A DNA stretch of 64,000 bases, from positions 22,569,108 through 22,633,107 of the forward strand of contig JABAKD010000023.1 of assembly GCA_012845835.1 (NCBI GenBank). The letters run 5' to 3'. Source of the stretch: Undaria pinnatifida (lineage: Eukaryota; Sar; Phaeophyceae; Laminariales; Alariaceae). This document shows positions 1 through 64,000 of the stretch, one piece after another; position 1 is the first letter of the stretch; every line of letters begins with the position of its first letter. The notes beneath the pieces are model-generated. The model saw only the letters and a list, made by a program, of their open reading frames with translations, was not told where the DNA came from and ran no database searches. The translations under genes were made by a program, and so were the position numbers.

Positions 1-362
1 TCATTCCCCTGATCACCAAAAACTAGTATTAATATTAATACTATACATATAGTAGTATGATATGTGTATGTTAACCCGTTGGCTTACTCTTTCGCGCCGC
101 TCTTTTCATATCATATGGAGATGGCAGCAACCAAAAAAAACAAAACAACGACTGGCATTCCTGTTATATTCAGGTATGTTCACCAAAACAACAACAAACA
201 GCTGCTGTGGTTCCTGGGTATGGAGCACACTCACCCGTGACAGTCTCTAAGCAGGGGGCTCGTCCCCCCTCCCTGGCTCCTATGGTGGTATATACAAGGT
301 AACCACTACTTATCTTTACGTTCCATAATAATATGGTCGATCCTTGTAATAGCATCCACATA
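1..362. other. no gene recognised
   Basis: AT-rich sequence with short reading frames only. No domain, splice pattern or RNA gene is visible. Confidence 0.5.
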
Positions 363-672
363 TTACGCCGGTCGCCTCGGTGGCGTGTCAGGTTATCCTC
401 GAGCCTGGTATAGGTCAGTTTCGTGAGTTCAAATCCCCCCTAGTGCACACGTACTCACTTGAATAAATTCGTGGGGACTCTTCTTGAGCACAAAATGACT
501 TGCAGAGAGCGCAAGAGCGTGAGTTAGCTAACACTCGATGGAAAATCGACGAGCAGTGGGATTGCTGAACCCTCTGCGCGATAAAATTCAAGGGAAGAAC
601 TTGGGGGGAGAAGGGACGACACCTGTGACCACGGGTTGTCCAGAAGCTGGAAGGCAGATGTGAAAAAAAAAA
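363..672 (+). repeat. tRNA-derived SINE, copy 1
   Basis: The 5' end looks like a tRNA: TGGCGTGTCAGG fits a Pol III A box and AGTTCAAATCC fits a B box about 45 bases later. A ~200-base body follows (containing CACCTGTGACCACG and GTCCAGAAGCTGG) and it ends in an A-run. The same unit occurs inverted at 14494-14810 with a T-run at the matching end, and its 3' part recurs at 1600-1755. Pol III boxes, an A-tail and dispersed copies identify a SINE. I see no clear target duplication here. Confidence 0.8.
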
Positions 673-1599
673 ATACTTCGTTGACCGCCAGGCAATCCGT
701 TCCCCTTCAACGTGGAACATACCATGACCTCCACCACCCTCACCGACAACTACCAGTGATACGTACGAGGTATACATACATAATAACCATATACTCAAAG
801 TATATACACAGCCACGTAATGCGACAGTAAAACAATAAAATAAATGTTAGAGCTTAGACTATATCCACAGTATTATTCCTGTCCGACCCCATATACAAAA
901 ACAAACAGAAAGAGACTCCCGCCCGCGCTTCACCGCCGCCCGCGCTTCACCGCCCCCCGCTCGTCCTTTGCGCCGGGCGCGCTTGTTGGTGCTGTAGTAT
1001 CACTACACACCACCAGTACACACCAGAACATAAATCGGACGAGAGGTTTGAACGATTCGCCCATTCTCTACTCCTCACATATTTTCTAGAACGTTTGTAT
1101 CGTAGACAAAGTTTATCTACGCTCGTACCAAGCACATCGCAACCACCATTTATACTGCATATATATTCGTTACATATGTACAGTATATATGGCACAATGT
1201 GCCCTCTTTATCACGCTATTTCCTGATACCCCCCAGCGGTCTTTCCTGCCCTTTTCCGGATAAATTTGATTTCCATATTATTATAGTCCAAAACTTGTCG
1301 ACATTTACTTGGCAATGCGCTATTGCCCGTTCCAAATTGGTTAAGGAAGGGCGCCACACTCTCGAACCCTGCTTCCCAGCTCTTTCCCTGCATCAGTCGC
1401 CGATAGCCCCCATACATGAGAAAAATGGCATGGTATCAAAAATACTGCAAAATTCAAAATTCGCAATTGCCCCAACTCTTCAGCTCCACGGTGGGATGGT
1501 CGCCAAACTTGATCGTAGTACAACTACGATTCTCCCGAAAGAGTACGAAGCCCCCCTGAGTCCTCTCCAGATCCCCGCTGTAGACCCCACGAGCACTTA
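673..1599. other. no gene recognised
   Basis: Holds a short GC-rich tandem repeat at about 921-960 (unit roughly GCCCGCGCTTCACC). The open frames have no recognisable protein features. Confidence 0.4.
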
Positions 1600-1755
1600 A
1601 TATCTTGCAGGAAACCCTCTGCGGCGATAATAAATGAGGGCACGTACCGGGAGGGGGGGCGGGGGGGGGGGGGGGGCGTCACCTGTGACCGTTGCTTGTC
1701 CAGAAGCTGGGAAGTAAAAGGATGAGATTTAAAAACAAAACAAAAACTCTTACAG
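1600..1755 (+). repeat. SINE 3' fragment with long G-run
   Basis: Matches the second half of the SINE at 363: the AACCCTCTGCG(C/G)CGATA segment, then CACCTGTGACC and TTGTCCAGAAGCTGG, then an A-rich end. Between these parts lies an almost pure G tract (about 1651-1676), longer than the G-stretch of the full copies. The tRNA-like head is missing. Confidence 0.65.
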
Positions 1756-3792
1756 CGTACATCTTAAAGTATGATATATAGGGGTGGCAGGCGAAGAAGA
1801 GGAGAGCTGTCCAAGTATAAACGATACAACAAATACACGAGCAATGTGCTGTATGTAGTACTCATACCGGTGTTTTTAGTGCTCGCTGTGCCCAGTATAT
1901 ACTAGACCAGTTTAAAAAGTAGCCGGCAAGTATTATCTATATTGTTGTGGTGTTCCAATTGGCCTTCTTGTCTTGTGCATACTAAACCATTTGGTAGAAG
2001 TTTTAAAGGTGGTTAAGCTCCGAACGATGAACATGGTATACCACCAGGTACGTGATTTTCACAAGTTAGTAGCTCCTCGTTCCTCTGTACAGCAGTATGG
2101 ACGGGAGTCTAACCCTTTTACAACTGCAATCGTCGTTTGGGGACAAGATGCCAACAAATAATGTGGGAGCTCTACTGGGGCTAACGTCGTGTCATCTTGA
2201 AAAAAAACATGCAAAAGGAAAAAAAGAAAAAAACAGAGCGTGCATTGGCCCCCGCAAAAACAGAGCGTGCAGGGTATCAGTGTTCGACACTGCTCACCAT
2301 GCGAGTACTCGCAGTATAACCGCTCATACTGCGTTCTTCTCAAGTACGTCGGGGTTCACTACTGTGGATACTACCCTTACTTGCAGTATTTGGGGTTGTA
2401 TATTGCTTATACTGCCAGGACTGTCAGCAATTCGGCCGTTAATGTTGATAGTGCATCAAGTATTCGCAGTACTAAAATACTTTCAAAAGCTCCCATTACT
2501 TGCAGAGGGAGAAGCTGAGAATCGGCAAAACAGCGTTTGTTTTCTTTTTCGCCGTCCGACAAAACTCACGATCCGACATGTTCTCATGAACACACGATTT
2601 TCCAAATCGGAGCGAACAGCTGTGAGAATCACACGTACATGTGTGGAGAATCGAAAGGCGACAAGCGACAAGCGACAAGCGACATATGACAAGGCTTTGA
2701 GTGACACTAGCGTACACTGTACTTCAGCACGGTACATAAGGTGGTAGCATCTGCATTTTATGAGGTTCTTCTGTTGAGGAGCTCCATGCCCCACACAACA
2801 AGCTAACTGCCCATGAGACAAAACAAAAGTGGGAACCACGCACACACTGCTTGTACGATTACGAACGAACACAGTAAAACTTGCCTTTTATTTGTCCTCA
2901 TGAAGAGAGTTAGCTATCCGACCGCAACCATCTGCCCACCAAGCGGCTGATATTAGATGTATATCGACATCCTCTCCGTCACGTCTATTCGCCAATAGTA
3001 AGATTTCGGAGCCCGCTTTCCGCAACCTTCCGAAACAGTGGTAGAACGAAGAGAGCTTGCACCCTGTCACCTGACCCCAGCACCAGCAAACATAATTACA
3101 ACAACGGTGGCACGGGGTCAGACGCACATCAATCACGCCTACGCGCGTACGGTGCCGGACAATGGACACTCACAAGAAACAGAAATACTGACACACACTG
3201 CGTCTCACATTAGGGAGAGGGTGTTTCTACACAAACATCAGTATAAACGCTGTCGAGGTTTTTTGTTCCTGCTAATATCATCTGCTTCCCTATTTCTTGT
3301 TGCTTACTACAGCAGTAAGTGTCATGTAATGTATCCTTCAACAAGCATAGACAGGCACAGGCACACGGATCACTGGTGCTCATGAGTTTTCGAAGCACAT
3401 GTTCGGTGGGGCGTCCTTGCCAATCTTGCTCAACGCCTGGGTGCCTGGTATCATTGTGGTCTCAACGATCCCTTTCGATATTCGGATGATTGCCCTTAAG
3501 AACTCCTGAAGACAAACAGGTCGCTCGTGCTAGCTATGTAGGGCTTGGCATGGTACGGTTCCACAAAACCGTTTGCAGTCTACCTCTGCTGACAAGCCCG
3601 CGAAGCGATGCTTCTCGGCTTGGCGATGCTCAGTGTGGTGGGGTGTGAGTAGCTAGTTGTGAGTTGTCTTGTGTCTTCCTCGCCGACGCGACCTACGCGG
3701 CGCATTTTTATTTTACGTTATATTTTGAAATTTAAACTTGTTTTTAACACGGCTTGTCTATTCGTACACTTTTTATTATTATAGAAAGCTCG
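1756..3792. other. no gene recognised
   Basis: Contains a 7-base tandem repeat (GACAAGC, about 2655-2690) and a local duplication around AACAGAGCGTGCA at 2222-2280. Overlapping frames at 2097-2747 and 2483-2872 look like random open frames in a composition-biased stretch. Confidence 0.4.
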
Positions 3793-4227
3793 ATGCCCGA
3801 CGCTGCCAGGTATCGGTGCGAACTATCCATGGTCAGGCACAGGGATCGCTGCTTCCTTGGCGAACATGGTGCAGCCATGAGCGAAGCAGCACTGCTGTCT
3901 CTCTCGTTTATGTTATATGGTCTCCTCTTGGGCTGTCCTTCTTACGAAGGAGGAGCAACACCCAGCGTACCCGGCGTAATACACACAATACATGCCATCA
4001 GAAACCTACGGAAAAGGTACAACAAAGGCTCTGTTGCAAACAATGTAAACGGGGTGTGTGGCTACTGCAATACATTTCGACGCAAACGCGTGTGGGCAGA
4101 AATGTTACGGGCACTTGATGGGCTCCGTTTGCATTTTTCAAAAACATTTGAGGGTCGCAGCAGTTCAAAAATATACATAAAAAAGAAATCGGACACAGGA
4201 TACGAGAATTTTATTGTTCGAAAATAG
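3793..4227 (+). CDS. hypothetical ORF, 144 aa
   Basis: An ATG-started frame of 144 codons. It has a short hydrophobic stretch around residues 33-46 and a basic C-terminus. I recognise no family. No splice signals, paralogue or codon signature back it, so it may be chance. It is listed because it is the longest ATG frame in the first 7 kb with both a hydrophobic segment and a basic tail. Confidence 0.15.
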   Translation: MPDAARYRCELSMVRHRDRCFLGEHGAAMSEAALLSLSFMLYGLLLGCPSYEGGATPSVPGVIHTIHAIRNLRKRYNKGSVANNVNGVCGYCNTFRRKRVWAEMLRALDGLRLHFSKTFEGRSSSKIYIKKKSDTGYENFIVRK

Positions 4228-4969
4228 AAATGTTTATACCAGTTTGAAATCAAGAATGCTTTCTTTATAATATGTACACCGCAGTACGCATCCACACACA
4301 TACATATCAATGTTTCAAGGATCTCTGCGCTCCAAAAACATTTCGGACCAAACTAAATTGAAGCTTTCGACCTTCAGTTATATTTCTTCGTGCTTGGTAT
4401 TCACACGACGACACATCCAGTTGACTAAACCCAAGTCCCCAGTCAGCCTGGTCGCAGACGGCTATGGGAAGGATCAGCGAAGCCTACGGGCGAAACACAC
4501 ACGCAAAAGCGGGGTTTGAAATGCGTGCGTGGCTCGCCAACTCTAGCGATGAGCCGATTATTGGGAGCTGTGACCAAGCCTGTATATTTCTTACTGGATG
4601 GTTGGCATTGGTAGTGCTGAAGGCGGAGACAGCATCGGCTGCAACAGATAAGATACCGCGGTACTCAGGTATATGCACTCCTTGCCTCGCTTGCTATCCC
4701 AAGCCTCCGGGATTATCTCACCCACAGCCCCTTGATTCTATCTACGCCCTGTTCACGCACGCGAGAATCAGACGATGCACTTGGCGGCGTACTGCTGCTT
4801 TCTCGGATTGTTTTTTATGGTATTGAAAAATGCCCGTACTCACACACGATTTGTATATTGTCATTGGAGTTCCGCGACCGAGCCTTAGATCCTATGGTAG
4901 GACATTATTAGTGCGTGAGGAGGAGAGCAACGAACAGCTGTAGCAAGTGCGCTATCCAGCTTGAACAAA
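4228..4969. other. no gene; degenerate edge of tandem repeat
   Basis: The phrase TATGGTATTGAAAAATGCC near 4817 matches the end of the ~0.5 kb module repeated downstream, so a third, decayed unit may lie here. Confidence 0.4.
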
Positions 4970-5910
4970 CGTTTGCCGTCGTTTACGCACCAAGCCTCAT
5001 GTCTGAATCTTCTCATCTGCAGGTTTCCTATCTAAAGCTCTGTATACGCTGCTACACGCACGTGATACCTGGTAGTCTTGTACCAGGTATGTATGGCACG
5101 CGCATGTGTTGTGTTATTTTTGTGAGGTCAGCTACGTACAAAAAAAAAACGCTCACTCGAGCTCACGTTACTCCTACGCGTACGAGCACTATTCGTGAGC
5201 CTACAGTACATCAATAACGGTGCACGTCTACGTTGGACTCGTGTTCTACTGCTGCTACTCCGCTGCTGCTGCTGCTCCTGCTGCTGCTGATGCTGCTGCT
5301 ACTATGAATACGGCGGAACATCGTTGTTAAGACAAGGAGATGCTCTTCGGCTTAATTGCTATGGTATCGAAAAATGCCGATATATCCAGATACACCCAGC
5401 ACTCGATCAGCTTTAAAAATATGCGTCGTCTGTTGTAGTGTACTACTCTGTACGTCGGCGGCTGGCTGTCGTTTTTCGAAATAAGTTGGAACAATGTTTG
5501 TGCCTTGCATGGTATCGCAAGCCTCATGTCTGTAACTGCTCTGAAGCTGTGTAACGCACGTGATAATCTTGTACCTGGTACGAGTATGTACGTGCTATTT
5601 TCGTGCAGCAAATTGCTACTACTACTGCTGTCTGTACTACAATGCCAGCTACGACGTACGTACAAAGAAATGTAAATATTACTTCTCATGTTGCTCCTAC
5701 CCGTGCGAGTACGACTGGTATTATTGATGAAGCAACCCTGTATCGACAGCGGTTCATGTCTACGTTGGGCTCGTGTACTTCCGCTTCTATATACTCTGCT
5801 GCTGCTATGAATACGCAGAGCATCTGTCCGGCTTAATTTTCATGGCATCGAAAAAATGCCGGTATGTATGATACGGCACTCGATTCAGTTTCTGTATACA
5901 ACAGCAGCAG
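4970..5910 (+). repeat. two diverged tandem copies of a ~0.5 kb module
   Basis: Copy 1 (about 4970-5430) and copy 2 (about 5490-5910) share in the same order: AAGCCTCATGTCTG, GCACGTGATA, CTTGTACC(A/T)GGTA, TACGTACAAA, a CTG-rich stretch, CTATGAATACG, GGCTTAATT and TGGTATCGAAAAA or TGGCATCGAAAAA. They differ by many substitutions and indels, so the duplication is old. No coding frame is shared. Confidence 0.65.
5248..5305 (+). repeat. CTG microsatellite
   Basis: An interrupted (CTG)n tract with CTC, ATG and TAC interruptions. It belongs to the CTG-rich part of the ~0.5 kb tandem module and is longer here than in the second copy. Confidence 0.8.
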
Positions 5911-7290
5911 TACGTAGTTGACTGCTGCCGTGTCAGGTGTGATCAGCGTGCTAGTATACCTCTCGGTACGAATTTCGGACCCGATTCCCACCAAAACTAC
6001 GTGCAAGTACTGGTTGCTGGGGGGCACAAAACGCCAAGCGATCCGTCGAAGCTCATATTTACAAGTTTGTCGAGGTACTGCGATTGCGCGCGCTACCGGG
6101 TGTGTAGTGTGCCTTTACGGAGCATATACAGTACGTCGGTAACACTCCTGAGCTATTACAGTTCCAGAGGGTCCACAGGATGATTCAGCAAAGGCGGTCA
6201 GCCTGCACCCCCTTTGCGCGCGACAAAATCATCTCGGAACTACAGCCAACAGCAGCAGCAGTAGAAAGTCCTCGAGGATGCCAGACTGGTTGACTGGACA
6301 TTCGACAAGCACGCGACAAGGGTGAAAGTAGAAAGGACAAACACTATCTATCTGGAGCCACCAAGCCACTGGCTCGGACGTAGTACTTGTTGCGTGGCTG
6401 GCGATTATGGGATTTGCGCATACGGACGTGCGTCCCGCCATGGCTGGCCGGTGACCCCTGCGAATAAGAGTGTCTCAAAGCCTTGTTCGTTAAAAATAGA
6501 GTTTTACCGAGGTGAGAGGCGACCGATCCAACGTGAGAGACGTGCCTCACCTTTTACAGACCCTGATCTCGATCGCATCGATGAGGATGTGGCACCTCCC
6601 ATAGCGAAACTTCCTGAACGCAGGCTGTTCTCCATTCCTCCATCACGGTTAGCCGTGAATAACACGTGAGCTGATAGACTCCTCTACTCCTGATAATGCA
6701 CCACTCGAGCACTCGCATCTCCCGCGATCGAATGCGATATAGTATGAACCAAGAACCGAGAACCAAAAGCTAGAAAGGTTTCGCAGCTAGTTGGCGTTCT
6801 AGTTCTGCCTTAAAGATTAAAAACAATGTTTTGGCTGCGACGCGCTTGACAAAATCATTTCCCACTCCCGGTTTCTCTCCTCCTCCACAGACGGCTACGG
6901 ACCAGCACGCCGGCGGCCGCTTGTAGCTGCTGGACATTATAAATACATTACACGCGACCTTGATGAGGCAGCCATGTCAATTTTCGTTCATCGGCCATAC
7001 ACAGGTGGTTGGTGGCGTCATAATACGCGCGATCGGAGTATCACACACAGCTTACAAAGATGATGAGTTCGACAACATATTCGATCTCAGCTGGAGTCAA
7101 TTTAAATTTTCATAATAATATTAGTATAGAATGTGACTGCTGTGCACTGCCTTGTGTTTTAACTATTTTTATAGATGCTGGCTTGATGCAGACACAGAAG
7201 CATCGGATCTACCGTGTTTATCCCTAGATGCACGCAGAGGCACAATAGCGTTTTGAGCTTGGCAACGATGACTAGTAGATAGTGGGCAAA
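5911..7290. other. no gene recognised
   Basis: The longest frame (6322-6669, +) starts without an ATG and has no recognisable domain. No RNA gene or TIR element seen. Confidence 0.4.
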
Positions 7291-7822
7291 ATATGTTCGG
7301 TCGGGAACCCTCGGTCGGAAATGTTTTTGACGATTTCTCGACGAAAAAAAAAAAAATCCCATCCTAGAAAAAATCCATCCTAAACTTTTATTTTACCCTG
7401 TTAGAAGGGGTACACGTAGGGCCGCCTGATCGCACGACTCAAAGACAGCGTGCAGTGGAGGAAGCGGACGGCGACAGCTACGCAAGAATAGTGACTGGCT
7501 AGCCAGTGGTTTTTCTCTCGGCTTCGCGGAGGCTGGAGGGCAAAGTTTTCCCCTCGCGTTTTTTTTTTTCATATTTTTTTTGACGCGGGGGGGTTTTTGC
7601 TTTGGTCTGAAGGAGCTGCAAACCGAGCGATCTACTGACACGATGAGCGGGCGTGGCGCGGGCGCTGCTGGCGATGCAGTGGTCGGTCCTGGAGGCGAAC
7701 ACAACGACAATGGGGCCGGGCATGTGGGAGATGGGGAACCCTCGGTCGAAAATGTTTTGGACGATTTCTCGACGAAAAAAAAAAAATCCCATCCTAAAGA
7801 AAAAATCCATCCTAAACTTATA
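7291..7822 (+). repeat. direct repeats flanking a gene-like leader
   Basis: About 90 bases (GGGAACCCTCGGTCG...GAAAATGTTTT...GACGATTTCTCGACG, an A-run, then two CCATCCTAAA phrases) occur at about 7309-7388 and again at 7736-7820, 430-440 bases apart. The second copy is inside the ORF starting at 7642. A partial tandem duplication of an element containing the leader and ORF start would explain this. Confidence 0.7.
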
Positions 7823-7915
7823 GTTCCTGGATACAACAGGCACGTCAGACTAACACTATTCTTGGGCATCTACGGAGAGCAAGCGTGGGATATTCTTCCC
7901 TCTGCGGGTGTGTGA
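7642..7915 (+). CDS. short acidic Gly-rich ORF, member 1 of a two-member dispersed family
   Basis: A 90-codon ATG frame with a Gly/Asp/Glu-rich N-terminus and a KKKKSHPKEKIHPK basic patch. Its N-terminus resembles the ORF at 36443-36072 on the minus strand (both start M-(S/G)-G and contain GxEHxDxGxG). The ~240 bases upstream of both ATGs match too (shared phrases AGAATAGTGACTGGCTA and CTTCGCGGAG). The shared leader plus shared start suggests a real transcribed unit, perhaps from a mobile element. Downstream sequences of the two members do not match. Function unknown. Confidence 0.35.
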
Positions 7916-8017
7916 TGTGTGTAGGCTGCACTACTGCTGTGTACTGTACATGTACACATACATGTATGTATGCATATGTACTGCCTGCTGCATGCATGCA
8001 GCGGTCGCGGTGTCCAC

Positions 8018-8165
8018 AGCACGTACGTGCAAATCGTCCTCGATTTCGACGATTTCTCACTCGTAGGGGCTGAAGTCCGGCCTTCAGTGCGTGAGGTATG
8101 TAGTTTAGGTGTGATATTGCTGCATGTAGTGGTCGTGGGGCTGTAGGAGCAACGCCAGCACCAGG
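8018..8165 (+). repeat. left unit of an old ~145-bp repeat pair
   Basis: Matches 14208-14345 in order (AATCGTC, CGATTTCG, AGGGGCTGAA, ATATTGCTGC, GGTGCTGTAGG-like, GCCAGCACC) with many differences. The LTR element at 8192-14172 sits between the two units, so it landed between members of a pre-existing tandem pair. Confidence 0.6.
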
Positions 8166-8191
8166 TCCTACGTGTGTGGGGCTGCACTACG

Positions 8192-8628
8192 TGTTACGGT
8201 TACATTGTTACGGTTGATAGGAGTTGCACTTATAGGTACTAGCAGTATGGTCCGTCTTGCAGGGTCCCCGTCTGGGAGGGACTGGTTCCTCGCCTCCCTC
8301 TGCTCTATACTCCTTTGCTTGCCCTGAGTTAGCAATAATCCATAATGCGAATACCGTATCCACGACCGGAGACCTTCTACTCCTCCTCACAAGCCACCTT
8401 CAAGGCTTACACTACCGCTGTTCAGGCTCAACCACCGAACTCGGTACCGATCGGGAGGCTGCTATCATCAGGTCGGTAGCAGTGCTTTGTAGGCTGGGTC
8501 CCTCTGGCACCTTCCTCTCTGTACAATGCACACAAGACCTAGGGTCCTGCCGCATGAATGGCTAGAGACCACTCAGACCCACATAGACATCGGATCCGCC
8601 TCTATCCCTAGCCTCCCCTTCCGTAATA
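8192..8628 (+). repeat. left LTR of the LARD-like element
   Basis: Starts TGTTACGG and ends CCGTAATA. It is nearly identical to 13684-14119. It starts directly after CTACG, the left target duplication. Confidence 0.85.
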
Positions 8629-8646
8629 TGGTGTCCAATCCGAGAC
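8629..8646 (+). other. primer-binding site
   Basis: TGGTGTCCAATCCGAGA starts directly after the left LTR. It is complementary to a tRNA 3' end reading TCTCGGATTGGACACCA. The tRNA species is not identified. Confidence 0.75.
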
Positions 8647-9915
8647 CTCCGTGCTGTAGATGAACCGTAGTTGCGCTTTCCATGCTGTAGCCGCGTGGCT
8701 TGTAAGCTCTTTCGCGCCTTTCTGTTTTTTATTGCCCACTGGCACGTGTTGGCGCTTCTGTTTTTTTTTCCATCCGCTTTGTCATAACGCACTTGTAGGG
8801 GAAGGCAGAGTGCTTGGGTGTGTTCGATTTTTTTTCCTTTGCCCGTTGCCGCCACCACAATAGCTGTTCCTGTACCCGCGTGGATAGCTGGTTGCCACTG
8901 GACAGTTGAACTACCAGGTTGATCGGATTGAGTGATCATTGATGGGTCGTGTCTCTCGCACTTGCGGCTCCACAGCAGCAGACTCACCCGTGCGGCAGCC
9001 AGAAACGATGATGAGAGTGTGAAAAGTGCGTAAGACCGAAGACCCCGAGTCGAGCTGCGTGCTAGTGTTTGAACCTCGTGCATGTTTGGGATCATCCTCG
9101 TGACCTCTCCCCCCTGGACTAGTCTCACATTTGGCAGTGACCTGTCGACCACCGTGGTGTCAGAGCGCTATTTTGGTGTGGGTTGGGCCTCTCTGTCTAG
9201 TAAAACCTCTCCTTCCCACCCTACCTACTAGTGACGCGGCGCTTGATGCTCGATCACTCCTCAAAAATAAATAAATAAAAACGTCTGGATTCCCGCGCGC
9301 CTGTGGGTTGTGTATCGTGCTGTGTTTTTTAGTTATTTGCTTTGCCCTGTGGGTGGGTATACTGTAGCTTGGGACCTTAATCCCAAAAACAAAAATGCAC
9401 CGAACTGTTACTCGCTTGGTATACGCCTGGTATACCACTCCTCTCTCTCCGTGCTGTCTCATCAGCCCACCTACTGTTTGCTCGAGCCCATCGTTCTCGT
9501 CGTTTTGTATAGCGCACAAAAAACAAGCACCACGCTGTTTCTGAATTATTTTGTCACCTTGTCTGCATTCACATGTGTCCATCCGGGATACGCGCTTGCC
9601 CTCGCGGGTGATCACCCTGTGTATTTCCCTCTGGTTTCGGGTTTCTCGTCGTGGTTCTGTGTGCTGCTTTTTCTGCGGCTGCTCCTCTTGTGCCCCTCTG
9701 CTGCTATATATTTTTTGTGCTCCGAGCGCATGGCATCATCACTCATTTTGTTCCTCTTTTTCGGAGCGCGTGAGCGCGACTTTTAGCGCGCGCTCCTGGG
9801 AGCCCAGCCTGTCCAGCAGCAGTTAGGTGGACACGGTGCCGCCTTTGCACGCGTCCCGCGTCGATACCCAATCGCGTCGCTTTCAAGATGCTATTTTCTC
9901 GTCCTTTTTTGTGTG

Positions 9916-9942
9916 TTTTTTTTTTTTTTTTTTTTTTTTTTT
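9916..9942 (+). repeat. 27-base T homopolymer
   Basis: An uninterrupted T-run inside the LARD-like element. The flanks resemble neither a SINE nor a LINE end, so it is treated as a microsatellite. Confidence 0.85.
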
Positions 9943-10625
9943 GTTCACTTGAACATTCATTGTGTCGACCTTTTTCGCGAGTGGATCCCATATTACAACG
10001 CAGAAGTATTGCTGCTGTAGACTAACTATTTCGACTGGTATCCGCTGATCTTTTGGGTCCACGACACACCCAGGGGAGCACGCTACCCTGGAGTGTGTCT
10101 GTATCGTTGCTCTCACCATGGCTCCCTCCAGTTCCCATTGCCCTCTCTGTCGTTGTCGGATGGCACAGGTGGAAGTTAAACAGCAGTACACCCGGTTAGG
10201 CCCCCGCCCTAGACTTTCCGGCAGCCAGCTCAAAAATGATGAAAGAGAAGCAAAATCATAAGTCCGAAGGGATGCGGGATAGTGGTTTGAGTGCGCGCCA
10301 CGGGTGTACTGGCTGCGGAAACTCCCAGGCCTTTTATCCGCACGTGTGTCTCTGCTGTCGCTGCCGTTGCTGTTGCCGCGCGTTGTTGCCTGCGTTGCTT
10401 GTTCTCCACTGTTTGGGGTGCCCCGGGAGCACTGCCTACAGCAGGAGAGGCCCAAAGTGGTACGATGTTCGAATTTTTACACTCGCAACAACAGCAGTTC
10501 CTTGCGCTGAGAAATTGGACAGCAGTGATGTATGTGTCTTGTGTTGATAAGAGGGGAGCCTCGCGACTTTTGAAATTACTGAACCCATTCCTGACGTACT
10601 TGAGTTGTGTTCCCCAGCCACAACG

Positions 10626-10885
10626 GCACAATGGGAGGGTCTTCGCCTGGTTGAGCCGTGTTGTTGTCTCCTATGTTGGGGGAGACGACAACCAGTCTCC
10701 TCTGGGTCCGCGCCTTTCTGGGTCGTATCGCTACTATACATTCTGCTACTGCTGTATTTCACATGCCCCATTTCCCATTACTGTTATTTAGCCTGCAATG
10801 GGAGGGTCTGCGCCTGGTCGAGCCGTGTTGTTGTCTCCTATGTTTGGGGGGACAGCAACCAGTCTCCTCTGGGTCCGAGCCCTCC
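10626..10885 (+). repeat. two direct ~90-bp copies inside the LARD-like element
   Basis: The block AATGGGAGGGTCT...GAGCCGTGTTGTTGTCTCC...CAACCAGTCTCCTCTGGG occurs near 10628-10713 and again near 10797-10876, about 168 bases apart, with small indels. No reading frame with known features spans both. Confidence 0.75.
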
Positions 10886-11932
10886 CGCGCCATCATGTCA
10901 CCTGATATATTTCCACTGCTGTATTGCTAACATGCTACTCGTCTTCCCACTTTAGAAGCTGTGTCAATCAATTGATTAATTTTTTTTTATTTTTTTATTT
11001 TTTTTCTCCGGCGGATGGGGAAAAATAAAGTATTAGCTCACCACACTTCCACGTATTTTCATACGCGTATAATTAAATTTAATTTCATTTAATTCAATTC
11101 AATTCAGTTGTTGGCGCTGTGGTACGCTGAGCTTACTGCAGTTTGTGTCATTGTTGTTTTGCTCGATATGCTCTCTGGTATCGCTTGCGGATTCATTATT
11201 AATAGTGAACCGGGTACACATGACTGGATGCTGATAACGGTTTTCTGGTGATGTTTTCACCTGCTGTCCCGCTAATAATGTTGATGTTTCCCTGTTTTTG
11301 CATCCACTTCGTTCGTGATCAAACCGGTGATGTTTGACCCGAGCAAACACGTTCACCCATGATCACGCACGCTTTGCCTGTGATCAAACCCAACTCCACG
11401 TTTGCTCGTGATCAAACTGGAGGTGGTCGCTGTCGATCAATCTTTGTAAATTTGTTACGTACGCTATGCATATGCCTACCTTCATCTGTCATTTCATTTT
11501 GCCGGGAAGGGTTCCACTGTCGTTACTGCTGTGTCGTCGGGTTGTTGTTGCGGTTGTGGCTACCGCGACATCGTCGTGTGATGCAGTAGTTGCTGAACCG
11601 CCCTCCTGTTTTTCCATCCCTGCCTTGTTTCCTCTGCCCCATTACTTTGTGCTCTGTTTTGGATGCAGGCGATGATTGCGGTGGGGACATCGCTGTCGTC
11701 AGACACAGCAAGCAGTAACCACATAGTTGGCTCTCTTTAGGATGAGGCAACGACACGGATACTAGAGCCGCTTGATGATGTATCTTGTTTTTTTTTTTTT
11801 TAACCGGATGTCATGTGCGCACGAATAGTTTCGTTTCTTCGTATATATTGAAAGGCTCGCATGTTCCGCTGCATTTGTCAACTCCCTCCCGTTTGCACTC
11901 ATCTCTCAAGCAATGTATTCTGCTGCTAGGCC

Positions 11933-12034
11933 GCTGTTTTCTGCTATTGTTGCTGTCTGACCGCCTCCGCCTGTCTCTACTGCTGCTGTTTTCTGCTATT
12001 GTTGCTGTCTGACCGCCTCCGCCTGTCTCTACTG
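11933..12034 (+). repeat. 52-bp unit in tandem, twice
   Basis: GCTGTTTTCTGCTATTGTTG and the following CTGTCTGACCGCCTCCGCC phrase occur twice back to back with no visible difference. This suggests recent slippage within the LARD-like interior. Confidence 0.85.
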
Positions 12035-13676
12035 CAGGTGGTTTTGGTTCGCATGTCCTTCTCAGGATAGCATGATTGCGCACATACTTTTGCGCTCCTT
12101 TGTTTGTACAAAGACTCGCATACTGCGCCATATTCCTCAGTTACCTCGTTCACTCATTTCTTGTGTTGCTTTCCGCTGCTGTTCTGCTGTTGCTTTTTGC
12201 CGCGGTTGCTGCCTTGCTATGCGACCTTCGTTTGTTTCTCTTTTCGTTTTTGTTTTTTCATGGTACATCCAGTTGGTGGCAGATGTTCGATTTGGAGTGG
12301 AGTAGTTCGGTCAAAAAAATATTACGATGCTTTGTTGCGATAGCGGGGTGAATGTTATGTGTGGGTATCTGTATCTAGAAAATTACTCTGGTGTGCGAGA
12401 CGTATGTTCACGTGTTTGGTCATAGTAGTTGGTCAGGCCGCCGGAGCAAACACATGGATGTGCGGTTCCATTTCGTCCGAGAGCTACTTCGTGCGATGGT
12501 ATGTTGTTGAGCTACCGACATTGCGTTTTCGTGGATTATATTGTATGCCGTTTACTTTGTTTGAGGTTTATTGTGTCAGATTCTTCTTATTTTTGTGCTT
12601 TGATGCCTCGCATCGGAGTTCCGCTTTTGCCGAAGATTAATAATTATTTGCCCGTCGTGCTTTTGTTCCTTTTGCGATATGTGGCGGAGTTACCGACGTT
12701 GCATTTTGATGGAAAATTGTATTGTACGTGGGCAGACTCAAAGAGGAGTAGACGAGTCAGTTCCGTGGAGTTTCGTGCTGCTTTCATGCACGTCAAATTC
12801 GTTCACATACGGACTTTGAGCCATTGAATGGTGGTCAGGCGATCAAATACGCAGTGAAAAGGCAGGGGGGAGGGTTTTTATCGAGGATTTCCCTCTTATG
12901 GCCCCTGTGTTTTCGGTTTGTTAGCCTATCCTCGAGGTCATTATTTCGGTAAAAAGTTTTGCGGCTCTGTACCCTTGGCTATACAGTCACAGTATTGCTA
13001 TAGCATATGGCTCTTGTCATCGCATTATGCTAGGGGGAAAGTTATGGTGTTGTCGATTTTCGAGCGTGCCCCCAGTTGACAGCCAGTTAAAGTTTGAATG
13101 TTTGGAGACGGGCTGATTAGATGTTCTGGTCTGATTGGTAGTCGAAGGGTGGCCCTGCGCTCGGTAGCACCCAAGTGGGTTCGTGCGGTGTGCCGTGGCG
13201 TTTGTGTGAGTTTGGTGTTGTAGGGCTTTGCGCTATGGGTTTTTTCCTGGATGGCCAGGTTTTTCCCGCGCTGTAGGTGTTGAGAGCCGGGCAGCAACTA
13301 CAGTGGGAACACCAAGCGAGGGACGGTTTTTTTTTAGAGTATTTTACGTCCGAGTGTCACTTGATGTTTTCGGTTGTTGTCTAAATTCTAGGGCTCTCGG
13401 GATGGGGAGCGAAGGGTTTTTCCCGGAAGCCGGTTTTACCTTCGCGCAAGTCGATGTCGGGCCGCGAGCCAACGCGCAGTGAGAATTATGAAGAGCAGTG
13501 GATTTTATTTGAGTTTTGCCACTTTTTGCCTCTTGTAATTTTCGGTTGGCCGCTCGACCTACTCAAAGACATCACCGGTAGTTTTCGCCAAAGGAAGTGT
13601 GTCACCTCGCGGTTGTCACTATCCCTGCTACCGTTATTTAGTATGTTGCAGCTGACAAACAGCTGTTCATACTAAT

Positions 13677-13683
13677 GGGGGGA
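13677..13683 (+). other. polypurine tract of the LARD-like element
   Basis: GGGGGGA lies directly against the TG start of the right LTR, where plus-strand priming is expected in LTR retrotransposons. Confidence 0.75.
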
Positions 13684-14119
13684 TGTTACGGTTACATTGT
13701 TACGGTTGATAGGAGTTGCACTTATAGGTACTAGCAGTATGGTCCGTCTTGCAGGGTCCCCGTCTGGGAGGGACTGGTTCCTCGCCTCCCTCTGCTCTAT
13801 ACTCCTTTGCTTGCCCTGAGTTAGCAATAATCATAATGCGAATACCGTATCCACGACCGGAGACCTTCTACTCCTTCTCACAAGCCACCTTCAAGGCTTA
13901 CACTACCGCTGTTCAGGCTCAACCACCGAACTCGGTACCGATCGGGAGGCTGCTATCATCAGGTCGGTAGCAGTGCTTTGTAGGCTGGGTCCCTCTGGCA
14001 CCTTCCTCTCTGTACAATGCACACAAGACCTAGGGTCCTGCCGCATGAATGGCTAGAGACCACTCAGACCCACATAGACATCGGATCCGCCTCTATCCCT
14101 AGCCTCCCCTTCCGTAATA
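13684..14119 (+). repeat. right LTR of the LARD-like element
   Basis: Nearly identical to 8192-8628. It follows the polypurine tract and ends CCGTAATA at 14119. The element does not stop there: 53 more bases precede the right-hand target duplication. Confidence 0.85.
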
Positions 14120-14172
14120 TGGTGTCCAATCCGAGAATCGAACTCGGGTTTCCACACTCCCCTTCCGTAATA
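14120..14172 (+). other. tRNA-derived tail after the right LTR
   Basis: The right LTR is followed by a PBS copy (TGGTGTCCAATCCGAGA). This extends as AATCGAACTCGGG, which completes the complement of a T-arm (CCGAG-TTCGATT-CTCGG on the other strand). A second copy of the LTR end (CTCCCCTTCCGTAATA) follows, then the CTACG target duplication. The tail is therefore inside the inserted DNA. It looks like copied primer tRNA kept at the end of the cDNA. Confidence 0.7.
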
Positions 14173-14207
14173 CTACGTACTGCTGCTGTGGCGGCCTAAA
14201 CAGCACC

Positions 14208-14345
14208 TGCAAATAAATCGTCATCGATTTCGCCAATTTCTAGCTATCAGGGGCTGAAAGTCGAGCCTTGAGTGTACAGGGGTGTCCAGGTGTCATATTG
14301 CTGCCTATCTCGGTGGCCATGGTGCTGTAGGGGCGGTGCCAGCAC
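14208..14345 (+). repeat. right unit of an old ~145-bp repeat pair
   Basis: Partner of 8018-8165; see that entry. It lies just outside the right end of the LARD-like element. Confidence 0.6.
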
Positions 14346-14486
14346 CCTCGTTGATGCCCGCGAATTCGCACACTGCGAACCGTAATATGACGGTGGAAAC
14401 CCGGGGATGGTTCTTATATGTCCCCCTGGGCGAGGTTTAGATTCCGCCCATGTCTGCGAGATTATCACTCCCCAGTTCACTGACCC

Positions 14487-14817
14487 AGACCATTTTTTTT
14501 TTTTCTTTTTTTTTGGCACACTTTCACTTTCCAGCTTCTGGACAAGCCGTGGTCACAGGTGTCATCCCTTCTCCTCCCCGGTTCTTGCCTTCAATTTTTA
14601 TCGCGCATAGGGTTCAGCAATCCCACTGCTCGTCGATTGTTCATCGAGTGTTGCTAACTCACGCTCTCGCGCTTTCCGCAAGTTCAATTTGTCCACAAGA
14701 AAAAGTCCCAACGAATTTATACGAGTATGCACTCGGCGGGGCTCGAACTCACGAAACTGATCTATACCAGGCTCGCGGATAACCTGATACGCCACCGGGG
14801 CGACCGGTATAGACCAT
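14487..14817 (-). repeat. tRNA-derived SINE, copy 2, with target duplication
   Basis: The reverse complement carries the same tRNA-like head, body and A-tail as the SINE at 363. AGACCAT occurs directly at both ends (14487-14493 and 14811-14817), a 7-bp target duplication as expected for LINE-driven insertion. The B box here reads AGTTCGAGCCC. The A-tail is interrupted by one G on the minus strand. Confidence 0.85.
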
Positions 14818-14951
14818 GGCGAGTCTTGAGTCTTGAATCTTGAACGCAGCGAACCAGATCTGCTTTGCATTGACCAATCATAGAGCTTTATTTGCTTTGC
14901 ATCGTAATGCACCCGTTGTATCGAAACCCCATTTTGCTTTGCATTTAACTA

Positions 14952-16337
14952 CAGTCGACCCCGCTTTAAAGACGCACATGTTTTTTTTTTTTCAGGGCGT
15001 CTTCAACCCGGGGAATCGTCTTTAACTTTCCGGGGACAATAACTCCCCTTCCCCGGGGTCAACGGAGACGTAACCTACGTCAAACGACGCGCCATTTCAG
15101 CAGGAATACTGGCATGACAGGCAAACGCCGAAAAAGAATCACCACGCCGTTGTAGGTATGTAGAATTTAAGTTTTCGCGGACATCACCTCCACCCGCGCC
15201 AACCTGAGAAACTACAACTATGGCGCTGCACATAGACTACTTGCGTGTGTGGACTGCGCGTGCTTTGCGTTCGTATTTACAAACAAGGGAACCTGTATTC
15301 GAGTACATTTATTTAGTCTCTCGTTGGCCCACTTGAAAATCACTCCTCTGAAGCCTACGCTTGATGTAGTCACCACATGAAAAATATGCGTACTGCCGTT
15401 TCAACGTCACGTACCAACCAGAGAGCCACCTGCGCCCGAAACCACACAGCTCGAGTACAGGGGAAAAATAACACCATGAAGCACGAAACACGCACAACGC
15501 TGAAACAAAGAGAGCTCACTCCACTGCAGTTTTAAAAACCGAATCCACACAGAGCATGAAACATGTTTGCCGAGCGAAGCAAAATCACAGATCGCACCAG
15601 CGACCTTAGCCCAAAGAACGGCATTCCCAAACTACGACTTCCATGCATCACGAAGGGTGGACTGCACCTCACCCCTCCCCTTCGCTCTACGCTTGACTTG
15701 AGTTTCATGTGTAAACGAATGAACGGTTCTCGAAAGAAGGAATAGCGATTCGCTGTATTCGCCGTTTCCCCTTTCGCGTACAAGTAGGAACGAACTTCCT
15801 CAAGACGAGAGCGGACTTCGGCTTCTGGAAAGGGAGGTTGTGACGCACGAGTCTGGGCTAAGGTCGTCTTCCTCGTCACCCGACTCCCCGTCAGCAAGTT
15901 CGATGCCGTTGAAGTTGTCCTCTAGATCCTGGAGTTCTAGCCCCTTCTCTTCGTCCAACACCTCTGGGTCATCCTCAACACGAAGCCAAATCTTGACTGC
16001 CTGCCGTACTTCGCTCCCAGAGAGGCCCGCGCCTCTCTCGACAAACAAGTTCTCGGTCAACACCTTCGGTGTACTCTTAGCGTCCATGTCTACGACCCGC
16101 CAGTAGACGGGAGGAATCTCTCCATACCCACAGGTAGCAGCGTCGAAAGCAGCAGACCGCTGTCTGAGCAGCTTCGCGAGATGAATTTTGGGGGGGCCGT
16201 GGAATGGAATTGGAGAAAAAACGACACCCCCCTACTGCTGTATGTCCTATCTGCGGGCCACCATGGTTCTGTAAAAAATGTCGTCTTTATAGCGGGGAGT
16301 TGACTTAAGCCGAGCGTCTTTAAAGCGGGGACGACTG
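14952..16337 (-). mobile_element. TA-flanked pogo/mariner-like DNA transposon, internally deleted
   Basis: Terminal inverted repeats of 24 bp with one mismatch start CAGTCG(A/T)CCCCGCTTTAAAG and are flanked by TA on both sides (14950-14951 and 16338-16339). CAGT-starting TIRs with TA duplication are typical of the Tc1/mariner-pogo superfamily. At ~1.4 kb it is shorter than autonomous pogo elements. Only one protein-like stretch remains, on the minus strand, and no DDE/D catalytic region is seen. Superfamily assignment rests on the ends rather than the protein. Confidence 0.75.
15532..16207 (-). pseudogene. C-terminal remnant of an element-encoded protein
   Basis: An open minus-strand frame from about 16207 reads through a single Met (16087) with segments VYWRVVDMDAKSTPK and GSEVRQAVKIWLRVEDDPEV. 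It then enters an acidic stretch GDEEDDLSPDS near 15840. A second frame from there on continues with a plausible helix (EAEVRSRLEEVRSYLYAKG), suggesting one frameshift in the acidic region. No start codon or N-terminal half is present. An acidic tail followed by a helix is compatible with the C-terminus of a pogo-type transposase, but I cannot confirm the family. Confidence 0.45.
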
Positions 16338-16339
16338 TA

Positions 16340-18713
16340 ATCAAAAGGCTCTATTCTGCTTTGCATTTGCTTTGCATCGCGCCGCAATCCAAACTGCTCT
16401 GCACGCTCGCCACTCGAACACTACCCATATTTTAGAAGCTCGAATGCCTTTCTACACACATCCCTGGAATGTCATGAGCTGGGGATCACCGTGCACGTAC
16501 CGATAGACCCTAATAAGCCAACGTTTTCGGTGAGGATGGCCCCCTGCGTCGACAACCACCACGGCCAAAAAGGCGATACAGATCATCAGGTCTAGTTGGA
16601 GCGACACTGGAGCCTTGACCTGACCGGGCGAGTCTGTTGTCCGTGCCGTACGCGCAGCAGCAAGGCCAGCAACATGCAGCAATATCGTGAGTAGAAGGGT
16701 GACGCTTTCGCTGGTACTTTCATGCGCTTGATTGGTTGTGTATCGTTGTCTCGTAGGCTTCGTTTGACTAGATTCTGGTCAGGTTTGTAGGCGCTGTTTT
16801 CGTACGCTCCATCGCACGAATACATCATTGCGCACGGATACAACCAGTACAACCAGTCAGTGCACAAAACAGCAGCTACCATCTAACTGCTGTGTTGCAA
16901 CAACAATAGGCCGCGGACAGCGGCGGTAACAGTACTAGGTACACCGCAGAGGGTAACAGACTGCTGGGGTTGCTACTGTGCAGTGGTAGAGGTAATGCAC
17001 ATTGCTTTGAGCGGTTGCTGCGGCGGTCGCGGCTGCTGTCTGCGGCATCGTATCATATTGCACGCGTTGAGCACAGTCATCGCGTAGTCACATGTGGAGG
17101 ACATTGGCGGAAAAAGGTTCACCATCAACAGCAACGCGTGACAGCGGCAGCAGCGGCAACTGTGTTGCTACTGTATAGAGTGATAGAAGCTGTGTCAATT
17201 ACTTTTTTAGACCTCTGCTGCTGCTACTGCTGCTGCTACTAATGCTGCTGTCCTTCTTCTACTGCTACTGCTGCTGCTGCCCGCGGCTTGTGGACAGTGG
17301 AGCACCAGAGAGTGTGTAGTGTTGTTGGTAAGACACGACAGTTGACCTTCTTGTTGGTGATTGACTGTTGTTGAGGATCTGATCTGGTGTGTGGACGTCA
17401 TCTAGATCTGAAGACAACTACTACTGTAGTAGGGGTTTCTATTTATCCTCTTCTGGATTCTGATATAGGGATTCGGGGATGAAGTTAAGATCGCTTGTTT
17501 TCTTGTGTTCGGAGCTAATAATACAACAACTTATCTCTCCTTCCTAGCACCTGAATGGTGCTGACCAGCCCCCCTCAGGCCAAGGGGGGACACTTTCTGG
17601 GCAGTAGACCTTGCCTAGCTTAGGCGTGTCTACAATTATCGATAATTCAGGTTGAACACACCGACGTTAGTCAGGGATTTTTTCTGGTACGATTGCGACA
17701 GCGGCACGCAGGTATGGATTGGGCCGCGTTTCGGCAGGAAGCCCTCGACCCGATGAGGGCGGTGTCCATATGCTGCATCAGGACTCCGACCGAGGTCTGC
17801 TGTGGTTGTACGAGGGGCCGCTAGAGGCGATGTCCAAGCATCGCACCCGGCGTGGAGGGTCTGCAGCAGCAGGCTCCACATCTGATGATGGTGAGGTTCG
17901 AATCGGGTTGATTCACTTGGTTCTGTGAAATCTCGCAGTGTAGGCACGATTTTGATCCGCTGAAGGTTCAACTCGGGCAGCAAAGACACACCCGCCTTAC
18001 AGGCTCCCCAACGCACGTACCAGATACCGTATTGCCGGACAACATGCACACCGCGCACGTAGTCGATATACTGCTTTACCAGGTGTGGAATAACAGCGGC
18101 AGTGATAGGCATGGCAACAGCAACTGTCACATGAAGCAGCAGTAGCCGCAGCAAAAGCTGGGGTTTATGTTGTACAGTATCAGTAGTAGCTGTGTCGGTT
18201 CCGCTAGCTGTTGAGGATGTTGTTGCTGTTGTTTACGGCGTCCTGCTGTTCGTATCGCCGAGCAACTACTGTCGCCGTATAGATATAATTACATTTGTCC
18301 TCGAAAATTCTTTAAGCCTTATTCACTTGGTTAATGGGACCTGCTTCGCTCTCAGCGCTCCCACTTGGAACACGCCTGCCTAAACCCCCCTCTCGGAGAA
18401 CCTTCCCGCCTTTCTTCGCGTTCCTTACTTTCTTCGCTTTCTTCGTTTCCTTTTTTCCCGTTTCTCTTTTTATTTTCTTCATTCCGTAACTTTATCCAAC
18501 GTATGATCTACGACTTTCAGGTGTTTAATTTCTTTTTTACCAACGTATGATCTACGACTCTACGACGCATCTACGGCGCAAAGTCGTGAGATGTTGAAGT
18601 TGACTGCCGGCTTTTTAGTGTTCTACGAGTAGGCACCTACTTTCAGCTCCCTACGCTGGCCACCTGTCGCCGTAGCGCTTCCCCACCACTTCACAACTCG
18701 GAGATCGAGAAGC
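16340..18713. other. no gene recognised; CTG tracts and upstream region of gene A
   Basis: Includes CTG/CAG-rich tracts (about 17215-17281), TGCTTTGCAT decamers (two near 16354-16373, more at 14863-14940), a pyrimidine-rich stretch (about 18400-18480) and a duplicated phrase CAACGTATGATCTACGACT (near 18497 and 18541) just upstream of gene A. The last two could belong to the gene A promoter or 5' UTR, but no TATA or initiator can be assigned. Confidence 0.4.
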
Positions 18714-19116
18714 ATGTCGTCTTCAAGCATCTATCGTAGCTCTCCTGCTAAAAAGCCGAAGCCCACCAACCAAAGCCAAGGAGGGGGAGGTGGTGGAGGC
18801 TCTGCCGGTGGCGGTGGTAGGGGTGGGAGTGGGGGTGGGGGTGCAGGCTGGACCGTGGTCGGCGGCGTTGCGGGCGTGAGAAAGACGTACCCGTGCTCTG
18901 GCAAGCACTGCTGTGGGGGCGCAGTCAACATCCGCAACAGGCGGAATTCGGCTTTGCTCTTCGGTGTCTGCGACACCTGCGGAGTTTACTTCAATTACAA
19001 CAAGAAGTTCTGGGGCACCGGCGACAACCCCCGAGGGTGTGATTGGTGCGGAGAGGACACTGCTGACAGCCCGTCTATCGGTGTCGAAAACGACGGCCCC
19101 GACAAGGCGTCCAAAC
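18714..19116 (+). CDS. gene A exon 1: Cys-rich zinc-ribbon-like protein
   Basis: Starts at a true ATG and gives 134 codons plus one base before a strong donor (C|GTGAGT). Residues 1-22 are Ser/Lys/Pro-rich. About 23-45 are almost pure Gly/Ser. About 55-134 form the conserved part: C61-x4-C66 and C86-x2-C89, spaced like a zinc ribbon, then NKKFWGTGDNPRGCDWC (C109, C112) and DSPSIGV. Gene B on the opposite strand keeps the same spacing (VCDTC, NKNHWGSGDNPRVCDW, DSPSIGV) and the same donor phase, strong evidence that the frame and splice are real. Function is unknown; zinc or nucleic-acid binding is a guess. Confidence 0.75.
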
Positions 19117-19243
19117 GTGAGTCGGATTTCCTTCGCATTACTTCCGCCGCTTTTGTTTTCGTGTGGCGACCGCGCCGGTGTTTCCTTTTTAGGTGTTTGA
19201 TCCCCGCGGTGTGCCACCAAGCCAGTCTAGCAGGCATGCCCGG

Positions 19244-19871
19244 TTGGTGAGTGGTGTTCATCACTTTTCCACCCATTCTGCGGTTCGTCGCTGCGTGATT
19301 TCATTAATACGTTTCTGTTCGAGTGTCTGCGCTCTACCTGTTGTGTTGTGGAACGCTTGGCTGCTTCGTACCTTACGGTTGTGATGTGTGTGCGTGCTTG
19401 AAATCATCACACTCACACGCCGTTTGCTTCTTCTGCTGTCCTTTTTGTTGCAGCGTGGTACAACCACCAGCATCACTTTTCCACCCATTCTGCGGTTCGT
19501 CGCTGCGTGATTTCATTAATACGTTTCTGTTCGAGTGTCTGCGTTCTACCTGTTGTGTTGTGGAACGCTTGGCTGCTTCGTACCTTACGGTTGTGATGTG
19601 TGTGGTTGCTTGAAATCATCACACTCACACGCCGTTTGCTTCTGCTGTCCTTTTTGTTGCAGCGTGGTGCAACCAGCAGTATCACTTTTCCACCTATTCT
19701 GCGGTTCGTCGCTGCGTGATTTCATTAATACGTTTCTGTTTGAGTGTCTGCGTTCTACCTGTTGTGTTGTGGAACGCTTGGCTGCTTCTTACCTTTCGGT
19801 TGTGATGTGTGTGGTTGCTTGAAATCATCACACTCACACGCCGTTTGCTTCTGCTGTCCTTTTTGTTGCAG
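19244..19871 (+). repeat. three ~209-bp tandem units, each ending in the exon-2 splice acceptor
   Basis: Within gene A intron 1, a unit starting near TCACTTTTCCACC occurs at 19261, 19473 and 19682. Each ends CTTTTTGTTGCAG followed by CGTGGTRCAAC, i.e. the 3' splice site plus the first bases of exon 2. The AG positions are 19452-19453, 19661-19662 and 19870-19871, exactly 209 apart. Only the third continues into the conserved exon. The first two could act as decoy acceptors and lead into non-conserved sequence. Confidence 0.85.
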
Positions 19872-19984
19872 CGTGGTACAACTACCACGCAGTGAGGAAG
19901 GAGTGCCTGGGCAGCAGGACCAGCGAGGAGCTCAAGTTTGGGTGGATCGTCCCAGAGGGGAGTCCCGTGATTGGCGTGCAGTAA
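19872..19984 (+). CDS. gene A exon 2
   Basis: Follows the third TTGCAG acceptor in the same phase as gene B exon 2, so the joined codon is Pro followed by WYNYHAV. It reads to EGSPVIGVQ and a TAA at 19982. Gene B has PWSNYYTV and EGSPVVA at the matching ends and then splices at GTAAGC. In gene A the matching site reads GTGCAG, a poor donor, so A either stops here (about 171 aa) or has lost the link to its third and fourth exons. Conserved length and both edges support the exon. Confidence 0.7.
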
Positions 19985-20018
19985 AAAAATGCACTCCGTT
20001 TTTGCTCTATTGATGTTA

Positions 20019-20719
20019 GACCTACTATTATGGCGAATATTTTCATCGATTATTTCTCTCTTTAACCGGGATCTCCGACGACAAAAATAAAAACCTTCCA
20101 CTATGGGACCAGAAATCATCGTTATTTTTGGGTTCAGAAATAATCGAGGCCAGAAATCAGCGGATCTGGTGATTTCTGAGCCCAGAAATAACAGCTCTTC
20201 CAACCTCTCAGAACTGGGATTATTTGACTTTTGGATACTACCTCGTACCAAGGATCACATGTCATCACTGCTTATACTGTACCTGGTATGATACTTGTCT
20301 TCTGTACACGTCACGCATCACCCACAACAAAGAATCACAAACACACCGATGACAGCATACTGCGCTTGTTGTGTGCGAGACAGAGCTTCATCCTCACACA
20401 AACGCGACAGCAGCAGCACCACCACCATCGAAACGACCTCAGGCACACCACACCAGCACCACAGCAGCAGCGCAGCAGAAGAGACCGCAGCAGAGGCGGT
20501 GGTGACCTAACGTCGCCGGCGACAGTAGTGTACGTGCCAGATTTCAAAAATAAAGGCAAACGGCAAAACAAGACCTACCAATTCAAAATAAAACCACTTT
20601 CCAAAAATCAGAAGCCATAATGGACGCTCCTTATTTCTGATGCAGTTATTTCTGGAGCCTCAAAACTACAAAAATAATCGCCAGAAATAATCGCTCAAAA
20701 TTTTCCATAATAGTAGGTC
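20019..20719 (+). mobile_element. ~0.7 kb non-autonomous TIR element with TTA duplication, copy 1
   Basis: The ends are perfect 15-bp inverted repeats (GACCTACTATTATGG), extended by imperfect GATTATTTCT pairs. TTA lies on both sides (20016-20018 and 20720-20722). A TTA duplication is the hallmark of PIF/Harbinger elements, and a Harbinger-like transposase fragment is at 35.1 kb. The interior repeats CAGAAATAA phrases and has a CAGCAGCACCACCACC tract. A second copy lies at 37662-38353. No transposase is encoded. It lies 30 bases past the gene A stop codon. Confidence 0.75.
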
Positions 20720-20722
20720 TTA

Positions 20723-21604
20723 GTGTTGACCCAGAGTTTCTTTTTTCCTTTTTCTCCCGTGGTTCGAAGTACATCGCAGGCTCTGAGACGCTTCGTTGTC
20801 CTAAAATTAGGCAGACCGAGTACGACTCCTGGCTTCCGACACTGTTGTAGGCCGGCGACTGCTGTGGGGTAATATTTTTCACGTATGATGTACTCGCGCG
20901 AGACGAGAGAGTGTTGTGCACCTGCTTCTGCTCACATCACGAACACGCGGCGTGGTACTTTCATCATGCAACAGGGCGGGTGGGTTCCTGCTGTTTATTT
21001 TTCGTTTTTCCGATCTGCTGTTGTAGGCCGCCTGTCGAGTAAGAGCAAAGGAGCGAAGTTTGTCCCGGGAGGTTGGGCGCCAGGTATTTTTGGTGGGAAA
21101 AATAGAGCCGCAGATATTTTTTTCGGCTGAACAACTGAACCATGCTGCTTTTCTGTTTTTTTCGGCCCGTTTTATTCTCTCACTCTCCTGAAACCCCCCC
21201 ACACTTTTGGCGTGGTGACTTGGAAGCCTGTTGCTTGATACCTGCTCGTCTGTCCAGAGACAGCAGAGACAGTATTCGTTGTAATCACAAGTCATCTACA
21301 TACAGCAGGATGTACGTATCCAGGCTCCAGAACCCTCCCACAATCCAGCAGACCGAGTACTCTTATGCTGCACAGCAGTACGTACGTATAACCACCCTAC
21401 GTATTATACCAACCACTAGACTAATGGTTTATTTTCATATTTTCACCTTCGTTGAAACTACCGGTACGACCGTACACCAAGAACAGAAGCGCAGACGAGA
21501 GTAGGTGAACGGTATCAGGTATTTTGGTGGACAAACTGGGCGGGATCTTAGATTGCTTCACGTTTTCGGCTGTGACAGTAGTTGCATCACGTTGTCGTTT
21601 GCAG
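20723..21604. other. no conserved exon; intron or intergenic
   Basis: Between the TIR element and the A-type exon 3. Open frames here have no match to the gene family. Confidence 0.4.
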
Positions 21605-21775
21605 AAGGTCTGCGAGGCCGCGGAGAGGGGTGATCAGGTGGGGAACATCATTCAGCAGAAGTGCACTGGCACCATCGCGGAAGGGCACCTGCTGCTCAAG
21701 AAATCCGGAGACTACCTCTTGGAGGAGCCCCCTGCGCTCCACTACCATTGCGCCATGCGCGATGTCGACATTGAG
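21605..21775 (+). CDS. A-type exon 3
   Basis: Acceptor GTTTGCAG, 57 open codons in phase 0, donor GAG|GTACAT. The frame begins KVCEAAERGDQVG and ends RDVDIE. It aligns along its length with gene B exon 3 (KPCEAVAEGRQVG ... KRAFDIE) and with a third copy at 31390-31560, with the same acceptor and a GTAC donor. It probably was exon 3 of gene A, but gene A exon 2 now ends in a stop rather than a good donor, so membership is uncertain. Two Cys (VCEA, KCTG) are kept in all copies. Confidence 0.7.
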
Positions 21776-22355
21776 GTACATATATATATACGCTGTAACC
21801 ACAGACTTGATTTATGCATATTATATACAAGGGCTTCGCTCGCGGAAGGAGGAATGGACATTCAGTAGAAAGGCGGAAAAGAAGCACGAATGGCGCAACT
21901 GGCGACTTGAAAATGCCAAGAGGTCCATATACAGTACAACGGTAAACGATGGAGACGAATATGATTATGAGTTTGTTATTATCATCCATTCGCCCAGTCC
22001 ATGATGGGCACGTCGGAGGACTTGCTTGACATATCCTTCCACCTCTCAGGTAGCACCTGTACACTTATTAGCAGCTCTCTCTAAGTCGATCATCAATAAT
22101 AAATTATCGCAGTGCATAAACACCAGGCACGCGCTTGTCAAGGATAGACAGGAAAACTACAACTTAAGATGTAAAGGAGCGCAGTGCCAAAAAAAAACAT
22201 GCTGGAAGCAGGAACTTGAACGCACACACCGCAAACATGTGAAGTACATTTGTATTCCCAAGGACGAAGAGCATGCATTTAGGCATAGTGCTCAAACAAC
22301 GATGCTGGTATAGTCTATAGAAACAACAACTTAACGTTCTATAAAGAATGTGCTG

Positions 22356-22457
22356 TCAACATTGCTTCCGAAGGAGCATGCAGGCTTGCTTGGACTCCTC
22401 CTCAGCGGAGGTACCCAGCTCCTTGTACTCTTGTTGTTTGTCGATGATCTTGTGAAT
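22356..22457 (-). CDS. gene B exon 4 (terminal)
   Basis: On the minus strand an acceptor TTTGTGGACAG precedes 33 codons and TGA: IHKIIDKQQEYKELGTS, an acidic EEE stretch, then CMLLRKQC. The phase matches exon 3 (both phase 0). The same start is seen on the plus strand at 25550 (LHRIIAKKLEFELLGTS), which supports the acceptor choice. An identical copy lies at 31001-31102. Probably a short charged helix at the C-terminus. Confidence 0.7.
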   Translation of the reverse strand: MHKIIDKQQEYKELGTSAEEESKQACMLLRKQC

Positions 22458-22744
22458 CTGTCCACAAACGTTGAAGTATAGCGGGAGGACGTCGATAAGT
22501 ATGTGTAAAAAAGTATTCGAACTTCTCTCCAGCAGACGTCGTAACCATCCGAACTATTGGAGCTCCTTCTTTCGTTGTTAGTAATTGTGGTGGTTTTGTA
22601 CTTGCTCTTGGTACTTGGAAGAAGAGCCGCACTTCATAGACTATATCCGCACGCAATCCCCTATTCTCGAGCAAGAGACATGGATGTCTCGAATATTAAT
22701 AGAGACTCGCGACACTCAGGACGCAAGATAAGAATAGAACGTAC

Positions 22745-22909
22745 CTCGATGTCGAACGCCCTCTTGGCACCGTGGGAGTGGAATGCGGGATGTATATCGA
22801 GCAAGTGGTAGCCTGCCTTCTTCAGGTCACCGACCTTGATGTCGCCGGTGCACTTCGTGTTTATGTCCTCGCCGACTTGGCGGCCCTCGGCGACTGCTTC
22901 GCAGGGCTT
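22745..22909 (-). CDS. gene B exon 3
   Basis: Acceptor GTCGTTTGCAG, 55 codons in phase 0, donor GAG|GTACGT. Starts KPCEAVAEGRQVG and ends HSHGAKRAFDIE. It is two codons shorter than the A-type exon (21605) and the third copy (31390), both of which keep LLLKK where B has LKK. Thus the third copy is not a simple recent copy of present-day B in this exon. The acceptor sequence TCGTTTGCAG is also identical to that of the A-type exon. Confidence 0.75.
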
Positions 22910-23407
22910 CTGCAAACGACAACAACGGATGGGAATATCTAGCGTTCAGTGAATGTTCAAAATAGTAAGGCCACGTAGCTGTCGTCGGTTTCCAAAGTTT
23001 GAAAGGAAGTAGTACAATTTAACACTGATGTAATAAAAGCGGTCGTTTATGGGCAAAGCCCTGCCTGGTACCACAACGTTGCTAACACCTATGAAACCAC
23101 CACTGGGACAGGAACGAACGGGATTCACAGTCGCAACTGGTAAGCGTAAGCCCCGGTATACTGCTAAAGAAGGCCTACCGGCGGAATACCGACAACGAAG
23201 GGTAAGAGTCAGTACCTGCTGTATATTATATTGTTCCGTACTACTCTATTACTGCTGCTATCAATACTATTACGACCGACGTGTACTGCGATTCCTGAAG
23301 AGGTTGCGCAACCTACTTGTACTCGTTAATACAAAGAGTTTATGTGGTTGTATAAAAAATGAGTAACAGTAGTAGTACACCGCGTCACTACATGAACAAC
23401 TCGCTAC

Positions 23408-23455
23408 CCCAATCACGGGACTGCTCTCCAGCACCACCCAGGTTAACTTCAGCTT
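23408..23455 (-). pseudogene. truncated exon-2-like segment
   Basis: On the minus strand AAACAG precedes 16 codons KLKLTWVVLESSPVIG and then GTAGCG. This matches only the C-terminal half of exon 2 (KFALVVTEGSPVVA in B). The donor is weak. It is either a relic of an extra exon 2 or an alternative exon. Present also at 32068-32115. Confidence 0.55.
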
Positions 23456-23479
23456 CTGTTTAATTCTATATATCAACCT

Positions 23480-23906
23480 CCAGTGTGTACTGCGACTGGT
23501 GCTGATGGTATCATGCTGCTGTTATTTATCACTGCATGGACCATGTTTACAACCCTGGCTGACCCCCGTGATGGGACTTGCCCGTTTTCATTGCGTCTTA
23601 CATGCGTAGATACCACGTAGTCGTAGTCGTACATCCAAAAAGTGTGTTTATATCCCAGCACAAAGCGTCACTGCATGGACCACTTCTTCAACCCCCGCTT
23701 ACCCCGATGACGGGACTGCCTCGTACTCGTAGTCGTACATACATGAAGTGTGTTTGGTTGTACGTTGTACAACCCCCGCTTACACCCCGATGACGGGACT
23801 GCCCCGTACACGTACTCGTACATACAAAAAGTGTGTTTGGTTGTACGCATGAAAAAGAAATCACAGCACGCAGTCACTGCGTAGACAACTAGTACAACAT
23901 GCTTAC
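23480..23906 (-). repeat. minisatellite built on the exon-2 donor, copy 1
   Basis: Units of roughly 100-135 bp in gene B intron 2. On the minus strand each contains GGGCAGTCCCGTCATCGGGG followed by TAAGC or a variant: the codons for GSPVIG plus a 5' splice site. CATACGTACAACC and CACTTT phrases follow. Units are centred near 23565, 23700 and 23780, next to the true exon-2 end at 23907. The same array is longer at 33043-33600. Confidence 0.75.
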
Positions 23907-24010
23907 CGCGACGACGGGACTGCCCTCCGTGACCACCAAGGCGAACTTGAATTTGTTCAGGCTACACGTCCCCAAGCACAGCTTCCACACCGTGTAGTAG
24001 TTCGACCACG
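23907..24010 (-). CDS. gene B exon 2
   Basis: Acceptor GCTACACCAG, then CG + 34 codons (WSNYYTVWKLCLGT ... VVTEGSPVVA), donor GCG|GTAAGC. The split codon with exon 1 gives Pro as in gene A. Length and edge residues match gene A exon 2 (WxNY at the start, EGSPVxx at the end). Confidence 0.75.
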
Positions 24011-24338
24011 CTGGTGTAGCACACACATGCTACAGCAAACGTTGCAGACAGGCACACAAGGTCAAACAATGTAAATTTCAATGTGCATCATTATTGGAAA
24101 CAGGATTCGCTTGAGTTCACCAACACCCAAAACCACATGGTCTATTGCGCACAACTTGCAGCACACTCCGCCAACACTCAACGCAGCACTACCGAAAATA
24201 CAGGGTGTTGACATCTAGTGTCTTACCTATGTCGCACGGCGCTGAACGCACTGACAACGGGAACAAACTCTCAGCATCAGTAGTATAGTAGCTGACAGCA
24301 AACATCACATTCCAACAACACGAAGAAATGAAACTCAC

Positions 24339-24729
24339 GTTTCGTCAAGCTCTCAGCTCCTTCGTTAGGGACGCCGATCGAAGGTGAATCACGGGTGCCC
24401 GCGTCACTCCAGTCACATACACGAGGGTTGTCGCCGCTTCCCCAGTGATTCTTGTTAAGGCTATGAAGAGCTTGGCACGTGGAAGGGTCGTCACTCCTGC
24501 AGGTGTCGCAGACAGCGTACTGGGAACTCCTGTTTTTTCTATCTCGTGCGATGAGGAAGCCGTCACAACCCTTGCTCGGGCACGGCCAATCAGGGTTGCC
24601 AGAAGAAGCTGAGTCCCGTTCTTGCCCGACCAGCGTCCACACGCCTGATCCTGAACCTACATCACCCCCACTGTTGGCGGAGCCTCCTCCCGCACTAGCC
24701 TTGGTCCGCTTCGCAAATTTCAACTTCAA
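24339..24729 (-). CDS. gene B exon 1: Cys-rich zinc-ribbon-like protein, start codon unclear
   Basis: An open frame of 130 codons plus one base before donor C|GTGAGT. It has a Lys-rich start (KFAKRTK), a Gly/Ser-rich linker and the conserved block WPCPSKGC, VCDTC, NKNHWGSGDNPRVCDW, DSPSIGV. The second Cys of gene A CDWC is Ser here. No in-frame ATG lies between the upstream TGA and this block; the first codon given is TTG. Either an upstream exon carries the ATG or the start was lost. With exons 2-4 the product would be about 253 aa. It lies antisense between A-type exons 3 and 4. Confidence 0.65.
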
Positions 24730-25549
24730 ATTGTTATTGCCGATCCGGCAAATTTCAAATTCAATTTGTTTGCAGCCGTCAACGGCAATTCCCTCTCAAC
24801 AGCCAGCAATTGGCCAACTTCAAATGTAGAAGTACAAAAAAGAAGTTGCTGAAAAGCTAAATAAAAATATCAGAGAGCAAGCAGTAAAAAGATCAGAGAA
24901 TGAGAGCTAAAAATTAGACTATAGGGAAAGCAAGGAAGGCAAGGAACTTCGGGACGGTTATTTTCCCCAGCAACTAATTTTCTTTTCGGCAATTACGGGC
25001 TGAGAAGGGCTGAGAGGGGGGAGGATATGCCGGAAGGCAAGGAACTTCGGGACGGTTCATTTCCCCAGCAACTAATTTTCTTTTCGGCAATTACGGGCTG
25101 AGAAGGGCCGAGAGGGGGGAGGATATGCCGAGCGAGACCTCCGAGGGGGTCGAAGTTTAAGTAATTAAATTTATTTACGCTCATGCTACATTGTTGTGTC
25201 TTTCTGTAGCTTGGGTGTAATGTTTTTTCCAACCTCCGGCGACCGGCGAGCATTCCGGATCTAACTGCTCTATGTGAATGCACAACCATGACGAGTAACT
25301 AGTTGTTTTTTTATTACTAAATAGTAAATAGTGGTGGTCTGTACTGCGGGTGCAGTCACTACTGGCAGCATCACCGCTCGGGTATTCGTACTCAGAATGT
25401 GAACGAAGTATGCTTTGACCATCGGTATACCATTTCGATAGTGTTGCCCTTCAGTTTTCAACGAAATTATATGAAACTGTTATGATGTTAATAATATGAT
25501 GCAATAATCAACGCCACACTGCCCCTGAATTTGAAACGCGCGTGCACAG
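24730..25549. other. no gene; region upstream of gene B with a 98-bp tandem duplication
   Basis: Directly upstream of gene B. AAATTTCAAATT-like phrases near 24720-24770 are AT-rich and inverted-repeat-like. The two 98-bp units are listed separately. The rest shows no coding features. Confidence 0.4.
24934..25131 (+). repeat. 98-bp unit, two near-identical tandem copies
   Basis: GGCAAGGAACTTCGGGACGG ... TTTTCGGCAATTACGGGCTG ... GAGGGGGGAGGATATGCC occurs twice, 98 bases apart, with about three differences. A recent duplication. Confidence 0.9.
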
Positions 25550-25603
25550 CTGCACCGCATCATCGCCAAGAAGCTGGAGTTCGAGCTCCTCGGAACCTCC
25601 GGG
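25550..25603 (+). CDS. A-type exon 4 (start conserved, end unclear)
   Basis: Acceptor CGTGCACAG then LHRIIAKKLEFELLGTSG in phase 0, matching gene B exon 4 start IHKIIDKQQEYKELGTS. Upstream in the same frame is a stop, so an acceptor is needed. The frame stays open to 25849 but past GTSG it no longer resembles gene B, and no good donor is seen. It could be the last exon of gene A or a relic. Confidence 0.5.
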
Positions 25604-25706
25604 TTGCATCTTTGTGTTCCCGCAGGCCGTGGGTTATTTCCTATCATCGGAGTTTGTGAACCTGTTGCACACCAAAAAGTATGTGAAACTAACTCGACAT
25701 TTTATG

Positions 25707-26450
25707 TTTTTCCCTGCAGGTCGTCGCAGTTAGATTTTTGTTGTTGCGTGTCGTGCAATTGTAGTCTCGAGTTTGTGCGTAACGTATGTCTATGTTATTT
25801 CGCGCCAATACAGAGCCATAGCAAGTTGCATCGTATGTTGGTCAGGTAGTTTGGTGCATGATTGTATTCCCTCACATCGTGGGCTGTTTCGTACCGTGGT
25901 GTTTGAGTTTGTTCGTAACGTGTCTATATTTTTCCCTGCAGATCGTCGCAGTAGATTTTTGTTGTTGCGTGTCGTGCAACTTTGTAGTCTCGAGAGTTTG
26001 TGCGTAACGTGTGTATATATATGCAATTTCGCGCCAATACAGAGCCGTAGCGAGTTGCATCATATGGTGGTCATGTATTTTGTTGCATGTTTGTGTTCCC
26101 TCGCATCGTGGGCTGTTTCGTACCGTCGACGTTTGTGTTTCTTCGTATGGTGTGTCTATGTTATTTCGCGCCAACGAGTTGCATCACATGTTGGTTAGGT
26201 AGTTGCTTCGTGCTTGAATTCCCTCACATCGTGGTCTGTTTTGTACCGTCGATGTTGGTGTTTGTACGTAGTGTCACTTCGCGCCAACACTGAGCCGTAG
26301 CGAGTTGCATCATATATTGGTCAGGTGCTTGCTTCATGTTAGTATTCCGTCACATTGTTGGCTATTTATAACCTTTAGATGCAGTCCTTTGACTTTCATA
26401 TTCCCCTGCAGATTGTGACAAACTGTTTTGTGATATTGCGTGTCGTGGAA
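25707..26450 (+). repeat. degenerate tandem array with acceptor-like phrases
   Basis: Blocks with TTTCGCGCCAA(T/C)A..GAG, AGTTGCATC, GTGGGCTGTTTCGTACCG and TTTGTGCGTAACG recur 3-4 times with uneven spacing. TTTCCCTGCAG, a good polypyrimidine-AG acceptor, occurs near 25713 and 25930, with a variant near 26403. Open frames across it are probably by-products. Confidence 0.6.
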
Positions 26451-26483
26451 ATTTGTGCATTAAATAGGCACAGTATGATCAAC

Positions 26484-27345
26484 CTTCGTTGAAAGGGTTT
26501 TCGTTTTTCGATGTAGTGTTGTTATCACAGTGTTCCACTTCGACTACTTGCTCGTATTCATAGCTATTCGTAGATGTTTTTCTGATAGTCAAGCGCATAA
26601 CTTAATGGCAGGTAGTACAGCCACGTGCATGTCCAATGTGCACCGGGTGCTCAGATGCCTTTTCCGTATACTGCAAGTAGTCCAGAAGTATAGTATAATA
26701 TTACAGGTCTAAGTTAGGCGTCCGCGGTATACGACCACGTTTTGCATTCGTATTATGCGTCCTACCATTAAGCTTCGTTAGAAGGGTTTTTGTGTTTCGA
26801 TGTAGTGTTGTTATCACAGTTTTCCACTTCGACTACTTGCTCGTATTCATAGCTATTCGTAGACGTTTTTCTGATAGTCAAGCGCATAACTTAATGGCAG
26901 GTAGTACAGCCACGTGCATGTCCAACGTGCACCGGGTGCTCAGATGCTTTTTTCCGTATACTGCAAGTAGTCCAGAAGTATAGTATATTAATTTAAGGTC
27001 TAAGTTAGGCGTCTGCGGTATACGACCACGTTTTGCATTCGTATCATGCGTCCTACCATTAAGCTTCGTTAGAAGGGTTTTTGTGTTTCGATGTAGTGTT
27101 GTTATCACTGTTCCACTTCGATTACCTGCTCGTGGCTATAGACGTTTTTCTGGAAGTCAAGCGCGTAACTTAATGGCAGGTAGTACAGCCACGTGCATGT
27201 CCAAATGTGCGCCGGGTGCTCAGATGCTTTTTTCCGTATACTGCAAGTAGTCCAGAAGTATAGTATAATACGATAGGTGTTAGTTAGGCGTCTACGGTAT
27301 ACGACCACGTTTTGCATTCGTATTCTGTGTCCTACCATAAGCATG
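26484..27345 (+). repeat. three tandem ~290-bp units
   Basis: Units start CTTCGTT(A/G)(G/A)AAGGGTTTT at 26484, 26773 and 27064 (periods 289 and 291). They share GATGTAGTGTTGTTATCAC, GGTAGTACAGCCACGTGCAT, GTGCTCAGATGC and TACGACCACGTTTTGCATTCG. About 90-95% alike by eye, no conserved coding frame. Confidence 0.9.
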
Positions 27346-27995
27346 CCGTGGTGATGCACTACGATTTCGCATTTGTTTCAGTTTTAATAGCTAGTTGCAT
27401 CCTTTTGAACGCCGTGCGCATGCCAATAGATGTCCAGTAGTATCGTAGCAGAGCCCTTGTACTTATATACACTTACACAGATTGTCCAAGTACACAGGTT
27501 GTTAAGTGCACAGGTACTGTACTCTGGTTGGTAGGAAGCTCAAGTCATCCGAGATAGGAGTCAGCAGCATCTGTACAGCACCGTTTCTCTCTTCGCCCAT
27601 GCTTCTTGAAAAAAAAGGTGCTCATATATTGATGGGAACCTCAACGCCGAAGCATCCATCGGGAGCACAATACGGCCTTTGGCAGGAGTGAGAAACGCGG
27701 ACAACGGGAAAGGATTCCGCCACGTTAAGGTGAGGTTGACTGGTTGTCAAGTAGATGGCGCGGAAGGACGATTCGTTCATGTCTCCTTCAGGCTTGAGCA
27801 ACGTGCACCGCAACGCATGTGATGCGCGTCACGTTCTACCGTGGACGTTCATCTCTTGAACTTGTTTCCATCCCATACCTCACATCCTTTCACGTTCTTC
27901 CCCTCCTCAGATGTACAGTATTGACGTAATGGCGTCCAGACTGTTTCTGCCTGCTGACGTGTGACTGGTGATGCTGTTCCCTACCACTCTTTCAG
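27346..27995. other. no gene recognised
   Basis: Unique-looking sequence after the 290-bp array. No domain or repeat match within the window. Confidence 0.4.
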
Positions 27996-28125
27996 GACGT
28001 TGCGCGGTGGGCGTGAAGGCCACCACGCGCACCAATCATGCGCCTGTTCGTGGAGTGGGGCTCAGAGCCGTGACGGACGACATCGGCGCAAAACCATGCA
28101 TAGCATTCCCGGAGAGGGCGATGCG
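27996..28125 (+). CDS. possible internal exon
   Basis: A 130-base open block between a CTCTTTCAG acceptor and a GCG|GTGAGT donor. One frame reads CAVGVKATTRTNHAPVRGV then GLRAVTDDIGAKPCIAF, which looks protein-like, but a second frame is also open. No partner exon or paralogue is identified. Confidence 0.25.
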
Positions 28126-29851
28126 GTGAGTGTCAGTTGTAAACGTTCATGTGCTCTGCCCATGTAATAAACTTTTACGTTCAGTTTTCAATTTTGGTGC
28201 TTGAATCCAAAACCTCCCCGTCAGTGTGAAATATGCATTGATGAGCATACAGCCGTTGACCCCTTGATGTTTCTACTTTCTTTGTGGTTGAATCCGTCCG
28301 GCCGCCACTGTTTTGGTATGACAAGGCAGCGAGTCAAGCAGAAGACGCCCGTTGGGCCGGACGAAAACGATACTTCGCGCAGTCGTCCTGTCCTAGCAAG
28401 CACAGTGATGCGTTAGGTTGCGCTGGTAAGTTTCAAACCCTTCGGCGTGTCATAAATCGTGTCGGGGTTGAGTACCAGTTTGCTTAAAAAACACTTGTAG
28501 AATCACAGGTGACAGAGATAAAGATTGCGCTTGGAGTGCGAACCATGTGAGCGAGTACAATGAGGTCGCGTCTCAGGCGCCTTTTTTTTCCTTGTTTCGT
28601 GCGTGTACCTGGGATTGCAAACGATTGCTTGCCTCGTATGCCGTGACCGGTCGGCGGAAATATCACCTTGCTGCTTATCGCCCGTCCCCAAAATCTGTCT
28701 TCCTATCATCCCAATTTCCAGCGCCCCAGACGGCGAGTCTCAGTTGGAGCCCCCGACAAAGTTAAGCCGGGTGCGAAAGGCCTTGGCCTAATGGATCCGG
28801 TCTTCGATTTTATCTCATCAAGGTGAGTTTAGACGTACTTGCGCCGGGGGGGGTGGGGGCTGCATAGCTATGGGTAGACAACACAAAGAAATATCATGGA
28901 CAGGGCGGCTCGATTGCTTCGTAGATCATTGGGGCTATACCGTTGTACGGCGCCACACAAAGTTTGACCGCATTGACTATAATTGGCTCACTGTCACGAC
29001 CGCAATAAAACGCGACTTCGGTATGGTTGGGATATTTGGAGATCGTCAATTAATAACTCAACTCACCTGGGCGCAGTCAGCATCGTCGAAAACTATTGTT
29101 TGTGTGCCATCGCGTATGATGTCTTCATATTTAGCGAAATAGTACAGTAGGCATATGCCGGAGGGGGGCGTGCTAAGAACAACGGAGAGTTGCAATGTAC
29201 CAAGTAGGCAGCACTATTTATGGGTCGCTTTCGCTCGTAATTCAATTACAGTCACTCGCTCTGCGTCCAAACCAGCCGCGGTGAACTCTAGTTCTGGCCA
29301 CCCCTCTCAAGGATCGTTGTCGACGCTAAAATCCCCAGTAATTCCAACGACGGCACAGGGACACGGACTCGGAGTTGCTAGCGTTTGCTAGGGGTTTACG
29401 CTCAATGCTGATAGACAATTTTCTGGAGATACAGCCTGGTGGTAGTCGACTCCACTTTTCAATGGTGGGATTGAAGAAGATACCACATGCCGTGGATTTT
29501 TTCCGGGCTAGTGGCCGCGCGGATTGTTGGCGAGACCAGTACGGGGTTGGCATTTTTTTCGCTACATCTGGAGGGTGCCGTGGCAGAGACGACCACGTTG
29601 ACGCAACAGATGGCACCGGTAGGCCGCGCCGCTGAACACAGAGAACCACGGACGGTTGTCCACCAGCTGCTCTGTAGGGAGCTGCATTCGTGCATCGTTC
29701 TTTGGACTCAATGTATACTGCCTGCCTTTATTCCGTTGCCACTTCGAATTGCGGCGTTATGATAGCGTTGAGTTTTCAGTGACAGATAACCCCTCGTGTC
29801 GCCATCCCCTGTGTCCTCCTTGCTGTTTGATCTGTTCGCGCCGTTAGCAGG
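28126..29851. other. no certain gene
   Basis: Some donor-like sites (CTG|GTAAGT at 28432-28441, AAG|GTGAGT near 28819) next to open frames hint at exons of an unrecognised gene, but reading phases do not connect cleanly. Confidence 0.3.
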
Positions 29852-30133
29852 ATGTCTGCCAGGACACTATCGTCAAGCCTTTCGCCACCTTATATCTCGA
29901 AAGGGAGAACCCCGCAGATACTGGACTTCACTGCCTTTGCGGCGAGCCGGAATGAAGCTGTAGCAATTCCAGAACGAGGTGCTGGTCGACCGACTAGAGG
30001 TGGAAGGCTGCGAGTGCAACTTTTTCGCAGGAATTCTATAGAGACGTTGAAGCGAAGCGGGCGATATAGCAACAACACCAGCAAGAACACCACTCTTCCG
30101 AGGGTCCCTGCGTCGCAATCAGCTCAAGCATGA
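29852..30133 (+). CDS. hypothetical ORF, 93 aa
   Basis: ATG frame in the context GCAGGATGTC, Ser-rich start (MSARTLSSSLSPPYISKG), basic middle and Ser/Gln-rich end. No family recognised, no paralogue in the window, and overlapping antisense frames are also open. It may be spurious. Confidence 0.2.
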   Translation: MSARTLSSSLSPPYISKGRTPQILDFTAFAASRNEAVAIPERGAGRPTRGGRLRVQLFRRNSIETLKRSGRYSNNTSKNTTLPRVPASQSAQA

Positions 30134-30467
30134 CCAGAACCGTCTGGCTTCGCTTGTGCTGTAAACGGAGTAGAGGTGGAGGGGGCAGTCTACCTTTTGT
30201 TATGGGGTGTTGGTGTTAGGGAGGGGAGTGGGTGATGTGACGACCGAGGGACTAGAGAAGACGGTGACGTTGGCAACACAGATGTGAGAGGTGGAGTTGT
30301 GGGCGGAGTACCGCCAAAAGTAAGATAGAACGCTCAAGTGGGAGGCTGCCGTTTGATATTCCTACGCAGACGTGTAGCACGCGCCAACCAGTAGCGCCCA
30401 GGTTTGGCTAGGGTGGACCCACGGCTGATGGGCAGGAGGTCTGAGCAGGAATAGTTTTCATATACAA
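30134..30467. other. no gene recognised
   Basis: GC-rich spacer leading to the left edge of the second segmental-duplication copy at 30468. No target duplication or TIR marks the edge. Confidence 0.4.
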
Positions 30468-31000
30468 ATACAAGGGCTTCGCTCGCGGAAGGAGGAGTGG
30501 ACATTCAGTAGAAAGGCGGAAAAGAAGCACGAATGGCGCAACTGGCGACTTGAAAATGCCAAGGTGTCCATATACAGTACAACGGTAAACGATGGAGACG
30601 ATTATGATCATGGGTTTGCTATTATCATCCATTCGCCCAGTCCATGATGGAAACGTCGGAGGACTTGCTTGGCATATCCTTCCACCTCTCAGGTAGCACC
30701 TGTACACTTATTAGTAGCTCTCTCTAAGTCGATCATCAATAATAAATTATCGCAGTGCATAAACACCAGGCACGCGCTTGTCAAGGATAGAGACAGGAAA
30801 ACTGCAACTCAAGATGTAAAGGAGCGCAGTGCCAAAAAAAAACATGCTGAAAGCAGGAACTTGAACGCACACACCGCAAACATGTGACGTACATTTGTAC
30901 TCCCAAGGACGAAGAGCATGCATTTAGGCATAGTACTCAAACAACGATGCTGGTATAGTCTATAGAAACAACAACTTAACGTTCTATAAAGAATGTGCTG

Positions 31001-31102
31001 TCAACATTGCTTCCGAAGGAGCATGCAGGCTTGCTTGGACTCCTCCTCAGCGGAGGTACCCAGCTCCTTGTACTCTTGTTGTTTGTCGATGATCTTGTGA
31101 AT
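31001..31102 (-). pseudogene. third family member, exon 4 copy
   Basis: Same 33 codons and TGA as gene B exon 4, no difference seen. No exon 1 or full exon 2 is found further right on this strand, so this copy lacks the start of the gene. Confidence 0.65.
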
Positions 31103-31389
31103 CTGTCCACAAACGTTGAAGTATAGCGGGAGGACGTCGATAAGTATGTGTAAAAAAGTATTCGAACTTCTCTCCAGCAGACGTCGTAACCATCCGAACT
31201 ATTGGAGCTCCTTCTTTCGTTGTTAGTAATTGTGGTGGTTTTGTACTTGCTCTTGGTACTTGGAAGAAGAGCCGCACTTCATAGACTATATCCGCACGCA
31301 ATCCCCTATTCTCGAGCAAGAGACATGGATGTCTCGAATATTAATAGAGACTCGCGACACTCAGGACGCAAGATAAGAATAGAACGTAC

Positions 31390-31560
31390 CTCGATGTCGA
31401 ACGCCCTCTTGGTACCGTGGGAATGGAATGCGGGAGGTATATCGAGCAAGTGGTCGCCTGCCTTCTTTAGGAGGAGGTCACCGACCTTGTTGTCGCTGGT
31501 GCACTTCGTGTTTATGTCCTCGCCGACTTGGCGGCCCTCGGCGACTGCTTCGCAGGGCTT
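31390..31560 (-). pseudogene. third family member, exon 3 copy
   Basis: 57 open codons between GTTTGCAG and GAG|GTACGT. It keeps the LLLKK present in the A-type exon but missing in gene B, and has IPPAFHSHGTKRAFDIE at its end. The exon is intact although exons 1 and 2 are missing from the copy. Confidence 0.65.
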
Positions 31561-32067
31561 CTGCAAACGACAACAACGGATGGGAATACCTAGCGTTCAG
31601 TGAATGTTCAAAATAGTAAGGCCACTTAATGGTAGCTGTCGTCGGTTTCCAAAGTTTGAAAGGAAGTCGTACAATTTAACACTGATGTAATAAAAGCGGT
31701 CGTTTATGGGCAAAGCCCTGCCTGGTACCACAACGTTGCTAACACCTATGAAACCACCACTGGGACAGGAACAAACGGGATTCACAGTCGCAACTGGTAA
31801 GCGTAAGCCCCGGTATACTGCTAAAGAAGTCCTACCGGCGGAATACCGACAACGAAGGGTAAGAGTCAGTACCTGCTGTATATTATATTGTTCCGTACTA
31901 CTCTATTGCTGCTGCTATCAATACTATTACGACCGACGTGTACTGCGATTCCTGAAGAGGTTGCGCACCCTACTTGTACTCGACAATACAAAAAGTTTAT
32001 GTGGTTGTACGAAAAATGAGTAACAGCAGTAGTAGTACACCGCGTCACTACATGAACAACTCGCTAC

Positions 32068-32115
32068 CCCAATCACGGGACTGCTCTCCAGCACCACCCA
32101 GGTTAACTTCAGCTT
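32068..32115 (-). pseudogene. exon-2-like segment, second copy
   Basis: Identical in reading to 23408-23455 (KLKLTWVVLESSPVIG, then GTAGCG). Confidence 0.5.
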
Positions 32116-32337
32116 CTGTTTAATTCTATATATCAACCTCCAGTGTGTACTGCGACTGGTGCTGATGGTATCATGCTGCTGTGTTATTTATCACTGCATG
32201 GACCATTTTTACAACCCTGGCTGACCCCCGTGATGGGACTTGCCCATTTTCCTAGTCGTACACCCAAAAAGTGTGTTTATATCCCAGCACAAAGCGTCAC
32301 TGCATGGACTAGACCATTACTTGTTCAACCCCCGCTT

Positions 32338-33042
32338 TGTTAGTGATAGCGGCAGTGTGTATCGGCCGAGCTGCTATAGATCATCTGATTGGATAGTTTG
32401 AATATTGAATTGTCAATTGTAGAAAAATTGATGCTGGATATTCTGGGAATATTCTTTGTGGTACTTCGGTACGTTGTACACAAATACGAGTTATACAAGG
32501 GACCGTAGGTGTGCGTCGGTACATTGGTATGTGGTACATTGGACACTTATCCAGTAGGAAGGCTATAGATCATCTGATTGGATAGTTTGAATATTGAATT
32601 GTCAATTGTAGAAAAATTGATGCTGGATATTCTGGGAATATTCTTTGTGGTACTTCGGTACGTTGTACACAAGTACGAGTTATACAAGGGACCGTAGGTG
32701 TGCGTCGGTACATTACATTGGTATGTGGTACATTGGACACTTATCCAGTAGGAAGGTTCAGGCATTGTTGCCGTAGGTCTGACTATCAGGCTATTGTCAT
32801 GTTAGGGGTATTGTTTGTGGTACGGGCAACAACCCGAGGGTTTTGTGGCACGTCTGAAAGTACATTAGGCCGTGTTCTGTGTTATGCGTGATCGGGTAGT
32901 TGCATAGTGTGATCCTGAGGGTGAGGTTGTGCGCGCCCACGAGCGCCCCCACCTTGCTCACTCCACCTTGCCTACCTGTCTCAGAAGGGCAATTGATCAA
33001 TAATACAACATATTTTCCCCAGAAGCCACGAGTTTACCAACA
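32338..33042 (+). mobile_element. solo copia LTR inside the minisatellite
   Basis: Starts TGTTAGTGATAGCGG and ends GTTTACCAACA, matching the LTRs of the copia fossil at 44051-50215 in the opposite orientation. It is flanked by CGCTT on the left and CGCTA on the right, an imperfect 5-bp target duplication within the CCCGCTTACCCC phrase of the array. It holds a tandem ~199-bp internal duplication (starting 32373 and 32572) and ~115 bp absent from the other LTRs, so it represents a longer LTR variant. No internal region remains: a solo LTR left by LTR-LTR recombination. Confidence 0.85.
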
Positions 33043-34157
33043 CGCTAACCCCGATGACGGGACTGCCCCGTACTCGTAGCCGTACATACATGAAGTGTTT
33101 TGTACGTATGTAAAAGAAATCACAGCACACAGCGTCACTGCATAGACCATTATTACTTGTACAACTCCCGCTTATACCCCGATGACGGGACTGCCCTGTC
33201 CACGTAGTCGTGCATACGTAAAGTGTATTTATTTCGTTGTTACGTATGAAAAAGAAATCACAGCACACGCACAGTGTCACGGCATAGTCTAGACCATTAC
33301 TTGTACAACCCACGCTTACCCCGATGACGGCACTGCCCCGTACTCGTACTCGTACATACACGAAGTGTGTTTGGTTGTACGTGTGAAAAAGAAATCACAG
33401 CACACAGCGTCACTGCATAGACCATTAGACTACTTTATAGCTCCCGCTTATACCCCGATGACGGGACTGCCCCGTCCACGTAGTCGTCCATACAAAAGTG
33501 TGTTTGGTTGTACGTATGAAAAATAAATAACGTCACACAGCGTCACTCATGGACCTAGTCGTACATACATAAAGTAAGTGTTTTTGGTTGTACGTATGAA
33601 AAAAAACACAGCACACAGCGTCACTGCGTAGTTTAGACCATTACTTGTACAACCCCCGCTTAGGGCCGTTCTTATCGGAGAGCTTTTTTTGTCCTATTTT
33701 TCCTCTTTTTCCAAAATTTCCTAATTTTCCATCTATTTTTGTCTTAAAATACGGAGGCGTTCTGTCATAAATTAGGAAATTCTTCAGCCCTAAAAAATAA
33801 ATATGAAATGGGGTGGACGTAGTCGTCCATACAAAAAGTGTGTTTGGTTGTACGTATGAAAAATAAATTACGTCACACAGCGTCACTCATTCATGGACCT
33901 AGTCGTACATACATAAAGTAAGTGTTTTTGGTTGTACGTATGAAAAGAAATCACAGCACACAGCGTCACTGCGTAGCTTAGACCATTACTTGTAAACCCC
34001 CCGCTTAGGGCCGTTCATATCGGAGAGCTTTTTTTGTCCTATTTTTCCCATTTTTCCTAATTTTGCTAATTTTCCATTTTCGTCTTAAAATACGGAGGCG
34101 TTCTGTCATAAATTAGGAAATTCTTCAGCCCTAAAAAATAAATATGAAATGGGGTGG
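33043..34157 (-). repeat. expanded exon-2-donor minisatellite plus a duplicated ~150-bp module
   Basis: Units of ~125-145 bp with CCCCGATGACGGGACTGCCC recur near 33050, 33180, 33320 and 33457, with CACAGCACACAGCGTCACTG and GACCATTACTTGTACAA. Past 33540 the unit is shortened and combined with a T-rich module (AGGGCCGTTC(T/A)TATCGGAGAG ... CATAAATTAGGAAATTCTTC ... GAAATGGGGTGG) at about 33662-33816 and 34008-34157. The minus strand of this module reads LGLKNFLIYDRTPPYFKTK in both copies. Confidence 0.75.
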
Positions 34158-34434
34158 TTGTAGATAGAGTAAATCGAGAGTGTGTAACGCCTTCCAGGTC
34201 CGATACAAATAATGCCTGCGACGTAATTGGAAACCTTTTTTCCATCACTATGAAAGTATGCCCACCACGAATTTCTGGGAAAATTCTCCGCGGAAATTTC
34301 CGGCAACATTCTCGCATAACTGCTGCGACAGCAGAAATCAATGCGCCTTCTTCGTAGATCGGGATGTTGTGTCCTAAAAACTGGGAGACAGACGGCATTA
34401 TTCGTCTTGTGTGTGGGCCATCCTCGAGATGCAT
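34066..34434 (-). CDS. hypothetical ORF sharing its tail with a repeat module
   Basis: An ATG frame reading through VSQFLGHNIPIYEEGALIS and MRECCRKFPRRIF. It ends in the module-encoded LGLKNFLIYDRTPPYFKTK. The middle looks protein-like, but a second overlapping minus frame is also open over 250 codons, so coding status is uncertain. No family recognised. Confidence 0.2.
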   Translation of the reverse strand: MHLEDGPHTRRIMPSVSQFLGHNIPIYEEGALISAVAAVMRECCRKFPRRIFPEIRGGHTFIVMEKRFPITSQALFVSDLEGVTHSRFTLSTTTPFHIYFLGLKNFLIYDRTPPYFKTKMEN

Positions 34435-35098
34435 TGGAGTAGTGCCACCATGTGCGCACGCACGTGCGCACCCCCTCACAGAACTTCACCCGTGCTGCTG
34501 TTCGGCAGCCTTTCACACGTGGTTGCCATCTGCCGCTAGGACGCGGCTGCGCACGATTGTAACGGAAAACGCGAGACACATACATGATGAGTAAAACAAG
34601 GAAGGGCGGGCGTGTGGCGACACACACAACCGAAGACAATAGCACGGATGTGTATTGCGACAAACGCGAAGAAGACACAGCAGCAGCTAGGTGTATGTAG
34701 TAGTAGTAGCCCACCACAGCACAGCCCAGAGAGGGCCCTTCCGGCCTAGCTATGGTGGCGCAGCCGCATCTACCTCGTGTCCGTGCCCTACAGGGCTGGG
34801 TGGTGATTGATGTAGAGCGTTTGGAGGGGGAGGTGATATTATCGTCGTGTGGGGCGGGTGGGGTGTGTGAAGCAATCAATGAAAACTGGCTTGCTGCTTG
34901 CGGGATTAAGGATCAACTTCAACCAAAGAGCCCCCGCGCAGGATTTGTAACCCGCTGTGTTGCGGTTTGGGATCGTTCGGGGTTGGAAAAGTTAACAATC
35001 ACAAATTAGGAAATCCTGTCGTCGATTTCCATATTTCGAAGGCAGTGCTCCGACAAGCGCCGTGGCTCAACGCCGGGACCATCAGGTAGCTTCAAACG
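34435..35098. other. no gene recognised
   Basis: Intervening sequence before the Harbinger-like fragment. The long minus-strand open frame over 34106-34879 has no family signature. Confidence 0.35.
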
Positions 35099-35512
35099 TT
35101 GACCAGGGTGGTCCAACATTATGGCCGATGGAAGGAAGCAGCCTGGGCCTCCGGAGGACTCATCCTCGAGTCGGACGAAGCAACGATTCAGCCTTCCCAA
35201 TTATCCAGACACGAGGCGCAGAAACAGAAGACTATCGCTGGTGTCCTCGTCGCGTTCGGCATGTTCCTGACAGCAGGAGCTACACTCTATGCTCCCAAGA
35301 CACGGGCGCCTATCTACAAGCCGCACCGTATGGCATGGCCAGAGTTCAGAGAAGATCTACGTCGGCGCAAGGCTTTCCGCAGGACTGTTCGAATGTCCGA
35401 GGTGAGCTTCGTGAAGCTTGCTGACCTGCTTCGTCCAGCTATCCAAAAGAACAAGCGCTTTGGAAATGAGTATCACGTTATGTACCCTGGTGCCTGCTAT
35501 ACGAGAACGTAG
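35099..35512 (+). pseudogene. PIF/Harbinger-like transposase, N-terminal fragment
   Basis: The frame contains KPHRMAWPEFREDLRRRK then AFRRTVRMSEVSFVKLADLL and RPAIQKNKRFG. The pattern FR-x2-(F/V)RMS-x3-(T/S)F-x2-L-x2-LL-RP is typical of the region before the first catalytic Asp in HARBI1/PIF transposases. No DDE region follows; the frame ends at 35512 and repeats start. An ATG in another frame at 35122 (MADGRKQPGPPED) may be the original start, needing a frameshift or splice to join. The fragment could mark the source of the TTA-flanked elements at 20.0 and 37.7 kb. Confidence 0.55.
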
Positions 35513-35514
35513 TA

Positions 35515-36025
35515 TGTCTTCGCATCCCAAGGCTGTACCCTCTGCAGCCCAGCTTCGTTGTAAGGCTCAGCACTCGCTTGGAGCATCTCCCATCTACCAT
35601 ACCCTCTGTATATGATAGTTTGTATACCTGGTACGTTGCACGTCAACTCGTGCTGCTGCAAGGCGGTATGTACTCATGAACTAAAAACCACCTGTACATA
35701 CGAAAGTAATAAAACATCAGCTGTGAGATAAATTTTCCACAAAATCCCGGCCATAGGACACATGTTACGACTACGAGTACGTATTACCTACGAGTACGTG
35801 ATATCGGCACCAGGTACCTGGTATACGAGTACGTGGTTTGTCTTCGCATCCCAAGGCTGTACCCTCTGCAGCCCAGATGCGTTGTAAGGCTCAGCTCTCG
35901 CTTGGAGCATTTCCCATCTACCATCCCATCTGCATATGACAGTTTGTATGCCCGGGACGTTGCACGGCAACTCGTGCTGCTGCAAGCGGTGTGTACTCAT
36001 GAACAAAAAACCACCTGTACATAGT
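35515..36025 (+). repeat. two ~185-bp direct repeats
   Basis: GTCTTCGCATCCCAAGGCTG, CTGTACCCTCTGCAGCCCAG, TGTAAGGCTCAGC, TCGCTTGGAGCAT and CTCGTGCTGCTGCAAG occur in order at about 35515-35697 and 35840-36022. The spacer has an ACCAGGTACCTGGT perfect palindrome (35809-35822) and repeated TACGAGTACGT. Its right copy adjoins the minus-strand ORF at 36072. Confidence 0.85.
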
Positions 36026-36071
36026 CGGGTGTATGCGTAGATCAAATTATGGTTTGGTCTTGCGAAACAGG

Positions 36072-36443
36072 CTATTCACCATGTCCATAACCGAATCGGA
36101 TATGAAAACTCTTGCGAAGACCCACAACACAATTTTCGTTTTTTATGAAGACAAAAAATTCCACGAATTTTCCCCAACACCTCTTAGCCCGTCCTTCGCG
36201 ACGTACACCCGAACTCAGTCGGGCGCGCCGACGCAGCCCTTCAAATGGAACGGGGGCCTGTATTCCAGCTTGCTGGTCCAGACGTGCATCGACGTTGTGA
36301 AGACCTGCCTCCACGAAAGCACGTAGAGCGCCGAGCTCCATCTGGCCCTGCGCCCCTCCTTCCGGCCCGGGGCCATCATCCTTGTGCTCGGCCCCAGAGC
36401 CGGGCTCGGCGACGCCGCCAGGCCCCTCGTCCTGCCCACCCAT
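36072..36443 (-). CDS. acidic Gly-rich ORF, member 2 of a two-member dispersed family
   Basis: ATG at 36443, 123 codons. Starts MGGQDEGPGGVAEPGSGAEH and continues with EGGAQGQMELGALRAFVEA, a possible amphipathic helix. The N-terminus and the ~240-base leader upstream resemble the + strand unit at 7400-7700 (see 7642). A coding unit with a conserved 5' leader at two distant sites suggests a mobile or duplicated gene. Function unknown. Confidence 0.35.
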   Translation of the reverse strand: MGGQDEGPGGVAEPGSGAEHKDDGPGPEGGAQGQMELGALRAFVEAGLHNVDARLDQQAGIQAPVPFEGLRRRARLSSGVRREGRAKRCWGKFVEFFVFIKNENCVVGLRKSFHIRFGYGHGE

Positions 36444-36700
36444 CGCGTCGGTAGATCACCCGGCTTGCGGCTCCGTTTGAGAATTGTTTTTTTTTTTAAT
36501 CCCCTGTAAAACAAACTGTTTTTGAAAAAAACCACGGGAGAAAAAAAAAAACTTGCCCTCCGGCTCTCCGCGAAGCTGAAGAAAAATCACTGATTAGCCA
36601 GTCACTATTCTTACGTAGCGTCCACCGTCTGTTCTCCCCACTGCACACTGTCTTCGAATCGTGCAAGTCGGCGGTCCTACGCGTACCACTTCTTCTGCTC
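36444..36700 (-). repeat. leader homologous to 7400-7641
   Basis: Read on the minus strand it shares with 7400-7641 the phrases GACAG(C/T)GTGCAGTGG, TACG(C/T)AAGAATAGTGACTGG, CTTCGCGGAG and GGAGGGCAA, a T-run, and GATCTAC(T/C)GACRCG just before the ATG. These two copies are inverted relative to each other. Confidence 0.7.
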
Positions 36701-36858
36701 TACGTATTGTATACCACGGCAGAAAACCCGAATGCTCGCAGTTGGGTGATCGAAACAGTTGGCTCGTCGCGGAAGAACGTCTTCCAACTTAACAAGAACT
36801 CCTCAATTCTCTCTTTTACAACAAAATCCAGATTGATACTTCGTCCCAATCTTCCACA

Positions 36859-37654
36859 TTAACGAGGAACTTGCCAAATCGAATTTCGATTTTTATTTTT
36901 ATTTTCATGAAAAATACACGAAAAATTCAACTTTGGTTCTTATCAAGGAACGGCGCAGTGCGTTCTAGGAAATAAAAAAATTCAAAAAACGCAAAAGGGT
37001 GAACGAACACCCGTGGGCAACAACCGAGGCGAGCGATGGCTCGCGTCCTCCCCGGAGCGCCGCGGCTACCGGCAGATTGTTTTGGCCGGCAGCGGCTTGG
37101 AGGCTATGGCTCTAGGTGTCTCTTGGATGGGCTGGCACCACCCCGCCGCCCGACACGGGCAGCAGCGACGGGGATATAGCGGTCGAACTTCTGAGCGAAG
37201 TCATCATGTGGTAGTTGGTCGTGTAACTTTCGAGGTGCAGGGCGACGAAAAACTGGGTTTACGGCGGTCTCGGTTGTTTTCGAAGCGTCGCAGGCGGTCT
37301 ACGCTAGGCTAAGGACCTTCGGAGGCCGCGCTGCGGCTGCTCCGGTGGTCCTATCTCTCGCAATGTTGGCCTCTCGCCTCTCAATCAGCCGGCGACATGG
37401 CACCAATTCGCGTGGCCGGCTTCGGTTACACAGGACAAGCCATGTCTAGGTGGACAAACTCCCTAAATTCAATTTTTATTTTGGACAAAATTCGACCGAG
37501 AAAGTCTTTTTTTACTTCTTTGTTGAATTTGATTTTTCGTAATAATTTTGAGAATGCCTGCTTGCTTGGTGATTCATTTCTTGACCAATCAGATGCAAAT
37601 AAAATTAAATTCTATGAAAAAAATCGAAACTCGATTTTGCAAGTTCCTCGTTAA
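36859..37654. mobile_element. ~0.8 kb inverted-repeat element
   Basis: The ends are inverted: TTAACGAGGAACTTGCCAAA with TCGAATTTCGATTTTT on the left, and on the right the complement TTAACGAGGAACTTGCAAAA with TCGAGTTTCGATTTTT. The centre is GC-rich (about 37020-37400) with an open frame lacking an ATG and any known domain. The superfamily is not determined. The right end adjoins copy 2 of the TTA-flanked element. Confidence 0.6.
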
Positions 37655-37661
37655 TCTGGGC

Positions 37662-38353
37662 CCTTATGGCGAATACTTTCATCGATTATTTCTCTCTTTA
37701 ACCGGGATCTTCGACGCCGAAAATAAAAACCATCCACTATGGGATCAGAAATCATCGTTATTTCTGGGTTCAGAAATAATCGAGGCCAGAAATCAGCGGA
37801 TCTGGTGATTTCTGAGCCCAGAAATAACAGTTTTTCCAACCTCTCAGAACTGGGATTATTTGACTTTTGGATACCACCTCGTACCAAGTATCACATCTCA
37901 CCACTGCTAATACTGTACCTGGTATGATACTTGTCTGCTGTACACGTCACGCATCACCCACAACAAAGAATCACAAACACACCTACGACAGCATACTGCG
38001 CTTGTAGTGTGCGAGACAGAGCTTCATCCTCACACAAACGCGACAGCAGCACCACCACCACCATCGAAACCACCACAGGCACACCACACCAGCACCACAG
38101 CAGCAGCGCAGCAGAAGAGACCGCAGCAGAGGCGGTGGTGACCTAACGTCGCCGGCGACAGTGTACGTGCCAGATTTCAAAAATAAAGGCAAACGGCAAA
38201 ACAAGACCTACCAATTGAGAATAAAACCACTTTCCAAAAATCAGAAGCAATAATGGACGCCCCTTATTTCTGATGCAGTTATTTCTGGAGCCTCAAAACT
38301 ACAAAAATAATCGCCAGAAATAATTGCTAAAAAATTTTCCATAATAGTAGGTC
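37662..38353 (+). mobile_element. ~0.7 kb TTA-type TIR element, copy 2
   Basis: About 95% like 20019-20719 by eye over its length. The right end keeps CCATAATAGTAGGTC. The left end is changed: only TTATGGCGAATA remains, abutting the neighbouring inverted-repeat element, so the left TIR tip is lost. Non-coding. Confidence 0.75.
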
Positions 38354-38374
38354 TAAAAAAACTACAAAAAAGAA

Positions 38375-39676
38375 GAGCAATGGCCGAAATCGGGTACACC
38401 CGATCGACCGATAGCCGTTATCGGGTACCTCTTGAACACACAGTCCCACAACGACTCAGGACGACATCTCATTGGTCGAAACCACACCGCATCCGAACGC
38501 AGCCGCATGTCCATCGGGTGCACCCGATTATGGCTGAACAAGTCCTCGAAATGTACCCGACTCGCATACAAGCCACCCGACTATGGCCGGACTACTCGAC
38601 CACCAGCCAACACGCACACACGCACGCGCACTGGGCGCCACGTCACGAGTCGGGGCATTGTTTGTACTTTCGTCTCGGAGCTCTTTTTCCGGAGCTCTTT
38701 TTTCGTGGCTCATGAGACCCCGCTCCGCTCACGCAGGCGCGCCCAACCACAGCCACAGCAGTAGTGATGTGCGACACCGGCCACCAGCGACAGCCGAGTA
38801 CTACACAAAATTGGCAACACAACGCAACATGTGCACGAATATACATGAATGAGACTCCACACATAACATGAAGCACTGCTGTGTATAGGACTGCTGGATT
38901 TTGGGTATTGCAAAACGAATTCCCATGTAAGAGAGAGACTACCTGGGCACGGACACGGCTCGAGAAGGGTAAGGATTCAGATGCTCCTTTCAAAATGGCA
39001 CAGGGAGATATGTTCGTGGTGTGGCGGGCCCGAGAAATGTATTGCCGCCACCTGTCACATCACACCCCGAGAAATGATTTGATCAAATAAACGATTTGAG
39101 TCCGATGATTTCCTAGGTCTCGCTAACAGATGCCCTGCAGGGACGCCGTTTTCAGGAAAAGTTATGTGGGTCGTGATTGTACCTGTGATCCATGTCTAAA
39201 CCGTCTGCATAGATGCGCTTCTGCGCCTTGTGTGTAGGGGTGCCACCGGTAACTGCGACTTCATGGTTAACCGTCTGCATAGATGCGCTTCTGCGCCTTG
39301 TATGTAGGGTTGCCACCGGTAACTGCGACTTCATGGTCCGCAAAAAAGAGCTCCGGAAAAAGAGCTCCGAGACGAAAGAACAATGCCCCGACTCGTGACG
39401 TGGCGCGAGTTTGCGCCCAGTGCGCGTGCGTGTGTGCGTGTGGGCTGGTGGTCGAGTAGTCCGGCCATAGTCGGGTGGCTCGTATGCGAGTCGGGTACAT
39501 TTCGAGGACTTGTTCAGCCATAATCAGGTGCACCCGATGGACATGCGGCTGCATTCGGATGCGATGTGGTTTCGACCAATGAGATGTCGTCCTGAGTCGT
39601 TTTGAGACTGTGTGTTCAAGGGGTACCCGATAACGGCTATCGGCCGATCGGGTGTACCCGATTTCGGCCGTTGCTC
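38375..39676. mobile_element. Mutator-like long-TIR element T1 with 9-bp target duplication
   Basis: Ends are long inverted repeats (over 200 bp) starting GAGCAATGGCCGAAATCGGG and CC(A/C)AC..; AAAAAAGAA occurs directly on both sides (38366-38374 and 39677-39685). Long TIRs plus a 9-bp duplication fit Mutator-like elements. The TIRs are built from smaller palindromes such as ATCGGGTGCACCCGAT and contain a CACACGCACGCGCA tract. There is no transposase. A 72-bp tandem pair with TAACTGCGACTTCATGGT lies at about 39195-39338. Confidence 0.75.
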
Positions 39677-39696
39677 AAAAAAGAAGTTGCTGAAAA

Positions 39697-39901
39697 TGTG
39701 GATACCAGTCCCTATTCCCTAGATTGTACCGCCTCCTTATCACTATTATCCTTCAAGATCATCCTGGCTCCTCGAGGCAGACTCTGAGGTGTTTCCTCAT
39801 CGTTGACCCTCGAGCGTGCGGTTACGCACATAACCCACCTCGGTGTGTCTCCACACCTTCATCAGAGAAAAAAAAACCTGCGAAGGGACTACCGTCCCAC
39901 A
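39697..39901 (+). repeat. 5' LTR of Gypsy-A copy 1
   Basis: Begins TGTGGATACCAGTCCC and ends CCACA, with inverted ends TGTGG/CCACA. It matches 60103-60308 nearly throughout. It starts 11 bases after the right target duplication of T1. Confidence 0.65.
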
Positions 39902-41971
39902 ATTGGCGTCGAGGCAGTGAAGCTCGATCGGTGCTAGTAACCCGACCGAAAAGAGCGGGTAAGCTTCATCTGAAAAAGACCCGCACGTTTGTCCCGCTTG
40001 CCATATGGCAGATGGGACAGACCCCCCTGGTCCTGGGGATGTTCATACGGACCTAGACACCCTTCCCCCACGTCTGGAGGGAAGGGGCCTTCCCTCACGT
40101 CCTGAGGAAAGCAATTTGAATCAAGACCAGGAAGAGGAGGAAGAGGTAGAAGAAGAAACCTACTTCAGCCCCCGCGAGCCGTCACCTAGCCAAGATTCTT
40201 CCGAAGAAGAGCAGAGGCGACACCGTTATGGTCGCCACCGTAGTCGTCGTGGGCGTCACCGCCGCCGGTCGTTCTCCCCCGTAGGGAAAGGAGCAGCTGG
40301 TGAAGTCTCCTTTCCTCATCACATGGTCAGTAGTTCCCCACAACAGCAGTCGCTCGTTAGCGAAAGTAACATTGCCAAGTTGAACGAACTGCTTAATAGG
40401 TCGTTGATTGAAGGTCTTACAAGCAATATTGCTGACCTGTTGTCTACGTTGACGGGTAGAGTACAACTAGCTCCATCCGAATCAAGCAGCCTAAAAATAG
40501 GCAGTTCAGTCCCGTCTGTGTCATCTGTTAACACGAGGATGACAATGTCCGACTCCGGTCCTATCTCCAAGTTTTCAGAAAACGAAAACGACAAGAATAG
40601 CATCCTTGGTGTTATGTCGCAGTACAAAGCATTCGTTACCGCGTCGTTAAAGTCACGTCCCGGCGTCACCGAGGACATGATTGATGACCTCCTCATAGCA
40701 TACTTCATCTTCGTGTTGAAGGACGAGGCTATCCAGTTTTATACCCAGCTGGTAGGAGGTCAGGTTCCGTGGAGACGTAGTGCTGATGTAGATCGGCAAC
40801 TGTCAGATGCCGGAAGCAGCGCAAAACCGACCTCGTGGTCGGAAATGAAAACTGCTTTTGAGACGTCGTACTTGTCAGCAGACGCTCTGGCACGCTCAGT
40901 AGAGCAGACAGTCACCCTGACTCAGGGTCCAAATGAGTCAGTCACGTCATATGTAAACCGTCTCCGAGATAGTTTTAACAATTAAAAACCGTCAAGTTCA
41001 AAAACATTTACAGCCTGTAGAAGCTTTGCAGATCGGAATTTTGAGCGTGGGTTACGCCCAGAATTTTCGGAACTACAACGCATTGGCCACTACTGTAAGT
41101 CCATGCAGCAGGCAGTCGATAGGGCCCAGCGTAGTGCTGCTCCCTAGCAGCAGTCGATGTCACAATCAGTGCCATGTCGTGGTCGACTGTTGCGCGCGGT
41201 CGTTCTAGAGCTCAGGTGCGAGCAGTACGCGGCCCCGAGAGTCGTCTTGAACGTAGACGCTCACACAGTGGTTCTCGTAAGAACCACGGTTCAGCGGCAG
41301 CAGCAGCATCTCACTTGTCCAGTTCGAAGATGCCTGCAGCTAAGTCGTCTACGTCTAGGTTGAAAATCACGCGTGATCACTCACCCTGTTCAGTATCAGG
41401 GTGTACGGCTAGAGATAAGTTCAGTCACGCCAGTAATGATTGTTTTAACCACCCCCTGTTTGGGGAGGCTAACCTAGCCCGGTATCGAGAGAGGAGAGCT
41501 CGCCGTCAGAAGTCCACCTGACGGTGCCCAGTTGTGGAAGTCGTTTCCGCAGTTGGGAGTTCGTTTAGGGTTTCCCCCAAGATCAATTGTCCATCGGTTT
41601 CTGTAAGGTCGGGTAACCCGAGGGACGACAAAAGGAAGCACGTGCTTTCCGAGTCGCTCACCCTCGAAGGTATGTCCATCGGTGATGAGACAAGTAAGGA
41701 TGCTGCAGTCGTAGATCCTTCCCCTGTGAGTAAGCGTGTGCGTTTTGCAGACGGTGTACCTGGTAGGTCGTTGGTTGACATGTGTCCCGCAGACCCCCAT
41801 GTAGGCAATACGCAGGCGTATTTTTCTTGCCAGTACCTAGTGAATCAGTGTCTAGGGATGTAGGTATTAGGCAGGTGGATTGTTCGTTGCCAGTGATTGA
41901 TAAGTCTGTGTCTATGGATGTCAATGAAGACTGCCCCCGATCAGAAAGGAGCAGTACTCATAAAAAGAAAA

Positions 41972-43150
41972 GAGCAATGGCCGAAATCGGGTACCCCTTG
42001 AACACACAGTCCCACAACGATGCAGGACGACACCTCATTGGTCGAAAACACATCGCATCCAAATGTAGCCGCATGTCCATCAGGTGCACCTGATTATGGC
42101 TGAACAAGACCTCGAAATGTACCCGACTCGCATACGAGCCACCCGATTATGGCCGGACTACTCGACCCCCAGCCCACACGCACACACGCACGCGCACTGG
42201 GCGCGACCTCCCGCCACGTCACTAGGCGGGGCATCCGAATGTAGCCGCATGTCCATCGGGTGCACCCGATTATGGCTGAACAAGTCCTCGAAATGTATCC
42301 GACTCGCATACGAGCCACCCGATTATGGCCGGACACTCGACCACCAGCCCACACGCACACACGTACGCGCACTGGGCGCGAACTCGCGCCACGTCACGAG
42401 GCGGGGCGTTCTTTCGTCTCGGAGTTCTTCTTCCGGAGCTCTCTTTCGTGGACCATGAAGTCGCAGTTACCGGTAGCACCCCTACACACAAGGCACAGAA
42501 GCGCATCTATGCAGACGGTTTAGACATAGATCACAATCTACCTGGGCACGGACACGGCTCGGGAAGGGCTAAGCATTCAGATGCTCCTTTCCAAATGGCA
42601 CAGGAAGATATGTTCGTGGTGTGGCGGGCCCGAGAAATGTATTGCCGCCACCTGTCACATAACACCCCGAGGAATGATTTGATCAAATGATATGAGTCCG
42701 ATGATTTCCTAGGTCTCGCTAACAGGTGCCCTGTAGGGACGCCGTTTTCAGGAAAAGCTCTGTGGGTCGTGATGTTATGTGTGGGGTCTCATGTATTTTC
42801 GTGCACATGTTGCGTTGTGTTGCCAATTTTGTGTAGTACTCGGCTGTCGCTGGTGGCCGGTGTCGCACATCACTACTGCTGTGGCTGTGGTTGGACGCGC
42901 CGGCGTGAGCGGAGCGGGGTCTCACAAGCCACGAAAAAAGAGCTCCGGAAAAAGAGCTCCGAGACGAAAGTACAAACAATGCCTTGTTCAGCCATAATCG
43001 GGTGCACCCGATGGACATGCGGCTGCGTTCGGATGCGATGTGGTTTCGACCAATGAGATGTCGTCCTGAGTCGTTGTGGGACTGTGTGTTCAAGGGGTCA
43101 CCGATAACGGCTATCGGTCGATCGGGTGTACCCGATCTCGGCCATTGCTC
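41972..43150. mobile_element. Mutator-like long-TIR element T2, inserted in Gypsy-A copy 1
   Basis: Same ends as T1 (GAGCAATGGCCGAAATCGGG on the left, GGCCATTGCTC on the right) in an A-rich target, but a perfect 9-bp duplication is not seen. Internally it shares T1 segments partly in the opposite orientation and has a repeated TIR sub-block, so the family rearranges by fold-back exchange. Non-coding. Confidence 0.7.
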
Positions 43151-44050
43151 TAAAAAAAAGATGAAGAATGGTACGCCTGTGCTTTATCGCGTCGTACGCG
43201 ATCGCCGCTTACGCTTGCTTTCTCGTCTCATCGCGTTCATATATGTGGACGTATTGGAGGCTTCGAAGTGCCTCGTGTCACTGTTGACACGGCAAGCGAT
43301 GTTCCATGTGTGGCTTTCTCGTTTGTGAAACGCCACCCTATCTTGAAAAATGAACCGATACATGTCATTCCACCCGCTGTGCTCACGTTGAAAGCCGCAA
43401 ATGTATCAGTGATGGAAATGCTAGGGTTCATTCGATTCAATTTACAACTGGGGGACGTCACTCGCCCAGTAAAAGCGCTTATCATTTTATCGTTACGTCC
43501 TGATGATATCCTGTTAGATAACAGCGTCATGTCATTATTTAGTGCGAAACTTGACTGGAAAAATCAGTGTATCACTTTTCACTCAAGCGAAACCACTATA
43601 CCTGTAGTTCATCGTGTTGATTCAAGTACCACTGGATCATCAATTTCCCCAGCAGAAGTAACCTCTGCGTCTGTCGCATCCGTCCATGCTGACTTTGAGG
43701 CTATCCCTGTTTGTCTGAAATCTTGTTTTATTTACCAGCAGGAACTGAGGCATCGGTTGTTGTTTTCACCGATACAAAACCTCTGGTTGATACTGACGTC
43801 GTATTCGAACCTCGTACGGTATCTCAATCCGAATTATCCGAAAATATTGGAATAAAAAATTCCAAACTTTCGAACGTATTGTTGTTGCACGTACTGTAGC
43901 AACATGGCGTGCAGTGGACGGGTCCGTCTGGTTGCAAATCGCCTATCCGTCTACGCGCGATGTCACTATACCCGCACATCTAGCACTTGCGCTCTTGTTA
44001 ACAGCCAGTGTGACGGATGATCGTGAATCACAGATAAGTGCGGTAGCTGC

Positions 44051-44456
44051 TGTTGGTAAACTCGTGGATTCTAGGGAAAATATGTTGTATTACTGAGCAA
44101 TTGCCCTTCTGAGACAGGTAGGCAAGGTGGAGTGAGCAGGGTGGGGGCGCTCGTGGGCGCGCACAACCTCACCCTCAGGATTAAGCTATGCAACTACCCG
44201 ATAGTCAGACCTACAGCAACAATTCCTGAACCTTTCTACTGGATAAGTGTCCAATGTACCACATACCAATGTACCGACACACACACCTACGGTCCATTGT
44301 ATAGCTCGTACTTGAGTACAACCTACCGAAGTACCACAAAGGGTATTCCCAGAATATCCAGCATAAACCTACTACAATTGACAATTCAATATTCAAACTA
44401 TCCAATCAGATGATCTACAGCAGCTCGGCCGATACACACTGCCGCTATCACCAACA
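44051..44456 (-). repeat. copia 3' LTR
   Basis: TGTTGGTAAACTCG ... CCAACA; pairs with 49812-50215 and with the solo LTR at 32338-33042. Confidence 0.85.
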
Positions 44457-47400
44457 CCCTCCCTAGGGGCTGTTGTATCTACTAGACCCACAAAATGCAG
44501 TATGACAAACAAAAATGATTCAGACTCCTACTTCCTAGAGCCCAATGCAAAAATCACGGTGAACTTCAAAAATACTTCTCGGCAGAGCCTTCGTGAGGAT
44601 GTCCGCATGTTGTTTTTCGCTGGGAACATGCGTGATCTCGATCACACCCTCCTCGGTCAGATTTCTAAGAAAGTGGTGCCTCACGTCGATGTGCTTACTC
44701 CTGCTCGAGCTAAGCGGATTCTCTGCAAGCGCAATCGCTCCCTCGTTGTCCTCAAGGACGTCAATTTTACGAGGCTCTACACTAGGCCTCAAGAACAGAA
44801 GCATTCCGTTCACAAACAGAGACTCCTTCACACCATCGCCCATCGCAAGATACTCTGCCTCAGAAGTCGACTGCGAAACGCATTTCTGCGTCCGAGAAAG
44901 TCAAGCTACAAGACAGGCAGCCACAATAACTAGTGCTCCCGAAACTGATCTACGGTCAGTGGCCTTGCTGGCAAAGTCTGCATCTACGTACACCAACGTG
45001 CCTACGTCATCAACCGTACTGTCTCTCTTGTACTTCAGAGCTAGATGTGCCGTTTCCTGAAGATAGTTCAGAATCTTCTGAGCTGCCTTCCAGTCTCTCT
45101 TCTTTGGCTCATGAGAGTGCCTCGCCACCGCCCGCACAGCATTTGAGATGTCGGGCCTCGTCCCATTCGCGACCCACATCAGGCAACCCATCACCTCTCG
45201 GAACGGCACATCTCCTGCCTCCTCATCCTCCATCACGGACCTGTTATCGTTAGCAGGGGAAGCAGGGATCGGGCTGGTGCGACAAATTTTAAATATCTCA
45301 AGCACACTCCTGATGTAACTCTCCTGAGAAATCTCAATCGTGCCAGCCTCGCGGTCGCGAATTAATGCGCAACCAAGAAAGAACTTGACCTCACCTAAAT
45401 TCTTCGTAGGAAGAGAATCGCCTAAAGCTTCTACAACCACCTTGGCAAGACTCTTAGTTCCTGCATACAGAATGTCATCCACGTGAATCGCGACCATCCC
45501 TATCACCTCGTCTCCCATCATGAAATGCAGCACACAGGGGTCACACAGAGACTGGTCGAAACCAATCCTCTTTAGATCCGATACTAGCCTCTTGTAAAAT
45601 GTTCTAGATTCCTGCTTCAATCCGTACAAACTCTTGTTCAGACGGACAACCTTTTCTGACATCGAACCACAGCTAGGAGGCAACTTCATGAACACCTCGT
45701 GATCCAACTTCAACTGAACAAACGCCTGTTCAGTGTCCCAGTGGAGTAATTCCAAATCATACTTGCACGCCAATGCTACCAACAATCGAATTGATGCAGG
45801 ATTTGCAGTAGGCGAGAAAGTCTCAAGATAGTCTACACCATACTTCTTTCTGTCTGAAGCCCTTCGCGACAAGCCTAGCCTTGACCTTCACTATCTTTCC
45901 TGTTTCGTCTGCTTTTCATTTGAAAACCCATCTAGCATCTATCACGTTACAGCCTATCGGGATCTTTACCGCTAACGTGAACGTTCCTGCCCTTATCAAG
46001 CCTTCAACTTCTGCAGACATAGCTCCATCATAAATCGTGGCGTACTTCGATTGCCGGGCTTCTTGATAGCTATCAGGCTCAGACTCTACGTCCTGCACTA
46101 GTTCTTTCGGCAATTCCACTGCGTCACCTGATCTCTGCTCGGCCAACAGCGCATATATTATCTCTGTTGCGCAGACGGGCCCTAGAGTGGCCACAAGGCC
46201 AGATACATTCTGCTGGTTAACTGCACGGGTTTGCGCGCGAGTTCTACCTTCTCTTACTTCATCACTCTCACGCGCAGGGTTGTTGAAATCAGCTAGCTCA
46301 GCTACATCATGCGGACGACGAGCAACTGGAGGAGATGCCTCTGCCTCTGCCTCCTGCCCTCCCGGCCCTACAGACTCTGTATCCTGCTCTTCAGGACCCA
46401 CCGACTCTAGTTCCCCCACATCTTGCCCTCCCTACCCCTCACCATCGGTGAACTCAGGTGCTAGAGACGACACAGAGGGAACGGGCGAAGATGGCACAGA
46501 GGGGGCAAACGGCGATCGACCTACACTCTCTGCGTCAACACTTTCAACCACATCGACTGCTTCACCAGGGGGGACCACTACCTCGTTCGTTGCTGCACCA
46601 GAGGGGACCAATGCCGCGTTATTTCGCAACAGTGTGTGGGCAACTCCCCTCCCTACAAGCGGCCATACCTCGGCTTCTACATCGTTGTCACTTTCCTCCC
46701 CTCCCTCCTCCGCAATCTCTATCGGTAATGGAGGTTGCGGTGGAGGGAGTTGTGACGGCAACGCCTCCCACGTTACATCCCTCGTTTCCTGAATAGTCCC
46801 AACCCTCGTAAGTACTCTATGACAATCACGCGGGTGGTCTCTCGAAGGACCGACATAAAAGCAACTCTCACCCTTCGGAAACAGCTTCGACGGTCGCTGC
46901 CACTTGCAGTACGCCGGTTTCAAAAATTGATAAGGTTTAGCAGGACGAGCTTCCCCATACCACATTTCATACGGCGACTTGGAATCGGGGTTGGCAAAAC
47001 AAGCCGTGTGATTAAGTGCCTCGCAAGCCCAGTGCATTGCCTCAGCCCAGAGTCTGTCAGTCTTAGGTAACTGTGCATGCCCAAAAAGAACTTTCGCCTG
47101 AACACGAGCCGCCATTGCGGCCTCCTCTATCAATCCCAAGCCACGCTCTGCAACACCGTTGTATTGAGGACTGTAAGCTGGGGTGAACTCTTGCTTAATC
47201 AAGAGCTCATTGCACACAGATGCAAATTCTCCACCGAAAAACTCACCTCCATTGTCAGATCTAACAATCTCAACTAATGATGGGATTCCATCAGCACGCA
47301 CACTAGCAAGAAAACTCCGGAAAGCACTCGCAGCGTCTGATTTACTTCTCAGGAAATAGATCCATGTACGCCTTGTGAAATCATCCTTCACAATCATAGG

Positions 47401-49811
47401 GTAATACTTTCCCCCTATGGACACAACGGCCTTCTTCCCTCCCTAACTTTTTATCTGATCTACATCTAGTTTCACGAGCAACCCCTTTTCTAATTGCCTT
47501 CGACATCGAACATCCCGTACAAGCATCTAGGCTACCAGTCAACTTGATACCCAGTCGCTTTGCAGTAGTACGAAGCAATCCTTCATGTGAGTGAGCATAA
47601 ATGTTATGAAAGTCATTCACATCCATACTCGTTTCGTGCTTGGGGTTTGAAGGAGTGAGGGCAGCCAACACGGATCCAATAGAGTCATCACCCACACGAT
47701 ACGCAGTCGCAACAAGCATGCCATCGAAATTATCAAAAGTCACATGTCCGTGGAAAGCAGTCATCACACCACGAGGACCACCAAGACCATTCCATGACTC
47801 GCCATCAATTCTGCGCTGGGGGAAAAAAGGTTGTACCCCAATTTGGGATAGTACAGCACATTCTTTAACTCTACCAAAAACTCGTTGTCAGCAGACACGA
47901 ACACCAATTCCAGAGTTCCTAAAAGAGCTACCTCACAAGTCACGCCACCAATTCCCTTTACATTCTTGTGGCAAGGCTTCACATCCTTCATACACGAGAG
48001 AGAATCTGTCATGTGGAAAGCGGTACCTGTGTCTGCATACCAATCTTCGAAACACCTCTTCTTGGTGAGAGTGGCATATTCACGAATAGAATCACGAATA
48101 ACACGATCACTACCGACATAGTTCCTTATCCTGTCCGCCACTTCACTATACAGCGTTGGAATATCAGCACCATAAGAATTCACCCAATTCACCAGTAGAG
48201 TCATACCACGATGCAAGATACGTGTGTCATCACTCCAATCGTTTGAGAGATTTTGGGACAGAAACACCATGATATCATTCCAGATATCCCTCAGGTCCGA
48301 GTCAGTTTGGGACAGAAGCACTAACAACTCAGATATCTTACCGTTTTCATCCTTGACGTCCTTGGATGATCCGGTCTGGGAGGGATGAGCGATCACACGA
48401 ACCAGGCAATCCTTCTTCACGTGACCGACCTCCCCACACTTGAAACACTTCCCTTGAAACGCCGTTTTCTTAGATGAATCAGACTCGGAGTTAGACCTTG
48501 ACTTGTAGTTCTGCTTCTTCGCACTCTTCTTCTCAGGCCTAGACATCAGAGCAACACTGGGTTTCTTCGGACCACCTTGAGTCTGCAAATCGAGGTACCG
48601 CTCACGCACTTTAGTCTCTATGAACGACGGGTCATTCGGGTAGAACACCACCAGAATTTCACGCAGAGTCTTATATTCATGCGACAGCCCCTCGAGAATC
48701 AGGTTGCACACCTCTCTGTCATCTTTCTTGACTTCCAGCATTTGAAGCACACCAAGCGTCTCTCTCACAGATGCAAAGAAGATCGAGGGATTCTCATTCG
48801 AGCGCATGCGCAGTGATTTGAGTTTCTCCTCTTGCACACGAATCTGACTCTGGCTCAACGGCAGTAAATGATCTTTCAGCACTCGAAAACCCTTGCTGGA
48901 AGAACCAGCGTGGCGAACCATAGTTTTCAGACTATCCTTCTTCAAGCAGTCGAACAGAAACCACCATGCCATCTCAGCCTGACGCAGCGCACCCACACTG
49001 AATCCTTTCTCTACCCAGGGGGTCAAGTCGAAACCAATGTCAGCAATCGGAATCTCAGTCTCGGAAACAAACGCCTCATACAGATTGTTGTGCCGGGCAC
49101 TTAGCAGAAAATTCTGCGACCATGAGGGGTAAGACACGTCTGTCCCATCGAAAACAGGAGCCTTGAGAACTTTGAAAGGACCCCCACCCAACTTCTCTCC
49201 TGTATCAGTAATGCCGGCCCTAGGAATCAGATTGTTTCCATTTCCACACTTTCCCACCACCTGCTCGACGGAGTAGGTTCGGGAGGAACAGAGGACTGGC
49301 TTCCGAGAGCCCTACCTACAGTCCCGGGAACGAAAGATTGGCTACCTACAGCCCCACTTCCAATCCCAATCGAAGCAAAGCTTGCAGCACCAGCAGAGTA
49401 ACGATTAACAGCGAATACATTAGGGTTCAAGCCTGAGCCAGCAAGGCTACTACTCCCAAACCCCATGCTGGACACGCCAAGGCCTTGGGCATCGCCGCCC
49501 GTACCTCCCGCGGTCCTGCCAGTAGCATCATCGGTAGAATGCGTACCACCTGCGCGACAGCAGACACAGAGGAGTCCACTTGCTCCTTCTGGTGATCAAC
49601 AAGCGACGTGACTAGAGTCGTAAGTTGGGACAACTGCGTCTCTAGGGAAACCATCCTCTCACCAACATCCTGCGGATTACTCTGAACTCGGCCACCCGCA
49701 GGTGTCCCCGTTTCAGCCATGATGAGACAGGTTGATCAGGCCTCTCTCGTACAACAGTCTAGTGTAGCCCAAGGGGACGACGGAGCAGTAGACACCTTTG
49801 CCGCTATAGCG

Positions 49812-50215
49812 TGTTGGTAAACTCGTGGATTCTGGGGAAAAGATGTTGTAATATTGAGCAATTGCCCTTCTGAGACAGGTAGGCAAGGTGGAGTGAGCAG
49901 GGTGGGGGCGCTCGTGGGCGCGCACAACCTCACCCTCAGGATTACGCTATGCAACTACCCGATAGTCAGACCTACAGCAACAATGCCTGAACCTTCCTAC
50001 TGGATAAGTGTCCAATGTACCACATACCAATGTACCGACACACACCTACGGTCCATTGTATAGCTCGTACTTGAGTACAACCTACCGAAGTACAACAAAG
50101 AGTATTCCCAGAATATCCAGCATAAACCTACTACAATTGACAATTCAATATTCAAACTATCCAATCAGATGATCTACAGCAGCTCGGCCGATACGCACTG
50201 CCGCCATCACCAACA
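49812..50215 (-). repeat. copia LTR shared by two copies
   Basis: It is the 5' LTR of the element on its left. Sequence directly to its right (CCCTCCCTAGGGGCTGTTGT) equals that next to the 3' LTR at 44457, so it is also the 3' LTR of the partial copy at 50216-51955. Confidence 0.85.
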
Positions 50216-51955
50216 CCCTCCCTAGGGGCTGTTGTATCTACTAGACCCACAAAATGCAGTATGACAAACAAAAATGATTCAGACTCCTACTTCCTAGAGC
50301 CCAATGCAAAGTCACGGTGAACTTCAAAAATACTTTTCGGCAGAGCCTTCGTGAGGATGTCCGCATGTTGTTTTTCGCTGGGAACATGCGTGATCTCGAT
50401 CACACCTTCCTCGGTCAGATTTCCAAGAAAGTGGTGCCTCACGTCGATGTGCTTACTCCTGCTCGAGCTAAGCGGATTCTCTGCAAGCGCAATCGCTCCC
50501 TCGTTGTCCTCAAGGACGTCAATTTTACGAGGCTCTACACTAGGCCTCAAGAACAGAAGCATTCCGTTCACAAACAGAGACTCCTTCACACCATCGCCCA
50601 TCGCAAGATACTCTGCCTCAGAAGTCGACTGCGAAACGCATTTCTGCATCCGAGAAAGCCAAGCTACAAGACAGGCAGCCACAATAACTAGTGCTCCCGA
50701 AACTGATCTACGGTCAGTGGCCTTGTTGACAAAATCTGCATCTACGTTCGCCAACGTGCCTACGTCATCAACCGTACTGTCTCTCTTGTACTTCAGAGTT
50801 AGATGTGCCGTTTCCTGAAGATAGTTCAGAATCTTCTGAGCTGCCTTCCAGTCTCTCTTCTTTGGCTCATGAGAGTGCCTCGCCACCGCCCGCACAGCAT
50901 TCGAGATGTCGGGCCTCGTCCCATTCGCGACCCACATCAGGCAACCCACCACCTCTCGGAACGGCACATCTCCTGCCTCCTCATTCTCCATCACGGACCT
51001 GTTATCGTTAGCAGGGGAAGCAGGGATCGGGCTGGTGCGACAAATTTTAAATCTCTCAAGCACACTCCTGATGTAACTCTCCTGAGAAATCTCAATCGTG
51101 CCAGCCTCGCGGTCGCGAATTAATGCGCAACCAAGAAAGAACTTGACCTCACCTAAATTCTTCGTAGGAAGAGAATCGCCTAGAGCTTCTACAACCACCT
51201 TGACAAGACTCTTAGTTCCTGCATACAGAATGTCATCCACGTGAATCGCGACCATCCCTATCACCTCGTCTCCCATCATGAAATGCAGCACACAGGGGTC
51301 ACACAGAGACTGGTCGAAACCAATCCTCTTTAGATCCGATACTAGCCTCTTGTAAAATGTTCTAGATGCCTGCTTTAATCCGTACAAACTCTTGTTCAGA
51401 CGGACAACCTTTTCTGACATCGAACCACAGCTAGGAGGCAACTTCATGAACACCTCGTGATCCAACTTCAACTGAACAAACGCCTGTTCAGTGTCCCAGT
51501 GGACTAATTCCAAATCATACTTCCAGTCTCTCTTCTTTGGCTCATGACAGTGCCTCGCCACCGCCCGCACAGCATTCGAGATGTCGGGCCTCGTCCCATT
51601 CGCGACCCACATCAGGCACCCCACCACCTCTCGGAACGGCACATCTCCTGCCTCCTCATTCTCCATCACGGACCTGTTATCGTTAGCAGGGGAAGCAAGG
51701 ATCGGGCTGGTGCGACAAATTATGAATCCCTCAAGCACACTCCTGATGTAACTCTCCTGAGAAATCTCAATCGTGCCAGCCTCGCGGTCGCGAATTAATG
51801 CGCAACCAAGAAAGAACTTGACCTCACCCAAATTCTTCGTAGGAAGAGAATCGCCTAAAGCTTCTACAACCACCTTGGCAAGACTCTTAGTTCCTGCATA
51901 CAGAATGTCATCCACGTGAATCGCGACCATCCCTATCACCTAGTCTCCCATTAGA
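50216..51955 (-). mobile_element. partial second copia copy (RT-RNase H end)
   Basis: Nearly identical to 44457-45560 of the neighbouring copia: RNase H (HADILTKALPKSIFEVHRDF) then RT (AIHVDDILYAG) on the minus strand. It is rearranged internally and stops where Gypsy-B begins. It shares an LTR with the fuller element. Two elements joined through one LTR can arise by LTR-LTR recombination between tandem copies. Broken. Confidence 0.85.
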
Positions 51956-51956
51956 A

Positions 51957-54900
51957 ATGCAGCACACAGGGGTCACACAGAGACTGCTCGAAACCTCGGC
52001 AGAAGCGGAGCGGGGTCCCAAGCTCGAGAGGCCAAAAATCCGTGAGACCGAAGACCTGCTAACGAAGCGACGGGCGGAACGGGAGCAGTCTCGCTTCTCC
52101 TTCGTACTGGAAGATGATAGCCGCCTCCCCAAGGCGACACCGGACCCCGAGAACCCGACGCTCACGGTTACCCTAAGCCGGGGGCCGCGCGCACCCACGG
52201 TTGGAACCGTCGTGGGCGAGAGCGGGGTAAACCTCTCAAAGTTCGAAGCCTTCCAAGAACTGCGGCGGCTGTACCCAGGTTCGTCGCGCTCCGTCATTGA
52301 AGAGTTCTTAGGTCTGGAGTGCGCCCCCGACACGGTGGGCGAGGGAAGCGGGACCAACGGAGGGGGCGTCACTAGTCGTGGCGGTGACGACCCGTGTACC
52401 GGTCCTGGAGGCGGTCGCAGCGGGTATGGCGCCGAGGGCGGGGACACCAGGCAGTACCACGGACGCGGAGGAGGCGACTCTGGGGACGTCGCTGGCCCGG
52501 GTGGCGGAGGCATCGGGGGGATCGGTGGCCATCGCGACGAGGGACACCATGGTCACACCAAAGCCCAGCAGCAGGACAGGGGTCGCGGTGACAGTGGTTG
52601 GGGCGGACGGGGGAATAATGAGGGGGCGTCGGCTTTCACGTCCAGAGGGGCTGACACCGTGACAACAGCAACCACCGGAGTCGTAACAGGTACCAGGTGG
52701 AGTCAAATCTGAGTGACGAGGAGGGTCAGCGCGATAGACACGCAACCACCACGACTACTGGCGGGCGCGCGACAGTTAGAAACGGCTGGAGGGGGGGTGA
52801 CAGCGCGACTAACACTCATAGCATCAAACGTGCATATGCCCGTTTCGACAACAATGTCTTGATCGCTTTACCCTCCATCCCTTTTTCTTTTGACCACAAC
52901 GTACCAGAACTCGTACACTTCACGTCCGCCTTGCGAAATGCCATTGAGAGCGTACGGGTAGCGTGCGATGATACGGAATCGGTCGCCTGGACCAGAGGCT
53001 GGGAGAAAGTTCTAGAGCGACATGTCCTCCGTTCCGTGCGCGCGTCTTCTGCGCAGGCGGCTCCGATGAAGAATCTGGTCACGGACGCGTTCGCACAGGG
53101 CGGCAAGCTACTGGATGCGGGTCAGAACGGTCAGAAAGTGTTTGATCACATTTTGCGTGCGTTGTGTCGGGGTTTGAGCCGGGCCTCTCCGGCCACCGTA
53201 ATGCAGGCCCTTTAAAATCTAGTAGTTCCGCATGGAACACCCTTCTCGGTGTACCAGGGAGAGCTACGACTGTTGGTGTCCAATTTCGGGTGTTCTGGCC
53301 AAGTCGCACCCGACGACGGAACCATGCAGCTTGCTACTAAGACTAGTATAGATGACCAGTTCGCGTCCCTAGGTGCACAGATTTTTTCGGGCCGAAACGT
53401 GCGCACGGTACCATTTTCCGATGTAGACGAACTTCTGGCCGCGCTGGATGACCTGTCACTAAACCAGACGGTAGCAAGCCACTCGACTCGTATCCGGGGG
53501 GGGGGTGGCCAAATGGTAATGAGAAGCAGGGCATACCCAAAAACCTACGGCAGCTAAAAGTTAGGGGGTGTCATGGCGGTGGATCAGAGCGAGGCTGACT
53601 TCGAGGATGAGGAAGCAGAATTTCGCAAGGTGTACACAATCATGCAGAAGCAGGGAATCTTCGGCAAAAATAATGATGAGTCACCCTTTTACATCCACTA
53701 TGCAGACCGCGAGTCTAAAGATGCTGCTCGCAGAGCTTTTGGTCCACGCTGCCTAAACTGTGGGGACGATACCCATTTTGCCCGAAACTGCCCAGCTGCA
53801 TACATTAATCGGCCGAACATGATTTACCCAGCGGTGGGCGAGTGGACCCCAGCACAGGTAATGACACGGTGGCGCAGGTGGCAGCAGCAGTTGTGCCAAT
53901 GGGACGAGAACCGTAGGACGCGTAGAAACAACTGAGGAGGCGGCGGTAAGTGGGCCGACTTGCCGGTAGCACCACGGCCCCCGTTGTTGCGCTCGTATTC
54001 AAATACAGGTAAAGCCGGATCAAAGGAGACCGAAAACGGAGGGGTGGCCCTCCAACCGTCGCAGGATGCACGGAAGAGTTCGGCGGGAATCGTGGTGCAC
54101 AACACGGCTCCAGGCCAGGAGGCAGGGTATGATTTGCCTATAAGCGGTAAGGGTGGGGGCGTAGTCGGTAGTCGTCTCTCCGGAGCGAGCGGAAGTAATT
54201 ACCCCGCCGTCCAATTGCGCGCAGCCAACATAGTACCATCACCTTGCACAAGCTCCGCCGCTTATGGTCGAGAGGCGAGCGGGCTAGGCCGTCCGGACAG
54301 CGTACGGACTCGGGATAACCTACCGAGAAATTCACTAGTTCGTAGTAACGAGAAATCGTTGAGTGTGTTGGAGAGTGGTCAAACCAGATATGAGTCACTG
54401 CACCACGCCAACGGGGTCAGGGGCGGGCCCGCTTCAATTGATCACTTGAAGTCAGAGATACCCCCCACAGGTAGTAATTTTAGAGCTCGATGAGGTTGGA
54501 ATCGGGGAGCGACATCTGGCCCACCTAGCAAAGATCGCGTGTTTTCCCCGCCGACAGTGGCAAATCATACACTGAACGGTAACGGTAATGGTGGCAACAC
54601 CCGGAGAAAGGTACAGCACTCACGAGTGAAACAATGTACAAACGTATTATGCCGACCATATTTGATCGAGATGAATGTGTTGATGTATCCAACACGACCT
54701 CAAATGCACTGAGCCTTAATAGTAGTAGTAGTCGTGTTCAAAGCGGAGATTTTTCGATCACGCCAGGTATGCCGGACAGCATACATGCACTCGAGCCCTC
54801 GCACGACCAGCGTGATAACGAGCATCCCACTGTCTTCCCACCGTGCCAGGTGGGCATCGCAACCGGAGAGCGGGCGGACTACCTGCCGGAGTTCACGCGA

Positions 54901-57900
54901 GCGGTTGGGGGAAGAGTAAAGTTGGACAGCCGGCGACACACGGCTTGAGCGCACATCTTTGGGGGATCCAAGGCCACGCGGACGCATGCCTGCACCGTAA
55001 TACTGGACACCGGGAGCCCGTCCACCTTAATTCAAATCAAGGTAGGAGAGCGCATGCTGGCGTGTGAGTCTGCGTCACAGAATGGGTGGTCAGAGACACC
55101 AGAAACGAAATGGGGGGGCTTTCATCGTATCCCACTGATCACATCCAGCAGAGTACGCTTAAACATACAGATGGGAGGGGAAGGGGGAATCGTCTTGGGG
55201 GGGGGGGGGGGGGGGCGACGGTTTGCTCGGCGGTGCATGCGCACGTAGTACCCGACGACGCCATGCACGCTATATTACTCAGACGTGATGGATGAGCGAA
55301 TTTCCCGATACGAAAGTACGTGGACGCTAATGAAAGCGAAACAGTGTTAACATTTATCGCGCGCGAACAGAGGAATGCCGAAAATGCTCAACATTCTGCA
55401 GATTGGGTCGACAATGCAGTCGGGCTAGTAGAACCAAGCAGTAGCACGGCCGTTGTTGCCCGCTTTGCGGGAAAGCGGGGCAGAATTCCGAACGCTGTGT
55501 CATGGGTTAAAATCGATATCACTAATACAGACGGCACGAAGGCGGCCGACGGGATGTATTACATACGATTCAACAAAGGTTGGTTACCCCGGGAAGCAGT
55601 AGTTGAGGCCGGCACCTCAGAAATTCCTTTCAGCCATACGGGAGATCAACCCTGTTTAATGCAGCCGGGCATGAAACTGGGAACAGGGGGGCCGTCCCTG
55701 ATAAAAAAAAGTGACCTAGCCAAAGCGCAGTTCATTACCACACCTCTAGAAACGGTTAATGCGGTGGACGCAGCAAATAAGGCACCTGAAGCACCTCGCG
55801 AGCCCCCTGAAGCAGTTCTAGAGGCCTTAGACGAGAAGCAACGCGCAGTTTCATGCGTCTGTGGAAGCGGGTGTTACCACTCTTGCACGACATTCAATTC
55901 GATTTTGATAAGGCGTTATGGACGGAGACCGATATCGATACTCTCAGAGACTTGCTGTGTAAATACGAACATCGTTTTTCGCGTCACAGTACAGACCTAG
56001 TCACGTCACCGTAGATCCGTTCCGTATCCTACTGAAGAACGACGCACAGCCCGTAAAGTAGCGACCATACCGCCACTCTCCGGTACTGGCGGCAAAAGTG
56101 CAAACTGAAATCGATAAACTAGTCTTAGCCGGAATCCTACGCCGGTCGCATTCGAACTGGAGCTCCCCATTAGTCGTAATCGCGAAATCGGACGGCAGGA
56201 TTAGGATAACGTGCAACTACAAGCGGCTCAACGAACAATCAGTTATACCGGTCTTGCCGTTGCCAACGGTAGATGACCTACTAGCTGATCTCGGGGGTGC
56301 CCAGGTTTTCACTACGATAGACCTGGTCAGCGGTTTTTTTCAGTGTTCCATACACGACGACTCCATTCCCCTTACTGCGGTATGCACTCAATCCGGAAAC
56401 TGGGAGTGGACAGTTATGCCGATGGGACTTGCGTCTAGCCCAGGGTGGTTTCAGTCTATCATGCCCCGCGTGTGCGAAGGTTTGAAGCGGGTACGTTTAT
56501 TTATTGACGACATCGTCTGCTTTCCCAAAAATGGGGGTGAACATGTCAACGATCTCCTGAAGTTCTTGGAACGACTCACTATTTTTGGCTTGAAACTGCA
56601 CCAAAGAAGGCGCACCTCGGGGTCAAAGTGGTGAAGTTTTTAGGCCACCGGATAACAGCCGAAAGCATCGCGCCAGACCCCGGAAAAGTAGAAGCATTAC
56701 TGAAAATGCCGATGCCTACTAACGTCAGTCAGCGAGTTACTACAGGAAATTTCTGCCAAAAATGGCCGCGGAAACAAAAACGCTGGCACTACTGAAGAAG
56801 GGGGGCCGATTTGAGTTAAAAGCGGAACACACTCAAATCGTGCAGACCTTGCTAGAACAACTATCGAGCCCCAGAGTCTTGGCTTTTCCAGACTTTCCCG
56901 CGGCAATCTCGGGTGACCGGCCGTTCCAATTAAGCACGGATGTGTCAGTGGACGGGCTGGGCGCCGTGGTCGAGCATGAGCAGCGTGATCGCACGACACG
57001 CCCGATCTGTTTCCTAAGCCGAGCAACGCTTTCCAACAAGAAAAATTGAAGCGCGACAGAACTTGAGTGTGCCGCCATAATATGGGCCGTGAAGAAAAAC
57101 CGACAACTGTTCTACGGTATACCATTCGTCGTAAAAAGCGACCACCAATCGCTAAAGAACCTTGAGAGCCTCGCAACGAAAGTTAACCGCGTACAACGGT
57201 GGTATGACTTCTTGAGTGCATACACGTACAGGCTGGTGTACCGACCAGGGAAATTGAACGGGAACGCGGACCTCATGTCTAGACTGTCATTTCCGGCAGC
57301 AAAAGACAGCCTCGACGTTAAGCTACGCCTAACTGACCCCACGGACATTGACATTTACTTTATAGGTGCTAGCGGAGTGCAGCCTCGATTACGGGGACGG
57401 GCGGGAATATTCTTGGGTGGGCTGGCAATGCAGACGGGCGACCATTCTGAAGGGGGGGAGAGGGAACATCGACCGGCGCCACCAACCACGGACGAACAGG
57501 CGCGACTGTCGTGGCAGCGGCTACAGGGGGACCGAAAATGAAAGCAAAACCTGACGACAGTCCGCTGACCTATCCTGACGAGAGTTCCGTTGTCCGCGGC
57601 CAAGTAGGACCCGGCCTAATGTTACACGCATGCCTAATGACCGAGGAAGGAAGGGGGCTTCTAGGCTCAAGGTCAAAGCAGGACGTAGCAGTAATAACTC
57701 CAGGCGAAGGAGGCGATAGCGCCGGGGCAGCAACCGAGGCAGGTCCAATCGATGCCGGGCTACTCGAAATCCCAGCGGAGGAATTTAACAATGAAGCGGC
57801 ATGCGAGTTTAGAGGAACATTTATGCTAGAAAACGGTTGAACATTGGGCGGCGGCACAGGGTAAGAATGATTCTGCGCGGGTAATAATGACGTGTTTAGC

Positions 57901-58960
57901 AAATGGCACACCGAGCAGCGACATAACCGGGGACGGATTAAACCCAACAGTGGGCGTGCAGGAAGTGAAACGGTTAGTAGCGCAAGGTGAGCTAGTGGAA
58001 CTTCCCAACTCCGAAAAACTGCTTGTCCGACGTCCGTCGCGTGTCCCGGCGGATCGTCCGCACAGACATCCCGGACAATACGAGAGGTTGCTTGTGGACG
58101 AGCCGGTGCGGACCTACGTGCTGCTGCTGCTGCCACCATGGACGATGGACTGTGCGCACAAGGAGGCAGTACACTTGGGCCAAAAGGTGACTCCGGGACT
58201 GTTACAGCGATTTTATTGGTGGATTGGCATGGCTAAAAGCGTAAAGTGGTGGATTCGAAGATGCTATACTTGCCAGGCACGAAAAAGCACGAGGCAAACT
58301 GTGCGTTGGCCTCTGATATCCCTTCCCTTGCCGAACAGACCAGGACAAATGGTAGCTTTCGATCTGTTGGAACCCTTGCCGACCACGGCTAAAGGTAATG
58401 CATACGTATTCCTAGTGGTGGGTTCATTTAGCAGACACGCGGAGGCATACGCGATTACGAAAGAGGAGAAAACTATGGAAGGTTGTGCTGCACGGTTAGT
58501 ACACGATTATATTCCGAGGTGGGGTGCCCACACACCTTTTTATCTGACCGCGGAACAGAATTTGTGTCAGCAGTGTTCCGGGGGGTTTTCAAAATGCTGG
58601 GGTCCGTAAAAAAGTACACGAGCTCATACCACCCCCAAACTAATGGCATGGTGGAGAGGTTGAACCACACCCTGTGACAAATGGTGGCCTATCTCATCGC
58701 CGACGACTAAAATAATTGGTGCTGGCATGTGCATCAGCGAACGCGGAGTCCGAAGAACTACACACCATTGTTGGAGTAGAGGTGTCGCGGGGGGGGTCGG
58801 TGATTGCAGACAGCGGGACATGACCAGGCTGCAGGATAACTTCGGGGGGCGGCGGGGGGTTGCAGTACCAGCAGAAAAAGGGGCGGGGTTGGAGGTTCGA
58901 GTATCAGGACACGACCAGGCTACAGGTTGAACTTCAAAGGAGGAGGGGGCGAATCGCAAT
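51957..58960 (+). mobile_element. Gypsy-B: Ty3/gypsy LTR element fossil
   Basis: Gag-like regions (about 52000-53560) are followed by a CLNCGDDTHFARNC zinc knuckle (near 53750), protease (VILDTGSPSTLI, near 55000), RT (about 56100-56640, with FTTIDLVSGFFQCSI and LFIDDIV), RNase H (about 57060-57300, with VYRPGKLNGNADLMSRL) and integrase (about 58140-58680, with YHPQTNGMVERLNHTL). The order RT-RNase H-integrase is that of Ty3/gypsy. It is a different family from Gypsy-A. No LTR pair is recognised. The left edge meets the partial copia copy. Badly broken, on the order of ten breaks, so older than the copia element. It has a 19-base-plus G-run near 55197. Confidence 0.85.
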
Positions 58961-60102
58961 TAAGCAAGCAGGGTACACATAATTTTAGTCTACGAGAATT
59001 GCTATAATTAGTGTGTATTTTTTTTGGCAGCTGCTTTTAGGGCAGGGTTTATCACGGTCGTCCAGTAGTCCCTGCGATACGCAACCTCACGTACGAGAGT
59101 TGTCCCGCCACACGCCCCTTATGAGGCAACGGTGGACCAGGGTGGGCATGTAGCAGATATTTTTTGTTTCTTCCGCGATTTGGAATTTCGCAATCGGGGT
59201 ACGCCGAAGGCGGCATTTTGGCTCTACGAGAACTGTAGTACCTTTAACGAGGTAATTCCTTTGGGAGGGTTGCTGCGTTTATCGGGCGGGTTTTGCGAAT
59301 AGTACTATGGAGATGTAGCCCCTGCGAAACATAATCTCATACACGAAAGTTGTTCCACCGCACGCCCTTTAGATAGCGACGGTGGACCAGGGTGGGCTAA
59401 TGTGGTGAGATTAGGTGTCGGCACAATTGCGAGGCAGTTGAGAATTCGGGACTGGGGGATGGGTCAGTCTCCAGTGAGCAGACCATAGCCACCGAGGGCT
59501 ATAGGGAGACTGACGCTGGGCCGATGCGGTAACCGAAGCTAATGTGTACTGCCGTAGGACTACTGCTGTAGGACCAGGCACAGGAGTAGAGACCACTTCG
59601 TAGCGTAGCGTAAAATACTACTACGAGGGACATACTGGTAGGCAATCATAGCAGTCATCGTACAGGAACATACTGCTGTAGTTGAGTGATGATTGAGTGC
59701 AGCCGTAAACAGATATTTGGGGAGCTGCTCGAGCCCCATTACTTAAGTGCTTGCAAAGCATATGAAAAGTGCTAGCAATAGCTGACAGCGGGTAGAGGAT
59801 CCTGTCAATCATCGTACGGGGACATAGTAGTAGATCATCCCGAGCTGACGGACGTAGATAGTGTGGAGCGACACGAGCCCCACCACTTCAGTGCTCGGTT
59901 TCCGCCTTGTTTCCCACCAGGCTGAGGATAGTAAAACACTTTTTCCACTTCTTTCATCTCCTTGAACCGGACCAATGCCTATGTCTTTCCAAACCAACTA
60001 AACATCTCAAGGCATCCCTATCAGTCTCAAGGGCGAAGTAGACTACCAAGGTCTCTTATCGCAAGACTAGGGCCTTACCTAACAAGCTTTTTTGTCTGAT
60101 TA
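58961..60102. repeat. spacer with diverged ~110-bp direct repeats
   Basis: Phrases CCCTGCGA(T/A)AC, ACGA(G/A)AGTTGT, CGCACGCCC-like and CGGTGGACCAGGGTGGGC occur near 59060-59147 and 59305-59398. A weaker pair occurs near 59660-59740 and 59805-59890 (TCATCGTAC, CTCGAGCCCC/ACGAGCCCC, CACTT). Could include the 3' end of Gypsy-B, but no LTR can be shown. Confidence 0.5.
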
Positions 60103-60308
60103 TGTCGATACCAGTCCCTATTCCCTAGATTGTACCGCCTCCTTATCACTATTATCCTTCAAGATCATCCTGACTTCTCGAGGCAGACTCTGAGGTGTTT
60201 CCTCATCGTTGACCCTCGAGCGTGCGGTTGCGCACATAACCCACCTCGGTGTGTCTCCACACCTCCATCAGAGAAAGAGAAAACCTGCGAAGGGACTACA
60301 GTTCCACA
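60103..60308 (+). repeat. 5' LTR of Gypsy-A copy 2
   Basis: Starts TGTCGATACCAGTCCC and ends CCACA; matches 39697-39901. Confidence 0.6.
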
Positions 60309-60869
60309 ATTGGCGTCGTCGGTAGTGAAGCTCGATTGGTGCTAGCAACTCGACCGAAAAGAGCGGGTAAGCTTCACTTACAAAACCCCGCACGTTGTCC
60401 CGCTTGCCATATATCAGACAGGACAGATCCCCCTGGTCCCGGGGATGGTCATACGGACCTGGACACCCTTCCCCCACGTTTGGAGGGAGGGGGCCTTCCC
60501 TCACGTCCTGAGGAAAGCAATTTGAACCAAGACCAGGAGGAGGAGGAAGAGGTAGAAGAAGAAACCTACTTCAGCCCCCGCGAGCCGTCACCTGGCCAGG
60601 ATTCATCCGAAGAAGAGCAGAGGCGACACCGTTATGGTCGCCACCGTAGTCGTCGTGGGCGTCACCACCGCCGGTCGTTCTCCCCTGGAGGGAAAGGAGC
60701 AGCTGGTGAAGTCTCCTTTCCTCACCACATGGTCAGTAGTTCCCCACAACAGCAGTCGCTCGTTAGCGAAAGTAACATTGCCAAGTTGCTTAATAGGTCG
60801 TTGACTGAAGAAGGACTTACAAGCAATATTGCTGACCTGTTGTCTACATTGACGGGTAAAGTACAACTG

Positions 60870-62281
60870 TGTGTGTGTTCTTCACATTAAACCGTTCTTC
60901 TACTCGTCGACATCCAGCACACCCAGTGTCCGTACTGATTCTTCACCCTAGAAAGATCAGCTCTGTGGTCACAAGCTACGACACAGAGATAATGCATCGT
61001 AATGCATTCGACAACGCAAGGTCATGCCCTAGTACTGGGTACGACAGGCACAACATACATACGTCAGCAACAGAAATACTTTGGAAGAGAGAAATACGAA
61101 ATAAACAAAAACAAAAACAAAAACAAAAAACATAAACAAAATAAGAAAACAAATAAAAACAAAGATAAAATTAAACAAAAAATGAAACAAACAAAATGAA
61201 GGGGAAATCGAAGAAACAACCCAACCGGAAAGGAGAGCCAAAGCTCGGAAAAGAAACATAATAAAACGAAATAAAATAAAGTAAAGTAAAACCAAAATAA
61301 GATAATCCGAACACGAGCCAAAAACCTGGACGGAAGAAGGGAACAAAGGGGAAAAAAAATACCCCAGAAAAAGACGAAAAGTGCTATGTACCTACTAGTC
61401 GGCCTGGTACCTTGCTACCCTGTCTGCCATCTCCTTCCTGCCTTCGTCCACCGCGGTCTCCCTTCTATTCCTCCTGTTGCCCCCCCTGCCCCCATTCCCT
61501 TGGACGGCTTTCCTTCTACTCCTCCTGTTTCCCGCCCTCCCCCCTTTGTGTTCTTCTCATTAAGCCAAAATACCTGAGCAAAAAACTTGGTATCCAGCTG
61601 CACTGAATCTCGTGTTGCCGGGCCGTCGAGTTTCCTGCAGGCCAATGAAGTCACAGCCGAGTTGCTGGCCTTTCGCCAGTACACGCTCGTCATGCCCATA
61701 CCCGTTCTTCCCCTTTACGGCCAGGGTACGCACGTTGTAGGTCGCTACCGCCACAAGTGCCGCCTTCCGTCTCTTACGAGTCTCGCGTGCTGCTTTCTCA
61801 GCCAGCCGACGAGAGGCTCGTCCCCTCCTCCGTTTCTGTTTCTGTTGTTTCTTTTTTCTCTCTATTAATGTGATGATTGTGGCTCTCCGTTTCGTAGCCC
61901 GGTTCGCGCCTTGGTTTCCGCTGGCTGGGTGCAGCCGTCCCAGACAACGCCGACACTCCCATCCTTCCTGTCGTGCATGCGTACCCACGCGGTGGCCAGC
62001 CTCTCCACTCCCCAAGCTGCCCACGCTGCGCTCTGTGCTGTGGTGATGTACCCGTCCTGCCCCGGGGATGAACTCCTCGGCGTCGGGGTTAAAAAGAAAA
62101 CCCATCACCACCACCCCACGCGGTCCTTAGAGTGAGCAGTTCACTAGCCAGACCGCGCAAGGTTCCCTCTCTACCCAGCCCGAGGCTCGATGCCCGTGTG
62201 ACTGCCGCTAGACCGCTGCAGGTCCTCGCGGGCTTCCTCGGCCCACCCCAAGGACGGGGCAGGCCGAAGGAGAACGGTAGT
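60870..62281 (-). mobile_element. composite insert carrying a LINE 5' fragment
   Basis: Interrupts the gag region of Gypsy-A copy 2: the sequence left of 60870 and right of 62281 is continuous in copy 1 (GTACAACTAGCTCCATC). On the minus strand the right part encodes a LINE ORF start. The middle has two ~50-bp pyrimidine-rich repeats (TTCTA(T/C)TCCTCCTGTT) and the left an A-rich AAACAAAAAC tract (about 61085-61310). No clear target duplication or LINE 3' end. Confidence 0.6.
61560..62114 (-). pseudogene. LINE ORF2 N-terminus with start of APE endonuclease domain
   Basis: A 184-codon frame. It has an Arg/Lys/Gln-rich stretch (ERKKKQQKQKRRRG), then VATYNVRTLAVKG, CDFIGLQETR and SAAGYQVFCSG, ending soon after. 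(A/S)xYNVRTL followed by a DxIxLQET box is the first part of the exonuclease-endonuclease-phosphatase fold used by non-LTR retrotransposons. The remaining endonuclease motifs and the reverse transcriptase are missing, so it is a 5' fragment. The clade cannot be set from this part. Confidence 0.75.
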
Positions 62282-63690
62282 AGCTCCATCTGAATCAAGC
62301 AGCCTAAAAATAGGCAGTTCAGTCCCGTCTGTGTCATCTGTTAACACGAGGATGACAATGTCCGATTTCGGTGCTATCTCCAAGTTTTCAGGAAAGGAAA
62401 ACGACAAGAATAGCATCCTTGGTGTTATGTCGCAGTACGAAAGCATTCGTTACCGCGTCGTTAAAGTCACGTCCCGGCGTCACCGAGGACATGATTGATG
62501 ACCACCTCATGACATACTTCATCTTCGTGTTAAAAGACGAAGCTATCCAGTTATATACTCAGCCGGTAGTAGGTCAGGTTCCGTGGAGATGTAGTGCTGA
62601 TGGAAATCGGCAACTGTCAGATACCGAAAGCAGCGCAAAACCGACCTCGTGGTCGGAAATGAAAACTGCTTTTGAGACGTCGTACTTGTCAGCAGACGCT
62701 CTGGCACGCTCAGTAGAGCAGACAGTCACCCTGACTCAGGGTCCAAATGAGTCAGTCACGTCATATGTAAACCGTCTCCGAGATAGTTTTAACAATTTGA
62801 ACCGTCAAGTTCAAAAACATTTACAGCCTGTAGAAGCTTCGCAGATCGGAATTTTTGAGCGTAGGTTACGCCCAGAAATTTTGGAACTTTCTACAACGCA
62901 CTGGCCAGTACTGTATGTGAGTTAATGAAGCAGGCAGTCGATAGGGCCCAGCGTAATGCTGCTCCCTAGCAGCAGTCGATGGCAAGTCAGTGCCATGTCG
63001 TGGTCGACTGTTGTTGCGCGCGCTCGTTCTAGAGCTTAAGTGCGAGCAGTACGCGGCCCTGACAGTCGTCTTGAACGTAAGCGCTCACACAGTGGTTCTC
63101 GTAAGAACCACGGTTCAGCGGCAGCAGCAGCATCTCACTTGTCCAGTTCGAAGACGCCTGCAGCTAAGTCGTCTACGTCTAGGTTGAAAATCACGCGTGA
63201 TCACTCACCCTGTTCAGTATCAGGGTGTACGGCTAGAGATAAGTCCAGTCACGCCAGTAATGATTGTTTTAACCACCCCCTGTTTGGGGAGGCTAACCTA
63301 GCCCGGTATCGAGAGAGGAGAGCTCGCCGTCAGAAGTCCACCTGACGGTGCCCAGTTGTGGAAGTCGTTTCCGCAGTTGGGAGTTCGTTTAGGGTTTCCC
63401 CCGAGATCGATTGTCCATCGGTTTCTGTAAGGTCGGGTAACCCGACGGACGACATAAGGAAGCACGTGCTTTCCGAGTCGCTCACCCTCGAAGGTATGTC
63501 CATCTGTGATGAGACCAGTAAGGATACTGCAGTCGTAGATCCTCCCCCTGTAAGTAAGCGTATGCGTTTTGCAGACAGTGTACCAGGTAAAAGGTCGTTG
63601 GTTGACATGTGTCCCGCAGACCCCCATGTAGGCAATACGCAGGCGTATTTTTTATTGCCAGTACCTAGTGAATCCGTTTCTAGGGATTTA

Positions 63691-64000
63691 TGTTGATATA
63701 TCTCTAAAGCTGTACACGTAGCTGGCGCGGGAAGGCGTGATGATGACTCAGGACGGTGACACAGAAATCTTATATTATCCAGTCGTCGAGCCTGACTCGG
63801 TCTCATATGGATCAAAAATACGAGTGACAGCTCATGGCAAATCATGCCGGGAAACATCCTGCCAAGCAGTCCCTTTACACCTTATACATGAATCCTTTAC
63901 CAACATATGGAACTCGATTATATAAGATGGATCATAACCGTCATGTTCATGAGGACAACCAATATCCCCCCTCCTCATTATACACGACGCACATGCTTAT
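63691..64000. other. no gene recognised
   Basis: Sequence past the point where the two Gypsy-A copies stop matching. Only short frames, cut by the window end. Confidence 0.4.

Follow-up and report, generated by a model that had tools for sequence, protein, structure and literature searches.

The two interleaved Cys-rich genes considered here are best explained as parts of nested rolling-circle transposons, Helitron B lying inside a related Helitron A; we put the probability of this reading at about 95%. They lie in a 64,000-nt stretch of Undaria pinnatifida contig JABAKD010000023.1, hereafter the window, to which all coordinates refer. Clean element ends, an empty insertion site, dispersed copies, a shared deletion junction and the linkage of the four-exon gene (gene 1) to a RepHel transposase were all observed. 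As originally predicted, A and B share four exon types at the expected positions and strands with matching splice phases (phase 1 at the exon 1-exon 2 junction, phase 0 at the later ones, in A and B alike), and gene B lies entirely between exons 3 and 4 of A on the opposite strand. The original prediction had missed that each of the two "genes" belongs to a family of dispersed repeats. A tRNA search of the window was empty. The features are collected in Table 1.

Table 1. Features of elements A and B in the 64,000-nt window.
Feature	Position	Strand	Remarks
Helitron-like element A, non-autonomous, RepHel deleted	18280..27459	+	interrupted by MITE and element B
A exon 1	18714..19116	+	ATG, Gly-rich linker, six-Cys zinc-ribbon-like core
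Three tandem 209-bp units	19218..19887	+	end in exon-2 acceptor and first exon-2 codons
A exon 2	19872..19975	+	WYNY..EGSPVIG
MITE, 701 bp, in A intron 2	20019..20719	no strand	inverted ends GACCTACTATTATGG, TTA target duplication
A exon 3	21605..21775	+	KVCEA..DIE
Helitron-like element B, 3,346 bp, in A intron 3	21828..25173	-	clean repeat ends at 21828 and 25173
B exon 4 with stop	22356..22457	-	IHKII..LGTS..LRKQC*
B exon 3	22745..22909	-	KPCEA..DIE
B exon 2	23907..24010	-	WSNY..EGSPVVA
B exon 1 open frame	24339..24795	-	no in-frame ATG; two family Cys replaced
A exon 4, truncated	25550..25600	+	LHRII..LGTS; cut at 25600 by deletion junction
Internal-deletion junction	25600..25601	+	RepHel gene of autonomous relative missing
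Second copy of element B	30471..32337	-	94.7% identical, same window; interrupted at 32338

Element A measures approximately 5.1 kb once the MITE and element B are subtracted. Its 5' end, TAGATATAATTACATTTGTCCTCG, is common to the A-type copies (19 distinct flanks), other genomic copies aligning from 18278-18294 onward, and its 3' end at 27459 is ..AGAGCCCTTG. In A-type loci spanning the MITE site, 20017/20018 is joined to 20720-20724; a second copy of the MITE lies near 37664-38354. The window exon-2 donor is GTGCAGT, compared with GTGAGT in 15/15 other copies matched by the search patterns (L031, which the patterns did not match, stands outside this count). The deletion junction is common to five copies, all on contig C30, the remaining genomic matches to the junction covering one side only, and it is through this deletion that A has lost RepHel.

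Element B, in the sense of its gene, begins at 25173 with TAAATTTAATTAC.. and ends at 21828 with ..GCGAAGCCCTTG. Its copies stop at the same two points amid unrelated flanks, and its exon 1 has at least 40 full-length genomic matches at 96-100% identity, the window copy among them (665 candidates, of which 40 were scored). Since an in-frame ATG is absent from B-type gene 1 in every one of the 22 distinct copies, of which three are frameshifted, this gene may not be translated as drawn. The window copies of both elements look degenerate, A because its exon-2 donor is altered and its exon 4 cut short, and B because it lacks the in-frame ATG and two of the family cysteines; apart from the cysteines, these same defects make the spliced products proposed for window A and B doubtful.

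B is missing from two other copies of A, L059 and L060, where the target, ..ATTATATA/TTTACGC.., is intact; B therefore entered between A and T, and the target was not duplicated. A-type elements have a host A beside the 5' end in 16 of 19 distinct flanks and B-type elements in 11 of 13, the exceptions (3/19 and 2/13) counting against Helitron identity, while at the 3' end of B-type elements the host base is T in all 19 distinct flanks; a looser search gave a 3' T in five of six flanks. With TA on both sides of most insertions, one might suppose that these are cut-and-paste transposons which duplicate a TA target. Two copies (L017 and L023) have retained TA at the 5' end even though their 3' flanks begin with TT (TTG and TTT), which makes the TA the element's own and not a target duplication; the two ends of the element, compared by eye, do not form inverted repeats; and full-length relatives encode RepHel. 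We regard cut-and-paste transposition as highly improbable. Less credible still is the host gene pair of the original prediction, on which reading an inverted duplication would have produced both genes and their interleaving would have been kept for regulation by antisense transcription or double-stranded RNA. Homologous structures on opposite strands and the position of B wholly within an intron of A are what such a pair would present. It is contradicted by the two sister A copies without B; A is a repeat too, and B is an interspersed, Helitron-like element with defined ends. The damaged donor and exon 4 of A and the missing start of B also speak against it. The direct complementarity found between A and B consists of stretches of 28-52 nt at 73-89% identity. 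The interleaving of A and B is an accident of insertion, that is, ordinary transposon nesting.

RepHel is absent from the two window copies themselves. A full-length relative of approximately 10.9 kb on C30 (L037 plus L061) has the same ends, exons 1-4 and, just downstream, a 1651-aa RepHel-OTU frame. Pfam analysis of this frame revealed Helitron_like_N (1.4e-35), PIF1 (1.6e-55) and OTU (2.3e-6) domains; it contains the HxH and YLYKY motifs together with an N-terminal CxxC..CC motif of its own, and matches Helraiser over approximately 1,300 residues (124-1436; E 2.2e-149). The autonomous form thus carries the HUH Rep, two Tyr residues and PIF1-type helicase by which RepHel is defined. Another RepHel copy (L062) belongs to a different lineage; it is 59% identical, and no gene 1 is seen in it, an absence that carries no weight because its upstream part reads N. 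The linkage to gene 1 is not confined to one locus: among the 80 exon-3 matches used, of 150 listed, 19 have a Helitron Rep match 1.7-2.7 kb downstream on the same strand and none has one upstream or on the opposite strand within 4 kb, compared with a mean of 0.155 and a maximum of 3 in 1000 shifted controls.

Gene 1 is under purifying selection between its A and B types. A and B are 45-50% identical in the exon-1 cores and 54-59% in exon 3, and differences at first, second and third codon positions number 73, 70 and 117 (210 aligned codons). The dN/dS ratios are 0.23 for A-B (with dS near saturation), 0.19 for autonomous-B and 0.34 for A-autonomous. As in the original prediction, no known protein family was recognised for the gene: the spliced A and B proteins have no Pfam match, and no significant match to the four-exon gene was found in Pfam or PDB. 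In the profile searches proposed as a check, the exon alignments yielded nothing above threshold; we infer no kinship from the weak matches, which include ribosomal protein L24 (spliced A protein, E 0.027; exon-1 profile, E 0.27-0.99), the Pfam families IBR (0.029), PknG_rubred (0.036), TRASH (0.089), XPA_N (0.26) and zf-C4pol (0.44), and for exon 3 myoglobin (0.31). The structure prediction likewise proposed gave no usable fold for exon 1 (AlphaFold on the exon-1 core, 8 sequences; pLDDT averaging 38.8). RPA was not matched in the Pfam or PDB searches, but with exons this short and no usable fold a remote similarity to RPA may have been missed. With short exact peptide patterns, which detect close relatives only, viral contigs contained no relatives of exon 1, exon 3 or the Rep core, and prokaryote genome contigs none of exon 1. 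A literature search restricted to papers outside subscription and preprint sources found, in the text available, no brown-algal Helitron family with such a gene. From the lack of a significant Pfam or PDB match together with the A-B dN/dS we read the four-exon gene as an undescribed Helitron accessory gene, a role to which we give roughly even odds.

Exons 1-3 could instead be alternative 5' exons of RepHel, gene 1 being a zinc-finger N-terminus of that transposase and not a separate protein. In its favour, only about 80 bp of the full-length relative lie between the end of exon 4 and the first ATG ahead of RepHel, and the junction of exon 3 is in phase 0. Against it, the exon-4 frame stops (..ADLGDHF*) just ahead of a donor-like GGTAAGC, and its terminus is conserved, 22 genomic matches running through the whole 37 residues uninterrupted by a stop, although 11 are no more than 62-70% identical; RepHel also has its own N-terminal Cys motif. 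We consider this arrangement unlikely, and give the same weight to the proposal that gene 1 is a captured host gene, a passenger without a role in transposition. Gene capture is known for Helitrons, and B has multiplied although its gene 1 seems to lack a start. A passenger would hardly be expected to keep one position and spacing ahead of RepHel at 19 loci of differing identity, nor to show constraint when the A and B types are compared, and no single-copy host version was recognised among the exon matches listed.

Under the preferred reading of nested Helitrons, the autonomous form would be a two-gene element comprising gene 1 (four exons, Cys-rich, approximately 260 aa) and gene 2, the RepHel-OTU transposase. 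Element A would be an internal-deletion derivative which lost the transposase and retained gene 1 and both ends, and B a non-autonomous Helitron of a related kind, present in greater numbers and bearing a gene 1 of its own type, which inserted later, in reverse, between A and T in intron 3 of A. Both would have been moved in trans by the RepHel of full-length relatives. RPA-like genes are thought to act in the rolling-circle transposition of plant Helitrons, and gene 1 might specify a zinc-binding accessory protein which acts in a similar fashion on single-stranded or terminal DNA; we offer such a specific DNA-binding role tentatively. Equally tentative is the proposal that stramenopile Helitrons have in gene 1 an undescribed accessory protein, spliced and zinc-binding, which rolling-circle transposition requires or which controls it, and that elements such as A and B are semi-autonomous forms that retain this gene as they spread and borrow RepHel. 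What had appeared to be an antisense gene pair becomes a dated order of events (first the A-type element, then its internal deletion, the insertion of the MITE and finally that of B), and a warning that annotation pipelines may label such transposon exons as genes. Should gene 1 be a conserved accessory protein of Helitrons, the poorly known Helitron helper proteins would gain a non-RPA member.

As to classification, A/T insertion without target duplication and the absence of terminal inverted repeats are those of Helitrons. The 3' hairpin of Helitrons is present in relatives, where a 9-bp stem lies 14-15 nt before the terminus (folding energies -16.0 and -16.5 kcal/mol; z values -2.1 and -2.8), and lost from both window copies and from 7 of 19 readable B 3' ends, which counts against the assignment, as do the ends TA(G/A/C).. 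and ..CTTG when set beside the canonical 5'-TC and CTRR-3'. Canonical Helitron1 was rejected on these terminal letters, and the elements are therefore filed as non-canonical Helitron-like. Helentrons were rejected as well, no endonuclease appearing among the Pfam hits of the 1651-aa frame and insertion being into A/T and not TT. The Helitron-type structure of Proto-Helentrons agrees with that of the present elements.

With Helraiser, a Helitron1-type element (PMC4778049), the shared features are a RepHel with HxH and two-Tyr motifs and a PIF1-type helicase, A/T insertion without target duplication and a 3' subterminal hairpin (here in relatives); Helraiser differs in its TC/CTRR ends, whereas the Undaria elements add gene 1 and the OTU domain and the window copies are hairpin-less. 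The rice Mothra Helitrons (PMC4683698) have likewise lost RepHel and kept an accessory gene, with a separate full-length sister family, but that gene is RPA-like. Non-canonical ends also occur in FoHeli of Fusarium oxysporum (PMC5148889), where FoHeli3 carries a further ORF upstream in which no domain is known; FoHeli differs in the opposite orientation of that ORF, its asymmetric terminal inverted repeats and its other target preferences. Stramenopiles already have a Proto-Helentron with unexplained extra ORFs, that of Phytophthora infestans (PMC4067079). It shares with the Undaria elements a RepHel without a detected endonuclease, A/T insertion, a Helitron-like 3' end and a first ORF that specifies a hypothetical protein (218 aa in Phytophthora), a possible counterpart of gene 1; it differs in its ends (5'TT and 3'CTAG), its length of ~14 kb and its SET-domain ORF.

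The window carries two four-exon genes, A on the plus strand and B on the minus strand, just as the original prediction described them, and the splice phases (1, 0, 0) are the same in both. In exons 1 and 3 the two proteins share 45-59% identity, and the codon comparison reveals a third-position excess with a dN/dS of 0.23 (dN 0.44; dS 1.93, which is near saturation). The homology is therefore real, and both reading frames have evolved under constraint. The further proposal that A and B form a regulatory antisense gene pair is not sustained, since both genes are repeats and B jumped into A. A search of the genome with B exon 1, in which 40 of 665 candidates were scored, gave at least 40 full-length matches of 96-100% identity, the window included, while protein searches with A exons 1 and 3 gave at least 152 and at least 150 matches, respectively. 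In 20 loci (L009-L028) the B homology breaks off at the same two points as in the window. We consider it very probable (about 95%) that A and B belong to nested Helitron-like elements.

Coordinates of the elements and exons in the window
Feature	Position	Strand	Basis
Element A	18280-27459		start where A-type copies elsewhere start
Element B	21828-25173		homology end points common to the 20 B loci
Second B copy, interrupted	start 30471		
Gene A exon 1	18714-19116	+	
Gene A exon 2	19872-19975	+	
Gene A exon 3	21605-21775	+	
Gene A exon 4	25550-25600	+	
Gene B exon 1	end at 24339	-	
Gene B exon 2	24010-23907	-	
Gene B exon 3	22909-22745	-	
Gene B exon 4	22457-22356	-	

The nesting can be read from other A-type copies. 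The sequence at locus L059 is GCATATTATATATTTACGCTCATG, uninterrupted, whereas in the window element B lies between ATTATATA and TTTACGC; at L060 the site is likewise empty. A intron 2 also holds a 701 bp MITE with a TTA duplication (20019-20719), which is absent from the A-type loci spanning its site.

Immediately before the 5' end, the host sequence has an A in 16/19 distinct A-type and 11/13 distinct B-type flanks. One of the two B-type exceptions is the junction in L010, where one B element follows another head to tail without intervening host DNA. The base following the 3' end is T in 19/19 distinct flanks under the strict B-type pattern and in 5/6 under a looser one; the sixth (L008/L015) lacks the hairpin and may not be a true end. 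Since L017 and L023 have 3' flanks beginning TT and nevertheless 5' ends in TA, the TA is the element's own and there is no target duplication. In relatives, a hairpin with a 9-bp stem sits 14-15 nt from the 3' end (folding energies -16.0 and -16.5 kcal/mol; 6/200 and 1/200 shuffles fold equally well); neither window copy has it. Among 19 readable B 3' ends it is present in 11, absent in seven and partial in one (L014). In Helraiser a hairpin in this same position acts as a termination signal whose loss reduces but does not abolish transposition (PMC4778049); with seven of 19 B ends lacking it, hairpin loss is thus compatible with continued spread.

Two overlapping loci (L037 and L061) give a single full-length relative of about 10.9 kb on C30, the contig holding the window, with its first few bases missing where a B element abuts. 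At L037 a B 5' end stands directly against the 5' end of the A-type element, and at L034 a B 3' end lies four bases upstream of one. Exons 1-4 of the four-exon gene (gene 1) come first, exon 4 ending ..PEQEAKQACAGIPADLGDHF plus a stop and then a donor-like GGTAAGC, and are followed by a 1651-aa frame with Helitron_like_N (1.4e-35), PIF1 (1.6e-55), Pif1_2B and OTU (2.3e-6) domains. This Rep-helicase (RepHel) frame contains HxH, YLYKY and an N-terminal CxxC..CC; HxH and YxxxY are hallmarks of Rep. Its residues 124-1436 align with the Helraiser chain (E 2.2e-149).

The linkage of gene 1 to RepHel is general. When 80 of the 150 listed exon-3 matches were compared with 150 Helitron_like_N matches, 19 were followed on their own strand by a Rep match at a distance of 1,666-2,708 bp and none had one upstream or on the opposite strand within 4 kb (random-shift control, n=1000: mean 0.155, maximum 3). 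No Rep match came within that distance for the remaining 61, which is what non-autonomous copies like B should give. Contig C30 is strongly enriched for this family: it makes up 5.4% of the genome, yet holds 37/80 of the exon-3 and 43/150 of the Rep matches examined. The 37-residue exon-4 peptide is whole and stop-free at 22 sites in the genome, and 11 of these show an identity of just 62-70%. Gene 1 is both linked to RepHel and constrained, and we infer that its product is an accessory protein.

At 25600/25601 of the window exon 4 is joined to a stretch which lies some 5.6 kb further on in the full-length copy. With a query spanning this junction, five copies align on either side of it, four along the query's full length and one over positions 1-209. 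Every one of the five lies on C30, and other matches cover a single side; element A is therefore a member of a small RepHel-less derivative family. The window copy gained the MITE and element B after that internal deletion. This copy has the exon-2 donor GTGCAGT as against GTGAGT in 15/15 other copies matched, and has lost its 3' region, hairpin included, which L059 and L060 keep. B exon 1 lacks an in-frame ATG in all 22 of 22 distinct copies (three carry frameshifts), and in window B two cysteines are replaced which all 18 other unshifted copies retain.

Intron 1 of gene A contains three 209-bp tandem units (19218-19887), each of which closes with a repeat of the acceptor and opening codons of exon 2. 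At 33048-34163 there are tandem arrays built of units similar to the reverse-complemented end of B exon 2 (ACCCCGATGACGGGACTGCC); they look as if a piece of the element had been multiplied. By eye, minus-strand frames at 44901-51939 resemble Ty1/copia Gag, integrase and reverse transcriptase, and further retrotransposon-like frames (gag-, protease- or integrase-like) occur at 39963-40985, 43154-43855 and 57830-58609. The paper on the published U. pinnatifida assembly counts 2,784 rolling-circle elements, which make up 0.2% of the genome (PMC7058681).

Exon 1 has six conserved cysteines, suggestive of zinc binding; window B has one pair of them changed. Neither spliced protein has a significant Pfam match, which bears out the original view that no known family is recognisable; the sub-threshold matches are mostly to zinc-binding domains and prove nothing, and AlphaFold returned no usable fold for exon 1 alone. 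The putative accessory gene, of no recognised family, is the only novelty here. Precedents for it appear in earlier reports: FoHeli3 has an upstream ORF without known domains (PMC5148889), and the Phytophthora proto-Helentron carries hypothetical ORFs (PMC4067079). Plant Helitrons carry RPA-like genes, and among them the RepHel-less Mothra elements have kept their RPA gene (PMC4683698).
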